This document shows positions 1 through 50,929 of a stretch of 50,929 nt of DNA, one piece after another. The translations under genes were made by a program, and so were the position numbers. A model generated the notes under the pieces. The model was not told where the DNA came from. It worked only from the letters and a program-made list of their open reading frames with translations, and did not search any database. Each line of letters starts with the position of its first letter. Within the stretch, counting starts at the first letter, position 1. This DNA comes from a virus: positions 1 through 50,929 of the IMG/VR virus record IMGVR_UViG_3300009103_000676. One strand, written 5' to 3'.

Positions 1-2015
1 ATAAATTTACCACCATCCATTTTAGTTATCTGTACAGAAAACGCTTCGTTTTGATTCATTAATGAATAGTAACCTGTTTGATTACCATACATCTTTTTAA
101 ATGTAGCAGGTTCTTTTTTCGCAATTAAGTCCATTACATATTCTCTTGGAGAAGTATCACTAGCTTTTAAATGCTTTTTCAACTCAGCATATTTTTTAGC
201 TTTTAATAAGTCAACAGACTTTTGGAACATCTGTTTATCCATACCACCTTTTGCTACTTTCTTTTGTAATTCAACAGCAGCATTTTCTTCTAATTCGTTT
301 TCTTCTTTAGGTACACAATTTGGTACTTCTTTACCATCTTTCTTTTTCATACCTATCATTTCATAATCTTTCCAACAAGGGTCTTTCTTGTCTTCTCCAA
401 CATCTTTTATTAAAAGTGTTTTAATACCTGCGTCAGATTTTAATCCAACTTCATCTTTGTATCTTCGTATTGCTTCTTTTTCATTTTTGCCTTCAACTTC
501 CCAAGTCTTTTTACTAGGGTGTGAAACTCTATAAACTTGTACACTTTCTTTAACTTCGTCTTTTTCTTTATCTGCTTTATCTTTTAAAAGTTTATGTGCT
601 AAACCAACCGTTAAAGGTACTTCACCTGTCTCTTTGTTAGGCATTGGTTTAACTGCTTTGTTCTTTTCGTTTTCTAATTTTGTTCTTAACTGATTAATTT
701 GACCTTGAGCAGCGATTAATTGTTTTTCTAAAGTGTCTGTATCTTTTTCTTTTGCAAGTTTAATTTTATCAACATCTTTTTCTTTAGTTTCTGTTGATGT
801 TTTATCTTTCATAGCTTCAATAGATTTTTTAGGTTCTTCTTTCTCCTCAACTACACCAGTTTTACCTGTTCTTAATTTAGCATCCAAAGGTGGATTGTAT
901 CTTCCCATTTTATCTATAGTGAAACCTTTTTTTCTTAACTTCTGTGCTTTGTTTTGAATATCTGATAAACTATCTCCACCTTCAAATCCATAATGTTTTC
1001 CATACTGACTATATGAAATCATATATGGTTGGATTTTTTCTTCTATTGGAGTTCTTTCGCCTGAAGTTTCTACTCCTGCAATGTTCCAAGCACTATCGTC
1101 CTGTTCTTTTGTTAGTACTCTTACATCATCGCCATACTTAGCAACAACTTGTTTGTGGATACTTTCTACATCTTTCGCACTATCAATTCTAACTTCTGAA
1201 CCATCTGCGTTAGCTTCTCCACCACCAGTTTTACCTTTAAACATATTAGCAATAGCTTTTGCTTGACTAGAATTCTTTGCCATATATTCTATGTACTCAG
1301 CATACTCTACAAACAACCACTCTTTGTTTTCAGTTTTTAAATGAGACCTAGTTGCCAATTGCATATCTAAAATCTTTTTCATATTACCTGATAGTTCAAT
1401 ACCATCTGGAATATCTTTTACTTTTAATCCGTGTTGTTTCGCCAAAGAAACCATATTATCTTTTTCTTTTTTATTAGCGAAACCTCTAATAGTTCCTTTA
1501 CCTTCTTCTACTTGTACAGCAGCATTAGCATTTTTTTCTTTAGTTGATTCTGTTAATTGTTCCCAAGTTTGTTCTTTAAAGGAAGATAATCTAACTCCTT
1601 TAGGTACTTGTATACCTTTCTTAATCATACGACTTAATGCCATAGTAGAAAGGAATGGAATATCTGCTTTGTATAATTTTGGTAGTTGTGAATTTGTTAT
1701 CTTGTCAAAGATATTTCTTAATTGGTTTGCTCTCGCAAGTGAAATCTTAGCACCTTTTAAACTAGCGTAATCTTGTTTAAGTTTAGCAATTTGTCCATCT
1801 GAAAATTCCCACAACATTGCTTCAGCAATGTCTTCTTCTCCAAGTATAGTTTTAACCGTTGAGAGAGGTAGTTTCATTTTCTTTGCTATTTCGCTTGCTG
1901 ATTTACCGTCAGCGAACATAGTAGCGATAGTTTTCATCTTGCCTTCGTCCAATGTTATATCATTAGCCCAGACTTCTTCCATTGCCTCTCGCATTGATTT
2001 TGTATATCTTGTCAT
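1..2015 (-). CDS. Large hypothetical phage protein, C-terminus outside window
   Basis: An uninterrupted reading frame of 671 codons starts at the ATG at 2015 and is still open at base 1, so the C-terminal part lies beyond the window. I checked the forward-strand triplets in this frame and found no stop. A GGGGA ribosome site lies just upstream, inside the end of the preceding gene. The N-terminus (MTRYTKSMREAMEEVW) is followed at about residues 25-50 by a helix-turn-helix-like stretch (GKSASEIAKKMKLPLSTVK). The middle is Lys/Glu-rich and probably coiled coil. Near residue 550 is a CWKDYEMIGMKKKDGKEVPNC block of a kind I recall from large marine T4-like phage proteins. It is the last gene seen in the left late block. 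I do not recognise a catalytic domain. A virion or packaged role is only inferred from the neighbours. Confidence 0.85.
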   Translation of the reverse strand, partial: MTRYTKSMREAMEEVWANDITLDEGKMKTIATMFADGKSASEIAKKMKLPLSTVKTILGEEDIAEAMLWEFSDGQIAKLKQDYASLKGAKISLARANQLRNIFDKITNSQLPKLYKADIPFLSTMALSRMIKKGIQVPKGVRLSSFKEQTWEQLTESTKEKNANAAVQVEEGKGTIRGFANKKEKDNMVSLAKQHGLKVKDIPDGIELSGNMKKILDMQLATRSHLKTENKEWLFVEYAEYIEYMAKNSSQAKAIANMFKGKTGGGEANADGSEVRIDSAKDVESIHKQVVAKYGDDVRVLTKEQDDSAWNIAGVETSGERTPIEEKIQPYMISYSQYGKHYGFEGGDSLSDIQNKAQKLRKKGFTIDKMGRYNPPLDAKLRTGKTGVVEEKEEPKKSIEAMKDKTSTETKEKDVDKIKLAKEKDTDTLEKQLIAAQGQINQLRTKLENEKNKAVKPMPNKETGEVPLTVGLAHKLLKDKADKEKDEVKESVQVYRVSHPSKKTWEVEGKNEKEAIRRYKDEVGLKSDAGIKTLLIKDVGEDKKDPCWKDYEMIGMKKKDGKEVPNCVPKEENELEENAAVELQKKVAKGGMDKQMFQKSVDLLKAKKYAELKKHLKASDTSPREYVMDLIAKKEPATFKKMYGNQTGYYSLMNQNEAFSVQITKMDGGKF

Positions 2016-2020
2016 ATTAT

Positions 2021-4159
2021 TTAATCCCCTTGCGAATTATTAAATTGTTTGAAAGATTGAACCTTTAAGCGTTCTTCCATCTTATTCGTTGCTTCTTCTA
2101 GTTCTTTCTCCCAATCTTCTCCGTATCTTGTCTTATATTTATCAATAGTCTCACTTGAAGCAGCCCAATTCTTTATGTCTTCTTTGTCTATTTTTTCTGC
2201 CGATTGTTCTGCTCTCGTCTTACTATCTACTGGTTTCTCACTTGGCGTCTCTCCAGGTGTAATTTCTTTAGTATGATTAGCGTAATCTTTGCCTATTTCA
2301 TACGATTCTTCTCGTTTTTTTATATCTTCATATGTCTTCTGTTTATTCATTTTGACTTCCGTTTCCGATACTGCTTCAAAACCATAATCAACATCTAGGT
2401 TGTGTTCGTGTAGTTTAACTTCATCTACATTACTAACTGGTAGACAATTCCATATCCAACATTTGTGTAAGTTAGATTCTTTATCTTCTAGTACAATATA
2501 GTTTGTACTTCTACGGATTACTTTACCTGTTACCTCTTGTATGGTATCATTTACAATATCATTTGTGTTAAATAATTGTTCACGGATATACAAGTCTCTA
2601 ATTTGCCATTGAGTAAATCTTTCTACGATTACTTTTTTCTTTGCTGTAGGATTAATATCAGCACTTGGAGCGTATGTTCCAAGTCCTGCACCTGTTGTAT
2701 TTTCTAGGTTCATTCCTTTTCTTACTAATTTAAATAGTCCATCTTTATCTCTATATGATACAGGTAGACCTCTTTTAAAACTTTGTAAATCGTTTTTGCT
2801 AGCGGCGTCTCGCATTTTACTTGCTGACATTCCCATAGCTCCTTCAGCGTCTGGATCTCTTTCACCAGCACTTACTACATTAATTTTATCAAACTTGTAA
2901 TTAGTTCCTCTTGCTTTTACTCCGTTATATTTTTTTAGAAGAGTATCAAATTCTCTTACTCGGTCACTTCCTACGACCATAGTTATTTGATTTGCTTTTC
3001 CATTTAGATTATTTAAAACTTCCATTGCTGTTCTAGCACCTGGGATTTGTTTTATCTTTGATGAGTGTCTAGGAAACATCTGTTTCATTATTCTCAACTT
3101 GTCAGTAATCTTTAATGGGTTTTTCTTTGCGTCTGTTGTTTTAGTAGGTATGATTAAGTAATCATTAGCACTAACACTTGCCACTTTATTAATAAGTTTT
3201 TCGTGTCCTATTGTAGGTGGATTAAATCTACCAAATGTAAATGCTATATGTTTTTTAGGTGAACCTACTGCTTCTTTAAGACTATCAATTTCGGCGTCTG
3301 TAACCTTGCCGTCATCTAAAATCTTTTTACATTTCTTATAAAATTTTAAGTAGTGATATTTTTCTAACATCTTATAGATTACATTTTTAGGTAATCTATT
3401 TTTAATACCATACTTTCTAATTTCATCTGGCGACATATCTTTATCAAACGCTGCTCTTCTATCTGCGTCAACATCATCGCCTATTTTTATTATGTCCTTT
3501 ATACTATCTTCTATCTCTTTAAGTTTCTTTTCTATTTTACTTTGTAAGTTTTCTATATCGTTAGGACCTAATTCTTTTAATTCGTCATAGTCAATTATAT
3601 CTCTTTTTAATTCTCCTTTGACTACATCTAATTCTTGTACTTTTCTATTGAAGTCTTTGATATAATCATTTACATTGAAAACAAAATCTGCTGGTCTCTT
3701 TATAAATTTATTTTTTCTTATATCAAAACTTGCGTCTGCCTTTTCTTGTTGGTCATCATATATTTTTGGATCCGCTATCATAAAATAGTTAATCGGATGC
3801 TTCGTACCTGGTATTAATTTACCTTGTACATTTTTTGGATTAGATGAAGATATAAACTTCATAACTAATCTTTCTCTTTCTGCTGGTCTATCTTTATCTT
3901 CAGGTATATCAAACAATACATTGATGTCCAAGTCTGCGTCATCACGGTATCTCTTTGTTAAGATAGAACCAATTAATCCTATTTTAATTACAGGATATTC
4001 TTTTGCAAAAACTTTTATTTGGTCTTCTATTTGTTTAACAACACTTGGTTTAAGTTTTGGATTCTTTGTATCAGCGTCATCAAATACACCAGGAGCATAT
4101 GTTCGTCTTGGTATATCTATGATACTTTCTTTTATAAAATTTTTAAATCTACTTAACAT
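2021..4159 (-). CDS. Fused polymerase-beta-type nucleotidyltransferase and NMNAT-like nucleotidyltransferase
   Basis: This 712-residue multidomain enzyme has two recognisable regions. Residues 58-85 carry GS(64-65) followed by DADLD (74-78), the GS...DxD metal-binding signature of polymerase-beta-type nucleotidyltransferases. Residues 303-460 look like a cytidylyltransferase/NMNAT Rossmann fold, with GRFNPPTIGH at 310-319 (an [H/T]xGH motif), VVGSDR near 396 and SASKMR at 445-450, the position of the ISSTxxR motif. The C-terminal 220 residues are charged and unassigned. The N-terminus MLSRFKNFIKES contains I-K-E at 9-11, matching the T4 gp21 cleavage rule. The gene overlaps the kinase upstream by 11 bases and belongs to the late block. 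NAD synthesis or salvage is a reasonable guess for the second domain. The substrate of the first domain is unknown. Confidence 0.8.
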   Translation of the reverse strand: MLSRFKNFIKESIIDIPRRTYAPGVFDDADTKNPKLKPSVVKQIEDQIKVFAKEYPVIKIGLIGSILTKRYRDDADLDINVLFDIPEDKDRPAERERLVMKFISSSNPKNVQGKLIPGTKHPINYFMIADPKIYDDQQEKADASFDIRKNKFIKRPADFVFNVNDYIKDFNRKVQELDVVKGELKRDIIDYDELKELGPNDIENLQSKIEKKLKEIEDSIKDIIKIGDDVDADRRAAFDKDMSPDEIRKYGIKNRLPKNVIYKMLEKYHYLKFYKKCKKILDDGKVTDAEIDSLKEAVGSPKKHIAFTFGRFNPPTIGHEKLINKVASVSANDYLIIPTKTTDAKKNPLKITDKLRIMKQMFPRHSSKIKQIPGARTAMEVLNNLNGKANQITMVVGSDRVREFDTLLKKYNGVKARGTNYKFDKINVVSAGERDPDAEGAMGMSASKMRDAASKNDLQSFKRGLPVSYRDKDGLFKLVRKGMNLENTTGAGLGTYAPSADINPTAKKKVIVERFTQWQIRDLYIREQLFNTNDIVNDTIQEVTGKVIRRSTNYIVLEDKESNLHKCWIWNCLPVSNVDEVKLHEHNLDVDYGFEAVSETEVKMNKQKTYEDIKKREESYEIGKDYANHTKEITPGETPSEKPVDSKTRAEQSAEKIDKEDIKNWAASSETIDKYKTRYGEDWEKELEEATNKMEERLKVQSFKQFNNSQGD

Positions 4160-4988
4160 TAAGTCCTCGTTGTTTTATAAGATTCATAAATGCTTTTGGG
4201 TCTTGTTGTTTTAATTTAAATAAAAATGGATTTGCACTATAAGGATTTGTCATATCTTTTCTAGCTTTAATATCTTTGTCAAGTTGTTTAATAGCATCCG
4301 CTGTAAGTTTTGCTAATGCTGTTTGTTTTTTAGTATCTAATTGTATTTGCATCCATCTTTTTGCTACTATACTTCTAACAGGTGCTCTTACTAATCCTCT
4401 AACTCTACCCCATAATTTATTTAATATATCTTCATTTGCATTATTATTATCTACTACAATAAAATTACTTCTACCAAAAGAAGTTTGAAATTTTCCAATA
4501 TTATTTTGTACGGTTTGCCAACTCTTTCTAGTAATATCTTCTGGCACTCTTCTAGTTCTAGTTCTATTTCTTTCTAACGCAACTTCTAAACTTGTATTAA
4601 CAAATATCATATAGCAATCATAACCTAACATTTGTAGTAATGATTTCTGTCTACTGATAATACTATAATCTCTTCCTGTTGCGTCAATAACAAGACCTAA
4701 TCTACCTTGAATATATAAATCCATTTGGTCGCCTGTAACCTTTTTTGCTTTTGCTCTTAATGGGTCTCTTAAAGCAGCTTCTTTATCAGGCATTTTTAAA
4801 CTTAATCCTGCCTTTGTTAAATATCTTTCAAATCTTGTATCTGAATTAACTAACTTCAAACCCATACCACCAGTTGACCTGTTGGTTACATAAGTCTTAC
4901 CACTACCAGGTCCACCTGCAAGGAAAAATGCCTTGAATATACCTGGGTCATAAACGCCTTCTTGTATTACTTGTTTAAATAATTTCAT
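4149..4988 (-). CDS. P-loop kinase (zeta-toxin / polynucleotide-kinase-like)
   Basis: The 279-residue protein has a Walker A motif GGPGSGKT at residues 25-32. It is followed by NSD near 49, an IDATGRD segment near 103 and an Arg-rich RNRTRTRRVPEDI stretch that could act as a phosphate-binding lid. This arrangement is typical of small P-loop kinases of the zeta-toxin and polynucleotide-kinase group. No toxin or antitoxin partner is visible. The N-terminus MKLFKQVIQEG carries I-Q-E at 8-10, resembling a gp21-cleaved capsid-targeting leader. The start codon overlaps the stop of the SET gene as ATGA. The neighbours (ligase-like protein, adenylate kinase, nucleotidyltransferase) suggest nucleic-acid end processing or nucleotide metabolism. 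The exact phosphate acceptor cannot be read from the sequence. Confidence 0.75.
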   Translation of the reverse strand: MKLFKQVIQEGVYDPGIFKAFFLAGGPGSGKTYVTNRSTGGMGLKLVNSDTRFERYLTKAGLSLKMPDKEAALRDPLRAKAKKVTGDQMDLYIQGRLGLVIDATGRDYSIISRQKSLLQMLGYDCYMIFVNTSLEVALERNRTRTRRVPEDITRKSWQTVQNNIGKFQTSFGRSNFIVVDNNNANEDILNKLWGRVRGLVRAPVRSIVAKRWMQIQLDTKKQTALAKLTADAIKQLDKDIKARKDMTNPYSANPFLFKLKQQDPKAFMNLIKQRGLNVK

Positions 4989-5272
4989 ACTTTATAAAAA
5001 GTGTACTTTAATGTTAACTCTTCTCCCTTTTTAATATCTCTTAATGTTTGTAGATACCATTTATTATCTACTTCAATCTTTTGACAATTTGGTTTCTCAC
5101 TATGATTAATAAAACCTCCTAATGGAGTTCTATACAATTCTCTTCCAATTTTGATATGACTTATACCTAAATCATCCATCTTGTCAAACTTTTTTGTAGC
5201 AAATAAACCTTGTTCGTGTATTTTGCTATCTTGTATTCTTAATCCATCTGGTAATGGTTTATATTTTTCCAT
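4985..5272 (-). CDS. Minimal SET-domain protein (possible protein lysine methyltransferase)
   Basis: At 95 residues this is shorter than most SET domains but keeps their landmarks in order: a GLFATKKF strand at 22-29, NHSEKPNC at 56-63 (the NHS-x-x-xNC cofactor/knot motif) and KKGEELTLKY at 81-90 with the terminal Tyr. SET proteins transfer a methyl group from S-adenosylmethionine to lysine. The target here is unknown, though a ribosomal, capsid or host DNA-binding protein is plausible. A longer frame would start at a TTG at 5275. I chose the ATG one codon downstream. The gene overlaps the end of adenylate kinase and ends with ATGA at the kinase gene. No post-SET cysteines are present. Confidence 0.72.
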   Translation of the reverse strand: MEKYKPLPDGLRIQDSKIHEQGLFATKKFDKMDDLGISHIKIGRELYRTPLGGFINHSEKPNCQKIEVDNKWYLQTLRDIKKGEELTLKYTFYKV

Positions 5273-5858
5273 CAATCTCTTTCATTATATCTTTAGCTAT
5301 ATCTCCTGCTTCTTTTCCTTCTGCTTTGATAGAAATAAAACCAGGTTTCTTTCTAAAGTGGTCTATCGCTGGACCAGTTTCTTTTTTATAGAGAGCAATC
5401 CTATCTGATATAATCTTTGGTGTATCATCTTTTCTTCCTCTCTTTGATAATCTTCTAATCACTTCTTCTTTTGAAACATCTAGGAATACAACTACATCAT
5501 AACCAATTCCTTCTCGTTCCATATCTCTAACTTGTTGCATATATCTAGGATAGCCATCCATAATATAACCTTTTTTAGCGTCAGGTTCTAATAATGCTTC
5601 CTTAATAAGTTTTAAAACTATTTCGTTTGGTGCAAATTGTCCTTTATCTAATAAGTTTTTAATTTTTTCTGCTTCTGCACCACCTTTATCTATCTCTTTT
5701 CTTAATAGACCACCTGGATAAATATGTTTTATTCCATATCGTCTAATCAAATATTCTGAATAGGTTGACTTACCACTTCCAGGTCCACCCATAATAATAA
5801 TTCTTGTTTGTTTGTCTTCAAGTAATTGTTGTTCGTAAAAATTTCTAAATGTTTTCAT
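5259..5858 (-). CDS. adk: Adenylate kinase-like nucleotide kinase
   Basis: The 199-residue protein follows the adenylate/UMP-CMP kinase plan. It has the P-loop GGPGSGKS (about 25-32), DGYPR (the usual DG[F/Y]PR NMP-binding motif) near 103, and RGRKDDT, the short lid with the conserved Arg and double Asp. The short lid is like eukaryotic AK1 and UMP-CMP kinases rather than the long zinc lid of many bacterial enzymes. It converts NMP to NDP with ATP. The first 14 residues (MKTFRNFYEQQLLE) precede the fold and end in L-L-E, a gp21-type cleavage sequence followed by Asp. The gene sits between a Cys-rich mini-gene and the SET gene. The nucleotide preference (AMP, UMP or CMP) is not determined. Confidence 0.85.
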   Translation of the reverse strand: MKTFRNFYEQQLLEDKQTRIIIMGGPGSGKSTYSEYLIRRYGIKHIYPGGLLRKEIDKGGAEAEKIKNLLDKGQFAPNEIVLKLIKEALLEPDAKKGYIMDGYPRYMQQVRDMEREGIGYDVVVFLDVSKEEVIRRLSKRGRKDDTPKIISDRIALYKKETGPAIDHFRKKPGFISIKAEGKEAGDIAKDIMKEIDGKI

Positions 5859-5993
5859 TTATTCTCCATTAAACTCATCTTCGTTAAAAGGTCGTTTCCC
5901 ACAACTACAATCATCACATACACACACGCCATATTCATCTGCGTGTAGTTCTTCGTTGCAATGACAATCGTGGTGACAATTTTTACACTTCAT
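5859..5993 (-). CDS. 44-residue cysteine-rich peptide, probable zinc knuckle
   Basis: This small frame (ATG at 5993, TAA at 5861-5859) encodes 44 residues with eight cysteines at 3, 6, 10, 12, 24, 26, 29 and 31 and several histidines. The paired CxxC/CxC clusters suggest two metal sites. The middle and end are acidic. Its ATG overlaps the stop of the preceding gene as TAATG, and its stop abuts the adenylate kinase start with no spare sequence, so it fills the gap exactly as a real gene would. The function is unknown. It could be a zinc-binding adaptor for a neighbouring enzyme. Confidence 0.7.
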   Translation of the reverse strand: MKCKNCHHDCHCNEELHADEYGVCVCDDCSCGKRPFNEDEFNGE

Positions 5994-6277
5994 TAACTTT
6001 TAACCTTACTACTTGCTCTCCATTGATAACAACTCCAGTATCTTGCTTTCCATTTAGGTCCTGGATTATCACAATTATGTCTTGCTCTAAATGACGCTCT
6101 TCTGTCTTCGCTATCTCTTTTAATTTCCATATTAGGATCGCCAAAAGTTACCTTAACTACTTTACCTGATCCGTTCTTAACATAAACACCAAACTTTTTT
6201 GAATTGCCTGAAGGCAATCTAAAAGGTTTATTTAATGTCTTTTTTACTTCTGCTGATTTTTCTTCGTATGTTTTCAT
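5993..6277 (-). CDS. Conserved small basic phage protein with FRARH...WSCYQW block
   Basis: The protein has 94 residues. The frame could be extended to a TTG at 6292, but the ATG at 6277 has a good AAAAGGA ribosome site and overlaps the upstream stop as TAATG, so I prefer it. The second half contains VTFGDPNMEIKRD and then RASFRARHNCDNPGPKWKAR followed by YWSCYQW. I recall this block from many marine phage proteins, where it occurs alone or inside larger proteins, but I cannot name a function. Two Cys and one His in that block could bind a metal. The leader MKTYEEKSAE resembles the N-terminal leaders of the neighbouring enzymes. It lies between the ligase-like gene and the Cys-rich peptide. 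Confidence 0.75.
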   Translation of the reverse strand: MKTYEEKSAEVKKTLNKPFRLPSGNSKKFGVYVKNGSGKVVKVTFGDPNMEIKRDSEDRRASFRARHNCDNPGPKWKARYWSCYQWRASSKVKS

Positions 6278-7494
6278 TATCCTTTTACCCAATCTTTAGC
6301 GATAGTAAAGTTTGCTCTACTAAATTCTAATCTATCTACTAACTTAACTACATTACCTATTCTATCAGTAGCAACAAATCCTTCTGGTGCTGTAACCTTA
6401 TAACCACTATTAGTTCTAATAAAATGTCCAACACTTTGTATCTGTGCTAACTTCTGTAATAATATATTCTTACAATTTTGTAATGTTATATAACTTGCTA
6501 TTGCCATATATAATGCTCTACTATTTCTATCTATAAACTTTAAATTTATTTCTTTTGCCTGTTTATATTTTGCTTTACCTTTTTCAGTTTTCTTACTATC
6601 TATTTCTGCGTCTATAAAGTTTTCGTAATAACTTCTAAAATTCTGTTGTAGTACTTTAACACTACCTATTGTACCTCTACTATTTCTTATAATAGAATTG
6701 AAATAACTTTTTAATCTAAACCCTACTGATAATTGGTCTCTACTATCAAACTCATTTAATAATGGAGCAGCTTTTCCTAAACTACCTTCTGCCATTCTTA
6801 ACATTGCATTAAATCTAGCAATCTCACCTTTACTAAAACTAGCACTACCACTAGCGTCTTTATATTGTGCCGATGGTATCCATACTGACCCACTTTTAAC
6901 ACCTCTTACATATCCATAAGACGCACTTAAACTATCCATAGTCTTACCACTATAAGATGTATGAAAAACTATTCCCATTCTTGCTCTTGCAATTTGTCTT
7001 CCCACAGGACTATCAACTGGCATTGCATATGTAATTGTATTAGGAGTAAAAGTAATCATACTTTGTCCATCTATACTTGTAATTTTTTTATCTTCTCCTG
7101 TGAACAAACAATCACCTTGTAGTATTCCTCTAATACCAAGTTTCTTTAGTTCTCTTAAAGCAACTTGTAATTTAGAACCAACACCACCTGGATGATTTCT
7201 TGCTATGTCTGCTGAAGTGTAATTTATTTTAGGAGTTTTATTGAATACAGATTTGGTGCCGACAAAGAATTTGCCATTTTCAGGATTGATTCCACATATA
7301 ATAGCAGGTGCACCATCCCACTTAACGGTTACATTAACTTTCTTGCTAGTGCTAGCAGATAACATCTGTCGCAAAGATTTTAAAAACGCTATAGCGTTTC
7401 TGCCACCTGTGGCACCGTCATTTATTATACTATCTTCTAAATGCTCTAGGTGTGTATTTGTTCCCGAGCTAGAATATCCTTTAAAACTAAACAT
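6277..7494 (-). CDS. Ligase-like nucleotidyltransferase candidate
   Basis: This 405-residue protein belongs to a family I recall from T4-like marine phages without a known function. Residues 58-61 are KWDG in the context VNVTVKWDGAPAI, which looks like motif I (KxDG, the lysine that carries AMP) of ATP-dependent DNA/RNA ligases and capping enzymes. LQGDCLF at 125-131 resembles motif III (LDGEL), and RMGIVFHT near 177 sits where motif IV (EGIVFK) would be, although the Glu is missing. These matches are short, so catalytic ligase activity is an inference. A late-type box lies 67 bases upstream, and the gene heads the block with the P-loop kinase and the nucleotidyltransferase. A template role in virion assembly cannot be excluded. 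Confidence 0.6.
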   Translation of the reverse strand: MFSFKGYSSSGTNTHLEHLEDSIINDGATGGRNAIAFLKSLRQMLSASTSKKVNVTVKWDGAPAIICGINPENGKFFVGTKSVFNKTPKINYTSADIARNHPGGVGSKLQVALRELKKLGIRGILQGDCLFTGEDKKITSIDGQSMITFTPNTITYAMPVDSPVGRQIARARMGIVFHTSYSGKTMDSLSASYGYVRGVKSGSVWIPSAQYKDASGSASFSKGEIARFNAMLRMAEGSLGKAAPLLNEFDSRDQLSVGFRLKSYFNSIIRNSRGTIGSVKVLQQNFRSYYENFIDAEIDSKKTEKGKAKYKQAKEINLKFIDRNSRALYMAIASYITLQNCKNILLQKLAQIQSVGHFIRTNSGYKVTAPEGFVATDRIGNVVKLVDRLEFSRANFTIAKDWVKG

Positions 7495-7561
7495 TTGTTC
7501 CCTTCATTTTATCCATACACAAATAAACTATCCATCTATATACTATTCACTTCGTCTCTTA

Positions 7562-7569
7562 TATTTATA
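7562..7569 (-). promoter_or_regulatory. T4-type late promoter box
   Basis: The minus strand reads TATAAATA, the T4 late -10 consensus recognised by gp55. It lies directly after the stop of the 462-residue gene and 67 bases before the ligase-like gene. Confidence 0.6.
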
Positions 7570-7570
7570 T

Positions 7571-8959
7571 CTAATATACTTTGCATTTCTTACCCCATTG
7601 TTCTTTTAATATCTCTTTAAATTCAGGTGTTAATGTAGCTTGAAATTGAGGTTGTCCTGTAAATGAACCTTTATATCTTAATAGCATATTTAAAACATTT
7701 AATTTACCTTTTTTAAGATTAAAAAAAACTCTAGCTCCATCTGATTTTTTATTGGCTGCTTCATCTAACTCCATTACATATTTTGAATTACTTTTATTTA
7801 AAGCACTCAATCCACACATTACGGTATATAATCCTTTTGCTGGTATATGACCTATTTTAGGATTTCTATCTTTATCTATATCTCCTACAGCAGTTATCAA
7901 AGAAAAAGCAAAAGTGTGTTCATCTAACTCTTTATATAATTTATGTTTTAAAATTAAATTTAATAAAGCAGCGGCAAACTGCTCACTATACTTGTTTATA
8001 ACTGGAACCATAGCGGAATAAACAGAATCTTTACTCGCTACTTTCCTATTGACAAACGCTCTCATACTTATCTTTTCATTTTTCAGTTCGCCAGGTTTAA
8101 ATTCTCTATATTTTTTATTTGATTTATCAAAAATTTGAAAAACATTTGGGTCTGTTTGTTTGGTTGGGTTTATTAAATCAATATCACCTTTACCTTTTAT
8201 GTTTATTAAGAACATTGGATCTTTAGATTTAAATACATTTTTAACATTTCCTGACAACTTAATTTTCATAAGTTGCTCATCATTAGCAGGTAAAGTACCT
8301 TTTTTAATTTTTAGATATTTTGCTTTTACTGCTTCTCTAACAATCCTAGCAAAATACTTTGTTCTTGCCTGTTCAACTTGCTTTTTAATTTGAGCCATTG
8401 TTTTTAATTCTTTAGGAGAATCAGATTGTAGTACACTATCAAATGCTTTGTTAATTAAAGGAGGATCCCCACTTGTTACCAATGGTTTTTTCTTTAACGA
8501 AACTCCATAAAAGGATAGTCCTTTAGGATTTCTCCATTGAATAATTAAATCGGATGAGTTGTAAGATTGAAATCCATATGCCGCTATTTGAAATTTTTTA
8601 ACTTCTTCAGGCCAACTATCTCCTGTTAAGAAAACTTTTATAGGAATTTGTGAAGCAGTAATAGGTGTACCAGATTCCCTTGACCTTACTGGTGCCCATT
8701 CTCTAATAGAATTGGCAGCAGAAATGCCTTGAGCAGCTGCTATTAAAAAATCTTTATCATTAATATCAAATGCTTTTAAAAATTTGTCTTTTGTACCATC
8801 GGCATAGACAACTTTATTACTTTTAGCTATCTTTTCACCTTCTTTTAGAAATTTTATTAATCCGTTAGCGTCTTTAGAATATTTGAGTAAGTCGCTAGGA
8901 CTCATTAACATCGCTACGGATGCCATTATTTCTGATGGTTCTACTCCAATTTTTGCCAT
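7571..8959 (-). CDS. Conserved hypothetical phage protein, late expressed
   Basis: The protein is 462 residues and basic, with no recognised catalytic motif. The N-terminal third mentions a MLMSPSDLLKYSKDANGLIKFLK helix set. The middle contains WRNPKGLSFYGVSLKKKP and a Lys-rich linker. The last 120 residues include the segment GLYTVMCGLSALNKSNSK. The gene has an AGGAGA ribosome site eight bases before the ATG and its own TATAAATA late box 20 bases upstream, just beyond the tRNA. This timing argues for a virion, packaging or packaged protein. I cannot assign a function, and a nuclease-like or structural role are both possible. Confidence 0.8.
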   Translation of the reverse strand: MAKIGVEPSEIMASVAMLMSPSDLLKYSKDANGLIKFLKEGEKIAKSNKVVYADGTKDKFLKAFDINDKDFLIAAAQGISAANSIREWAPVRSRESGTPITASQIPIKVFLTGDSWPEEVKKFQIAAYGFQSYNSSDLIIQWRNPKGLSFYGVSLKKKPLVTSGDPPLINKAFDSVLQSDSPKELKTMAQIKKQVEQARTKYFARIVREAVKAKYLKIKKGTLPANDEQLMKIKLSGNVKNVFKSKDPMFLINIKGKGDIDLINPTKQTDPNVFQIFDKSNKKYREFKPGELKNEKISMRAFVNRKVASKDSVYSAMVPVINKYSEQFAAALLNLILKHKLYKELDEHTFAFSLITAVGDIDKDRNPKIGHIPAKGLYTVMCGLSALNKSNSKYVMELDEAANKKSDGARVFFNLKKGKLNVLNMLLRYKGSFTGQPQFQATLTPEFKEILKEQWGKKCKVY

Positions 8960-8978
8960 ATATTGTTTCTCCTAACAA

Positions 8979-8986
8979 TATTTATA
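8979..8986 (-). promoter_or_regulatory. T4-type late promoter box abutting a tRNA
   Basis: TATAAATA on the minus strand begins at the base immediately after the encoded CCA end of the tRNA and ends 20 bases before the start of the 462-residue gene. Tight packing of tRNA end and promoter suggests the late block starts here. Confidence 0.65.
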
Positions 8987-9062
8987 TGGTGCCCTTTACT
9001 GGACTTGAACCAATAACCTACTGATTACAAATCAGTTGCTCTACCAATTGAGCTAAAAGGGC
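8987..9062 (-). tRNA. tRNA-Thr (anticodon UGU), CCA encoded
   Basis: Read on the minus strand this is a complete 76-base cloverleaf. It has a 7-bp acceptor stem GCCCTTT/AAAGGGC, a D arm GCTC/GAGC, an anticodon stem ACTGA/TCAGT with loop TTTGTAA (anticodon TGT, U33 present), a 5-base variable region, a T arm ATTGG/CCAGT with TTCAAGT loop, discriminator A and a genome-encoded CCA. It reads ACA and probably other ACN threonine codons. It lies between the small gene downstream of gp41 and the late block. Confidence 0.95.
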
Positions 9063-9071
9063 AGAAAGGAC

Positions 9072-9329
9072 TTATTGAACATCACAAAGAAAGTGTGGAA
9101 TACCTCCATTAGGTTCCCATACTCTATGTTTATTTTGAAATCTAACTAACGCTCTAGCGTCTTTCTCAAAAAAGAAATCTTTTACAATAACATTGGTTGG
9201 TTTCTCGGTTACTCTCCAATATATTTTTCCTTTTTTCTTCACCATACTTTTAATATAATGTAGTTTTTCACCTTTTTCTAAAGGTCTGGATTGTATTTGT
9301 TTAAGAGGTTTGTTGTTTCGTCTAGGCAT
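9072..9329 (-). CDS. Small basic hypothetical protein downstream of gp41
   Basis: The 85-residue basic protein starts MPRRNNKPLKQIQSRPLEKG. A longer frame reaches 9374 inside gp41, but the ATG at 9329 follows the gp41 stop (TAA) by one base and is the natural coupled start. The body, with KGKIYWRVTEKP and FFFEKDARALVRFQNKHRVWEPNGG, looks like a small beta-rich fold with basic surface, consistent with nucleic-acid or ribosome binding. I do not recognise the family. It is the last gene before the tRNA. Confidence 0.7.
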   Translation of the reverse strand: MPRRNNKPLKQIQSRPLEKGEKLHYIKSMVKKKGKIYWRVTEKPTNVIVKDFFFEKDARALVRFQNKHRVWEPNGGIPHFLCDVQ

Positions 9330-9330
9330 A

Positions 9331-10695
9331 TTAAACTTTGAAGTCAGAAAATTTATCGTACGGATCCACTTCAACTTTTTTCTCCTGGTTGGCGTCTACT
9401 ATGTTTTGTGCTTTTTGTTCTACATCATACAATCTCATCTTACTTCTATCAACGCCGATGATAAAACTACGATTAATTGCTGGGTCGCTATATCTATTCT
9501 TTAATTGCTTAACCTTCATCTGATTTAATGCGTCTAGTTCTTCACTAGACATTAAAGCAAACATAAAGTCAGCAGTAGCAGGTAGACCAAAACTTTCTGA
9601 AGTATCTTCTAAACCTATGTCTGTTGATACGAAACCAGACCTTGTTGTTTGTGTTGCTGTAAATATAGGTAATTTAAACTCAACAGCAAGACCTCTTAAT
9701 TCTTCTGCGATTGCTTTGATATAGAAATAAGATGATATATTACCACCTTTAAATCTACTTGAAGCACATATATTTAAATAATCTATAAACAATACATCTG
9801 GTTTAAAACTTTTCTTTAATGCAAGTTCATTTAATAATGCTTTGAAGTGTCCACTATGAGCAGACGCTGTTGGATATTCTTTAATAATTAATTTACCAGG
9901 ACCTCTTTTCTTTAATCTTTCTATTCGGTCATCGTACATCTGTTTAGGTAATGCGTGTAAATCATCGGTGGTTACATCTAATAAGTTTGCGTCTATTCTT
10001 TCAGCAATTCTTTCTTCTGCCATTTCTAAAGTAATGTATAAAACATTTTTACCTTCTAGCAAACTTGAAGAAGCAAGGTGACACATAAACAAAGATTTAC
10101 CTACACCTGTTCCTGCAAGACAAACATTAAGAGTCTTCTGTGGAACACCACCTTTAGTTATTCTATTAAAATATTGTAAGTCAAATGGTAATCTTAATTC
10201 TTTACGATGGTAATAATCAAATCTGTCATCTGCATCCCCAATATAATCGTGCCCGATATGATTATCAAAAGACACAGCAAGAGCTTCAGATAAAATTGAA
10301 GGAATGGCCTCTGGAGTTCTTTTCTTGTCTTTTCCATCCAAGATTTTAATGCCGTTAAGTACTGCATTGTTAACCGCCTTATCTTTACAGAATCGCTCCG
10401 TAGTGTCAAACAACCATTGTATATCATTTTCACTCGGAGTTAATCCATTAATTGTTGTCTTAATAGCTTTGTATTCTTCCTCGTTAATATCTTTGCGATT
10501 GTTTAATTCTATTATCAAGGTCTCTTTGGTCGGAAGATTATTATATTTATTTACAAAATCTTCTATACAAGCAAATATAATTTTGTCAGACCTTGTACCA
10601 AAGTATTCATCTTTTAAAAATGGTAATACTTTTCTAGTATATTCTTCATTGAATATTAAATTTGTTAATATTGTGTCTTCAATTCTATTTGTCAT
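9331..10695 (-). CDS. 41: Replicative DNA helicase gp41 (DnaB-like)
   Basis: The 454-residue protein is the T4 gp41/DnaB-type hexameric helicase that unwinds DNA 5'-3' at the fork and works with the primase. The RecA-like domain has Walker A GTGVGKS near 195, the KNVLYITLEMAEERIAERI segment typical of DnaB helicases, Walker B VLFIDYLN near 300, and a Gln/Thr sensor ATQTTRSG near 345. The length is close to the 475 residues of T4 gp41. The gene overlaps the 105-residue gene upstream by 11 bases, and uvsX lies just beyond, preserving the T4 order uvsX-40-41. Confidence 0.95.
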   Translation of the reverse strand: MTNRIEDTILTNLIFNEEYTRKVLPFLKDEYFGTRSDKIIFACIEDFVNKYNNLPTKETLIIELNNRKDINEEEYKAIKTTINGLTPSENDIQWLFDTTERFCKDKAVNNAVLNGIKILDGKDKKRTPEAIPSILSEALAVSFDNHIGHDYIGDADDRFDYYHRKELRLPFDLQYFNRITKGGVPQKTLNVCLAGTGVGKSLFMCHLASSSLLEGKNVLYITLEMAEERIAERIDANLLDVTTDDLHALPKQMYDDRIERLKKRGPGKLIIKEYPTASAHSGHFKALLNELALKKSFKPDVLFIDYLNICASSRFKGGNISSYFYIKAIAEELRGLAVEFKLPIFTATQTTRSGFVSTDIGLEDTSESFGLPATADFMFALMSSEELDALNQMKVKQLKNRYSDPAINRSFIIGVDRSKMRLYDVEQKAQNIVDANQEKKVEVDPYDKFSDFKV

Positions 10696-11002
10696 CTAAT
10701 AATGTTCCGTTTTTCAGTTTTTCTTCCATAATCTCTATCAGTATATCACCAATATAATTTATAAAACCTGGTTGGTCTAAATCTAAATCTAGTTCTTCTG
10801 GTTTCTTTAATAAAGTCCATTCAAATTGCAATGGCATTTTGCCATTGTCTAATGGTTCCTTACTAAATTGTACCTTACCATATCTGTAAATAACATCTTT
10901 GTATTTACCTTCAACGATTTTTATACAACTAAAATCGTCTCCAGGTCTTTGAGCAAAGGTGTATCTTTTATCCGTAGAGGAATTGTTTTTTTGCTTGTTC
11001 AT
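10685..11002 (-). CDS. Hypothetical protein in the gene 40 position
   Basis: The 105-residue protein lies between uvsX and gene 41. In T4 that position holds gene 40, but I cannot confirm homology by sequence. It is acidic at its C-terminus ([23 protein letters not shown]) with a beta-rich middle ([17 protein letters not shown]). It overlaps the end of uvsX by 35 bases and the start of gp41 by 11 bases, so it is translated as part of that operon. I have no functional assignment. Confidence 0.8.
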
Positions 11003-11984
11003 CTATCTTGTCTAATACTTCTTTTGTAAAATACTTTTCAGGATTATCATTGATTGCTTTACCAAATACTTTAGTTCCGTCTGGCATTTCATACCTAGTG
11101 GATACTTTTTTAAATATACCTGCTTCTTCAGCAATAGCTACAAGTCCGTAATACTTATCTAAACCTTTTTGATAAGTTAACATTACATCAATCATAGCAT
11201 TTTCTTTTGTTAATCTACTTTTATAATTTTTACAATGAATAATATTACCGACAACTTCCGTGCCGTCTTTCACTTTTCTTTTTCCAAGATAAATTATTGA
11301 TGAGGCAGCGTATTTAAGACCACTTCCGCCACCCATTTCTTTTTGTGGGAACATTGAACCTATTACATCGTAAGTATGATTGGTCATAATCATAGGTATA
11401 TTTGCTTTACCTAGTTTCAATGTTAATACTCTAAAGGTTGACTTCACTATTTGAGACCTTGTCATATCTCTAGTCTCTTTACCTTCTGCTGTATCTGTCA
11501 TTTCTTTAGTTGTGGATAACATACCCAAACTATCTAATACAAACATTATAGGTTTTCTTTTGTCTTCTGGACTCTCCAGATACTTGTCAACTATTTTAAT
11601 TGATTGTGTTCTAAATTCTTGTACGGTTGAAACTGGTACTACTACAAATCTTTTACTATCAATACCTCTATCTTCAATCATATTTTTAGATACAGCACTT
11701 TCACTTTCAAAGTAGATAACTCCTGCGTCTTTGTTATCATCTAAAAAGTGTTTGCATATTCCTAATGCAAAGAAAGTTTTACCTGTAGCGGCCTCACCTG
11801 CAATAGCAGTTATTTTATTACCAGGCATTCCGCCATATATACTTCCTGATAATAGAGCATTAAGAGAATAGCAACCTGTATCAACAAAACTTGATACATC
11901 GCCAGCGTCAACTCCTTCACTTGCTAATGTGGCATATTCGTTGCCAGTTTCTTTTATAATGTCTTTTAAAAAATCATTTGTCAT
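10968..11984 (-). CDS. uvsX: UvsX RecA-like recombinase
   Basis: The 338-residue protein is the phage strand-exchange protein for recombination-dependent replication and repair. Visible motifs are Walker A GEAATGKT at about 63-70, Walker B MFVLDSLG near 150, and the loop region [16 protein letters not shown] that is typical of UvsX/RecA DNA-binding loop 2. The size is slightly below T4 UvsX (391). Its partners UvsY and UvsW are also in this window. A GGAG site lies before the start, and a sigma70 promoter lies directly upstream. Confidence 0.95.
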
Positions 11985-11993
11985 ATTTTCTCC

Positions 11994-12022
11994 ATACTAT
12001 CATATTATTAATTAGTTGTCAA
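11994..12022 (-). promoter_or_regulatory. Sigma70-type promoter for uvsX
   Basis: Minus strand TTGACA (12022-12017), 17-bp spacer, TAGTAT (11999-11994). The predicted transcript start is about 3-4 bases before the uvsX ATG, so the GGAG site would lie largely outside a transcript made here. The -35 overlaps the end of the upstream gene. Confidence 0.75.
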
Positions 12023-12323
12023 CAGCCAACTTCTTTCTGGTGAACATATTGAAATTAGATAGGTTTGTATATACTTCACCTTCTATTCTCAACGATTCAT
12101 CTTTTGGTACCCAATCTTTTGGTGGGTCTTCGTACTCCTCTGGTCTGATTTTATCCCATAGGTGTACTTTAAATTCGGGTAGTGATACTGGTCCAAATTG
12201 GTCATAGATACGACCTTCAAAGTTCATTGCCATATCCATAACTTGTTCTCTATTATAGGCAACTTTTCTTTGATAATCATAATAAGGTTTTAAATCTTCG
12301 TAATCTTTTTTGTTTATGGCCAT
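12012..12323 (-). CDS. Hypothetical 103-residue protein upstream of uvsX
   Basis: An upstream in-frame ATG at 12338 overlaps the methyltransferase end. I chose the ATG at 12323 because AGGAAAAGG lies directly before it. The protein (MAINKKDYEDLKPYYDYQRK...) is rich in Tyr, Asp and Pro, with a YEDPPKDWVPKDESLRIEGE segment. No domain is recognised. It is the last gene before the uvsX promoter, which begins inside its 3' end. Confidence 0.7.
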   Translation of the reverse strand: MAINKKDYEDLKPYYDYQRKVAYNREQVMDMAMNFEGRIYDQFGPVSLPEFKVHLWDKIRPEEYEDPPKDWVPKDESLRIEGEVYTNLSNFNMFTRKKLAVDN

Positions 12324-12331
12324 TCCTTTTC

Positions 12332-13573
12332 CTAACATAAGAAATTCTCCAATGTCGCTTTTCTGCTTGACGCAAAGAAATCATAATCTTTTGGTCCGAA
12401 ACACCATACATTTTCTATATATGTTTTGGACATAAAGTCAGCTTTTTCTCTATCATCTTTAAAAAGTTTATCGCTTTTAGGTCGTTGCATAATTCTCATA
12501 CCGATTTGACCTAGAAACTTATCTCTATGTTTATTTATTAATTCATCACTTGACCTGTATCTAACATTTTTAACTTTAGGGTCCATAATATTAACTAACA
12601 TAAACTTACTTTTACTTAATGTTTTTTCTGCAACTGGTAAATAGAAATCGTCTCTCCATCTTTCATATTCATTAAACTTAAACCAAGATTGATTTTCTTC
12701 TTTCTCTCCACCTTTGTTATATTCTTCTGTACTGAAATAAGGTGGACTTGTAAATGCACAATCTATATCTGGTAGTTCATTATAAGGTAAATCTTCTGCA
12801 CCACAATTCCATATCTTAACTTTTTTGTTAGGAAAGATTTTACTATATTCTTCTATCTGTTTATGATATTGTTTATATGTGTTTGGGTTTGGGTCACAAC
12901 CATAATATTCTGTTGCACTACTAGAAAAGAAACCAGCAAGTCTATCTCCCCAACCACAACTGGTATCTAATACGGTGTTCGCTTTTGTCATATCATATAT
13001 TGTTTTAGCAACAAGTGGTTTAAATTGTGTTGCAATATATGTACCTAATCTTATTGCTTCTCTATAACTTTTACCTGATAAATCTTTACTACTATTTACA
13101 CCTCTCCATAATGCACCTAAAATTTTCCATATATCTTTTGCACTACCTTTTGTCCAAACATCAATTGGTGCTCTAAAACTATAACTTGAACAATTTAATC
13201 TTAAATGTTGATGAAAATAATTACTGCACTTATTATAATAAGCAGGTGCGTCTATAATACCTAAACCATATTTTGAATATGGATGTTCATAGTCATCATA
13301 TTTTTCACCTACAATTTTATCTGATTGGTCTTTAGGTGTACATATTTTACTTGTATCAAAATTACTTAATTGTATAATATTGTCTTTCATTTCCTGATAT
13401 GAAATATTATTTAAAGGAAACTTTGGTCTGTAAGTAGCAATATATTCTGATAGTACTTCTCTAAATCTTTCCTTACCTAATTTTTCAGTCCATCTTTTAA
13501 ACTGAATAGAATCCATAATAGGTAGACCATCTTCATTAGCAAAATCTTTTAAATCCATCGTATATAAATCCAT
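12332..13573 (-). CDS. DNA methyltransferase, SPPY type (m4C or m6A)
   Basis: The roughly 413-residue protein has a SAM-binding motif I (VLDTSCGWGDRLAGFF, about 215-230) and a catalytic motif IV FTSPPYF near 280. SPPY is the form seen mainly in N4-cytosine methyltransferases but also in some adenine enzymes. The first 200 residues are family-specific and may bind DNA. A second protein with the same architecture is at 30839-31999, so the two are paralogues. The longer frame begins at GTG 13576. I use the next codon, ATG 13573. A strong promoter lies about 83 bases upstream. Target sequence unknown. Confidence 0.85.
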   Translation of the reverse strand: MDLYTMDLKDFANEDGLPIMDSIQFKRWTEKLGKERFREVLSEYIATYRPKFPLNNISYQEMKDNIIQLSNFDTSKICTPKDQSDKIVGEKYDDYEHPYSKYGLGIIDAPAYYNKCSNYFHQHLRLNCSSYSFRAPIDVWTKGSAKDIWKILGALWRGVNSSKDLSGKSYREAIRLGTYIATQFKPLVAKTIYDMTKANTVLDTSCGWGDRLAGFFSSSATEYYGCDPNPNTYKQYHKQIEEYSKIFPNKKVKIWNCGAEDLPYNELPDIDCAFTSPPYFSTEEYNKGGEKEENQSWFKFNEYERWRDDFYLPVAEKTLSKSKFMLVNIMDPKVKNVRYRSSDELINKHRDKFLGQIGMRIMQRPKSDKLFKDDREKADFMSKTYIENVWCFGPKDYDFFASSRKATLENFLC

Positions 13574-13582
13574 CACTTTTCT

Positions 13583-13678
13583 TTAAGGTTTAGGGTCTTC
13601 ATTGTTCCACATAATTAATAATGATATAGGTACTACATATATCAAAGTTGTCAGTATTATACTATAAAAAATTAACAT
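13583..13678 (-). CDS. Possible 31-residue single-span membrane peptide
   Basis: A short frame (ATG 13678, TAA at its end) encodes MLIFYSIILTTLIYVVPISL plus a short polar tail ending NNEDPKP. It is almost entirely one hydrophobic segment. An AGGAT site lies upstream. The promoter of the methyltransferase overlaps its first codons, so it could be translated only from read-through transcripts. It resembles other tiny membrane peptides in this window but is the weakest of them. Confidence 0.35.
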   Translation of the reverse strand: MLIFYSIILTTLIYVVPISLLIMWNNEDPKP

Positions 13679-13684
13679 AGTCAA
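13656..13684 (-). promoter_or_regulatory. Sigma70-type promoter for the 12332-13573 methyltransferase
   Basis: Minus strand TTGACT (13684-13679), 17-bp spacer, TATAAT (13661-13656), a near-perfect match. The -35 is preceded by GC. The leader to the methyltransferase is about 75 bases. Confidence 0.75.
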
Positions 13685-13689
13685 GCATC

Positions 13690-14010
13690 CTAGATGTTTT
13701 CAAATTCCTCCAAGTGTAAATCTATTCCTATAAGTTCATCTGGTTTACCTTTAGGATAACTCGGCCATACTTTAAATTCTTCTCCTGTTGTATCACTCTT
13801 ACAACCTGCAACTAACCAATCCCATTTAAAATCTCCATCTATAACAAACTCGTTCATCACTTCATATCTTCCATCAGGTTTTTGTTTAAGTAATTCTTCT
13901 TTACACTCGTCCATTGTTTTAAACCAACCTTGCATTTGAAAAGTTTGTTGTGTATCTATTGGACTATGACCAATTAGATATGCTAATATTAATATTTTAA
14001 AATCAGCCAT
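13690..14010 (-). CDS. Small protein with hydrophobic N-terminus, possibly exported
   Basis: The 106-residue protein begins [17 protein letters not shown], a short hydrophobic segment that could be a signal or membrane anchor. A frame extension reaches 14022, but AAAGG five bases before the ATG at 14010 favours the shorter form. The rest, with ECKEELL and VAGCK cysteines and several Trp, could form a small disulphide-bonded periplasmic domain. The gene overlaps the end of guaC by eight bases. No function is assigned. Confidence 0.65.
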   Translation of the reverse strand: MADFKILILAYLIGHSPIDTQQTFQMQGWFKTMDECKEELLKQKPDGRYEVMNEFVIDGDFKWDWLVAGCKSDTTGEEFKVWPSYPKGKPDELIGIDLHLEEFENI

Positions 14011-15052
14011 TGTACCTTTCATATACTTTGTTGATTACATTATTTGCTCTAACGAAACTTGCACATTTAGGTATATCTTTTAATCTTCTTGCACCAATAT
14101 ATGTACAAGCACTTCTAACTCCACCTAATATATCTTCAACGGTTTCTGAAACTGGTCCTCTATCAGGTAATATAACTAATCGTCCTTCATTACCTCTATA
14201 ACCATCTTTTCTTTTTCCGTGTATCTCTCTTGCTCTATCAGAAGACATACCATAAAATTCTCTTTTGCCATCTTTTACTTGCACTTCACTTTCATTATGT
14301 CCTGCTAACATACCACCTAACATTATAAAGTGAGCACCTGCTCCAAATGCCTTTGCTAAATCTCCTGGCATTGTACAACCACCATCAGCAACTATATGTC
14401 CACCAACACCATTAGCGGCGTCAGCACATTCCATTACTGCACTAAATTGAGGTACACCTACACCTGCCATAGTTCTTGTCGTACATACACTACCAGGACC
14501 AATACCTACTTTAACTACATCTGCACCTCTTATAATTAGTTCTTCTGTCATTTCTGCTGTAACCACATTACCAGCGATGATAGTTTTATCTGGATATTCG
14601 TCTCTAACTCTTGCTATAAAATCTGAAAAATTTGTATGATAACCATTTGCGACATCTATTGTAATAAACTTAACATCTGGAAAACTCTTTAATACTTTTT
14701 GCATTGTATTATAGTCTTCTGCTTCATCTGTCCATAGTTTATTTGTACCTGAACATACTGATAGATACTTTAATTTAATTCCACTACCAACTGCTTGTTG
14801 CCACTCGCCTAATGTTGTTGTCTTTGTAATAGTAGTCATCATCTTATAATTCTGTAAGACTTTCGCCATACTAAATGTTCCTACTCCGTCCATATTAGAA
14901 GCAATAATAGGACAACACTTATATGTTTCTCCACTATGTCTAAATTTAAACTCTCTAGTCATATCTACATCACGCCTAGATGATAATGTAGACCTTTTAG
15001 GTTTTAATAATACATCTTCATAATTTAATTTTATTTCAGGTTCTATTCTCAT
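14003..15052 (-). CDS. guaC: GMP reductase-like enzyme (GuaC)
   Basis: The 349-residue protein has the IMP dehydrogenase/GMP reductase barrel. The catalytic Cys190 is in [10 protein letters not shown], the N-terminus [11 protein letters not shown] matches GuaC, and [20 protein letters not shown] forms the phosphate-binding part. It has no CBS domains, and its length is that of GuaC (about 347) rather than GuaB (about 490). GuaC reduces GMP to IMP with NADPH, letting guanine nucleotides be recycled to adenine nucleotides. That could suit an AT-rich phage, though the link is my inference. It starts with ATGA after a 25-residue membrane peptide. Confidence 0.9.
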
Positions 15053-15126
15053 TTCTTTTTCCTCTTAACTAACCAAGTAATTATACCAGACAAAAAAGCA
15101 AATAAAGCACCAATGCCTAATCTCAT
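15049..15126 (-). CDS. 25-residue membrane peptide between methyltransferase and guaC
   Basis: ATG at 15126 overlaps the methyltransferase stop as ATGA, and its own TGA overlaps the guaC start as ATGA. The peptide MRLGIGALFAFLSGIITWLV is followed by a KRKKK tail, which gives one transmembrane span with a strongly positive cytoplasmic end. The double overlap and clear topology make it very likely translated. The function is unknown. Confidence 0.72.
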   Translation of the reverse strand: MRLGIGALFAFLSGIITWLVKRKKK

Positions 15127-16193
15127 ATTCCTAATCTTCCATATTTAGATAATCTTTTATTAATGTCTTTGATATAGTTCTTTTCTCTTTCTATTAAATA
15201 ATATTCTTTATTCTCTAATATACACGCTTCACCAGTAGTACCTGTACCAGCAAAAGGGTCTAATACTAATCCATCTTTTGGTGTAGCTAATCTAATTAAG
15301 TATCTCATTAATGCAATAGGTTTAACCGTTGGATGTTTTGTATCTTCTTTTTCTTTTTTACTTGCCTTTGCACTATAGAAATATCTTGCAACAGAACCTT
15401 CATCTTTAATTTGAGGTCCTGATTCTAAATATTCTTCTTTTGCTGATTGTTGTCCACCAATATCTTTACCCATATTACCATAACCAGTAACCTTAACTTT
15501 TGGCCAATGACCTGTTGTCTTCTGATTTGGAAACGATTCTATTACTTCATCTGAACCATCGTGTATTACATTAGCAGGATAACGACCTTTATCACTTGTC
15601 TTAATATCTTTACCTTCAAATTTTCCATAGTCGTTCTTTGCCATCTTATCTGTTTTAAAAATTCCTTTGCCACCTAATCTTTTATCATCACCATCAACTA
15701 ATCCTATTCTGCAATCATCTATATTCAAACTAGGATTAACTCCTTTTCTTGCCATAACAATAGGTTCGTGTGCTGGTTTTAAATAGTTTTTTCTTTTAGG
15801 AAAACCACTACCATATATCCAATTAATCATATCAAATATTTCAAACCCAGCGTCTTCTACTGCAACTCCCATTCTATGATAATTTCTAGGAGCGGCAAAC
15901 GCTAATAGTACTGCACCTGGTTTTATAACTCTATATACTTCTTTCCAGAAATCTTTATTAAATGCAATGTCACCACCATCCCAAGTCTGTCCCATAAAAC
16001 CTTTTGCCGTATTATGATAAGGACCATTTCGTCCTTCTTTTGTATCTCGGTTATTGATAGCTTTCTGACCAGGTCCAAATCGTTTAACAATGGAAGCTAA
16101 ATGATATGGTGGGTCTGTAACCACACTATCAAATTTATTATCTTCTAGTGTTTTTAAATGTTCTAAACTATCTGCATTAATAACAAACGACAT
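15123..16193 (-). CDS. DNA methyltransferase, DPPY (beta-class, probable m6A)
   Basis: The protein has motif IV TDPPYHL near residue 27 and motif I VLDPFAGTGTTGEACI near 320. This order, catalytic motif first and SAM motif last, marks the beta class of adenine (or N4-cytosine) DNA methyltransferases. A longer frame begins at 16211, but AAGGAA ten bases before the ATG at 16193 supports MSFVINADSLEHL as the start. A variable central region of about 150 residues is the likely target-recognition part. No cognate restriction gene is adjacent. It may protect phage DNA or mark it. Confidence 0.88.
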   Translation of the reverse strand: MSFVINADSLEHLKTLEDNKFDSVVTDPPYHLASIVKRFGPGQKAINNRDTKEGRNGPYHNTAKGFMGQTWDGGDIAFNKDFWKEVYRVIKPGAVLLAFAAPRNYHRMGVAVEDAGFEIFDMINWIYGSGFPKRKNYLKPAHEPIVMARKGVNPSLNIDDCRIGLVDGDDKRLGGKGIFKTDKMAKNDYGKFEGKDIKTSDKGRYPANVIHDGSDEVIESFPNQKTTGHWPKVKVTGYGNMGKDIGGQQSAKEEYLESGPQIKDEGSVARYFYSAKASKKEKEDTKHPTVKPIALMRYLIRLATPKDGLVLDPFAGTGTTGEACILENKEYYLIEREKNYIKDINKRLSKYGRLGI

Positions 16194-16305
16194 ACCACTT
16201 AATTCCTTCATCTTTTAAAAATTGTTCTATCTTTGGCCATTGACTTGCTGGAAAATCGTGTATCAATTGTTCCTGACCTGCATTTCTGTATATCACTAAT
16301 CTCAT
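16177..16305 (-). CDS. 42-residue hypothetical peptide
   Basis: ATG at 16305 overlaps the acetyltransferase stop as ATGA. The peptide MRLVIYRNAGQEQLIHDFPA continues with two Trp and ends WYVVCY. It fills the gap between the acetyltransferase and the methyltransferase and overlaps the latter by 17 bases when the preferred methyltransferase start is used. It is soluble and has no recognised domain. Confidence 0.55.
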   Translation of the reverse strand: MRLVIYRNAGQEQLIHDFPASQWPKIEQFLKDEGIKWYVVCY

Positions 16306-16790
16306 TTTGTAAGTTCATATTCAAAATTTTGTGTCTCTTTGTTTATACTAATTTGTTTTGCACCATTTCTAATATGATAATGTGTTGCCATTGGTGTTAA
16401 TGGCGATAAGGTAACTAATCTTTTAATCTTATTCTTTTTAGCCCACTCTATTACCTTTTTCATAATCTCTTTACCTGCACCTCTCTTACGAGACCATACC
16501 GTATATGCAATAGCATTATTCTTTTCATTTTTTATATCTGCAAGTTCACTCATCATATCTAATTCTTTTATATTGTGAGGAATATCGTTTGTAAATGCAA
16601 CACAAATAATACCTTCAATCTCATCTTCATATTTTAATCCATATATCTTTCTACCTTTAGTTATTCTCCAACCTAAAGTTAGTTCAGGTCTTACAGGATC
16701 CTCCTCAACATCTATGTCATCTAGTTCAACTAGTTCAGTTCCTTTAACCCACTTATAAAAGTTTTTAAATTTATCTTTAAATAATTCCAT
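16302..16790 (-). CDS. GNAT-family acetyltransferase
   Basis: The 162-residue protein carries the GNAT acetyl-CoA motif in AYTVWSRKRGAGKEIMKKVI (about 95-114), followed by AKKNKIKRLVTLSPLTPMATHYHIRNGAK, the usual strand and helix with the C-terminal YxxNG-like end. GNAT enzymes acetylate amines of proteins or small molecules. The substrate is unknown. It starts immediately at the stop of DNA polymerase and is followed by a 42-residue peptide gene. Confidence 0.8.
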   Translation of the reverse strand: MELFKDKFKNFYKWVKGTELVELDDIDVEEDPVRPELTLGWRITKGRKIYGLKYEDEIEGIICVAFTNDIPHNIKELDMMSELADIKNEKNNAIAYTVWSRKRGAGKEIMKKVIEWAKKNKIKRLVTLSPLTPMATHYHIRNGAKQISINKETQNFEYELTK

Positions 16791-19273
16791 TAGAAAAATG
16801 CCTCCAAACTTGCTTGAGGTTCAGCGTGCCAACCTATTGAACCTAATATAAACCTCATCGGGTCTAAAAATGTTTTCTCAAATTGTAATTCATAATCTAT
16901 ATATTCTTTCAGTTCAAACTCTCTCGGAAGAGTAGCAAGATAAGAACATACATTAAACTTAAATGGATTAGGTTCTTTTAATAAAACAAACTTAATCTTA
17001 TCTCCTTCTTGTATTGATGGATACTTATGGTCTAATCTTTTATCTTTTAAATGATAATTGTATATGAGACTACCTTTGATATGTATTGGTGTTCCTTTAA
17101 TGAATATAGTACTAGCACTATAATACTTTCTTAAATTATTACAACTTCTAGGAAAAGCAATTTGTTCTGGTTCAAAATTTGTAAATTTCTTTTTAAAGTC
17201 TGCAATAAAATTATGTAAATCAGATTCTTCTTTATTCATAATCAATCTAATTGCTTCTTTAATTGCAACTCTACATACTTCTGGCGTTGAAGATTTAACT
17301 GCTTCAATACCCATTATCTTTAGTTTAGGTTCTTCATATCTAAAACCTTCTTCATCAAGTACATTAAGCATATATCTTTTCTTAGCAGTCCATATACCTT
17401 TATCAGCAATTACTTCTCGTTTCATAACCATTTTTTGTCCAATCGCATTGGTATAATCTGCAAGTTCATTAAAACACTTTTCTATAAATGGTTCTATTCT
17501 ACTATCTACAACTCTATTAATAAAGTTTATTGTTTGTTCTTTAGTTTTATCCTTACATACTTTATTAACTAGTTCATCTAATCTTAAATAAATTGAATCT
17601 GTATCAGACGCAACAATATAATCTTGTTTTGTTTTTAATATATTATTAATATATTCATTTACTTTTTTCTCAATATACTGAATAATAAATTGACCAGAAG
17701 TAGTAATCGCTGTTGCTTGATTAACATTATAATATCTAAAGTATTGATTACCTATGGCACCATAAGCACTATTCAATGATATTTTCTTTGCCCATTGAAT
17801 ATTATGACATCTACTAGTTTCTTTTGCATAGATTGGGTCTTTTGTTTTTTGATAATTTTTCTTTGCTTCAAACTCTAACTTCTTAAATTCTACTCGGTCA
17901 TTGTACATCTTCTCCATTATCTTCGGTAAGAAACCTTGATTATCTATTTTAAACATAGCACCATTTGGAGTAATAGTACAACCTTTATCTTTTAAATAAT
18001 TTAATTCTACTTTTTTCTTTATCATATTATTAACACTAATACCTTCAGGATTAACACCTACCATTTTTTCTGGAGATATATTATACTGCATAATCAAATG
18101 TGGATATAGTGAGTTAATATCAAATGAAACAATCCATTTATGTTGACCGACCTGTGGTGACTTAACATAAGCACCAACATACTTCTCATCTTTTGCTTGT
18201 TCTATTCTTGGTGGGATTTGAATATTATCTTTTAATAAATGATTATAAATTAATGTATCCCATAATCTAACTTCTGAAAATACATCTTGGTAATTAATCT
18301 TTGCTTCATACGCCATAGTTAATACAAGTTCAATCAACTTTAATTTATCTTCTAGTTCATCAACTATCTCAACATCTTTAATATTGTAATCTACAAACGA
18401 TTGAAAGTCATTGGTGTACCACTCTCTAAATGTATCATATGGGTTGGCGTCTTTACCATTACTGCCAAGTTCTACTTTAGCAATATAATCTAGTTTATAA
18501 CTTTCTTGTCTAACTGGAATAAATTTTTTATAGATGTCAAGGTAATCTAACATAGTGATACCTTTAATATCATATGCCGTTTGTGTCTGACCTCTTACGG
18601 TTATCTGTTCACTATCAATTAATCCCCAAGGAGATAACTTATTAATTACTTTATCTCCAACTAATAATTTAATTCTATTACATAGATATGGCAAATCAAA
18701 AAACTTTGTATTCCATCCTGTAATAATATCTGGATAATTCTTTGTCCAAAATTTGAAAAACTCCATTAATAATTGTTTTTCATTTTGACACTCAATATAG
18801 GTTACATCTGCTCTCTTTGAAAAATAAGGTTTGGTTCCCCAGGTGATAATGTTCTTATTGGATTGGTTCTTAATAGTAAGACATAAGATTTCCTCTATAG
18901 GATTTTCTACATCTGGGAAACCTTTTTCAGCGGTTACCTCAATATCTAATGTAAATATCTTAATCAGGTTCTTATCGTATTGTATATCACCTGGGTATTC
19001 TTCAGCGATGTATTGAAAATGGTATCTCTCATTTCCGTACAATGCACTATTAGAATTCTGATAATTTCTTTTAAATTCTCTTGCTTTGGGTATACTATTA
19101 AATGTGATTGGTTTTAAATTTTGACCTTGAAGATTTTTATGTGGACTATCTTCGTGTGTGATTGAAAACAATGTTGGTTTAAAGTTAATCTTTTCTTTAA
19201 ATTCTTTTCCTTCGTGGATTCCTCTAACTAAAAGATTACCTCTATGTTCAATTACATCTTTATAAAAATTCAT
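16790..19273 (-). CDS. 43: DNA polymerase gp43 (family B)
   Basis: The 827-residue family-B polymerase has an intact 3'-5' exonuclease: ExoI TLDIEV (about 110), ExoII GWNTKFFDLPYL (about 190) and ExoIII YNIKDVEIV. The polymerase motifs are DINSLYPHLIMQYN (motif A), KKISLNSAYGAIGN (motif B) and SDTDSIYL (motif C with both catalytic Asp). It is slightly shorter than T4 gp43 (898). It replicates phage DNA with the gp45 clamp. The C-terminus ASLEAFF resembles a clamp-binding tail, as in T4. TAATG couples it to the ferredoxin gene. Confidence 0.97.
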   Translation of the reverse strand: MNFYKDVIEHRGNLLVRGIHEGKEFKEKINFKPTLFSITHEDSPHKNLQGQNLKPITFNSIPKAREFKRNYQNSNSALYGNERYHFQYIAEEYPGDIQYDKNLIKIFTLDIEVTAEKGFPDVENPIEEILCLTIKNQSNKNIITWGTKPYFSKRADVTYIECQNEKQLLMEFFKFWTKNYPDIITGWNTKFFDLPYLCNRIKLLVGDKVINKLSPWGLIDSEQITVRGQTQTAYDIKGITMLDYLDIYKKFIPVRQESYKLDYIAKVELGSNGKDANPYDTFREWYTNDFQSFVDYNIKDVEIVDELEDKLKLIELVLTMAYEAKINYQDVFSEVRLWDTLIYNHLLKDNIQIPPRIEQAKDEKYVGAYVKSPQVGQHKWIVSFDINSLYPHLIMQYNISPEKMVGVNPEGISVNNMIKKKVELNYLKDKGCTITPNGAMFKIDNQGFLPKIMEKMYNDRVEFKKLEFEAKKNYQKTKDPIYAKETSRCHNIQWAKKISLNSAYGAIGNQYFRYYNVNQATAITTSGQFIIQYIEKKVNEYINNILKTKQDYIVASDTDSIYLRLDELVNKVCKDKTKEQTINFINRVVDSRIEPFIEKCFNELADYTNAIGQKMVMKREVIADKGIWTAKKRYMLNVLDEEGFRYEEPKLKIMGIEAVKSSTPEVCRVAIKEAIRLIMNKEESDLHNFIADFKKKFTNFEPEQIAFPRSCNNLRKYYSASTIFIKGTPIHIKGSLIYNYHLKDKRLDHKYPSIQEGDKIKFVLLKEPNPFKFNVCSYLATLPREFELKEYIDYELQFEKTFLDPMRFILGSIGWHAEPQASLEAFF

Positions 19274-19638
19274 TATATATTCTCCATATCTCTTAAATGA
19301 ACAATCAAACCATTATGTTTAGGTGTTAAAATAACTTGACAAGCTAACCTAGAATACATACGGTCATATTCAGGTTGCATTTCCATTAATTCTGTTTCTA
19401 AACTATTATGTTCAGCAGGACCTACTCTATTAATATCTTCTTTTATATTAATATGACAAGTACCACACGCTTGACATCCTCCACAATCGGCAGGAATCTC
19501 ATCAATGGAAGTATTAGCAAATTTCTTTGCCGCTTCCATAATTGTAAAACCTGGCGGTACTTTGACTTCTTGTTTTGTGCCGTCTTTACTTACAAAGTAT
19601 ATTGTCAAAGTATCCTTCTGTTGGATACTATCTGACAT
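19273..19638 (-). CDS. [2Fe-2S] ferredoxin, ISC/adrenodoxin type
   Basis: The 121-residue protein has cysteines at 52, 58 and 61 (Cx5CxxC) plus Cys100 in LACQV, the cluster ligands of adrenodoxin-type ferredoxins. Cys55 is an extra one. Acidic stretches flank the site. It would pass electrons to an oxygenase, reductase or Fe-S assembly partner. The phage also encodes SufE and oxygenases elsewhere in the window. It lies between an Sm-like gene and DNA polymerase, coupled to both by TAATG overlaps, which suggests co-expression with replication. Confidence 0.9.
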   Translation of the reverse strand: MSDSIQQKDTLTIYFVSKDGTKQEVKVPPGFTIMEAAKKFANTSIDEIPADCGGCQACGTCHINIKEDINRVGPAEHNSLETELMEMQPEYDRMYSRLACQVILTPKHNGLIVHLRDMENI

Positions 19639-19928
19639 TATGTTATTAATCCTGGTCCTTGAATAATTTTACTTACACTTTGTTTATAACTAGCAAGTAA
19701 GTCTTGTTTTGGTTCCACCGTTGTTAATATCTTGTCATCTGCAAAAGTAACCGTATCGGTTTCTGCATATGGGATATAAGTGAACATACCAAACTTCATT
19801 GACTTCCCTGCTTCGGGAGCACTTGTTGGATAAATGATATATGGATTTTTGACAGAAGTTGTTCCGTCTTTTTTTGAAATTTCTCCGATAATATCTTCAC
19901 CTGTTATTAGTCTTACTATTTTTACCAT
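19638..19928 (-). CDS. Sm/Hfq-like small protein (paralogue of 40480-40977)
   Basis: The 96-residue protein starts VKIVRLITGEDIIGEI, followed by KNPYIIY, then FADDKILTTVEP and SYKQSV. The protein at 40480-40977 shows the same order: VKIVKIINGTDVV, LDKPLEI, IPKDKILTITNA, SYKKVV. The strand-turn pattern with G-x-D suits an Sm fold, and I recall such Hfq-like proteins in marine T4-like phages. RNA binding is therefore inferred. A perfect promoter lies immediately upstream, giving a very short leader. Confidence 0.7.
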   Translation of the reverse strand: MVKIVRLITGEDIIGEISKKDGTTSVKNPYIIYPTSAPEAGKSMKFGMFTYIPYAETDTVTFADDKILTTVEPKQDLLASYKQSVSKIIQGPGLIT

Positions 19929-19937
19929 AATAACTCC

Positions 19938-19966
19938 ATTATATTATAATTGTTAGTCTTTGTCAA
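19938..19966 (-). promoter_or_regulatory. Consensus sigma70 promoter before the Sm-like gene
   Basis: Minus strand TTGACA (19966-19961), 17-bp spacer, TATAAT (19943-19938): full consensus. The -35 lies inside the last codons of the RimK-like gene. The predicted start is about 3 bases from the ATG at 19928. Confidence 0.85.
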
Positions 19967-21431
19967 TAGGCGGCAATCTCTTACTTAATACGAAAGTCCT
20001 ACTAGGATTTACGCTAGCGTGAAACTGCCTAATCATATCTCTATTTAACAAGACATCCGAACCTGACCTTGGTCTTTGGTCTAGTCCAAATTCTATATCT
20101 TTATAAGTAAACCCATTGAAAGTCATATCTAACAATACGGTTTTTCTTATTTCGCTTGGTTCATCACCAGCGTTTGCTCTAAAAACTCTACTCTCTCCGT
20201 GAATTGGTTTAGTATATGTTTTCTTATTATACTTCCAACTTACCGTTTTACCTTTTATCTTAATATCTTCTGCGTGTAATGAACAAGCTTTAGCTCCATT
20301 ACCTGTATCTAACTTGGCTCTTATCTTACCAATGTCTTCTAATTCTATTGTCTCTAACCAACCTGTTTCTATAATTGATTGTCTATCCCAATTACTTCTA
20401 TCAGAAATATATTTAACAAAGTTTTTAACTAATTGTTTACCAGTAATTGCACCTCCAGGATTTGGTCCTTCAAGGTCTTTATATGCGTAACCTTCATAAT
20501 CAGCACCAGTACCAGGAGAACCATTGACTTCAAGTACATAGTACTTACCATCAACAATAATATGGTCTACTCCAACTACATATGCTTTACTAGCTCTACT
20601 AGCTTTTAAAATAATTTCTATTTCATCATCATTTAATTTATAAGGTACTGCCTTAGCACCTCTATGTGTATTAGTTCTAAAATCAAAAGATGATTGTATT
20701 CTTTTTGTACTAGCAAATATCTTATTATCTGCTACAAAAGTTCTTATATCAAATTTAACAGGCATAAATTCTTGTATTAATAATTCTGCTTCGTGTTTCC
20801 ATAGTGATTGAATAGTAGATACAAGCGACTCATAACTATCACATTTAACAACTCCGATACCTTGCGTACCTGTTAATGTTTTTAATACTACTGGAAACTT
20901 ACCACCTATTAGTTTTACTGCGTCATCTATATTTTTTTCGTTAGATACGAAAGCAGTTCTAGGTGTTGGTATTGCAAACTTTTCAAATAATAATGCTGTT
21001 GTTAATTTATTATTACAAGTTAACATTGAGTTTCTTGTATTAATCATAAACGAACCAGAGTTTTGAAAAGCAGATATGATTGAAAGTCCTGCTTCATCTT
21101 CAACTGCACCTGCTCTAGTAATACAAATGGTGTCTCTACCAATAAATGTATGTTCAGTATCTTTACCATCATAGTTATAGATGGTTAAAGTATTCTTTTC
21201 TTCGTCTTTACCTGTTATGATTGCGTGTCTAGTTTCAATAACTATACACTTGATTTTCAATTCTTCGCAAGTCTCAGCAATCAGACCAACGGTTAATTCC
21301 TTTTTCTCCTTACCACCAACTTTTCTTTTTTTGATGTTCGGATGAGTTTTGGTAACTACCGCTATCTGTATAGTTCTATCAGAACCTTTTTTTGCTTCGG
21401 TTATGAAATCTTTGAAATTTGATACTTGCAT
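19953..21431 (-). CDS. RimK-like ATP-grasp ligase fused to RimB-like retropepsin domain
   Basis: This is a 492-residue fusion. Residues about 100-340 are an ATP-grasp fold with FPVVLKTLTGTQGIGVVKC and VLEVNGSPG, typical of RimK, which adds glutamates to ribosomal protein bS6. Residues about 355-492 match the RimB/zinc-protease family with KLDTGNGAKACSLHA, an aspartic-protease-like DTG motif. RimB trims glutamate tails in Pseudomonas. The N-terminus MQVSNFKDFITEA carries I-T-E at 10-12, a gp21-type cleavage site, so the enzyme may be packaged. It sits between regA and the Sm-like gene, in a translation-control neighbourhood. The substrate is unproven, and another protein could be the target. 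Confidence 0.85.
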   Translation of the reverse strand: MQVSNFKDFITEAKKGSDRTIQIAVVTKTHPNIKKRKVGGKEKKELTVGLIAETCEELKIKCIVIETRHAIITGKDEEKNTLTIYNYDGKDTEHTFIGRDTICITRAGAVEDEAGLSIISAFQNSGSFMINTRNSMLTCNNKLTTALLFEKFAIPTPRTAFVSNEKNIDDAVKLIGGKFPVVLKTLTGTQGIGVVKCDSYESLVSTIQSLWKHEAELLIQEFMPVKFDIRTFVADNKIFASTKRIQSSFDFRTNTHRGAKAVPYKLNDDEIEIILKASRASKAYVVGVDHIIVDGKYYVLEVNGSPGTGADYEGYAYKDLEGPNPGGAITGKQLVKNFVKYISDRSNWDRQSIIETGWLETIELEDIGKIRAKLDTGNGAKACSLHAEDIKIKGKTVSWKYNKKTYTKPIHGESRVFRANAGDEPSEIRKTVLLDMTFNGFTYKDIEFGLDQRPRSGSDVLLNRDMIRQFHASVNPSRTFVLSKRLPPIDKD

Positions 21432-21890
21432 TTATTGACCTTCATTTTTACCTTCTTTGGAAACTTCTTCCTTCTTCTCATCAACTTTCTTACCAATGTT
21501 ATATTTAGCAGAAAGTATCCATTCTTTCTTTTCTTTAAATGGTAATACTTTTATTTGAGATAAAGGCGCTTTGTTTTCAGCTGCCTCTTTTTTTACAATG
21601 GAAATAAGGTTCCAATCTGCTAGTAATACTGCGATTGTATTTCTTCTTTGTATATCGTTTTCGGTCAATGTAGCTTTCTTACCATCTAAAGCAAATAGTT
21701 CTTTGAAGTGAACAATGTAATATTTGCCTTGTTTATGTAATATATGGCAAGATTGAAATAGTGTTTTGTCTTTCCTAGACGCCACGCCTATTCTTGTTAA
21801 AGTCTCTCTAACTTTAAGAAAGTCGTCAGGTTGCTTGATTGTTACCTCTAGCATATCATCTGGCGACCAGTTTAATGTGTCTGTCGTCAT
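21432..21890 (-). CDS. regA: RegA translational repressor
   Basis: The 152-residue protein closely follows T4 RegA (122) in VTIKQPDDFLKVRETLTRIG, KDKTLFQSCHILHKQGKYYIVHFKELF and RRNTIAVLLADW. RegA binds start regions of early mRNAs and blocks translation. Here a short N-terminal extension and an acidic/Lys-rich tail are added. It overlaps gp62 as in the T4 44-62-regA operon. Confidence 0.95.
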   Translation of the reverse strand: MTTDTLNWSPDDMLEVTIKQPDDFLKVRETLTRIGVASRKDKTLFQSCHILHKQGKYYIVHFKELFALDGKKATLTENDIQRRNTIAVLLADWNLISIVKKEAAENKAPLSQIKVLPFKEKKEWILSAKYNIGKKVDEKKEEVSKEGKNEGQ

Positions 21891-22285
21891 TTTCTTTTAT
21901 GTCTCCCACCCTTTTGCAAGGATTGTTTTATAGTTTCAATTTGTTTTCTAGTCAATATGCTGAGAGCGGATTTGGCTTTTTCATTACTATACCCATAATA
22001 CTCTTTTACATACTCTATATCTTTAAGCTTTTCTGCTTTCAACCATTTAGCAAATCGCTTTTTCTTTCTTACTATATTTAGTAAAAAATGATATTGCATA
22101 TTGTTAGGGAGAAAATGATACCCATTCATTTCGTTGGCAGCGATTAAGGTATCATAGTGATAAGACAGACATTTGTTGACCACAAACGCAGGATACTTCT
22201 TTTCCCAAAAGTAGTCTTCGGTATCCATTACATCCTTTTTAGTAAAGTTAATACTATTAAGGTATTCTTTTAACTCGTAAGCCAT
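21887..22285 (-). CDS. 62: Clamp-loader small subunit gp62
   Basis: The 132-residue protein sits between gp44 and RegA, as in T4 (gp62 is 187 residues). The segment FWEKKYPAFVVNKCLSYHYD and the motif NEMNGYHFLPNNMQYHFLLN are characteristic of gp62 homologues. It joins four gp44 subunits to load the gp45 clamp. Its basic C-terminus (GGRHKRK) is notable. TAATG overlap with gp44. Confidence 0.9.
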   Translation of the reverse strand: MAYELKEYLNSINFTKKDVMDTEDYFWEKKYPAFVVNKCLSYHYDTLIAANEMNGYHFLPNNMQYHFLLNIVRKKKRFAKWLKAEKLKDIEYVKEYYGYSNEKAKSALSILTRKQIETIKQSLQKGGRHKRK

Positions 22286-23229
22286 TATTTAAACTTACAA
22301 TTAGCCATTATCTCGGTTAAACAAGCGACCATATTGATTTCTTGGTCTGCGACAAAACCTGCCTTGTATTGATAACCTGCGATAACTAATACTGCTTGAG
22401 GTATTGATTTAGGGTCTAACGCCTTCCACAATACTTCATATAGATTTCTAAACATAGATGATGGTTCTTTATCTATATTCTGAATAACCCATTTACGCAT
22501 ATCATTAAATCTTTTTTCTTTTAATGTTGCGACTAATTCCTTTGTGTTTGTTTCTGATAAACTAAACAATATCCCACTATCAATTTTACCTCTTACTGAA
22601 TATCTTTGAAGTTCGTTGATAGTTCTTCTGAAATCTGGAAAGTGTTTTATAATAAGTTCTGCTAATACTTTCTTATCATAAGGTACTTTTTCATCATCTA
22701 ATATAGTACCTAATCTAATCATCATAGCGTCAGCACATTTTTTTCTATAACCATTTTTGATTGCAAAATCAACTACGGTACAACGACTATGTAATGCTGG
22801 GATTATTTTGTTTTTGAAATTGCAAGTAAATATAAATCTACAATTCTTATAAAAAGTCTCTATAAAATTTCTTAAAGCAGGTTGAACACTATCGGCGTTC
22901 ATATAATCTGCTTCATCAACTATTATAACTTTGTGATTTGCTTCTTTGTCTAAAGAAACCGTACTTGCAAAAGATTTTATTTTAGTTCTTAATGTGTCAA
23001 TTTGACGGCCTTCGTCTGACCCATTAATAATAAGATAATCACATTTTAATTCTTCACATAAGGCACGAGCAACCGTTGTCTTACCTGTACCTGCTGTACC
23101 TGATAAGAGTAGATTACTTATCTCACCTTGTCTTAAAAAAGATTGAAATGTTTGTTTTGTATCTTCTGGAAGGATACAATCTTCAATTGTCTTTGGGCGA
23201 TATTTTTCAACCCACAGAAAGTCTGCCAT
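22285..23229 (-). CDS. 44: Clamp-loader ATPase gp44
   Basis: The 314-residue AAA+ protein has Walker A SGTAGTGKTTVARAL (about 43-57), Walker B VIIVDEADYMN (about 108) and sensor region FIFTCNFKNKI, with an SRC arginine-finger motif (HSRCTVVDF) near 150. The length matches T4 gp44 (319). It opens and loads the sliding clamp gp45 on primer-template DNA. It lies directly downstream of gp45. Confidence 0.96.
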   Translation of the reverse strand: MADFLWVEKYRPKTIEDCILPEDTKQTFQSFLRQGEISNLLLSGTAGTGKTTVARALCEELKCDYLIINGSDEGRQIDTLRTKIKSFASTVSLDKEANHKVIIVDEADYMNADSVQPALRNFIETFYKNCRFIFTCNFKNKIIPALHSRCTVVDFAIKNGYRKKCADAMMIRLGTILDDEKVPYDKKVLAELIIKHFPDFRRTINELQRYSVRGKIDSGILFSLSETNTKELVATLKEKRFNDMRKWVIQNIDKEPSSMFRNLYEVLWKALDPKSIPQAVLVIAGYQYKAGFVADQEINMVACLTEIMANCKFK

Positions 23230-23262
23230 AATATATACTCCATAATAAAATTAAACAAAAAA

Positions 23263-23928
23263 TTATAATTCAGATTCAGGTTCTAAAGCAATCCAATATT
23301 GTACTGGTCTTGTTCTATTAACAAAATGTGAAATTTTTTGTTTTGAAATAGCAACATCATAGTCATCTTCTAACATTTTAAAGTTTTCTGCTTTAAAGTA
23401 TGCCTTAAATTTCTTCGTACTAGTTCCTAAATCAATATCAAACTTATTAGAAGCTTTGTTTTTTCTGTCTTCTGCAATAAGTTTCATAGTTTTACCATCG
23501 CCGATAACTCCGACATCTGGTAAGTTCAAAGTCACCACACCTTTTTGAAGTCTAGCAAAATCAGCTTTCTTTAAAGTAAAAGAAACTTCTGTATCTGGCA
23601 TAGTGATTGATTTTGTAGGTGCAACAATAACAGATTCGTCAGCGAAAGTGTACTTACTTGTAGACCTTCCATCTTTTCCTGTAATACCTACACTTGAACC
23701 ACCATTAAATTTTAAAGATGGTGCTTCAAATAAATCTATTGTTCTTAAAAATTCAGGCAAATCATAGATAGCAAATTGCTCGCTAAAATCTTCTTTAATA
23801 TCTGCCTGTGCTAAAATATTTTTCATAGTAGAAATTGTATTTAATTTCTTACCTGGTTTGATTAAAATATTTTGGTTTATATTTGCAAAGTTTTTTAACA
23901 TTGCAATCGTGTCATTTGATAAGTTCAT
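23263..23928 (-). CDS. 45: Sliding clamp gp45
   Basis: The 221-residue protein matches the T4 clamp (228) in size and in its beginning MNLSNDTIAMLKNFANINQN, with IYDLPEFLRTIDLF and SFTLKKADFARLQKG. Three subunits ring DNA and tether gp43. In T4 the clamp also activates late transcription with gp55. A GGAG site lies before the start, and a perfect promoter overlaps the peroxiredoxin stop upstream. Confidence 0.95.
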   Translation of the reverse strand: MNLSNDTIAMLKNFANINQNILIKPGKKLNTISTMKNILAQADIKEDFSEQFAIYDLPEFLRTIDLFEAPSLKFNGGSSVGITGKDGRSTSKYTFADESVIVAPTKSITMPDTEVSFTLKKADFARLQKGVVTLNLPDVGVIGDGKTMKLIAEDRKNKASNKFDIDLGTSTKKFKAYFKAENFKMLEDDYDVAISKQKISHFVNRTRPVQYWIALEPESEL

Positions 23929-23956
23929 ATCAATATTTCTCCTTCATTATTTAAAC

Positions 23957-23985
23957 ATTATATTATAGTGTGTGTCGTTTGTCAA
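23957..23985 (-). promoter_or_regulatory. Consensus sigma70 promoter for gp45 and the clamp-loader operon
   Basis: Minus strand TTGACA (23985-23980), 17-bp spacer, TATAAT (23962-23957). A second TATAAT follows at 23967-23962 in the spacer. The -35 overlaps the peroxiredoxin stop codon. The leader is about 22 bases with a good ribosome site. Confidence 0.85.
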
Positions 23986-24530
23986 TAGCCACTTGTTAAA
24001 TAATTGACAATATTTTCTGGTGTTGTTTCTACATATGGGTCGCCATCATTACTTTCATTATTGATACCTGGTTCTTCCCACCAGTTTTCAACAACTCCGT
24101 CTTTGACTATTGCCATATATCTCCAACTTCTCATTCCAAAACCTTGTTTAGGTTTGTCAACTAACATACCCATAGCTCTTGTAAATTCTCCTGTGCCATC
24201 TGCAATCAATTTAACTTTTTTGATTCCACTATGATGTGCCCAAGCATTCATAACAAACGAATCATTTACAGATACACAATACACTTCATCTATATTAGAA
24301 GTTCTTATCCTATCGTAATTTGATTCAAAACCAGGAAGTTGTTTTCCAGAACAAGTTGGTGTAAATGCACCAGGCAAACTGAATAAAACAACTCTCTTAC
24401 CTTTAAAGTAATCATCGGTTGTCTTATTAATCCACTCTCCACCAATAGGACATCCGCCTGAAGAATCAGTTGAATAATCGTCTCCTGTTCTTACACGAAA
24501 TCTTACTAATGGTAATTCTTTATTTTTCAT
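23982..24530 (-). CDS. Peroxiredoxin (Prx5/thiol peroxidase type)
   Basis: The 182-residue protein has the peroxidatic Cys60 in SLPGAFTPTCSGKQLPGFE, the Prx5-type PGAFTPxCS motif, and FGMRSWRYMAIVKDGVVENW near the end. Prx5 enzymes reduce hydrogen peroxide and alkyl peroxides using a thiol partner. The extra Cys27 lies near the start and could act as a resolving residue. An auxiliary function against oxidative stress during infection is a fair inference. It has its own promoter and precedes gp45. Confidence 0.92.
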   Translation of the reverse strand: MKNKELPLVRFRVRTGDDYSTDSSGGCPIGGEWINKTTDDYFKGKRVVLFSLPGAFTPTCSGKQLPGFESNYDRIRTSNIDEVYCVSVNDSFVMNAWAHHSGIKKVKLIADGTGEFTRAMGMLVDKPKQGFGMRSWRYMAIVKDGVVENWWEEPGINNESNDGDPYVETTPENIVNYLTSGY

Positions 24531-24555
24531 CGATTCATTTCCTCATTATTCATAT

Positions 24556-24584
24556 AATATAACATAATCTATAAAAGAAGTCAA
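24556..24584 (-). promoter_or_regulatory. Sigma70-type promoter for peroxiredoxin
   Basis: Minus strand TTGACT (24584-24579), 17-bp spacer, TATATT (24561-24556). The leader is about 19 bases with GAGGA. The -35 touches the foot of a perfect inverted repeat just upstream. Confidence 0.75.
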
Positions 24585-24609
24585 TAGGCCGTGGTTTATT
24601 ACGGCCTAT
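24584..24609 (-). terminator. 9-bp perfect inverted repeat after hsp20
   Basis: ATAGGCCGT and ACGGCCTAT pair perfectly around an 8-base loop. On the minus strand it is followed by TGACTTCTTTT, a weak T-rich run. It may end the hsp20 transcript or serve as an operator for the peroxiredoxin promoter, whose -35 abuts it. A second, weaker hairpin (TTTAGCT/AGCTAAA) lies at about 24614-24636. Confidence 0.5.
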
Positions 24610-24657
24610 CAACATTTAGCTAATTAGCGAAGCTAAAACGCCACTCCGCTGTATTAC

Positions 24658-25110
24658 TTATTTAATCTTAATAGTTCTAGGTTTCTTACCTTCAGGGACT
24701 ATTTTAACTAAAGATACTCTTAAAAGACCGTCTTTAAGTTCAGCACCTTTTACTTCCACATCGTCAGCGATAGTAAAAGTTCTGCTAAAGTTTCTTTTAG
24801 CGATACCTTTATGAAGTACACCATCGTTGTCCTCAACTTCTTGCGTTTCTTGGTCTTTCTTTGAAACGATTGTTAGAACATTGTCGGCATATTCAACAGA
24901 AACATCTTCTTTAGAATATCCTGCTAATGCGACTTCTATATCATAAGTCAGTTTACCTGTCTTTCTGATATTGTATGGTGGATAATTTGAGACTCTTGGA
25001 AAGTTTAAGTCTGTATCTAGCATTGACTCAAAATGGTCAAATACTGAATCGAAACCTACACTTATAGGTCTTAAATTATTAAAAAATTGAATTGCTTTTG
25101 AATTGGTCAT
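24658..25110 (-). CDS. Small heat-shock protein Hsp20 (IbpA-like)
   Basis: The 150-residue protein has an alpha-crystallin domain: YDIEVALAGYSKEDVSVEYADNVLTI and then KGIAKRNFSRTFTIADDVEVKGAELKDGLLRV. The C-terminal TIKIK provides the I-x-I anchor that joins oligomers. It holds unfolding proteins in an ATP-independent manner and is common in T4-like marine phages, perhaps for capsid assembly. The leader is about 60 bases with a perfect AAAGGAGGT site and a stem-loop at its 5' end. Confidence 0.95.
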   Translation of the reverse strand: MTNSKAIQFFNNLRPISVGFDSVFDHFESMLDTDLNFPRVSNYPPYNIRKTGKLTYDIEVALAGYSKEDVSVEYADNVLTIVSKKDQETQEVEDNDGVLHKGIAKRNFSRTFTIADDVEVKGAELKDGLLRVSLVKIVPEGKKPRTIKIK

Positions 25111-25147
25111 AATTGAACCTCCTTTTGTTAAGCAAAGTTAATTTTCC

Positions 25148-25169
25148 GAGAACCCATTATGGCGTTCTC
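25148..25169 (-). promoter_or_regulatory. 5' stem-loop in the hsp20 leader
   Basis: GAGAAC...GTTCTC pair (6 bp) with an inner CCA/TGG pair around a short loop. It starts at the predicted first base of the transcript, so it may stabilise the 5' end. The ribosome site is outside it, so a classical thermometer is not supported. Confidence 0.45.
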
Positions 25170-25174
25170 TATAT

Positions 25175-25206
25175 TATTTATATAAGTACTATCTCAAAAA
25201 TGTCAA
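25175..25206 (-). promoter_or_regulatory. Overlapping early (sigma70) and late promoter for hsp20
   Basis: Minus strand TTGACA (25206-25201) is followed after 18 bp by TATAAA (25182-25177). The same bases form TATAAATA (25182-25175), the gp55 late box. The gene could thus be expressed early and late from one site. The -35 is preceded by AAGTGC as in the cobS and cobT promoters. Confidence 0.7.
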
Positions 25207-25217
25207 GCACTTAATAT

Positions 25218-25269
25218 AAAAAAGTGGTGGTTTTTACATAGACATATTCGTCTTATGAGGAGAACCACC
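25218..25269 (-). terminator. Intrinsic terminator downstream of bS21 / candidate sRNA
   Basis: Stem GGTGGTT (25269-25263 on minus) with AACCACC (25232-25226), then AC and TTTTTT (25223-25218). The long loop holds a second hairpin. Confidence 0.7.
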
Positions 25270-25349
25270 TAAACTCCAGCGACACCGTATTTGATTTAAT
25301 ATCTGGTTACGGCGACCTTTTACGCTCTGCCAGGACTTATGAATTGCCT
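25218..25349 (-). ncRNA. Candidate small RNA between bS21 and hsp20
   Basis: About 130 bases without a convincing reading frame lie between a promoter-like element (25384-25356) and a strong terminator. Internal pairing CGCCGTA/TACGGTG (one G-U) forms a stem near 25278-25316. The terminator stem GGTGGTT/AACCACC has a 30-base arm that exposes UUCUCCUC next to an inner hairpin (CATAAGAC/GTCTATG). An exposed C-rich anti-Shine-Dalgarno-like loop and U-tail are features of trans-acting small RNAs. It could instead be the 3' untranslated region of bS21. Confidence 0.4.
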
Positions 25350-25355
25350 AAGCAT

Positions 25356-25384
25356 AATATATATACAACTTCAACAAATTGCAA
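25356..25384 (-). promoter_or_regulatory. Weak sigma70-like promoter before the candidate sRNA
   Basis: Minus strand TTGCAA (25384-25379), 17-bp spacer, TATATT (25361-25356), with TATTAT at 19 bp as an alternative. Transcript start predicted near 25349. Confidence 0.4.
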
Positions 25385-25398
25385 CAGCGTAAAATACA

Positions 25399-25602
25399 TT
25401 AATATCCTCTTTGAGCCATCAGCTTTTTCTTATTTTTTAAGAAAGCTCTAGTCATTTCTTTTTTCTTACGATTCTTTTTGTCGCAAGGTTTTTCATAATA
25501 TTGACGCTGACGCAGTTCTTTTAATCTGCCATCTTTCTGGAGTTTCTTCTTTAAAACTCTCATTGCTTGCTCAACATTATTATTTCTAACTACTACTAAC
25601 AA
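25399..25602 (-). CDS. rpsU: Ribosomal protein bS21
   Basis: The 67-residue basic protein matches bS21: VVVRNNNVEQAMRVLKKKLQ, then LKELRQRQYYEKPCDKKNRK and a basic C-terminal helix. bS21 sits near the mRNA exit/anti-SD end of the 30S subunit and helps initiation. Phage copies are known in T4-like pelagiphages and may swap into host ribosomes. The start is TTG at 25602 (no ATG nearby), with AAAGGAGGT about seven bases upstream. It is near other translation-related cargo: peptide deformylase, a RimK-like protein and tRNA-Thr. Confidence 0.93.
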   Translation of the reverse strand: MLVVVRNNNVEQAMRVLKKKLQKDGRLKELRQRQYYEKPCDKKNRKKKEMTRAFLKNKKKLMAQRGY

Positions 25603-25616
25603 CTTTATTACCTCCT

Positions 25617-26057
25617 TTACACATAATTTGTACTATAAAATTTTAAATATTTGTATTCTTCTGGTGACAAATCTTTAATAAAGACCATTTTTTCTTGGTC
25701 CATATATACATCATACCTAACTTCACCATTTTTTCTTTTGGTTTTTCCACATTTAAATCCTTCTTTTATCTCCCACATCCTAGCTTGAGGACTTCTATCT
25801 GTTGGACACTCAATCCAAATAAAACCTTTTTTACATTTTTCTATTTGATTTAATTTTAAACTACAACAATTATTAACTACATACCTTGTTTGTGTTTTAA
25901 TTTCTTTTCTTTTATCATCTACTAAAATATCTTTCTCCATATCAAATGGATTTAAAGATAGATGTATTTTATGACCTAGTGAAGAACAATGATTAGCATA
26001 AATCTTCTCTCCTAAATCTCCTAAAATTTTCATTCTTTCTTTTTCACTTATGTTCAT
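25617..26057 (-). CDS. Hypothetical protein, possible PD-(D/E)xK nuclease fold
   Basis: The 146-residue protein starts MNISEKERMKILGDLGEKIY. Residues E17, D47 region (DILVDDKRKEIKTQT) and the ExK pair could form the E...D...ExK core of a restriction-type nuclease fold. An aromatic C-terminus and a Cys-Cys pair (NNCCSLKL) follow. It overlaps the HNH gene as ATGA. The nuclease call is only motif-level and could be wrong. Confidence 0.65.
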   Translation of the reverse strand: MNISEKERMKILGDLGEKIYANHCSSLGHKIHLSLNPFDMEKDILVDDKRKEIKTQTRYVVNNCCSLKLNQIEKCKKGFIWIECPTDRSPQARMWEIKEGFKCGKTKRKNGEVRYDVYMDQEKMVFIKDLSPEEYKYLKFYSTNYV

Positions 26058-26476
26058 TTCATATACCTTGTTAAAGCAGTTTCAATTTTAGTTTCATCAA
26101 AGAATAATGTCGCCTTGGTGTTTATAGTATCTCCATTATATTTTGTTTTATATGCGTGGCAATTTCTACAAAGTGTTTGTACATTTTTAGGAACATTGTT
26201 CCATCTATCTCCATCTATATGGTCCATTTCTAACATACAACTATCTTCAATCTTTGCTTCACACCAAATACCTAATCTTCCATCTTTATTCTCACAATAA
26301 GTTTTCTTATGTGGTGTAACCCCAGGTCTATTACGACCTCCCATATGACATCTATAACACTCCGTTCTAACATCATAAGTACCGTTCTTATTTACCTTTC
26401 TGGTATGTACAGGACTTCCACAACCATCGTTGATACAATCTGGTTTAAATTCTTTATAATGATTTTTCTTTATCAA
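26054..26476 (-). CDS. HNH endonuclease
   Basis: The 140-residue protein has the HNH motif: LEMDHIDGDRWNNVPKNVQTL followed by CRNCHAYKT. It also has zinc-binding cysteine pairs in the N-terminal half (CINDGCG, ECYRCH). HNH enzymes make nicks or breaks, and in T4-like phages they may be free-standing homing endonucleases or packaging/repair nucleases. The start is TTG at 26476, overlapping the DUF3310 stop as TTGA. No closer ATG exists before residue 44. Confidence 0.85.
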   Translation of the reverse strand: MIKKNHYKEFKPDCINDGCGSPVHTRKVNKNGTYDVRTECYRCHMGGRNRPGVTPHKKTYCENKDGRLGIWCEAKIEDSCMLEMDHIDGDRWNNVPKNVQTLCRNCHAYKTKYNGDTINTKATLFFDETKIETALTRYMK

Positions 26477-26793
26477 TTGACTGCCTTACCTGTAAATGTT
26501 TCTTTTAATGCTTTTAATGGACTAGGGTCTGGTTCATTAGATTCACTATCCATTAATAAAATTATATAATGAATTGCCTTTAATAAATCTTTACGATTTT
26601 TTCCATTTTTCTTTCCATATCTACACAAATATTTAATAGCATTTGCCTGACAAAAATGTTTATCAATGTTCAGGTGTCTTAACATATCTTGGACTTGAAA
26701 TCCGTCCTTTGTAGTACTATAATGTTCTCCATAAGTACCTTTTATATAATCTGAAATTTCTTTTATTATTTTATCTACATCTTTATATTTCAT
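26473..26793 (-). CDS. DUF3310-type phage protein
   Basis: The 106-residue protein contains HYSTTKDGFQVQDMLRHLNI and then FCQANAIKYLCRYGKKNGKNRKDLLKAIHYI. This is the conserved core of the DUF3310 family, common in phages and sometimes annotated as a nucleotide kinase without proof. The function is unknown. A terminator stands between it and the cobS gene upstream. I see no strong promoter of its own, so read-through may be needed. Confidence 0.85.
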   Translation of the reverse strand: MKYKDVDKIIKEISDYIKGTYGEHYSTTKDGFQVQDMLRHLNIDKHFCQANAIKYLCRYGKKNGKNRKDLLKAIHYIILLMDSESNEPDPSPLKALKETFTGKAVN

Positions 26794-26824
26794 ATATTCT
26801 CCGTGTGGTTAATTGTAGTCCTAT

Positions 26825-26855
26825 AAAAAGGTAGGGAGCCACTACACTCCCTACC
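26825..26855 (-). terminator. Intrinsic terminator after cobS
   Basis: Perfect 9-bp stem GGTAGGGAG/CTCCCTACC with 8-base loop, then TTTTT on the minus strand. Lies 32 bases beyond the cobS stop. Confidence 0.9.
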
Positions 26856-26886
26856 AAGGACCACACTATTTAATGAATTTGGATAA

Positions 26887-28143
26887 TTAGACAAGGTCTT
26901 CCTGGTCTTCTTTATCGTCCTCATCATCATCGGACTCCATTTGTTGTGCCTTCAAAGCGTCAGCTTTTTGTTGAGCAGCGATACTTTCGGCAGTTGCCCC
27001 AGCATCCACTTTCCCATACAGGTCAACAAAGGAATTTTTTGTATCATCATCAAATCTATTAGTACATAGTTCAATCGCCTTCATCTTATTTCCAAAGATT
27101 GAATACGCCTGACATATGTGGACTAATCTTCTTGTTGATATAATCTCATCAACTCCACCATCAAAGTATGTTTTTCTAATCACATCTGCCCAAGTAGAAA
27201 GTTTTTCTACATAGGTTGTATCTTTTTTACCTGATAGAGCAAGAGTATTATTTAATATCTTCTGTTCAGTTTTAGCAGAAGGATAAGTCTGTTCAAAGGT
27301 TACTGGAAATCTTTCCAAAAACGCCTCGTTCAGTATGTTAGTTCCGATAAACTTACCATCATCACTACCTTGCCCTTTAGTATTGGCAGTAGCAACAACA
27401 TTGAAACCAACTTTTGGTTTAACAAACTTGTTTATCTTTTTAACATATACTCCGTTACCTTCAAGGATAGGTTGTAAGCACATTATCTTATTACTTGCAA
27501 GGTCAATCTCATCAAGTAATAGAATAGCACCTCTCTCCATCGCCTCTATAACTGGACCATTTTGCCATACGGTCTGACCATCTTTAAGTCTATAACCTCC
27601 CAGCAAATCGTCCTCATCTGTTTCAATTGTAATGTTAACTCTAATCATTTCTCTTTTAGACTCAGCACACGCCTGAACAACAGAAAAAGTTTTACCATTT
27701 CCTGAAAGACCTGTGATGAATATAGGATAAAATTTATTAGATTTAATTATGTTTCTAACATCTGGATGGTTACCAAATGATACGAAACTTTTATCTTTAT
27801 TCGGAACAATGTTTCCTTCTAAAGATGAAATAACATATGCCGCTTCTTTTTTAGTAGCAGATACATTGTTAATTTGAGTATCATCTGGAACATTGTCCTT
27901 GTCTTTATTGTCATCTAATACATCTGGTTTAGTATCAAGTACTAACTTCTCATCTATATCAGGCAACTTAAATAAACCTTTACCAATTTTGTAGTGTTTA
28001 TTTTTTGTTAACCATTGAGGTGCATAAGCATAACCAAATTTTTTATTGGCAGCTTTCAACTCATTAGTAGTTAACTCAACTTTGCCGTACATTTGGAATG
28101 CACTTTTAACAAAGTCTTTTTGTTTTGAGTTCAAAGTTATCAT
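26887..28143 (-). CDS. cobS: CobS-like AAA+ (MoxR-type) ATPase
   Basis: The 418-residue protein has Walker A GLSGNGKTF near 144 and Walker B ILLLDEIDLA near 210. It includes the MoxR/CobS insertion VFNVVATANTKG-type segment (VGFNVVATANTKGQG) and the tail is very acidic. In B12 synthesis CobS and CobT drive cobalt insertion by CobN. T4-like marine phages often carry a CobS-like gene. Paired here with a VWA protein, it looks like a remodelling ATPase with its adaptor. Cobalamin synthesis is unproven because no CobN is visible. It has its own promoter and terminator. Confidence 0.9.
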   Translation of the reverse strand: MITLNSKQKDFVKSAFQMYGKVELTTNELKAANKKFGYAYAPQWLTKNKHYKIGKGLFKLPDIDEKLVLDTKPDVLDDNKDKDNVPDDTQINNVSATKKEAAYVISSLEGNIVPNKDKSFVSFGNHPDVRNIIKSNKFYPIFITGLSGNGKTFSVVQACAESKREMIRVNITIETDEDDLLGGYRLKDGQTVWQNGPVIEAMERGAILLLDEIDLASNKIMCLQPILEGNGVYVKKINKFVKPKVGFNVVATANTKGQGSDDGKFIGTNILNEAFLERFPVTFEQTYPSAKTEQKILNNTLALSGKKDTTYVEKLSTWADVIRKTYFDGGVDEIISTRRLVHICQAYSIFGNKMKAIELCTNRFDDDTKNSFVDLYGKVDAGATAESIAAQQKADALKAQQMESDDDEDDKEDQEDLV

Positions 28144-28194
28144 AATGTAGTCTCTCCTTTTTTTGTTAACTTTATTTCTTTCATTGTTAAGTAT

Positions 28195-28223
28195 ATGCTA
28201 TCAAAATTGGGTATCATTGTCAA
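28195..28223 (-). promoter_or_regulatory. Sigma70-type promoter for cobS (TGCTTGACA class)
   Basis: Minus strand TTGACA (28223-28218), 17-bp spacer, TAGCAT (28200-28195). The preceding AAGTGC matches the hsp20 and cobT promoters. Leader about 45 bases with AAAAGGAGA. Confidence 0.65.
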
Positions 28224-28263
28224 GCACTTTTTTCCCTTATTTTTCAATAGTTTTTTCATATAC

Positions 28264-30618
28264 TTACGCAACTCTCTTTATAAATTTTGATAAAAGTATT
28301 CTGGAAACCGTTCTGGATTTCATACTCTTACCAAAAATTCTTTTTATATCACCTTTTTTACTATTCTCTTTTAGTTCGTTAAGGTCAGTATTCTCAACTT
28401 TCATAGTCTTAGCATTAATCAAAAAGAAATCTGAATATCCATCTGATTTAACACTACAACTTTTATTCTTATTAAATTCTGCTTTCTTTTTAGCAACTAT
28501 TTCGTCTCTTAAAGAGTAAGGTAAGTCTCTTTGTTTTCCTGATAAAGCATATCTTTCAAATTCATATCTTTGAGTTCTCTTTAATAAGTAGAAACCAATA
28601 GTAGTCATATTAAATTTTCTTTTTAATCCTTCTAATAACAATCCTGTAGTACCACTTCTATCATAATCTTTACCTGGTGCCTTCAACCATTTACTTCCAA
28701 CTTTTAATATTGGAGTAGCACCCCAATCGGAATCTGATTTATCAAGTTTTCCATCTTTAGTTAACCATCTACTAGTATTTCCATTGTTTGAGTGACCATC
28801 TGTTAAAGTTATTAAAGATAGTTTATCAACTTGATATTTCTGTTTGAACATTGGAACAATTTTATACATAGCAGCCAAAGATTCATTTAAAGGCGTACTT
28901 GATAATTGAAATTCATATGGAGGATATAGTCTTTCAATATAATCGGTTTGACTTCTCCAATTGTAATTGTCATCATAATATTTTGAATAACTATAAAGTA
29001 AGAATAATGATTGGTCTAATTTTTGTTTTTTAGAATTGTTAGAAGCAACTTCAATCATTTGAAACGCCTCTAATATCATATCACCAGCTTTAAAATTCCA
29101 ATTAGTCATCATTTCTTTTTTAGCGATTTCTCTTCTATCACTCCAAGAAGCGTCAGCAATCTTATCTGAAAAGAAATAAACTTTATAAGGAATATTAATT
29201 CTTTGGCAGAACCAAACTAATTGTAATAATTGTTCCACGGTCTTACCAATAACATTTGCCATACTACCTGACCAATCAAGTAATAAAATCATTCCGTGGT
29301 TTTTAGCGTCTGGTATAATAGATAATCTTTTAAATATATCTTCTGAAGTTTTATATCTATGTAATTTTAATGGGTCAATAATTCCTGTTTTGTCCTGTGT
29401 TTGTCTTTTATATCCTTCAGCAGATTTTTTCATTTCAAATTCTTTAACTAGATATGTAATAGTTCTTTCACTATCTTTTTTAAATTTCTTATAGTCATCC
29501 CAATTAGCAATATAATGTTCTTTATGACTTTTCTTAGCGTTAGCAATACCTGTCTTAACCCATTTGTCCATAGGATAAATAATTTTATCTAAATTACAAT
29601 CAGGAATATTCATATATGAATAACCTCTATGTTGTTTATCTAAATAACTTTTAGAAATTTTTTCTTCACTAGCGTTTTGAGTAATAGATTTTAAAGGCAT
29701 ATTAATTTTAACATTTTTGCCTCCAGCACCATCAGGATTACCTGTTTGATTTTTTCTAGTAGTACTATCTAATTCTTTTTTATTTTTATCATCAGCATTA
29801 GTATCTTTATCAGCACTTCCTGACTTCTCATTTTCATCTTCGCCTTCATCTGATTTATTACCTGAATCTTTTTCTTGGTTACTATCACCTTTTTCTTTAT
29901 CTTCTGGTCTTTCATCTGATTTATTATCTGATGGAGAAGAACCTTCATCTTCATTATCACCTTCTTGTTTTTCTCCATAAGATAAAGTTAGGGGGTGGCT
30001 ATCAAAATCTGGTAACTTCTGTAATTTTTCGTTTTCTTTTTTCTGCCAATCTGAAAGTTTTTTAGCTGCCTCTATAACATCTTTAAATGTTTTACACTTA
30101 TCAACAAGGTTAACAAATAACTTATCAGCATTTGAAAATTTAATATCTAAAGTTTTTGAAGATTTGAAATATAAATTGATTTTATCAATCAACATTAATT
30201 CTTTATTTAAGTCTTTATCTTTACAACCAAAAAAGTTATCGTGCCATAATATATTGAAACCATCTTTATAATCATTTACTAATCCAGGATACTTCTTCTG
30301 TATCATTTTATCTATTCTAACATCTTCAATAACATTAATGTAATCTTTAATGTCCATTAAGTTATCTTTTTTTAATGCGTCAATCCATTCTTTTTGTGGA
30401 GTGTGTAATGCGTGTGAAACTTCGTGTCCCACTAACATATCATATACAGCACCTTTTGGATTTTTAAATATAGGGATTGTTAAAATCCTGTCTTCTAAAT
30501 TAAATGAAGCAGTTTTAACTTGGTCGTGTTGAACCGTGATGTTTTCTGTGGCTAATAATTTTGCAAGATTTGACTTTTGGTCAAAATTTATAGTGTCTTT
30601 ATGTCCTTCTTTATTCAT
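28264..30618 (-). CDS. CobT-like VWA protein with HExxH metallopeptidase motif
   Basis: The 784-residue protein has HEVSH at 65-69 and IEDVRID near 98, a zincin-like metal site with a possible Glu ligand. A long acidic low-complexity linker spans about 215-290. A VWA domain starts with a MIDAS motif LLLDWSGSM at 445-453 and continues with TLTDGHSN near 600. This architecture accompanies CobS/MoxR ATPases. The frame extends to TTG 30642, but the predicted transcript starts near 30623, so I use ATG 30618. Peptidase activity is inferred from the motif. It lies just upstream of cobS. Confidence 0.85.
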   Translation of the reverse strand: MNKEGHKDTINFDQKSNLAKLLATENITVQHDQVKTASFNLEDRILTIPIFKNPKGAVYDMLVGHEVSHALHTPQKEWIDALKKDNLMDIKDYINVIEDVRIDKMIQKKYPGLVNDYKDGFNILWHDNFFGCKDKDLNKELMLIDKINLYFKSSKTLDIKFSNADKLFVNLVDKCKTFKDVIEAAKKLSDWQKKENEKLQKLPDFDSHPLTLSYGEKQEGDNEDEGSSPSDNKSDERPEDKEKGDSNQEKDSGNKSDEGEDENEKSGSADKDTNADDKNKKELDSTTRKNQTGNPDGAGGKNVKINMPLKSITQNASEEKISKSYLDKQHRGYSYMNIPDCNLDKIIYPMDKWVKTGIANAKKSHKEHYIANWDDYKKFKKDSERTITYLVKEFEMKKSAEGYKRQTQDKTGIIDPLKLHRYKTSEDIFKRLSIIPDAKNHGMILLLDWSGSMANVIGKTVEQLLQLVWFCQRINIPYKVYFFSDKIADASWSDRREIAKKEMMTNWNFKAGDMILEAFQMIEVASNNSKKQKLDQSLFLLYSYSKYYDDNYNWRSQTDYIERLYPPYEFQLSSTPLNESLAAMYKIVPMFKQKYQVDKLSLITLTDGHSNNGNTSRWLTKDGKLDKSDSDWGATPILKVGSKWLKAPGKDYDRSGTTGLLLEGLKRKFNMTTIGFYLLKRTQRYEFERYALSGKQRDLPYSLRDEIVAKKKAEFNKNKSCSVKSDGYSDFFLINAKTMKVENTDLNELKENSKKGDIKRIFGKSMKSRTVSRILLSKFIKRVA

Positions 30619-30629
30619 AATACTAGTAC

Positions 30630-30658
30630 ATCCTATCACCAATCAAATTCATTGTCAA
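30630..30658 (-). promoter_or_regulatory. Sigma70-type promoter for the CobT-like gene (TGCTTGACA class)
   Basis: Minus strand TTGACA (30658-30653), 17-bp spacer, TAGGAT (30635-30630). The surrounding TAGTGCTTGACAATGA is shared almost exactly with the cobS promoter. Predicted transcript start about 5 bases before the ATG. Confidence 0.65.
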
Positions 30659-30752
30659 GCACTATTTTGACTATTTTTTAACTTTTTTTGGATATACGGT
30701 TTTATTGAGTTTTTTGAGTATATGATACTATTTCCCTTATTTTATGCGATTT

Positions 30753-30784
30753 AAACGCCCTAGGAACGGCGGAGGGCGGCGTTT
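30753..30784 (-). repeat. GC-rich imperfect inverted repeat in intergenic region
   Basis: AAACG/CGTTT plus CCCT/AGGG pair around a GC-rich core in otherwise AT-rich DNA between a methyltransferase and the CobT-like promoter. It may be a terminator stem, but the following T run is short (GTTT). The rest of 30659-30838 is AT-rich with no gene seen. Confidence 0.45.
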
Positions 30785-30838
30785 CCGTATGTCTATGATA
30801 CATACATCACCAGGAAAAACACGGTTTTATAAGGGTTT

Positions 30839-31999
30839 TTACTTTCTGAATATAAACACAGGTTCGTATTTAGCACCCGATTCTTGCGAGGACAACTGCA
30901 ACTTGTATGTATCAGTATGTTCAAATCCTTCTTCAACAGCAATTCGTACGGTGTCATCTTCAAAGGTTTTATGAGACTTAATATTCGCCACATTTAATCC
31001 CATATACTTACCAGGTTTCAATCCAGTATAAACATTTTTAATTGTCTGTCTTAAAAATCCTTCGTTCCAATCTTCATTGGTTGAGAAGTTTTTAAATGAT
31101 TGGTCAGCGTCATCTGAATATTGTTCCCAATTAAAATAAGGTGGACTTGTAAATGCGAAATCTAAAGTATTCTCTTTAGGTTTAAATACTTCACTACCTT
31201 TTTTATTTAAGAAATAATGATTATCTGGATTAGCAAAGTCTTCTTTAATCTCACATAGTCCTTTAAATGTTAATGTTGCTGGGTCTGTACCTACATAATT
31301 AACATTAGATATAATAGCACCTAATATACGACCACCATATCCCATTGACATATCCCATACTATTTCACCTGGTTTCATAAAGTTTTGATATAAACAAGCG
31401 GCTGCCGTAGGTCTGAAATTAGATACACATTGAGTTCCTGTATATCTTCTTAATAAAGACCTCATTGTACTTTCTGCTTTATGTTTCGATTCTTCTGACC
31501 TATATGTTTCTGTACCCATTAAATCATATGATACAGGTTTTAAATCATTAACTTGCATTTTACCAAAGAAAGAACCTGTTAATAGTTTTTTAATTCCTTT
31601 TTTAAAGTGTTCTTCATTTTCATATATCTCCATAGGTGTCTTCATTTTACCACATCTAATAGCAAAACTATGTGGCATATAAGACCACGCTAAAGATAGT
31701 CCTTCTTGGTGTGGTTTAATAACTTTATCTTGCGTTAATAAATTCTTACAATCAACTTTTCTTAAATCAGACATCTTTTGTTTTCGCCAAGTAGCGTCTG
31801 TACTATAATATGGAAAACCTCTTGTTTGCCAGAAGTCATAAACTTCATTAATATTATTTTCAAGTTCTTTCTCATCGGTAGTCATTCCTTTAAGATTACC
31901 TTTACTAGTAATGTTCTCTTCGCCTTTAACTTCTACTCCTTGGGCAGACATTATGTCCATTAAAGTAGCACTACCTTTTACATCTGTTAACTTCTTCAT
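30839..31999 (-). CDS. DNA methyltransferase, SPPY type (paralogue of 12332-13573)
   Basis: The 386-residue protein has motif I VWDMSMGYGGRILGAI near 220 and motif IV FTSPPYFNWEQYSD near 290, with LKPGKYMGLNVANIK nearby. The same order and spacing occur in the protein at 12332-13573 (SCGWGDRLAGFF, FTSPPYFSTEEY). Motif I has a Met-Ser in place of the usual FxGxG acidic pattern, so SAM binding should not be assumed unaltered. The target base is probably cytosine N4 or adenine N6. It follows a small membrane-protein gene. Confidence 0.82.
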   Translation of the reverse strand: MKKLTDVKGSATLMDIMSAQGVEVKGEENITSKGNLKGMTTDEKELENNINEVYDFWQTRGFPYYSTDATWRKQKMSDLRKVDCKNLLTQDKVIKPHQEGLSLAWSYMPHSFAIRCGKMKTPMEIYENEEHFKKGIKKLLTGSFFGKMQVNDLKPVSYDLMGTETYRSEESKHKAESTMRSLLRRYTGTQCVSNFRPTAAACLYQNFMKPGEIVWDMSMGYGGRILGAIISNVNYVGTDPATLTFKGLCEIKEDFANPDNHYFLNKKGSEVFKPKENTLDFAFTSPPYFNWEQYSDDADQSFKNFSTNEDWNEGFLRQTIKNVYTGLKPGKYMGLNVANIKSHKTFEDDTVRIAVEEGFEHTDTYKLQLSSQESGAKYEPVFIFRK

Positions 32000-32000
32000 A

Positions 32001-32219
32001 TTAAAATAACTTCCCTAAAAATTTAAGACCATATAATATAGCGATAGCACTTATAAGACCAGTTATTCCTTGGTCTAAAAATGCTAATACACTTACAACT
32101 ATTAATAACAAATAAAATGCCCAAGTCTTCCAATTAAATAAAAATGCTAATATACCTAGACCTATTAATTGTATGTTAAGTGGTATCTTTCTTCCTATTC
32201 TTTTTAATAACTTCCTCAT
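32001..32219 (-). CDS. Small membrane protein (two to three spans)
   Basis: The 72-residue protein has a basic N-terminus (MRKLLKRIGRKIPLN) and hydrophobic stretches LIGLGILAFLFNW, WAFYLLLIVVSVLAFL and GLISAIAILYGLKFLG. It is probably inserted in the host inner membrane. A lysis or superinfection role cannot be told from sequence. Overlaps the upstream gene as ATGA-like junction and ends one base before the methyltransferase start. Confidence 0.7.
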   Translation of the reverse strand: MRKLLKRIGRKIPLNIQLIGLGILAFLFNWKTWAFYLLLIVVSVLAFLDQGITGLISAIAILYGLKFLGKLF

Positions 32220-32560
32220 CTGCCTTTTCTCTTTAAATAATCTCCTGTGTAACCTGGTTCATATACAGGTACTTTATCACTATAGGTTACGGTTACACCT
32301 TCAGATGGTTCTTGTTTTCTAATTGATGTTAAGTCTGGCAAAGGTGCTGTGCCTTTATCTCTACCACTTTCAACTTCTTGTTTTGTATATCTAGGTTTCT
32401 TTGACTTATCTAAACTTCCAACATTTAAAGGATAACCTGGTTTTAATTTCTGTATCTTACCACCTTTTTCTAAAAACTTTTTCATTAGGTAGTCTCGTTC
32501 TTCTTTAGACATTTTAGGTTTTTCTTTTTCTAAACCAGAATTATCTTTAAAGTTGCTCAT
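32216..32560 (-). CDS. Hypothetical hydrophilic protein, 114 residues
   Basis: The protein is charged and Pro/Gly-rich (KPGYPLNVGSLDKSKKPRY, YEPGYTGDYLKRKGR) with little predicted fold. It overlaps its neighbours by 4 bases at each end, supporting translation. No family recognised. Confidence 0.68.
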   Translation of the reverse strand: MSNFKDNSGLEKEKPKMSKEERDYLMKKFLEKGGKIQKLKPGYPLNVGSLDKSKKPRYTKQEVESGRDKGTAPLPDLTSIRKQEPSEGVTVTYSDKVPVYEPGYTGDYLKRKGR

Positions 32561-32751
32561 ACAAAGTACTTATTTGAATACCATTTATAGAAAATCTTAT
32601 CACTAAAATATTCTACTATTGCAGGAGCAGGTACTTGGTCGCTTCTTATACAATCTGCTATATCCTGATAGTCTGTTTTATCTACTTTAACTTGTTTCTT
32701 ACTTTTCATTTTTTCAAGTGCTTTTAAGTATCTTTCGTTTTTGTCTGCCAT
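32557..32751 (-). CDS. Hypothetical protein, 64 residues
   Basis: MADKNERYLKALEKMKSKKQ begins a basic helix, followed by DIADCIRSDQVPAPAIVEYF and a Tyr/Lys-rich end. A GAAAG site lies before the ATG. It overlaps the previous small gene by 38 bases. No function seen. Confidence 0.62.
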   Translation of the reverse strand: MADKNERYLKALEKMKSKKQVKVDKTDYQDIADCIRSDQVPAPAIVEYFSDKIFYKWYSNKYFV

Positions 32752-32884
32752 CTTTCAATATCCTTCCATAATTAGGCCAACCGAAATCATCAGGATGCTC
32801 GTCTGTATATCTCCAACGAATAACTCCTGTGTTAGGGTTTCTCTCGTATATTTTTTCTCTTACTTTTTGTTTTGCTTTCGCCAT
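32714..32884 (-). CDS. Hypothetical basic protein, 56 residues
   Basis: A longer frame would use GTG 32905, but the ATG at 32884 has AAAAGGA upstream and gives MAKAKQKVREKIYERNPNTG. The body IRWRYTDEHPDDFGWPNYG recalls small phage proteins that contact nucleic acid. It overlaps the 50-residue upstream peptide gene. Function unknown. Confidence 0.6.
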   Translation of the reverse strand: MAKAKQKVREKIYERNPNTGVIRWRYTDEHPDDFGWPNYGRILKDGRQKRKILKST

Positions 32885-33012
32885 TTCCAATATCCTTTTA
32901 ACCACTTATCTTGTGGTGTATCTGTTAAAGGTATAGATACAAAGTTATTTCTATCTAGTCTATTCCTTAACTTGGTTAATTTGTCTATCAGATAATCTAT
33001 TATTTTTATCAT
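32860..33012 (-). CDS. 50-residue hypothetical peptide with leaderless promoter
   Basis: ATG 33012 to TAA 32862-32860 encodes MIKIIDYLIDKLTKLRNRLD then NNFVSIPLTDTPQDKWLKGY and a basic WKWRKQNKK tail, an amphipathic helix plus basic tail. A clear promoter places its transcript start at the ATG itself. No ribosome site is visible, consistent with leaderless translation. Confidence 0.62.
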   Translation of the reverse strand: MIKIIDYLIDKLTKLRNRLDRNNFVSIPLTDTPQDKWLKGYWKWRKQNKK

Positions 33013-33018
33013 ATTACT

Positions 33019-33047
33019 ATATTATCAGCTTTCAATTAATTTGTCAA
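33019..33047 (-). promoter_or_regulatory. Sigma70-type promoter in the acetyltransferase 3' end
   Basis: Minus strand TTGACA (33047-33042), 17-bp spacer, TAATAT (33024-33019). Predicted start coincides with the A of ATG 33012. Confidence 0.75.
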
Positions 33048-33464
33048 TATGCTGTACTTATACACATCGCCCATCAAGGTTCCTTTGGACCATACAACCT
33101 CACCTACTACCTTCATACCTACCTTATCGTAAAACCTTTTAGCTTTTTGATTATCCCTTCTAACGGTTAACCAAATATCTTCTTTTACAAAATCTGCAAA
33201 TCTCTTAAATACATCTACGCTATTACCAGCTTCCTCTTTTACTATCTCTTGTATAACTATATCACCTTTTTTAGCTTGTACATTACCTAGTTTCTGGTTT
33301 CTTTTGTACTTATTATAAGTTATAACTACACCCGAATCGTATATAACTTTACCTTCTTCAACCTTATTCTTTAAACTATCAAATCTTAAATAAGGAAATA
33401 TATCTCTATATCCTTTGAAGATATTTTTAATTGTATCAAAGTCTTCTATTGTTGCGTGTTTCAT
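33036..33464 (-). CDS. GNAT-family acetyltransferase
   Basis: The 142-residue protein begins MKHATIEDFDTIKNIFKGYR. Near the end, WLTVRRDNQKAKRFYDKVGMKVVGE is the GNAT motif B end (N..A..FY.k.GF). The acetyl-CoA loop is less clear, with EIVKEEAGNSVDVFKRFADF in its place. I use ATG 33464 rather than a TTG at 33470. It overlaps the PLP-enzyme gene by 29 bases. The substrate is unknown, perhaps an amino compound related to the PLP enzyme. Confidence 0.75.
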   Translation of the reverse strand: MKHATIEDFDTIKNIFKGYRDIFPYLRFDSLKNKVEEGKVIYDSGVVITYNKYKRNQKLGNVQAKKGDIVIQEIVKEEAGNSVDVFKRFADFVKEDIWLTVRRDNQKAKRFYDKVGMKVVGEVVWSKGTLMGDVYKYSILTN

Positions 33465-34350
33465 TTTCAATAATCTTCTTTTCTGATATTAAATGTTCTA
33501 TCTCATCCGTTCTTGGTCTTTTACCCACTAACCACATCATAGTTTTTTCTTTCTTATAATCTATATTCTTTAACAACCAATCGTATGCTTTACCTTCGTA
33601 AATATCATCTATGTATTCTCCTTCAATTTTAAAGTTCATAGATTTTGAATAAGGAGCTTTATGAGCAATCATTTCAAATGGATGATAGTTTTTTATATCA
33701 TCTTCATAAACATCTTTAAAGTAACCTGCAAGTTTCTTTTCTCTTGTAGGACCTACACATACACAAACAATACGATTTACTTTCTTATTGTATCTTTTAA
33801 GTCCAATTAAAATTCCAGCAGTTTGAATTGCAACACCTGTAGGTATAATAAGATTATCTAACTCATCTGGTATATTTTGTACTTGTTCTGCTGTTGCTTC
33901 AAATACTTCTTTTGGATTTGTTTTTAATAACTCACCCATTTCAATAGGCATATAACCAGTTTCTTTAGCTATATCTTTCATCCTTGCGTGAATAACAGCA
34001 GTCATTCCGTGGCCTGCAACTATTCTAATTTCACAACCATAATGTTTTGTCAATCTCATTTGAGGAAGTTTATCTAAATTTTCTGGTTTAGTTCCACCTA
34101 CAGCGGCAATACATTTTACACCATATTTCTGTGCCACTTTACCTATGTTTGCTGATTGTGGAGAGTGTACTGAAGCAGCAGTTATTACTCCATTATTATG
34201 TTTGTTTCTTATATCATCTAATTTTGTTTCAAATAATTTTAATGCCTGTCTTACTTTACCACCATTAACTTCGTAATCTCCAAATGGTTTAAATAAGTCG
34301 TCTCGTTTCCAATATATACCTTCTCTATAATCTACTGGTGTTATGTGCAT
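33436..34350 (-). CDS. PLP-dependent enzyme (D-cysteine desulfhydrase / ACC deaminase-like)
   Basis: The 304-residue protein is a fold-type II PLP enzyme. NGGKVRQ contains the likely Schiff-base Lys32, HSPQSANIGKVAQKYGVKC matches the substrate/phosphate region (S-x-x-N), and PTGVAIQTAGILIGLK is the glycine-type phosphate loop. The KRDDL near the start is typical of the ACC deaminase/D-cysteine desulfhydrase family. It could release sulfide or ammonia from an amino acid. It is part of a cassette with hydroxylase and acetyltransferase genes, so it may make or modify a small amino compound. Confidence 0.78.
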   Translation of the reverse strand: MHITPVDYREGIYWKRDDLFKPFGDYEVNGGKVRQALKLFETKLDDIRNKHNNGVITAASVHSPQSANIGKVAQKYGVKCIAAVGGTKPENLDKLPQMRLTKHYGCEIRIVAGHGMTAVIHARMKDIAKETGYMPIEMGELLKTNPKEVFEATAEQVQNIPDELDNLIIPTGVAIQTAGILIGLKRYNKKVNRIVCVCVGPTREKKLAGYFKDVYEDDIKNYHPFEMIAHKAPYSKSMNFKIEGEYIDDIYEGKAYDWLLKNIDYKKEKTMMWLVGKRPRTDEIEHLISEKKIIENETRNNRRL

Positions 34351-35543
34351 AGTAATCCTCTCACTTGTTCATTAGCAACTACATCTATTACTAAATGAGT
34401 TCTCCAAGAATTTCCACCATTGATTGCTCTATGTGGTTTTCTTATATCCAAATACCAACAATGTCCTTCTTCCATATTAACAATTGTTTTACTTCCTGTT
34501 ATACCCCAACTTGTAAACTCTACTTTTGAATTGGTTACAATAGGAATATGTACTCTCATTAATCTTCCATTTGATATTCCTAGGTCTGGATCAACTTGGT
34601 CTGTATGTCTTTCAAGTTCTCCATCACCTGGTTTTAAGTTCATAAATCTAACTCTATGTATTTCAGTTTTAAATGAAGATAGTATATCTTCTACTAATGG
34701 AAACTCTTTTCTTAATTCTGTATCTTGTAATTCAAATTTTTCATCTTTATGTTCTTCTTGCCACTTCTTATTCATTTCTACTGGTTTAGTAATAAATCTC
34801 CAATCAGGACTATAACCTCTTAATGATATAGCACTCCAAGCTTTTTCTTTATTATAGTTTGAATAGTGATTGGTAAACTCTAGTGATTTTTCTTCTAATT
34901 GTTTTGCAAGTTTTGGTACTATTTTTGTGAAGTCTAGGTCAAATGGTTTTAATGTATATTTTTCGTAAGTTGGAATATGTGGGTGTTGTCTATCTTCTAA
35001 AGCACTATTAGAATCTTTAAAATAAACACCAATCAAATCTGCAACTGAATTGTATTTGGCACCTACTTTTTTAAATCCTGCTTTTTCAGCAATATCTTTA
35101 TCGTTAGGATTTTCTTCATTAATATATAACCATACATTTTTAGTTGTGTATCTTATGTCTTCTGCTAATGTTGTAATAATATTCTTTCTATCTTGTTCGT
35201 GTGTATAACCTAAATGTTTAATGTGCAAGTCTCCTGGATACTTCGTACCTAAAAGTACTCCCGAAAACATCCATATATTTACTTTACTCTTTGTTTCTTC
35301 TGCGTGGATAAGTGCTGGACCTATTAATTGAATATTATCTCTACTCAATGCTTCAGCAATATTGTTCTTTTTAAACTTACTTAATTCGTGTTGAGCATAC
35401 TCGTTATAACTATTAAAGTTCTTTTCTAACTTCTTTAAATAATCTAAATCAAATCCTTTTTGCCAAGGTTTCATTTCCTTTTCCTTCATCAATTTAATAT
35501 TATCTTCGTACTCTTGCAAGTCTTTATCACTCATCATTGTCAT
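34341..35543 (-). CDS. Fusion of GNAT-like domain and aspartyl/asparaginyl beta-hydroxylase-like domain
   Basis: This is a 400-residue protein. Residues about 85-176 have a degenerate GNAT-like end (WLYINEENPNDKDIAEKAGF near 138-157). Residues about 280-395 form a 2-oxoglutarate/Fe(II) oxygenase of the Asp/Asn hydroxylase type, with HTD at 313-315, a distal His at 371 in RKPHRAINGG and Arg381 in SWRTHLVIDV. These are the Fe ligands and 2OG anchor. Hydroxylation of a protein or free amino acid is likely. The start is unclear among ATG 35543 and the next two Met codons. It lies between the PLP gene and a 160-residue gene, overlapping both. Confidence 0.75.
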   Translation of the reverse strand: MTMMSDKDLQEYEDNIKLMKEKEMKPWQKGFDLDYLKKLEKNFNSYNEYAQHELSKFKKNNIAEALSRDNIQLIGPALIHAEETKSKVNIWMFSGVLLGTKYPGDLHIKHLGYTHEQDRKNIITTLAEDIRYTTKNVWLYINEENPNDKDIAEKAGFKKVGAKYNSVADLIGVYFKDSNSALEDRQHPHIPTYEKYTLKPFDLDFTKIVPKLAKQLEEKSLEFTNHYSNYNKEKAWSAISLRGYSPDWRFITKPVEMNKKWQEEHKDEKFELQDTELRKEFPLVEDILSSFKTEIHRVRFMNLKPGDGELERHTDQVDPDLGISNGRLMRVHIPIVTNSKVEFTSWGITGSKTIVNMEEGHCWYLDIRKPHRAINGGNSWRTHLVIDVVANEQVRGLLCT

Positions 35544-36009
35544 TGGTTAATTTATAATCAAAGTATATAAACCTTATATTATTTACCTCATCGTTGTTAA
35601 ATCTTCTATGAAATTTTATGTTGTCGTTAAACCAAACATATTCTCCTTGTTCTGGAAATATCTTACATCTGTCTAGTGCTGTTACCTCAATAAAGTTATC
35701 TGTAGTATATGGTGCCTTATCTAGGTAGACTATAACATTACCTCGTACACCTTCAACATAACCTTGCCAAATGCCACTATTTCTTAATTTTATATTGTTG
35801 TATCTCTTTTTTAAAATTGGTTCTAATTGAGTTTTAATCTTTTCTATTTCTTGTTTTGCTTTATCATTTAAAAACTCTTTCTTTAATGGAGGCCATCTTG
35901 TATCATCAAACGCTGTATTATCAACATTTAATAAACCTGTTTCAAAACCATCGTGTTTAAAAGAATCAAAATCTTTTATATGTGATATGTCGTTAATTAT
36001 TTCAACCAT
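35527..36009 (-). CDS. Hypothetical protein, possible cupin/oxygenase-like
   Basis: The 160-residue protein has a C-terminal pattern GEYVWFNDNIKFHRRFNNDEVNNIRFIYFDY that resembles the last strands of 2OG oxygenases (H...R), but I see no HxD motif, so it may be a degenerate partner of the next gene. TAATG overlap with the deformylase gene. Function uncertain. Confidence 0.6.
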   Translation of the reverse strand: MVEIINDISHIKDFDSFKHDGFETGLLNVDNTAFDDTRWPPLKKEFLNDKAKQEIEKIKTQLEPILKKRYNNIKLRNSGIWQGYVEGVRGNVIVYLDKAPYTTDNFIEVTALDRCKIFPEQGEYVWFNDNIKFHRRFNNDEVNNIRFIYFDYKLTNDNDE

Positions 36010-36827
36010 TATTTACTCACCTTTTGTGGTTTTGATTTTTCCATTTGTTTCTTGTATCGTCTCCACTTTGTCATTTCTTTTTCTGCTTTTTTATATGCCA
36101 AGTCTAGTTTCATTTTACTAACTTTCATTGGCATTAGTATTCCTGCTTGATGGTCGTATTCGTGTTGGCATACTCTACTCATCATACCATCTAAATGTGC
36201 TTCTTTTAAATCACCATTTTCATCTTCGTATTTCATAACACATTTTCTAGGTCTAACAATGTTAATGAATAAGAAAGGAAAAGTTAAACAACCTTCTTTC
36301 ATCATAACCGTTTCTTCACTAGTTGATAATATTACAGGATTAAACATAGCAAGTTTCATACCTTTTTCAATTGATTGATGGTCACCTGCAACAAACATAT
36401 TAAAAGGTAATCCTACTTGTATCGCACTCAAACCTATGCCACCATATTTGTGCATAAGTTCAAACATACTAGCTACTAATTCTTTTCTATCTTTAATACC
36501 AAACTCTTTAAGTAGTTCATCTTTATAAGGTGCAACAGGAGTCCTTAACATAGGATTACCTGGTTCTATTAATTGTTTATTAAATGTCTGTGGATTAACT
36601 CCGTCTCTTACTTCGTAAGGTATATCTTCTACTGGTACTTCTTGCAAAATTTGATTTTCTTTTGATTGTTTTTCTAATTTTTCTTTGATGTTGGTTGTAT
36701 CTTCCCACACGCCTTCTTGCGTATCTGGAGTACCTTCTTTCAATTGTTTTTCTGCTTGTTTCATCATATCGTCTTTAAATTTTTCTTCTTCTTCAACCGT
36801 CATTGGTCTTCTTGTTTTTTTAGACAT
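36009..36827 (-). CDS. def: Peptide deformylase with N-terminal extension
   Basis: The 272-residue protein has the three deformylase motifs: GGIGLSAIQ (129-137), EGCL (178-181, Cys180 metal ligand) and HEYDH (222-226). It removes formyl groups from new proteins. About 75 extra N-terminal residues are charged and probably disordered, and a Lys-rich tail follows the HEYDH helix. Small phage deformylases are known in marine T4-like phages. It overlaps gp46 by 8 bases and heads the accessory cassette. Confidence 0.92.
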   Translation of the reverse strand: MSKKTRRPMTVEEEEKFKDDMMKQAEKQLKEGTPDTQEGVWEDTTNIKEKLEKQSKENQILQEVPVEDIPYEVRDGVNPQTFNKQLIEPGNPMLRTPVAPYKDELLKEFGIKDRKELVASMFELMHKYGGIGLSAIQVGLPFNMFVAGDHQSIEKGMKLAMFNPVILSTSEETVMMKEGCLTFPFLFINIVRPRKCVMKYEDENGDLKEAHLDGMMSRVCQHEYDHQAGILMPMKVSKMKLDLAYKKAEKEMTKWRRYKKQMEKSKPQKVSK

Positions 36828-38535
36828 TTGCTATCCTCGTAAAGTTTTGGTACTTTTCAAATTTAATTATATTAGTAAATTTATCAAACATTATATCTCC
36901 TTTATGTGATATGATAAAGATGTTTTCTTTTGTTAGTGTCTTAATAATTTTAAAAAAGTCATCTGTTCCTTGTCCATCTAAACTTGAATCAAATATCTCA
37001 TCTAATATTAGTAAGTTTGTATTAACACTATTTTTCATTTTTGCAATACTTCTCCAAGTAAATAATAATGCAAGGTCTATTCTCATCTTCTCACCTTCAC
37101 TAAAGTTATTGTAGTTAAAGGAGTCCATATGTCTGCTCTTAACCGTCTCGTTAAATTCTTCATCTAAATGAAATGATACAAAGAAGTCCATAGCTTGTAA
37201 ATAGTTATTAATTAAAGTATTCATAATCGGTAAATACTTTTTAATAATTTGTGCTCTTGCTCCACTATCGTCTACTATCTGTCTCAATATATCAATATAT
37301 TTTTTCTCCTCAATAACATTATCTTTTTGTACATTTGCGTCAACTAATTCTCTTTTTAGTTTAGCAATTTCTTCTTTTATATTTAGGCCGCCAGCATCCT
37401 CAACTGATAACCTATCTATCTCATCTTGTATTCTATCTGTATGTCTTTTAATCTCATCAATAGAAGTAGTTAATTTTGCAACATTAGTTTCTATAGTTCT
37501 AACCTTTTGTGCAATGTTATCAAATCCTAATATTTCTTCTTCTGTATTAGTTATTTCTGTTAATAGTTTTTTATAACCATCTTGTAATTTAATTACAGCG
37601 TCTTTCTCCTCACTAATTTTTGTCTGTCTAAAACCTTGTTCTATTTCCTGTGTACAAGTAGGACAACTAGTATTGTCTTCAAAAAACTTTAATGTCTTCT
37701 TATGTGTCTTTAAGTTCTGGTCTATCTTTGCTTCTAACTTATGTAATTGTGTAAACTTATCTTTTGTCTTTGTCTTGCCTAATAATTTCTGTTCGTTCTC
37801 ATTAAGTTCTTTATTAAGACTTTCTATTCTAGTCATATAATCTCTCTTATGAGTATGTGCTTTTTCTATGTCTTCTTTCTTTTTAGATATAGCGTCTGTA
37901 TCTCTACCTTGTAATTCATTAAAATGTTTCTCTTGTAGTTCAACTTTATTCTCAATCAAATCTACTTGATGTCTTAATGTAGTAATGTCTTTTGTTAAAT
38001 CGTTTTGTTTACTCTTTAATAAGTAGTTCATATTTTGAAATACTTTAATGTCTAATATTTCTTCAATTACTTCTCTACGATTCCTTGCTCTCATCTTCAT
38101 AAATGGTTCATATAAAGAAGACCCTAAAATAACAACTTGACAAAAGGACCTATAGTTTAATTTCATTATATTTTTTTCTAAATGTTTTTGATAGTCTATA
38201 GTACTTGCGTCTTGGTTAATTAAAATTCCGTCTTGGTATATTTCAAATACATTAGGTTTAATTCCTCTAACAACTTTATACTTTTTAGGACCTACACTAA
38301 AGTTTAATTCTACTACGGTATCAGCATTATTAATCGTATTGACCATCTGGTCTTTCTTAATAATTCTAAATGGTTTATTAAACAAAGCAAAACATATTGC
38401 GTCTAACAATGTTGATTTACCTGACCCATTAGTTCCAATAATTAATGTTGTTGGTTGTTCTGCTAGATTAACACTTATAGGAGTATTACCTGTTGATAAA
38501 AAGTTCTTCCAAGTTATATTATGAAATATTATCAT
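36820..38535 (-). CDS. 46: Recombination nuclease subunit gp46 (Rad50-like ATPase)
   Basis: The 571-residue SMC-like protein has Walker A IGTNGSGKSTLLDA (about 33-46), two long coiled-coil arms joined by a CPTC zinc hook near 290, the ABC signature FSEGEKMRIDLALL near 480, and Walker B LLILDEIFDSSLD near 520. With gp47 it resects DNA ends for recombination-dependent replication and host DNA turnover. Size equals T4 gp46 (560). It starts by ATGA overlap with a 52-residue membrane peptide. Confidence 0.95.
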   Translation of the reverse strand: MIIFHNITWKNFLSTGNTPISVNLAEQPTTLIIGTNGSGKSTLLDAICFALFNKPFRIIKKDQMVNTINNADTVVELNFSVGPKKYKVVRGIKPNVFEIYQDGILINQDASTIDYQKHLEKNIMKLNYRSFCQVVILGSSLYEPFMKMRARNRREVIEEILDIKVFQNMNYLLKSKQNDLTKDITTLRHQVDLIENKVELQEKHFNELQGRDTDAISKKKEDIEKAHTHKRDYMTRIESLNKELNENEQKLLGKTKTKDKFTQLHKLEAKIDQNLKTHKKTLKFFEDNTSCPTCTQEIEQGFRQTKISEEKDAVIKLQDGYKKLLTEITNTEEEILGFDNIAQKVRTIETNVAKLTTSIDEIKRHTDRIQDEIDRLSVEDAGGLNIKEEIAKLKRELVDANVQKDNVIEEKKYIDILRQIVDDSGARAQIIKKYLPIMNTLINNYLQAMDFFVSFHLDEEFNETVKSRHMDSFNYNNFSEGEKMRIDLALLFTWRSIAKMKNSVNTNLLILDEIFDSSLDGQGTDDFFKIIKTLTKENIFIISHKGDIMFDKFTNIIKFEKYQNFTRIANV

Positions 38536-38690
38536 ATTCTTAAATCTTGTCCTTTAATTTGTTCCATTTTTTGTTGCAACTCTTTTTTATATTTTGCTTG
38601 ATTTGCTGATAACAATAACCCAAAAGCAAATATAGCAATTATGAATATTGAAGGTAAATTATCTAGCATCCATATTCCAATTTTTTTCAT
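38532..38690 (-). CDS. 52-residue membrane peptide between gp47 and gp46
   Basis: ATG 38690 overlaps the gp47 stop as TAATG, and TGA overlaps the gp46 start as ATGA. The sequence starts MKKIGIWMLDNLPSIFIIAI, continues hydrophobic (FAFGLLLSANQ) and ends in a charged amphipathic helix YKKELQQKMEQIKGQD. One transmembrane span with a cytoplasmic helix is predicted. Function unknown; a membrane tether for the nuclease is one thought. Confidence 0.75.
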   Translation of the reverse strand: MKKIGIWMLDNLPSIFIIAIFAFGLLLSANQAKYKKELQQKMEQIKGQDLRI

Positions 38691-39748
38691 TATTTCTCTT
38701 GTACCTCTTGGTAAAAGTCTTTCATTATAGAGTTTATTCTTGCCTTATCTAATTCAGTATCCAAACTATTAATATAATTGTGTAAGAAAGTTAAAGTATC
38801 TTCTCCTTGGTCTATGATATTAACATCGGCAGTAGCATTGATATTATAACTATCTTCTATAACATTAACTTCGTGTGTATTAATTTCATTGTGTAGTCTA
38901 TCAATAAATTCTCCAAATTGATTTGTGTCTGTTTTTTCTTCTACTATAACTTTTAAATGCTTATCTTTATACTTTGATATATCCATATTAGTATAACTTT
39001 GTTTTGTATCATTGTATATAATCTTTTCAAACATAGTAAGTGGATTTGATATTCTAGTTAGTTCTCTTGTATCTGTATCAAATATATGAAACCCTTTTGG
39101 ACATTGATAATCTGACCAGGTTATTTCATATTGAGTTCCTAAATAATATATTGTTCCGTTATCTGATTTTCTATGATAGTGTCCTGATAATACTTTGTCA
39201 AATCTTTTAAACTGGTCCATTTCTAAACCAACTTCCTGAAAGTGTCCTTTGTGCATTTCAAAACCTTTAATTTCTAAATGACCCATAGCAACTTCGGCGT
39301 GTGAGTTATCAATCTCGTATATACTTTCTTCTTCTGTTTCAGGACATATCCAAGGTAATAATAATATATCTAAACCATCAAAGTTAACCGTAGCAGGTTT
39401 CTCATATATCCAAGGTTCATTTGCACCATCAAAGGTTTTGATTAAGTGTGTGAAATTTACTTTGTTTGTATTCTTATAATATGTGTCGTGGTTACCTAGT
39501 ATAATATGTGTATCTATTTTTAAGTCCCATAATCTTTTCCAAAAGTTTTCTTGGAAGTTATGAGCAGTATTGAAGTTAATAAACTTTCGTCTATCAACAA
39601 CATCGCCTAAATGGATTAATGTTTTGATGTCGTTTTGTATTATATACGGAAAAAAGATTTCATCATAAAATCTATTAAAGTATTTTACAAACGCAGGATT
39701 ATCATTTCTAGCACCGAAATGCGTATCGTTCAATAATGCTATTTTCAT
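38690..39748 (-). CDS. 47: Recombination nuclease subunit gp47 (Mre11-like)
   Basis: The 352-residue protein has the calcineurin-type phosphoesterase motifs: NDTHFG (8-13), HLGDVVDRR near 47, LGNHDTYY near 80, MGHLEIKG and SGHYHRK. These are the two-metal site of Mre11/SbcD nucleases. T4 gp47 has 339 residues. It works with gp46. The gene starts one base after gp55 ends. Confidence 0.95.
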   Translation of the reverse strand: MKIALLNDTHFGARNDNPAFVKYFNRFYDEIFFPYIIQNDIKTLIHLGDVVDRRKFINFNTAHNFQENFWKRLWDLKIDTHIILGNHDTYYKNTNKVNFTHLIKTFDGANEPWIYEKPATVNFDGLDILLLPWICPETEEESIYEIDNSHAEVAMGHLEIKGFEMHKGHFQEVGLEMDQFKRFDKVLSGHYHRKSDNGTIYYLGTQYEITWSDYQCPKGFHIFDTDTRELTRISNPLTMFEKIIYNDTKQSYTNMDISKYKDKHLKVIVEEKTDTNQFGEFIDRLHNEINTHEVNVIEDSYNINATADVNIIDQGEDTLTFLHNYINSLDTELDKARINSIMKDFYQEVQEK

Positions 39749-39749
39749 A

Positions 39750-40328
39750 TTATATAAAGTCTTCTAAATTCGCCTTCGCTTTTCTTACTCGTTTTTTTGT
39801 CGGTTTCGGTTTTTTCTTTTCTTTTGTTTCGTCTTCCATTGGAAGATTCTTTTGTAAAAATTCAGTAAACTGATTCTTAAATTCTCTATCGTCTCCTGGT
39901 TGCAAAGTCATATCATCATAATTTGCGTCCTGGATTAGTTTATGTTTAATTGTAGTTTGTTTCTTTTCTTTCTGTATTCTTCGTATAAATGCGTAATAGA
40001 TTATTTGTGTAAAATAAGCAAACGGATTGTTTGACTTTTTAGGATTAAAGTTTGCTAGATATTGCAAACAATTTTCTATGCCATCACTTATCATATCGTC
40101 TCTAAATGTGTAATTAATAAAGTTAGGTCTATATGATAGATGGTTTGCTATCTTTAAAAAACACTCACCTATATAATTGGTTACAGGAGGATTTTTGCGT
40201 CCTCTTTTTTTAGCTTTATTACACTTATCTTTATACTCAATCATTGCCTCTAAAAACACTTTGTTATTTACATAGTGTTCCTTTTTGGCAGGAGTTCGTA
40301 TTCTTTTGGGTTTGTTATCAATTGTCAT
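39750..40328 (-). CDS. 55: Late sigma factor gp55
   Basis: The 192-residue protein corresponds to T4 gp55 (185), which binds host RNA polymerase and reads the TATAAATA late box. FRDDMISDGIENCLQYLANFN and NPFAYFTQIIYYAFIRRIQKE form the sigma region 2-like part. Its tail NLEDFI is an acidic-hydrophobic end like the clamp-binding tail of T4 gp55. Late boxes found in this window are its expected targets. Its own promoter is sigma70-type with nearly no leader. Confidence 0.93.
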   Translation of the reverse strand: MTIDNKPKRIRTPAKKEHYVNNKVFLEAMIEYKDKCNKAKKRGRKNPPVTNYIGECFLKIANHLSYRPNFINYTFRDDMISDGIENCLQYLANFNPKKSNNPFAYFTQIIYYAFIRRIQKEKKQTTIKHKLIQDANYDDMTLQPGDDREFKNQFTEFLQKNLPMEDETKEKKKPKPTKKRVRKAKANLEDFI

Positions 40329-40337
40329 TATGTTCTC

Positions 40338-40366
40338 ACTATACTATATTTTGTTGTTAGAGTCAA
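40338..40366 (-). promoter_or_regulatory. Sigma70-type promoter for gp55
   Basis: Minus strand TTGACT (40366-40361), 17-bp spacer, TATAGT (40343-40338). The transcript would start about 3 bases before the gp55 ATG at 40328. Confidence 0.78.
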
Positions 40367-40403
40367 TAACCTAACTAAAATTTCGGTCCCGATTGTTGGA
40401 CTA

Positions 40404-40432
40404 TTGACAGATTAAAATGTTTATGATATTAT
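40404..40432 (+). promoter_or_regulatory. Plus-strand sigma70 promoter facing the Sm-like gene
   Basis: Plus strand TTGACA (40404-40409), 17-bp spacer, TATTAT (40427-40432), preceded by CTA as in several other promoters here. Predicted start near 40439; the transcript would run antisense into the 3' end of the Sm-like gene. It is the only good plus-strand promoter noticed. Confidence 0.6.
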
Positions 40433-40449
40433 CAGCGTGTAGCCGCTGA
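40432..40449. other. Small stem-loop between gp55 and the Sm-like gene
   Basis: TCAGCG/CGCTGA pair perfectly around six bases, just at the start of the predicted plus-strand transcript and 30 bases past the Sm-like stop on the minus strand. Could end the Sm-like transcript (no clear T run) or cap the antisense RNA. The rest of 40329-40479 is AT-rich without a gene. Confidence 0.4.
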
Positions 40450-40479
40450 GAGATAGAGTCTATAAAGAGATTATATCTA

Positions 40480-40977
40480 TTAATGGATAGTTTTCTTCTT
40501 AACATCGTCATCGTGTATATCAGTAAATTCGTCTATTATTTCATCAAGTTTATTATTTAATTCCTCTTGTTCCATTTTGTTCATTAGTTCTCGGTCCATA
40601 AGTTTTCTAGTTCTCGGGTTATCGTCTCGTCTATGCAATTTATCAACAATATGATACTCGCCAACGACCTTTTTATATGACCTAATCATTTCATCGGAAG
40701 CGTTGGTAATTGTAAGTATCTTATCTTTTGGTATAGTCACCAATTGGTCTTGCGTATAACCTGCCCATTTCACCAAGGCAATATAATCTTTAATACCCAA
40801 GTTGGTTATTTGGGGTACATATTTAATCTCTAATGGTTTATCAAGTGTAAGTAATGGTGAGTTTGGCGTCTCTTTATTTGTAGGTATAACGCAAACAACA
40901 TCTGTTCCGTTTATTATCTTAACGATTTTAACCGTTGTAGTTCCATCAGGATTCATATCTTTAGGGTTAGTTGCCAT
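40480..40977 (-). CDS. Sm/Hfq-like protein with acidic tail (paralogue of 19638-19928)
   Basis: The 165-residue protein has TTVKIVKIINGTDVVCVIP, then DKPLEIKYV, IPKDKILTITNASDEMI and SYKKVVGEY, matching the order in the 96-residue protein at 19638-19928. A 60-residue charged tail (LMDRELMNKMEQEELNNKLD) is added. RNA binding is inferred from the Sm-like pattern. It is between UvsW and gp55. A plus-strand promoter faces its 3' end. Confidence 0.7.
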   Translation of the reverse strand: MATNPKDMNPDGTTTVKIVKIINGTDVVCVIPTNKETPNSPLLTLDKPLEIKYVPQITNLGIKDYIALVKWAGYTQDQLVTIPKDKILTITNASDEMIRSYKKVVGEYHIVDKLHRRDDNPRTRKLMDRELMNKMEQEELNNKLDEIIDEFTDIHDDDVKKKTIH

Positions 40978-40978
40978 A

Positions 40979-42457
40979 TTACTCCTTTAGTTCCACATTA
41001 TGGATTTCATAATCAAATCCTTCTTCATTGTATATATTTATTCTTTCTCTAAAGTGTTGTAGAGTATAATTTTCTTTTTCTCCATATGATACATCATCGG
41101 ATATATCATATAAAGTTGCATTTGTCTTGTTATCTCCTAGTCGGAGACCACGACCTATTGATTGTAGATTTCTTATCCTAGACTTACTAGGACTAGCAAA
41201 AATAATGTTATGCAAGTTCCGTATATTAATGCCTGTACTGAAAGTCCCATAACTTGCAACGATAATAGCGTTATCGCTTTTTTCCGTAATTGCTCTAATC
41301 TTTTCTCTTTCATCTGCGTCCACTCCTCCATAAACGAAAAACACCTTTCTGTTTTCTTGTTTGTCTTCTATTAATTGTTTAAGTACTTTACCGTGCTTTT
41401 CAACATATTGAAATAAGCAAAGTGTATTACCTTGAAGACCACAACATAGATTTCTTATATATTTATTTCTAGCTTTACTTGAACATAAAAAGTCCATTTC
41501 TTCCTGATATGTTTTATCTTTTAAGTAGTCTCTACTATTCTTTCCGTGTGCTAATATTAAACAATTGATTTTAAACTTCGCTAATTGTTTCTTCTCAATT
41601 AAATCTGTTGTTTGTGCGACTTTATTAACAGCACCAAATAATCCTTCTAGTACTAGTTTATGTGTTTTACTACCATCTAAAGTTCCTGTCATACCCACTC
41701 TATACTTACAATTAGTCATCTTTGTCATTATACTTGTTAGGGACTGGCTTTTAAATAAATGTGCTTCGTCTCCAATGATACAACCAAAATCAGCAAACCA
41801 TTTTTTAGGTAGTTTATATACTGATTGCCAAGTAGATATTACTATCTTCTTTGGAGTATCTTTATCGTGTCCTTGATATATTCTATGAATATGACTTGTA
41901 TTATATCCATAGTCTTTAAAATCTTTGTATAATTGTTCTACTAAATTTGTTGTAGGTACAATAATTAATATCTTATTTGCTTTCTTATTTCTCAATCTTA
42001 ACAACTGAAATCTTAATATTAGATATGCTATTAATGATTTACCAGACGCTGTAGGAGATAATAATAAACATCTGTCTTCTTGTATTGCGTGATAAAACGC
42101 ATTAAATTGATAGTCTCTAATAGTTAAAGGTATCTTTAATGCTTTACAGAATTTAGCACACTCTAATTTATCTAATGGTTCCTTTTCTGTTTTTAGTTTA
42201 GATACAATTGTTATATTATTGTCAACACAAAATTTCTTTATATAAGGTAATAGACCATAGTATATTTCTCCACTAGCATACTTAAATAATCTAATCTTTC
42301 CGTCCCAATATCTATTTCTATATTGTGGCATAAACTTATATCCAGGAACCTCAAAAGTAAAAAACTCCGATAAGTCTCTACGAATATCAGCGTCTGCTTC
42401 TATAGTAAGATAGACTTCATTTTTCTTTTCTAATATTAAGTATCTATTTTCAACCAT
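40979..42457 (-). CDS. uvsW: UvsW DNA/RNA helicase
   Basis: The 492-residue SF2 helicase has Walker A SPTASGKSLIAYLI near 135, motif II IIGDEAHLF near 230, motif III MTGTLDGSK near 258 and motif VI QSIGRGLRLGD near 430. Size equals T4 UvsW (503). UvsW unwinds R-loops and branched DNA and helps switch from origin- to recombination-driven replication. Downstream of SufE; upstream of Sm-like gene. Confidence 0.95.
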   Translation of the reverse strand: MVENRYLILEKKNEVYLTIEADADIRRDLSEFFTFEVPGYKFMPQYRNRYWDGKIRLFKYASGEIYYGLLPYIKKFCVDNNITIVSKLKTEKEPLDKLECAKFCKALKIPLTIRDYQFNAFYHAIQEDRCLLLSPTASGKSLIAYLILRFQLLRLRNKKANKILIIVPTTNLVEQLYKDFKDYGYNTSHIHRIYQGHDKDTPKKIVISTWQSVYKLPKKWFADFGCIIGDEAHLFKSQSLTSIMTKMTNCKYRVGMTGTLDGSKTHKLVLEGLFGAVNKVAQTTDLIEKKQLAKFKINCLILAHGKNSRDYLKDKTYQEEMDFLCSSKARNKYIRNLCCGLQGNTLCLFQYVEKHGKVLKQLIEDKQENRKVFFVYGGVDADEREKIRAITEKSDNAIIVASYGTFSTGINIRNLHNIIFASPSKSRIRNLQSIGRGLRLGDNKTNATLYDISDDVSYGEKENYTLQHFRERINIYNEEGFDYEIHNVELKE

Positions 42458-42848
42458 TTGCTAATTTTATTACTCTTTCAATTAAACTTCCAAAACCCAC
42501 TTGTCTTTGCATTGTTAATAATTCTCTAATACCTAAATGTTTAAAATCTTCTAAAGTTAATTTACTTATCTCATCTGCCTTTTCACCATTTACAATATCT
42601 AATATAACTTTAGCCGTGCCTTTAGTAATGAAAGCGTCACCATCGTGTTTATAAGTCATAGTATTATCTTTATTTTTTTCACCTGTCACCCATAAATTAC
42701 TAGCACAACCTCTTATTTTATTATCATCTATTTTATCTTTATCTGATAGTGGTTTTACTTCTTTTGCTAAATCAACCAAATATTGTAGTCTATCGTGTCC
42801 TTGTAAGGTTTTTAATTCTTCACCTCTTGCAATAATTTTATCTATCAT
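42450..42848 (-). CDS. sufE: SufE-like Fe-S assembly protein
   Basis: A longer frame starts at 42875, but the ATG at 42848 overlaps the oxygenase stop as TAATG and gives MIDKIIARGEELKTL, aligned with the beginning of SufE. The 132-residue protein has IRGCASNLWVTGEK near 49-52, the sulfur-accepting Cys loop of SufE (GCxSxxW), then AKVILDIVNG and HLGIRELLTMQRQVGF, with the final LTPxR-like part. SufE passes sulfur from a cysteine desulfurase to the Fe-S scaffold. Phage copies could support Fe-S supply for a ferredoxin or host enzymes. Confidence 0.88.
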   Translation of the reverse strand: MIDKIIARGEELKTLQGHDRLQYLVDLAKEVKPLSDKDKIDDNKIRGCASNLWVTGEKNKDNTMTYKHDGDAFITKGTAKVILDIVNGEKADEISKLTLEDFKHLGIRELLTMQRQVGFGSLIERVIKLANG

Positions 42849-43411
42849 TATTGAAATTTGGAACCTAATGTCCAACCTACTAGTGATTGTCTTTGTCCTG
42901 ATTTAACAGGATAAACTTTATGCCATAGACCAGAATAGAATACTATAATAGTACCTGGTTTTGTTTTTTCAAATCTATGTATTATTGATTTAGTATGTTC
43001 TGGATGTGGTTCACATATTGCAAAGTCACCACCTTCAAATTCGTCATTTAATATTAAAGAGAAACTAATTTTTCTAACCATACCATCTGCATATGGTTTA
43101 GCGTGTGTATCTGTATGCCAAGAATAGTGTTGTGATTTATCGTATGATGTATATTGTAAATCTTCAAACTTTGATAGTTTAAAGTTCCAACCTAAAGTTT
43201 TATTTGTATCGTTAATAACAGGAGCTAATTGAGTTTGTAACCAAGTGCTGTTTATAAAACAACCTTTACTATCTCTAGTTAATAGTTCTCGGTTTTTATC
43301 TTGTAATTGTAAGTCTTTTAATTTCTGTTGACCAGCTAATTCTTTTACTTTCTTAATAAAAGAAGAATCGAATAGACCGTCCTGTCGCCAGTATAGTTTA
43401 TCTAAATTCAT
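42848..43411 (-). CDS. 2-oxoglutarate/Fe(II) oxygenase (PKHD/PiuC-like)
   Basis: The 187-residue protein has HTD in YSWHTDTHAKPY near 98, a distal His in YSGLWHKVYPV near 165, and Arg in GQRQSLVGWTLG near 175, which complete the Fe(II) site and 2OG anchor. FEGGDFAICEP is typical of the prolyl-4-hydroxylase group. T4-like marine phages carry many such enzymes without known substrates. It lies between UvsY and SufE. The Fe-S context (SufE) is only positional. Confidence 0.88.
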   Translation of the reverse strand: MNLDKLYWRQDGLFDSSFIKKVKELAGQQKLKDLQLQDKNRELLTRDSKGCFINSTWLQTQLAPVINDTNKTLGWNFKLSKFEDLQYTSYDKSQHYSWHTDTHAKPYADGMVRKISFSLILNDEFEGGDFAICEPHPEHTKSIIHRFEKTKPGTIIVFYSGLWHKVYPVKSGQRQSLVGWTLGSKFQ

Positions 43412-43413
43412 AA

Positions 43414-43842
43414 TTAAATAGCGCCAGAAGTAAATTTACGCCATTCAATTGCGTCTTTAATTAAAAATCCTCTATTAGATATTTGTTTGATTGTTTTGTC
43501 TAGGTAATCACATATAGTTTTTAGATACTCAACTTTTTGTTTTAACTTTATGTAATCTTCATCTGCTTCAATGTACTTATCAACATCTTGTTTTAAAATT
43601 TTTAAATTGAATGGTTTAGTTTGATATACTGCTGGGTCAGCTTTTCCTGTATAGTATTCCCACTTATGCAATTTAATAATTGCTAATTCGCTTTCAGTTC
43701 TATTAAGTAAAAGTCTAAATTTGTTATAGTGTTTTAAAAACTCATTATGTAGTTGTGGAGTTTTTAATGCTTCAACATCTAACTCCGTATCATTAATTTT
43801 TAATTTCTTTTCGGTGATTTCTTGTAATTCTTCAAGTGTCAT
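43414..43842 (-). CDS. uvsY: UvsY recombination mediator
   Basis: The 142-residue protein matches T4 UvsY (137) in size and in LHNEFLKHYNKFRLLLNRTE, AIIKLHKWEYYTGKADPAVY, and a C-terminal coiled-coil segment with SNRGFLIKDAIEWRKFTSG. UvsY loads UvsX on gp32-covered DNA. Clear ribosome site GGAG and sigma70 promoter upstream. Confidence 0.93.
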   Translation of the reverse strand: MTLEELQEITEKKLKINDTELDVEALKTPQLHNEFLKHYNKFRLLLNRTESELAIIKLHKWEYYTGKADPAVYQTKPFNLKILKQDVDKYIEADEDYIKLKQKVEYLKTICDYLDKTIKQISNRGFLIKDAIEWRKFTSGAI

Positions 43843-43862
43843 AATATCTCCATTATTAATAT

Positions 43863-43891
43863 ATAATACACTATTTGGTAGTGTTTGTCAA
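43863..43891 (-). promoter_or_regulatory. Consensus sigma70 promoter for uvsY
   Basis: Minus strand TTGACA (43891-43886), 17-bp spacer, TATTAT (43868-43863). Leader about 14 bases with GGAG. It marks the change from the late block to the replication block. Confidence 0.82.
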
Positions 43892-43906
43892 TGACCTGGG
43901 ACTATT

Positions 43907-44536
43907 TTATGTAGTAGGAACCTTACTAGAAGTTTTTCCAGGTGTAGCAAACTCATAGTAAGAATATTTAAAATTAACCGTAGAAGTTATATAGTTAATA
44001 TCCTGTGCTTGTTGTGTAAAACTAGCACCTGTCATTGATACAGGAAACAAATCTATAAATCTAACTTCTTTTATTACATTATTTTTAGCTGATAAAATTG
44101 ATAGTGTAGCGTCTGATAGAGCAGTACCCATAGGTGTAGCAGGTTGTTCTTTATTTCTTCTACTACCTAATAGATTAACTTCTTTTCCTTGATTAGGAAA
44201 TCTATCTCTTCCAGCAGAAACAAGATTAGCAAAATCTTTATGGTCAATAGGTATTCCTAGTCCTCTTAACCAATTGTATAATTCTTCAAAATTATCAAAC
44301 TTCTCATCTACCATATATGTAAGTACTAAATCTCCAAAATCAAGTTTATCTCCAGGTATTGGAATATCTCTCAAAGCAGTATTTTGTGTAGCACTAGACA
44401 TTTGCAAACCAGGTATATTAATCTCGGTGCAAAAGTATTCTACTTTAGGAAGTTTTGTAATTTTAAACCTAAACTGCGCTGGTGAAGCGTAATCAAGTTG
44501 CGTGGGTTGTCTTGTTATAGCGTTTGTATCAGTCAT
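43907..44536 (-). CDS. 19: Tail tube-like protein (gp19 family)
   Basis: The 209-residue protein has the tube-fold pattern of T4-like gp19: FRFKITKLPKVEYFCTEINIPG, a hydrophobic-polar strand set, then GDLVLTYMVDEKFDNFEELY and a C-terminal STVNFKYSYYEFA. It is longer than T4 gp19 (163). A related tail-tube initiator or terminator of the same fold cannot be excluded. It has its own late box and no Shine-Dalgarno site that I can see. Confidence 0.75.
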   Translation of the reverse strand: MTDTNAITRQPTQLDYASPAQFRFKITKLPKVEYFCTEINIPGLQMSSATQNTALRDIPIPGDKLDFGDLVLTYMVDEKFDNFEELYNWLRGLGIPIDHKDFANLVSAGRDRFPNQGKEVNLLGSRRNKEQPATPMGTALSDATLSILSAKNNVIKEVRFIDLFPVSMTGASFTQQAQDINYITSTVNFKYSYYEFATPGKTSSKVPTT

Positions 44537-44541
44537 ACTAT

Positions 44542-44549
44542 TATTTATA
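44542..44549 (-). promoter_or_regulatory. T4-type late promoter box at the tube gene start
   Basis: TATAAATA lies only 5 bases before the ATG, so transcription would begin at or after the start codon: a leaderless transcript, or a later start within the gene. Confidence 0.6.
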
Positions 44550-44563
44550 TGAGTTTTTAAACG

Positions 44564-44598
44564 AAAAAAAAGGCGAGATTTTTTAGGTCTCGCCTTTT
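44564..44598 (-). terminator. Strong intrinsic terminator after gp23
   Basis: 11-bp stem AAAAGGCGAGA/TCTCGCCTTTT with 9-base loop, then eight Ts on the minus strand. It closes the capsid operon 40 bases past the gp23 stop. Confidence 0.92.
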
Positions 44599-44637
44599 CT
44601 TATATCAGTTTACAGATAATATAGTTATTAATTGCAA

Positions 44638-45975
44638 TTACGCAAGGTTAACAACTTGTACTTTTCTGTAGTATCTGTTAGAGTTAGCAGCACCAGCACC
44701 ATCAATCACAGCGTCAGAAGAAGCACTAGCTTCAGCAAAAGGATTTGCCTGTAAGCCGTATCTTGTTTTGAAACCGATTTTTGGTTGGAAAGTGTCTTGG
44801 CCAACTGCTCTAACCATTTGTAAAGGTACATATGGGCAATAGAACATACCAGCGTCATAAGGAGAAGTTCCTTTATAACCAACTACATAAAATTGTTTAG
44901 CAGCTTGGTTTGCTGAGTAAGGGTCTATATACACTTTAAATCTACCGTTAAGAACACCAGCAAAAGTATTGCCTGTGTCATCAACATTTAGATTATTGTT
45001 AAGTGCAGGAGCATAGTCAAGGATGCCAGCCATTTGAAGAGCAGAAGCAACATCAGAAGAACAAACGATTATGTTCCCTTTACCTCTTCTGGTTCTTTGA
45101 GCAACAGCGTTAGCGTCTCTCTCTAATTGGAACATTAAACCTTTAAATCTCTCAACTGACCATCTACCGTTAGAGTCTGTATCTAAATCAAAGATTCCAG
45201 CGTTAGTTGTGTCCGTTTGAGCACCTTTTTCTGAATTAATGTAAATTGTTCTAACAACTTCTCTATTAATTTCAGCAAGGATTTCAGCAGATAAGATGTT
45301 CGCTAATTCTGTTTCAGCGTCTAATCCGTGAATTGCTTTAAGGTCTTGTGCAAGTTCCATTGTATATTCTGCTTTAAGAGCTCTACTTTTCGCAGTTACC
45401 GTTGATTTCTCAATTGAGAAAGCCATTTCAGCAAAAGCGTTTCCAGCAGAATCTCCAAGTGCTTCAGCACTAGCAGTCGCCATACCTGAACCAGAAGTAT
45501 AAGTTCCAGCAGGTGAGTCGTTTAATATACCAGGGTTGTTTTGAGCAGGTGAATTTGAAGAAGTACCAGCACTTCCAGGAATGTTTGCGTTAGCAGCGTT
45601 TCCAGAAAATTTAGATTCAGCTTCGTCAAATAATGCTTCAGTTCCGCCTTGAGTTTTGTATCTGCTTCTCATTGCGAATATAAGTCCAGTAGGTCCGCTC
45701 ATAGGTTGTACACCAGCAATATCGTAAGCGATAAGGTTTGGCATAGCTCGTCTAACTAAACTAATTAGGATTGGATCCCAGTTAGCAATGTTAGCACCTG
45801 TAGCGTTGGCAGGAGCCGCTTCGGCCATAAATTGAGCGTCTTCTTTAAGCGCTCTTTCTTGGTTTTCCAAGATAACCGAGGTTACAGCTCTTTTGTAGCT
45901 ATCGCTGATTTTTGGTAAATCAGGATGGTCTAATACTGGCTGCCATTTTTTTTGGTAGTTTTCAGATAAATACAT
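44638..45975 (-). CDS. 23: Major capsid protein gp23
   Basis: The 445-residue protein matches T4 gp23 (521 before cleavage) in LIAYDIAGVQPMSGPTGLIF, MAFSIEKSTVTAKSRALKAE, YTMELAQDLKAIHGLDAETE and YCPYVPLQMVRAVGQDTFQP. The expected maturation cut is after Glu52 in FMAEAAPANATG. The segment about 115-170 is rich in Ala, Ser and Gly and is probably the insertion domain. A GAGAGAGGAAAA ribosome site precedes it, and no separate promoter is visible between gp22 and gp23. Confidence 0.97.
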   Translation of the reverse strand: MYLSENYQKKWQPVLDHPDLPKISDSYKRAVTSVILENQERALKEDAQFMAEAAPANATGANIANWDPILISLVRRAMPNLIAYDIAGVQPMSGPTGLIFAMRSRYKTQGGTEALFDEAESKFSGNAANANIPGSAGTSSNSPAQNNPGILNDSPAGTYTSGSGMATASAEALGDSAGNAFAEMAFSIEKSTVTAKSRALKAEYTMELAQDLKAIHGLDAETELANILSAEILAEINREVVRTIYINSEKGAQTDTTNAGIFDLDTDSNGRWSVERFKGLMFQLERDANAVAQRTRRGKGNIIVCSSDVASALQMAGILDYAPALNNNLNVDDTGNTFAGVLNGRFKVYIDPYSANQAAKQFYVVGYKGTSPYDAGMFYCPYVPLQMVRAVGQDTFQPKIGFKTRYGLQANPFAEASASSDAVIDGAGAANSNRYYRKVQVVNLA

Positions 45976-45996
45976 ATCTTTTTCCTCTCTCTATTA

Positions 45997-47157
45997 TTAT
46001 TTTACAGACAACTTAATGTCTTTAGTTTTACTAATAGCGGTAGTATAAGCAGCCATTGCATTAGACAAATCTTTTGAATCTACTTCATTTGATTGTCCAG
46101 CTACCGCATTATCTACTTCGCTGTCAGAATTCGCTTCTTTTTTATTTCCAAAATATGATTCTTTAATAGTCTCACATTTTTTCTTAAAAGTTTCAGCGTC
46201 GGAATACTCAACTTCTTCTGTAAGTTTAGCAAATTTTTCTTTAGAAGTATCTGCTAAGTCAGAAGCAACATCAGCTAAAATGTCAGCTCTCTCAAGCATA
46301 TTGCTTTTCTTATTCAATTCAACATTTTTTCCGATTTCTTCGTTAAGTTTCTTCTCCAGTTCCTCAATCTTTGAGGCCTGGTCTTCTAACACATCATATT
46401 TTTCATCAGGTACATCAATATAGTGGTCTTCAAAAAGTTTTTTCAGACCGTTAATGAAGTCCTCAGCAATCTCTCCCTTGATACCTTTTTCAATAGCAAG
46501 TTCGTTTTCTTTCATCCACTCATTGACAACATAGTTCAAATAATTGTCTACCTTTTCAACAAGTTCTGATTTTTGCTTAGTACTTTCAGTTTCAAATTTT
46601 TTATTATAATCTGCTTCCATTGATTCTTCTATCTCTCTAACTTTAGATTTGATAGCAGCTTCAAATATAGTAGCAGCTTTGGCTTTAAATTCTTCTGACA
46701 AGTCTTTTTCTCCAGAGGTTAAAGCGTCAATGTGTTCTTTTACATCAACATCTTTTGCTTTCTGGTCATCTTTTTCCTCAGACTTGACTTCATCATCTTT
46801 AGATACTTTAACTTCAGCGTCTTTAGATTCTTTTTTGTCGTCTTTCTTATCTAGGAATTTTTTTAGACCGTCAGGCATTTCTCCCTCGGAAATCTTCTTG
46901 CCTTCAGAATCAGTTTCTTTCTCTTCACCTTTAAGAGTAGGCATAGCGTCAGCTTTACCTTGATTCTTTTGAGGTGCTTGTCCAGAAACTTCTTTTGTGC
47001 TTGCGTTAGCTTTAGGATTTTCGTCTGTAGGTTTAACTACAGCTTTACCTAAATCCTCAGCGTCATTTTTCAATGGCGTTGGCTCAGCGGCTACAGCGTT
47101 CTTTTTAGGAGCGTCTGCTACCGTGTTTTCACTAACACTTTTTTCTGTTTCGGCCAT
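45997..47157 (-). CDS. 22: Prohead scaffold gp22
   Basis: The 386-residue protein is highly charged (Lys/Glu/Asp) and predicted mostly coiled coil, the hallmark of gp22. Its position between gp21 and gp23 settles the call. It is larger than T4 gp22 (269), with an extended disordered N-terminal half (GEKKETDSEGKKISEGEMP-like). It forms the inner core and is degraded by gp21. AAGGAG precedes its ATG; a late box is 52 bases upstream. Confidence 0.9.
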   Translation of the reverse strand: MAETEKSVSENTVADAPKKNAVAAEPTPLKNDAEDLGKAVVKPTDENPKANASTKEVSGQAPQKNQGKADAMPTLKGEEKETDSEGKKISEGEMPDGLKKFLDKKDDKKESKDAEVKVSKDDEVKSEEKDDQKAKDVDVKEHIDALTSGEKDLSEEFKAKAATIFEAAIKSKVREIEESMEADYNKKFETESTKQKSELVEKVDNYLNYVVNEWMKENELAIEKGIKGEIAEDFINGLKKLFEDHYIDVPDEKYDVLEDQASKIEELEKKLNEEIGKNVELNKKSNMLERADILADVASDLADTSKEKFAKLTEEVEYSDAETFKKKCETIKESYFGNKKEANSDSEVDNAVAGQSNEVDSKDLSNAMAAYTTAISKTKDIKLSVK

Positions 47158-47208
47158 ATGAAGTTCTCCTTAATTTAAAAAAATAATTATTTTCTTTTCT
47201 TTGCTAGA

Positions 47209-47216
47209 TATTTATA
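47209..47216 (-). promoter_or_regulatory. T4-type late promoter box before gp22
   Basis: TATAAATA directly after the gp21 stop codon and 52 bases before the gp22 ATG. Confidence 0.68.
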
Positions 47217-47870
47217 CTAATACAATCCTTTAAGGAACGATTCAAAGACTTCCGCCTTTGCTTCTGCGATTTTTAGTCGTTTTGCCTCTTGGATGTACTC
47301 TTTATATTCTTCTAGCTCTTTTTGTTTAATGACACCATTATCCCATATCCACTCTTTTCCTTCCATAATTCCTTCTACGAAAGCGTCTGGAGCTGATGGA
47401 TCTGCAACAATGTCAGCGGCAGTAGCAAGATAAAAGTCTTGTCCGACCTGTGCCTCACCGTTTCTACCTCTTTGTAATGAACCCATACCACGACTAGATA
47501 CGCCTAATTTAGCGCCTTCATCTATAAGATTTTTTACAATCTTTCCGTATGGAGTATCCATAACTTTTGCTTCTCCGATGAAGTTATTTCCATCTGGATA
47601 TAGTTTAGTTATCATATGTGATACTCTTTCCAAGTTTACCGTTGGTCCGTCAGGATGTCCTAACTCGCCAAAAGCTCTCTTCTGTTCAACAAATTCTCTA
47701 TTATATCTACTTACTTCTTTTGATAAAGTTTCCTTTGGATAGACTCTACCGTTTCTATTTTTAATTTCTGATTGTAAGAATACTCCACGGATTTTGTAGT
47801 TTTTGCCACCTTGTCCGTTATCTTCTTTAATGTATTCTACATTATCTATTGCTTCTGTTATGAGTTTCAT
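47217..47870 (-). CDS. 21: Prohead protease gp21
   Basis: The 217-residue protein has FGELGHPDGPTVNLERVSHM (catalytic His) and LGVSSRGMGSLQ (catalytic Ser), the signature of T4 gp21-type proteases; NRNGRVYPKETL is also conserved. It cuts scaffold, capsid and internal proteins after [L/I]-x-E. Its own N-terminus MKLITEA also contains I-T-E. A strong AAGGAAAGAGAG site and late box are upstream. Confidence 0.95.
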   Translation of the reverse strand: MKLITEAIDNVEYIKEDNGQGGKNYKIRGVFLQSEIKNRNGRVYPKETLSKEVSRYNREFVEQKRAFGELGHPDGPTVNLERVSHMITKLYPDGNNFIGEAKVMDTPYGKIVKNLIDEGAKLGVSSRGMGSLQRGRNGEAQVGQDFYLATAADIVADPSAPDAFVEGIMEGKEWIWDNGVIKQKELEEYKEYIQEAKRLKIAEAKAEVFESFLKGLY

Positions 47871-47894
47871 TAGTCTATCTCTCTCTTTCCTTAA

Positions 47895-47902
47895 TATTTA
47901 TA
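47895..47902 (-). promoter_or_regulatory. T4-type late promoter box before gp21
   Basis: TATAAATA on the minus strand, 24 bases before the gp21 ATG, with a good ribosome site in between. Confidence 0.72.
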
Positions 47903-47909
47903 CATTTTA

Positions 47910-48305
47910 TTATCTAAATTCAACAATCAATGTGTAATTGTCGTGTAAAGCAAAGTTTTTAGTTGACAAATATACATAACCAGTAGCACCAGTAGCGTTA
48001 TTAGCTATATCATTTCCTGCAGTTCTAAAGTCAAAAACTCCATTTCCTGATAATACAAGTGCTGTTGTGTTGGCAGAAGAACCTCCCCAGGATATCTCTA
48101 CTGCCGATTTTGAGTTTGCTGTATTAATTGAATACCAGACTTTAGCAATAGTCTTGGTACCATCTGTTGTCATAAAATTAGATGTTGTCGGATTAACTAA
48201 CACACTATCAGTTTCACCAGTACCATCACTTATGTTTGTTCTCTTAACAACATATTTTACGCCTGCTGTATCTGATACTATTTGCGTTGTTATTGCGTCT
48301 GCCAT
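47910..48305 (-). CDS. Small beta-rich putative virion protein
   Basis: The 131-residue Thr/Ser/Asn/Gly-rich protein (AKVWYSINTANSKSAVEISWGGSSANTT...) is predicted mostly beta strand, similar in character to decoration or fibre-tip proteins. It sits between gp21 and the prohead core genes. I see no recognisable family. Confidence 0.7.
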   Translation of the reverse strand: MADAITTQIVSDTAGVKYVVKRTNISDGTGETDSVLVNPTTSNFMTTDGTKTIAKVWYSINTANSKSAVEISWGGSSANTTALVLSGNGVFDFRTAGNDIANNATGATGYVYLSTKNFALHDNYTLIVEFR

Positions 48306-48315
48306 TTTTTATCCT

Positions 48316-48687
48316 CTAACTATTTGGTCCTAATTCTGTTTCTTTTTGTACTTCTACTGCCAAGTCAAACTTACTAACTTCTTTATCAGCAGAAACTTTT
48401 AATTCAGTAGCCGTATCTAATTTTTGGTCTATAACCTTTCGTGCTTCTCCTTCTTTTAATCCCCAATTACCAAACCTTTCTAAAACTAAAGTTTGGTCTC
48501 CGAGTGTAAGAGTCACTTTTGGATAGATTTCATTTTCGTAATCATTTCCTCTTATCTCATAATATACATTCGCTAATGATATACTCTTGTCGGAGCTAAA
48601 TAAAGTTCCGCTATCTTCGCCTACACCACTAGCAGTTATAATTGCCTTATTGGTGTCATCAACTTTTGTATTGACAACTAAAGTCAT
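48316..48687 (-). CDS. Small beta-rich putative virion protein
   Basis: The 123-residue acidic protein begins MTLVVNTKVDDTNKAIITAS and is rich in strands with a NYEN and a YPKVTLTLGDQTLVLERFG segment. Position in the portal-protease interval suggests a head or connector component. Unrecognised family. Confidence 0.7.
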   Translation of the reverse strand: MTLVVNTKVDDTNKAIITASGVGEDSGTLFSSDKSISLANVYYEIRGNDYENEIYPKVTLTLGDQTLVLERFGNWGLKEGEARKVIDQKLDTATELKVSADKEVSKFDLAVEVQKETELGPNS

Positions 48688-48692
48688 ATTTC

Positions 48693-48929
48693 TTACTCTT
48701 CAAAGTATGCTTTAATATCTGACTCAACAACTCCCGTTGCCGCCGCTACTTCAGCTACTTTAGTTTCAATAATGCTAACCAAATCTTGTGGTTGCGACCA
48801 ATCAACACCATCTAAAGATTCAATTAATTGTTTAACTGCTTCTTTCATTGATGGTGAAAGATTTATATATTTGTCGTTACCGATAAAACCTGATACATTA
48901 CCAACTATACTTGATACCGTTAATGCCAT
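48693..48929 (-). CDS. Hypothetical protein, 78 residues
   Basis: Sequence MALTVSSIVGNVSGFIGNDK continues into helices (KEAVKQLIESLDGVDWSQPQ, VAEVAAATGVVESDIKAYFEE). Head region context; no known domain. Confidence 0.68.
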   Translation of the reverse strand: MALTVSSIVGNVSGFIGNDKYINLSPSMKEAVKQLIESLDGVDWSQPQDLVSIIETKVAEVAAATGVVESDIKAYFEE

Positions 48930-48943
48930 TTTTTATTCTCCTG

Positions 48944-49330
48944 TTAATTACTTTGTTCTGAACCAGAATCAGCAGGTGCTTCTGCAGGTGCTGTTTCGGC
49001 AGGTGCCGTATCAGCAGGTGTAGCATTAGCAGCTCCATCTGGCGTCATTGCTGTTTGTACATCATCCCTTGTTGCAGTCTGAGCAATCGGATCAGCCACT
49101 TCTGGTTTAGGATCCGAGTGAGGTTCTGCCTGTCCAGGCGTTTGTGTCATAACATCCCTAGCAGCGTTAAATAGATTACTCGCATAATCTTTTCTGCTAG
49201 CATCCAAAGCGTCACCAACTTTATTTCTTAATGCGTCTTTAAATGCTTCACCAGCACTTTTGTTATCACCACTTGCAAGTTTATCAACAAACTTTTCTGT
49301 ATCTGTCTGTTTTGTTTCATTATCAGCCAT
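48944..49330 (-). CDS. Prohead core protein, gp67/gp68-like candidate
   Basis: The 128-residue protein has a helix DKLASGDNKSAGEAFKDALR and then KVGDALDASRKDYASNLF, the pattern of small prohead core proteins that lie after gp20 in T4-like phages. The C-terminal half is disordered and rich in Ala, Pro and Thr. Position (just downstream of the portal) fits. The family call is tentative. Confidence 0.7.
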   Translation of the reverse strand: MADNETKQTDTEKFVDKLASGDNKSAGEAFKDALRNKVGDALDASRKDYASNLFNAARDVMTQTPGQAEPHSDPKPEVADPIAQTATRDDVQTAMTPDGAANATPADTAPAETAPAEAPADSGSEQSN

Positions 49331-49339
49331 ATTTTTCTC

Positions 49340-50863
49340 CTATATTATATCAGGTTCATCACCAGAAACCTGAACGGTTGGACTGGATATGATACCATCA
49401 TTTATTTCTTTCTTAATTTGTTTGTCTATATCAGCTATTTCTCTTTCAGATTGTTTAAGTATATTTTGTCTAACATACTTAACTGAAAAGTATTTACCAA
49501 CATAGTCTCGTACATCATTTGCCAACATTATTCTTTCTTTTAATAATTCAGCATTTTTCAGTTCCGAGAAGTGACCATCAGCAAGAAAATCATATTTAAT
49601 TTTCTCTTTGACATTCACCCAATCGTCTTCGTTTATGATTGCCTTTAAAACTAATTGTGTTCTCAGCAAATCATTAAACAATTCTGTAAATTTCTTACGC
49701 AATCTTTGTACAAATTTTGTAAATTTAAGTTCGTCTCTAGTAATCTCGGTACTTCTACCTAGATTGAATCCTTGACTTGCTTCTAATCTACTAATAGGTA
49801 CATTAAGCGAACGGTATAGTTTTCTTTGGAAGTATTCTATATCCGCAACTTCGCCTAAATTTTGACCACCAGGTAAAGTGGAAATATCAGTTCCTCTTCC
49901 ACCTTCTCTACTTGGTAACCAAAAGTCTTCAAGCATAGACATATAGTTTCTGTCGTCTCTAATTTCTCCAGTACTTGCGTCATAGACAAGTTTGTTTCTG
50001 TATCTTGCCATTACATCACGCAAATATTGTTCTGCTTTTACTTTAGGTAAATTACCTACATCAATTTTAAAAATTCTTCTTTCAGGTGCTCTTGCAATTC
50101 TGTATATAACAACAGCGTCTTCAATCATTCTTAATTGATTGACAGGTTTAATTGCTTTGTGCATATAAGACATAACCATATTCTTATTCAAATCAACTAA
50201 ACCACTTGGACAAAAAGTAATAGCGTCTGTAGCAATTTTTAATCCACCACTTGCCATTCCTGGTCCTGCAACACCTTTTTCATTATATAAAAAGTATTCG
50301 TTATAATCGTGTATGACCTGAATATTTGCTAATGGTACAGGTCTACCTTTTTTAATTTCTCTTATCTTCTTAATTTTTCTCGGGTCAATATATCTTAATT
50401 CTGTAATACCCTTAATTGGAGATTCTCTATCAATTATTTTATGATAGTAAATTCTTCCATCTACATACCATCTACGAAATATATCGTGTCCTTTCGTAGA
50501 AAAGTTTAGAAGTCTTAAAACTTCTTTAAATTCATCTTCAACTTTTCTTTTAATGTTATCAGAAAAGTTTGTATCTTTTAAATCTACTCTAACTGGATCT
50601 TTCTCAATCTCGTTTGCAACAATAGCTTCGTTGACTATATCTTCAACTGCCATATCGCATTCTGGATGTATTGAAATTTCCCTATACCTACGAATTAAGT
50701 CTTGCTCAGTTTTTGCAGTACCTTCCATATCAAGGTACTGACCAAAATAACCTCCAGCGGCGACGGTTTGTGTACCGTCATCCGCTTTAGGTTGTGTAAA
50801 ACTTTGTTTCGGGTCTGGAGTTTGCTTAACTCTAGTTATTTGGAAACCGAAAAGTTCTGCCAT
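49340..50863 (-). CDS. 20: Portal vertex protein gp20
   Basis: The 507-residue protein is close to T4 gp20 (524). Marked segments are RRYREISIHPECDMAVEDIV, IYYHKIIDRESPIKGITELR, YIDPRKIKKIREIKKGRP, and NLGEVADIEYFQRKLYRSLN followed by VPISRLE. Twelve copies form the DNA entry vertex and start prohead assembly. It is the first gene at the right edge. GTGAGGATAT precedes the ATG. Confidence 0.97.
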   Translation of the reverse strand: MAELFGFQITRVKQTPDPKQSFTQPKADDGTQTVAAGGYFGQYLDMEGTAKTEQDLIRRYREISIHPECDMAVEDIVNEAIVANEIEKDPVRVDLKDTNFSDNIKRKVEDEFKEVLRLLNFSTKGHDIFRRWYVDGRIYYHKIIDRESPIKGITELRYIDPRKIKKIREIKKGRPVPLANIQVIHDYNEYFLYNEKGVAGPGMASGGLKIATDAITFCPSGLVDLNKNMVMSYMHKAIKPVNQLRMIEDAVVIYRIARAPERRIFKIDVGNLPKVKAEQYLRDVMARYRNKLVYDASTGEIRDDRNYMSMLEDFWLPSREGGRGTDISTLPGGQNLGEVADIEYFQRKLYRSLNVPISRLEASQGFNLGRSTEITRDELKFTKFVQRLRKKFTELFNDLLRTQLVLKAIINEDDWVNVKEKIKYDFLADGHFSELKNAELLKERIMLANDVRDYVGKYFSVKYVRQNILKQSEREIADIDKQIKKEINDGIISSPTVQVSGDEPDII

Positions 50864-50891
50864 TTTATATCCTCACTTTATTTGTACTAAT

Positions 50892-50899
50892 TATTTATT
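50892..50899 (-). promoter_or_regulatory. Possible late promoter box before gp20
   Basis: AATAAATA, one mismatch from TATAAATA, at 28 bases before the gp20 ATG, the same distance seen for gp21. The rest of 50864-50929 shows no gene. Confidence 0.35.
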
Positions 50900-50929
50900 C
50901 AACTATTAAGTAGTCGTTCTCGCTTCAAA

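Follow-up and report, generated by a model that had tools for sequence, protein, structure and literature searches.

The window analysed here, a whole stretch of 50,929 nucleotides of viral DNA, encodes a block of three enzymes, a nucleotidyltransferase (NT), a P-loop kinase (PK) and an adenylate kinase (AK), whose N-termini the initial annotation had likened to the capsid-targeting sequence (CTS) of T4 internal proteins (Table 1). Checking the open reading frames confirmed the three N-termini, their positions and their common minus-strand orientation. NT is cytidylyltransferase-like: its match to PF01467 (CTP_transf_like; E=1e-6) exceeds the curated cut-off (29.4 bits versus 21) and it matches the cytidyltransferase family phrog_395 (E=4e-66); its match to PF01909 (NTP_transf_2) is weak, and its substrate is unknown. 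AK carries the P-loop GGPGSGKS, and its Foldseek matches are adenylate kinases. Contrary to the initial annotation, the three folds are not all unrelated, since P-loop kinases account for two of them, PK and AK.

The block does lie downstream of gp55-type late boxes, two copies of TATAAATA, as proposed. The window has six copies of this box, each of them coding-strand and 6-68 nt 5′ of a gene start, including those of gp21 and gp22, and late expression of the block together with head genes is inferred from these sequences only. The window has its own gp21 prohead protease, which itself begins MKLITE/A (here and below a slash marks the known or putative cut), and in its capsid protein gp23, FMAE/A aligns with FLTE/A of T4, so that both the protease and, as far as an alignment can tell, its specificity are present. 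The T4 gp23 propeptide comprises 65 residues (PMC9026906).

Table 1. Positions of genes, leaders, promoter boxes and putative processing sites in the window
Feature	Positions	Strand	Details
ORF truncated by contig end, downstream of block	3..2015	(-)	N-terminus MTRYTKSMRE/A, motif-like
NT, N-terminal Pol-beta-like nucleotidyltransferase + NMNAT/cytidylyltransferase-like domain	2021..4159	(-)	712 aa
NT leader, residues 1-11	4127..4159	(-)	MLSRFKNFIKE; predicted gp21 cut before Ser12
PK, P-loop kinase, AAA_33 / zeta-toxin-like	4149..4988	(-)	279 aa; PF13671 E=2e-11, PF06414 E=3e-9
PK leader, residues 1-10	4959..4988	(-)	MKLFKQVIQE; predicted cut before Gly11
AK, adenylate kinase	5259..5858	(-)	199 aa; PF00406 (ADK) E=1.3e-37, above curated cut-off
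AK leader, residues 1-14	5817..5858	(-)	MKTFRNFYEQQLLE; predicted cut before Asp15
DUF6267 protein, head of block	6277..7494	(-)	PF19782 E=3e-123
Late promoter box TATAAATA	7562..7569	(-)	68 nt upstream of DUF6267 gene
Late promoter box TATAAATA	8979..8986	(-)	20 nt upstream of ORF 7571-8959
RimK-like ATP-grasp ligase + C-terminal Zn_protease-like domain	19953..21431	(-)	492 aa; PF08443 E=5e-36, PF05618 E=2e-6
ATP-grasp leader, residues 1-12	21396..21431	(-)	MQVSNFKDFITE; predicted cut before Ala13
gp23 Glu52 codon	45820..45822	(-)	AQFMAE/AAPAN; aligned with T4 SFLTE/AEI
gp22 prohead scaffold	45997..47157	(-)	phrog_237 E=8e-82; several internal [LIM]xE sites
gp21 prohead protease (Peptidase_S77)	47217..47870	(-)	PF03420 E=1.9e-36; phrog_207

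The leaders and their conservation

The leaders of NT, PK and AK each close with [L/I]xE, and the next residue is small or acidic. T4 genetics assigned targeting to residues 4 and 7 and processing to residues 8 and 10 (PMC9026906). PK matches this register exactly (F4, V7, I8, E10), and both NT and the ATP-grasp protein hold the T4 spacing (Y4, F7, I8, E10) with an offset of 1-2, whereas in AK the targeting residues F4 and F7 are retained and the cleavage residues fall at L12 and E14, a 4-residue insertion. AK thus fits only loosely, its cleavage-like LLE being displaced by four residues, and is the weakest case. Its AlphaFold model has a pLDDT of 55 at residues 1-10 versus >90 over most of the core. 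The NT model was discarded (mean pLDDT 49).

All three enzymes have a leader, but three was an undercount: the ATP-grasp protein, left out of the initial annotation, has the clearest leader in the window, and a short N-terminal sequence ending in L/I-x-E, a predicted propeptide whose removal has not been shown, is present in 4/4 window enzymes. Homologues of the ATP-grasp protein keep the leader (FSDFLSE, FKDYLTE, FSQFITE), two of them being only 27-28% identical in the body of the protein. A tblastn search with a made-up ATP-grasp N-terminal peptide gave no match, a result that carries no information. Among the window's boxes no TATAAATA lies directly upstream of this gene. The leader of the DUF6267 protein is degenerate in the window (MFSFKGYSSSGTNTHLEH) and intact in HTVC008M (MYNDLLVE/D) and Melnitz (INFSKYITE/D). 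The motif of the truncated ORF is not conserved, its relatives having MTRYRQTMAE/A and MTRYNKTMSE/A, with no Glu in G001.

Among homologues from viral metagenomes, counted as distinct leaders (n=34 for NT, n=35 for PK), P1 was Glu without exception (34/34 and 35/35), P3 was I/F/V/L in NT (34/34) and L/I in PK (35/35), and P1′ was S/A in NT (34/34) and Gly in PK (35/35). The leaders of both drift in sequence and length, yet the Glu and the hydrophobic P3 remain fixed. The refuting condition set by the initial annotation, no enrichment of the leader among homologues, thus came out in its favour to the extent that it could be checked. In the alignments the invariant leader positions are M1, F4 and E10 for PK and only F4 and E14 for AK, with L12 nearly so. 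Comparison of N-termini found no leader on NT of HTVC008M (MKTLKELLRKKVG) or on the relatives of NT in P-HM1 and S-PM2. Fused homologues retain [ILV]xE at domain junctions; three AK homologues (L126, L127 and L138) considered as leaderless are in fact AK-PK fusions with an internal FRQYLNE/G junction, and the argument that the leader is dispensable was therefore dropped.

Leader frequency and virion proteomes of relatives

We defined a tight leader pattern, [FYL]xx[FYV][LIMF]xE, with internal Met positions as the control. It occurs at 3/64 N-termini versus 0/271 controls in the window and, when 14 genomes or fragments encoding gp21 are taken together, at 29/2804 versus 23/10121 (p=9e-8); with A/G/S/D required as the next residue, the pooled counts are 18/2804 versus 6/10121 (p=4e-8). 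The leader is hence enriched at N-termini in gp21-encoding phages; the difference from gp21-lacking phages reaches p=0.08 only, there being too few such controls. The pattern also retrieves IPII, IPIII, Alt and gp24 of T4. A looser pattern allowing any hydrophobic first position discriminated weakly, picking UvsX (10968-11984), and the tighter one was substituted; the motif by itself yields false positives. A domain search of the leader-bearing proteins of KVP40 gave one weak PARP match, which falls below the curated cut-off and hints at an Alt-like enzyme.

The decisive support comes from outside the window, in the virion proteomics of related phages. For S-CREM2 the leader pattern was set before the proteome was consulted; it selects 9 of 219 proteins, and five of the nine were detected in the virion by mass spectrometry (Fisher p=0.0026 for leader versus virion presence among non-structural genes), including a SAM hydrolase, an APH-like kinase and, with three peptides, a cytidylyltransferase homologous to NT. 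Leader-bearing cytidylyltransferases of the NT type are recorded in four virion proteomes (S-CREM2, S-SM1, S-SZBM1 and S-SCSM1). SSCSM1_30 has a perfect leader (MKTFKQFMSE/S), yet in S-SCSM1 it is not flagged as belonging to the virion. An NMNAT-like protein is reported in the S-CBWM1 virion, yet no S77 protease was found in that genome. Absence of the enzymes from virions would have spoken against packaging: for NT this is countered by its homologues in four cyanophages, but PK and AK are reported in no virion among the proteomes found. The accessible text of the proteome papers does not mention the leader, and it cautions that carry-over is possible after CsCl purification.

Enzymes as probable head cargo

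We conclude, with a probability of roughly three in four, that T4-type capsid targeting has been applied to enzymes and that NT, PK, AK and the ATP-grasp protein serve as internal proteins in the head of a marine T4-like phage. The leader of 10-14 residues would dock the enzyme onto the prohead core via its hydrophobic residues (T4 positions 4 and 7), gp21 would cleave after [L/I]xE as the head matures, and the released enzyme would remain with the DNA in the capsid and then be injected, like T4 Alt and the IP proteins. An address tag on enzymes and tagged enzymes in the particles of relatives together mean that ready-made enzymes are probably injected with the DNA; their likely role, on which we can only speculate, would be to control nucleotide/NAD pools early on or to modify components of the host. 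The first interpretation, that these enzymes are capsid-targeted, is thus supported, but the packaging and trimming of NT, PK and AK remain unproven, it is by inference that the window's own proteins are targeted, cut and injected, and neither leader removal, nor injection, nor PK or AK in a virion has been shown. Counting against it, there are no peptides showing cut N-termini; the leaderless NT of HTVC008M and NT relatives in P-HM1 and S-PM2, the case of SSCSM1_30, the S-CBWM1 virion protein, the small difference between gp21-encoding and gp21-lacking phages and the cautions about carry-over weigh the same way.

Could the leader instead be a conserved N-terminal helix that serves some other purpose, for instance tethering the enzymes in a complex or at a membrane of the infected cell, with no packaging at all? 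AlphaFold does draw AK residues 4-15 as helical, and in relatives the enzyme genes adjoin one another or are fused, which fits a metabolic complex. We consider this unlikely because it leaves unexplained both the invariant [LIV]xE plus small residue at variable spacing and the link to S-CREM2 virion proteins. It is marginally less likely still that the enzymes are packaged with the leader uncut, or that their presence in the virions of relatives reflects carry-over of abundant late proteins. Asp at position 10 of the T4 CTS stops cutting, not targeting (PMC9026906), and carry-over is raised by the proteome authors themselves, few peptides having been found for some proteins, such as the S-CREM2 cytidylyltransferase. 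However, the same non-structural family recurs in four independent cyanophage proteomes, always with the leader, and carry-over would not prefer leader-bearing proteins as in S-CREM2. No better placed is the idea that the Glu is a structural residue opening each domain, the leader an unselected start peptide and its T4 likeness coincidental: the Glu of NT and PK is indeed kept where a fusion places the domain internally, as in phage Atu_ph07 (VNIQE/SIIDIPR and EVTE/GVNDKHIFKA), but that genome encodes an S77 protease, so the fusion site may be cut too, the hydrophobic P3 is also kept, the pattern is enriched at N-termini, and the Glu of AK lies at a variable distance outside the kinase fold, which begins at about residue 16-19, solved adenylate kinases starting after it (aligned from query residue 14-20 onward).

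Beyond this window, capsid targeting of enzymes could extend to a modular, CTS-addressed kit of injected enzymes in marine T4-like phages, in some lineages made as a polyprotein cut inside the head at [ILV]xE junctions, a tentative extension to which we give somewhat less than even odds. If true, the kit would comprise nucleotide and NAD-type enzymes, an ATP-grasp ligase, a PAP2 phosphatase, a SAM hydrolase, a kinase and even Cas9, with PK-PAP2-NT (1195 aa) and AK-PK (about 406 aa) as polyprotein forms and the prohead protease as their cutter. Capsid targeting of enzymes would in itself mean that abundant ocean phages bring metabolic enzymes at time zero, beyond merely encoding them. Cyanophage proteomes repeatedly hold puzzling enzymes that their authors could not distinguish from carry-over; the leader is a sequence rule by which genuine cargo can be told apart from contamination, the exact N-termini of the mature proteins predicted and cargo inferred from metagenomes. 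Natural CTS sequences are also offered for loading proteins into phage heads.

Comparison with known systems

Like the window's leaders, the T4 CTS of IPII and IPIII (MKTYQEFIAE/A) is N-terminal, 10-14 residues long, and has aromatic/hydrophobic targeting positions and a terminal [L/I]xE (both in exact T4 register only in PK), and in both systems gp21 is encoded in the genome and late expression boxes are present. Unlike the small basic IPII and IPIII, however, the window's leaders sit on recognisable enzymes, and the AK version is four residues longer. T4 Alt (MELITELFDE), a virion ADP-ribosyltransferase, is likewise an enzyme that bears a gp21-type propeptide at its N-terminus, travels in the capsid and is injected to act on the host (PMC9026906), but the folds in the window are those of a nucleotidyltransferase, a P-loop kinase, an adenylate kinase and an ATP-grasp ligase. 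In the giant phages phiKZ and SPN3US, a protease related to gp21 trims head proteins after Glu, and these are ejected (PMC9026906), although the motif and the protease branch differ. The virion cytidylyltransferase/NMNAT of cyanophages (T4-GC190, phrog_395) shares homology with NT across the C-terminal catalytic region of the latter; NT differs in having an additional N-terminal Pol-beta-like domain, and the T4-GC190 proteins of S-SM1, Syn9, S-SCSM1, S-SZBM1, S-CREM2 and Melnitz bear the same type of leader.

Leaders of the enzyme block and the T4 targeting signal

We put at roughly three in four the probability that the window enzymes are packaged by a leader resembling the T4 capsid targeting sequence (CTS), a short N-terminal peptide ending [L/I]xE with a predicted cut (↓) by prohead protease gp21, although there is as yet no virion evidence for the P-loop kinase (PK) or adenylate kinase (AK). 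Trimming of the leader and injection of the enzymes would follow from T4 precedent, not from our data. The N-termini that the initial annotation gave for PK, AK and the nucleotidyltransferase (NT) were confirmed on the minus strand. T4 gp21 cuts after L/I-x-E, and genetics assigned residues 4 and 7 of the T4 leader to targeting and 8 and 10 to processing (PMC9026906). PK matches these positions exactly (F4, V7, I8, E10), NT (F5, F8, I9, E11) and an ATP-grasp ligase (F6, F9, I10, E12) keep the spacing, whereas AK keeps F4 and F7 but has its cut motif four residues later.

The window, a whole virus record of 50,929 bases and probably a genome fragment, encodes gp21, scaffold gp22 and capsid protein gp23; because its gp23 site (AQFMAE↓AAPAN) aligns with that of T4 (SFLTE↓AEI), its protease would be expected to have the specificity of T4 gp21. 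Its gene content, together with the reference phages nearest to it, Pelagibacter phage HTVC008M and Methylophilales phage Melnitz, places the phage among T4-like marine myoviruses. The tightly packed NT/PK/AK block does lie, as claimed, downstream of late boxes (TATAAATA at 8979 and 7562). This is the late promoter of T4 and KVP40, that of S-PM2 being NATAAATA (PMC2984593). All six window copies are on the coding strand, 6-68 nt upstream of a gene start, two of them preceding gp21 and gp22; chance predicts 12.8 copies over both strands, and this rarity with promoter positions only suggests avoidance elsewhere in the window.

Coordinates and N-termini of the features discussed
Genome	Feature	Position	Strand	Observation
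Window	NT	2021-4159	-	N-terminus as first read
Window	PK	4149-4988	-	N-terminus as first read
Window	SET-domain protein (PF00856), small	4985-5275	-	same operon, no leader
Window	AK	5259-5858	-	N-terminus as first read
Window	Cys/His-rich ORF, about 44 aa	about 5860-5991	-	unlisted, spotted by eye; flanked by p99 and AK
Window	ATP-grasp ligase	19953-21431		fourth leader-bearing enzyme
S-CREM2	SAM hydrolase			MKDFDSFLEE
S-CREM2	gp13			MKDLHSFLTE
S-CREM2	APH-like kinase			MKRFDAFLTE
S-CREM2	gp136			MQTFSMFFSE
S-CREM2	cytidylyltransferase			MKNFSSFLTE
S-CREM2 (OR473000)	Cas9-like protein	7704-10313		RFASFMAE↓A near N-terminus
S-SM1	cytidylyltransferase			MKKFSAFLNE↓A
S-SZBM1	cytidylyltransferase			MRFRQFIIE↓A
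S-SCSM1	cytidylyltransferase			MKSFLQFLKE↓A
S-SCSM1 (MK867354)	block around NMNAT gene	86357-93306		mostly annotated virion proteins (SSCSM1_89-93, 95, 97)
S-SCSM1	about 106-aa protein	44215-44535		perfect leader; consensus with S-SZBM1 MK[TS]FK[QS]F[ML]SE↓SVNISGDFNG
S-SZBM1	about 106-aa protein	122311-122628		perfect leader; consensus as for S-SCSM1
KVP40 (AY283928)	leader-bearing protein	156073-157191		MKNLKSFMEE; weak PARP-domain match

The terminal glutamate and leader frequency

Leaders of IMG/VR homologues vary in length (most 5-14 residues) and at nearly every position. The motif search among them nevertheless bore the leader out: the residue before the predicted cut and conserved body is Glu in 34/34 distinct NT and 35/35 PK leaders, that two before it is I/L/V/F in every one, and that after the cut is S/A in all NT and G in all PK homologues. 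Scan patterns left the leader out for NT and included it for PK and AK, a mild bias.

Does this Glu merely mark the start of each domain? For NT and PK that is not excluded; the hydrophobic residue two before the Glu counts against it, as does AK: its alignment, which spans a 4-residue indel, keeps F4 and E14 invariant and L12 almost invariant, and the remaining leader positions vary. Because alignments with solved adenylate kinases begin only at query residue 14-20, and the structure model predicts the kinase well but the leader with low confidence, the AK Glu is not part of the enzyme fold. In some relatives (L012/L088), a single protein of 1195 residues joins PK, a PAP2-type phosphatase (PF01569) and NT; its start reads IIQE↓G, its first junction GIRE↓S and its second VNLQE↓S. 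In others (L126/L127/L138), FRQYLNE↓G links AK to PK. With [IL]xE then S or G at the junctions, the fusions look, by sequence alone, like polyproteins for the prohead protease.

Enrichment across related phages was likewise found: in 14 gp21-encoding genomes or fragments, the tight pattern [FYL]xx[FYV][LIMF]xE occurs at 29/2804 N-termini versus 23/10121 internal methionines (p=9e-8). Four genomes without a detected S77 (gp21-type) protease gave no significant difference (2/572 versus 4/1850), and direct comparison of the two groups reached only p=0.08.

Leader-bearing proteins in virions of relatives

The published S-CREM2 virion proteome comprises 52 proteins (PMC10665884). A leader pattern set before comparison with the virion list matched 9/219 proteins, and five of them, namely SAM hydrolase, gp13, the APH-like kinase, gp136 and the cytidylyltransferase, are virion-detected (Fisher p=0.037 for all genes, 0.0026 for non-structural genes); the tighter pattern, chosen afterwards, gave 0.0032 and 0.00017. 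The gene of the virion-detected Cas9-like protein sits in a region (gp12-gp15, with gp6 close by) whose non-structural products were detected in virions.

The cytidylyltransferase family, to which NT is related through its C-terminal catalytic region, was also detected in virions of S-SM1 (PMC3037559; T4-GC190 by homology, not from the supplementary table), S-SZBM1 (PMC9146016) and S-SCSM1 (PMC9602691). Between leader and catalytic domain these proteins are poorly conserved, yet the leader is retained. The block around the S-SCSM1 NMNAT gene is flanked by the replication genes and by nrdA, the arrangement also seen in the window. The KVP40 protein is possibly an Alt-like ADP-ribosyltransferase.

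On the other side, the NT of HTVC008M lacks the leader motif and the NT relatives of P-HM1 and S-PM2 lack the leader. One S-SCSM1 protein has a perfect leader yet no virion-protein mark; an NMNAT-like protein is reported from the virion of S-CBWM1, in whose genome no S77 protease is detectable. The about 106-aa protein, not reported in virions, may be a core protein degraded in maturation. The proteome authors could not exclude carry-over of enzymes, and in the accessible text of the cyanophage papers we found no mention of the leader. A literature search on capsid targeting in cyanophages returned one T4 review, silent on the topic; coverage was partial and an earlier description is possible.

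T4 is already known to employ CTS-bearing proteins. As far as checked, the novelty lies in marine T4-like phages placing CTS-like leaders systematically on metabolic enzymes, and in the agreement of this pattern with published virion proteomes. The CTS has been proposed, in a T4 review, as a general means of loading varied proteins.
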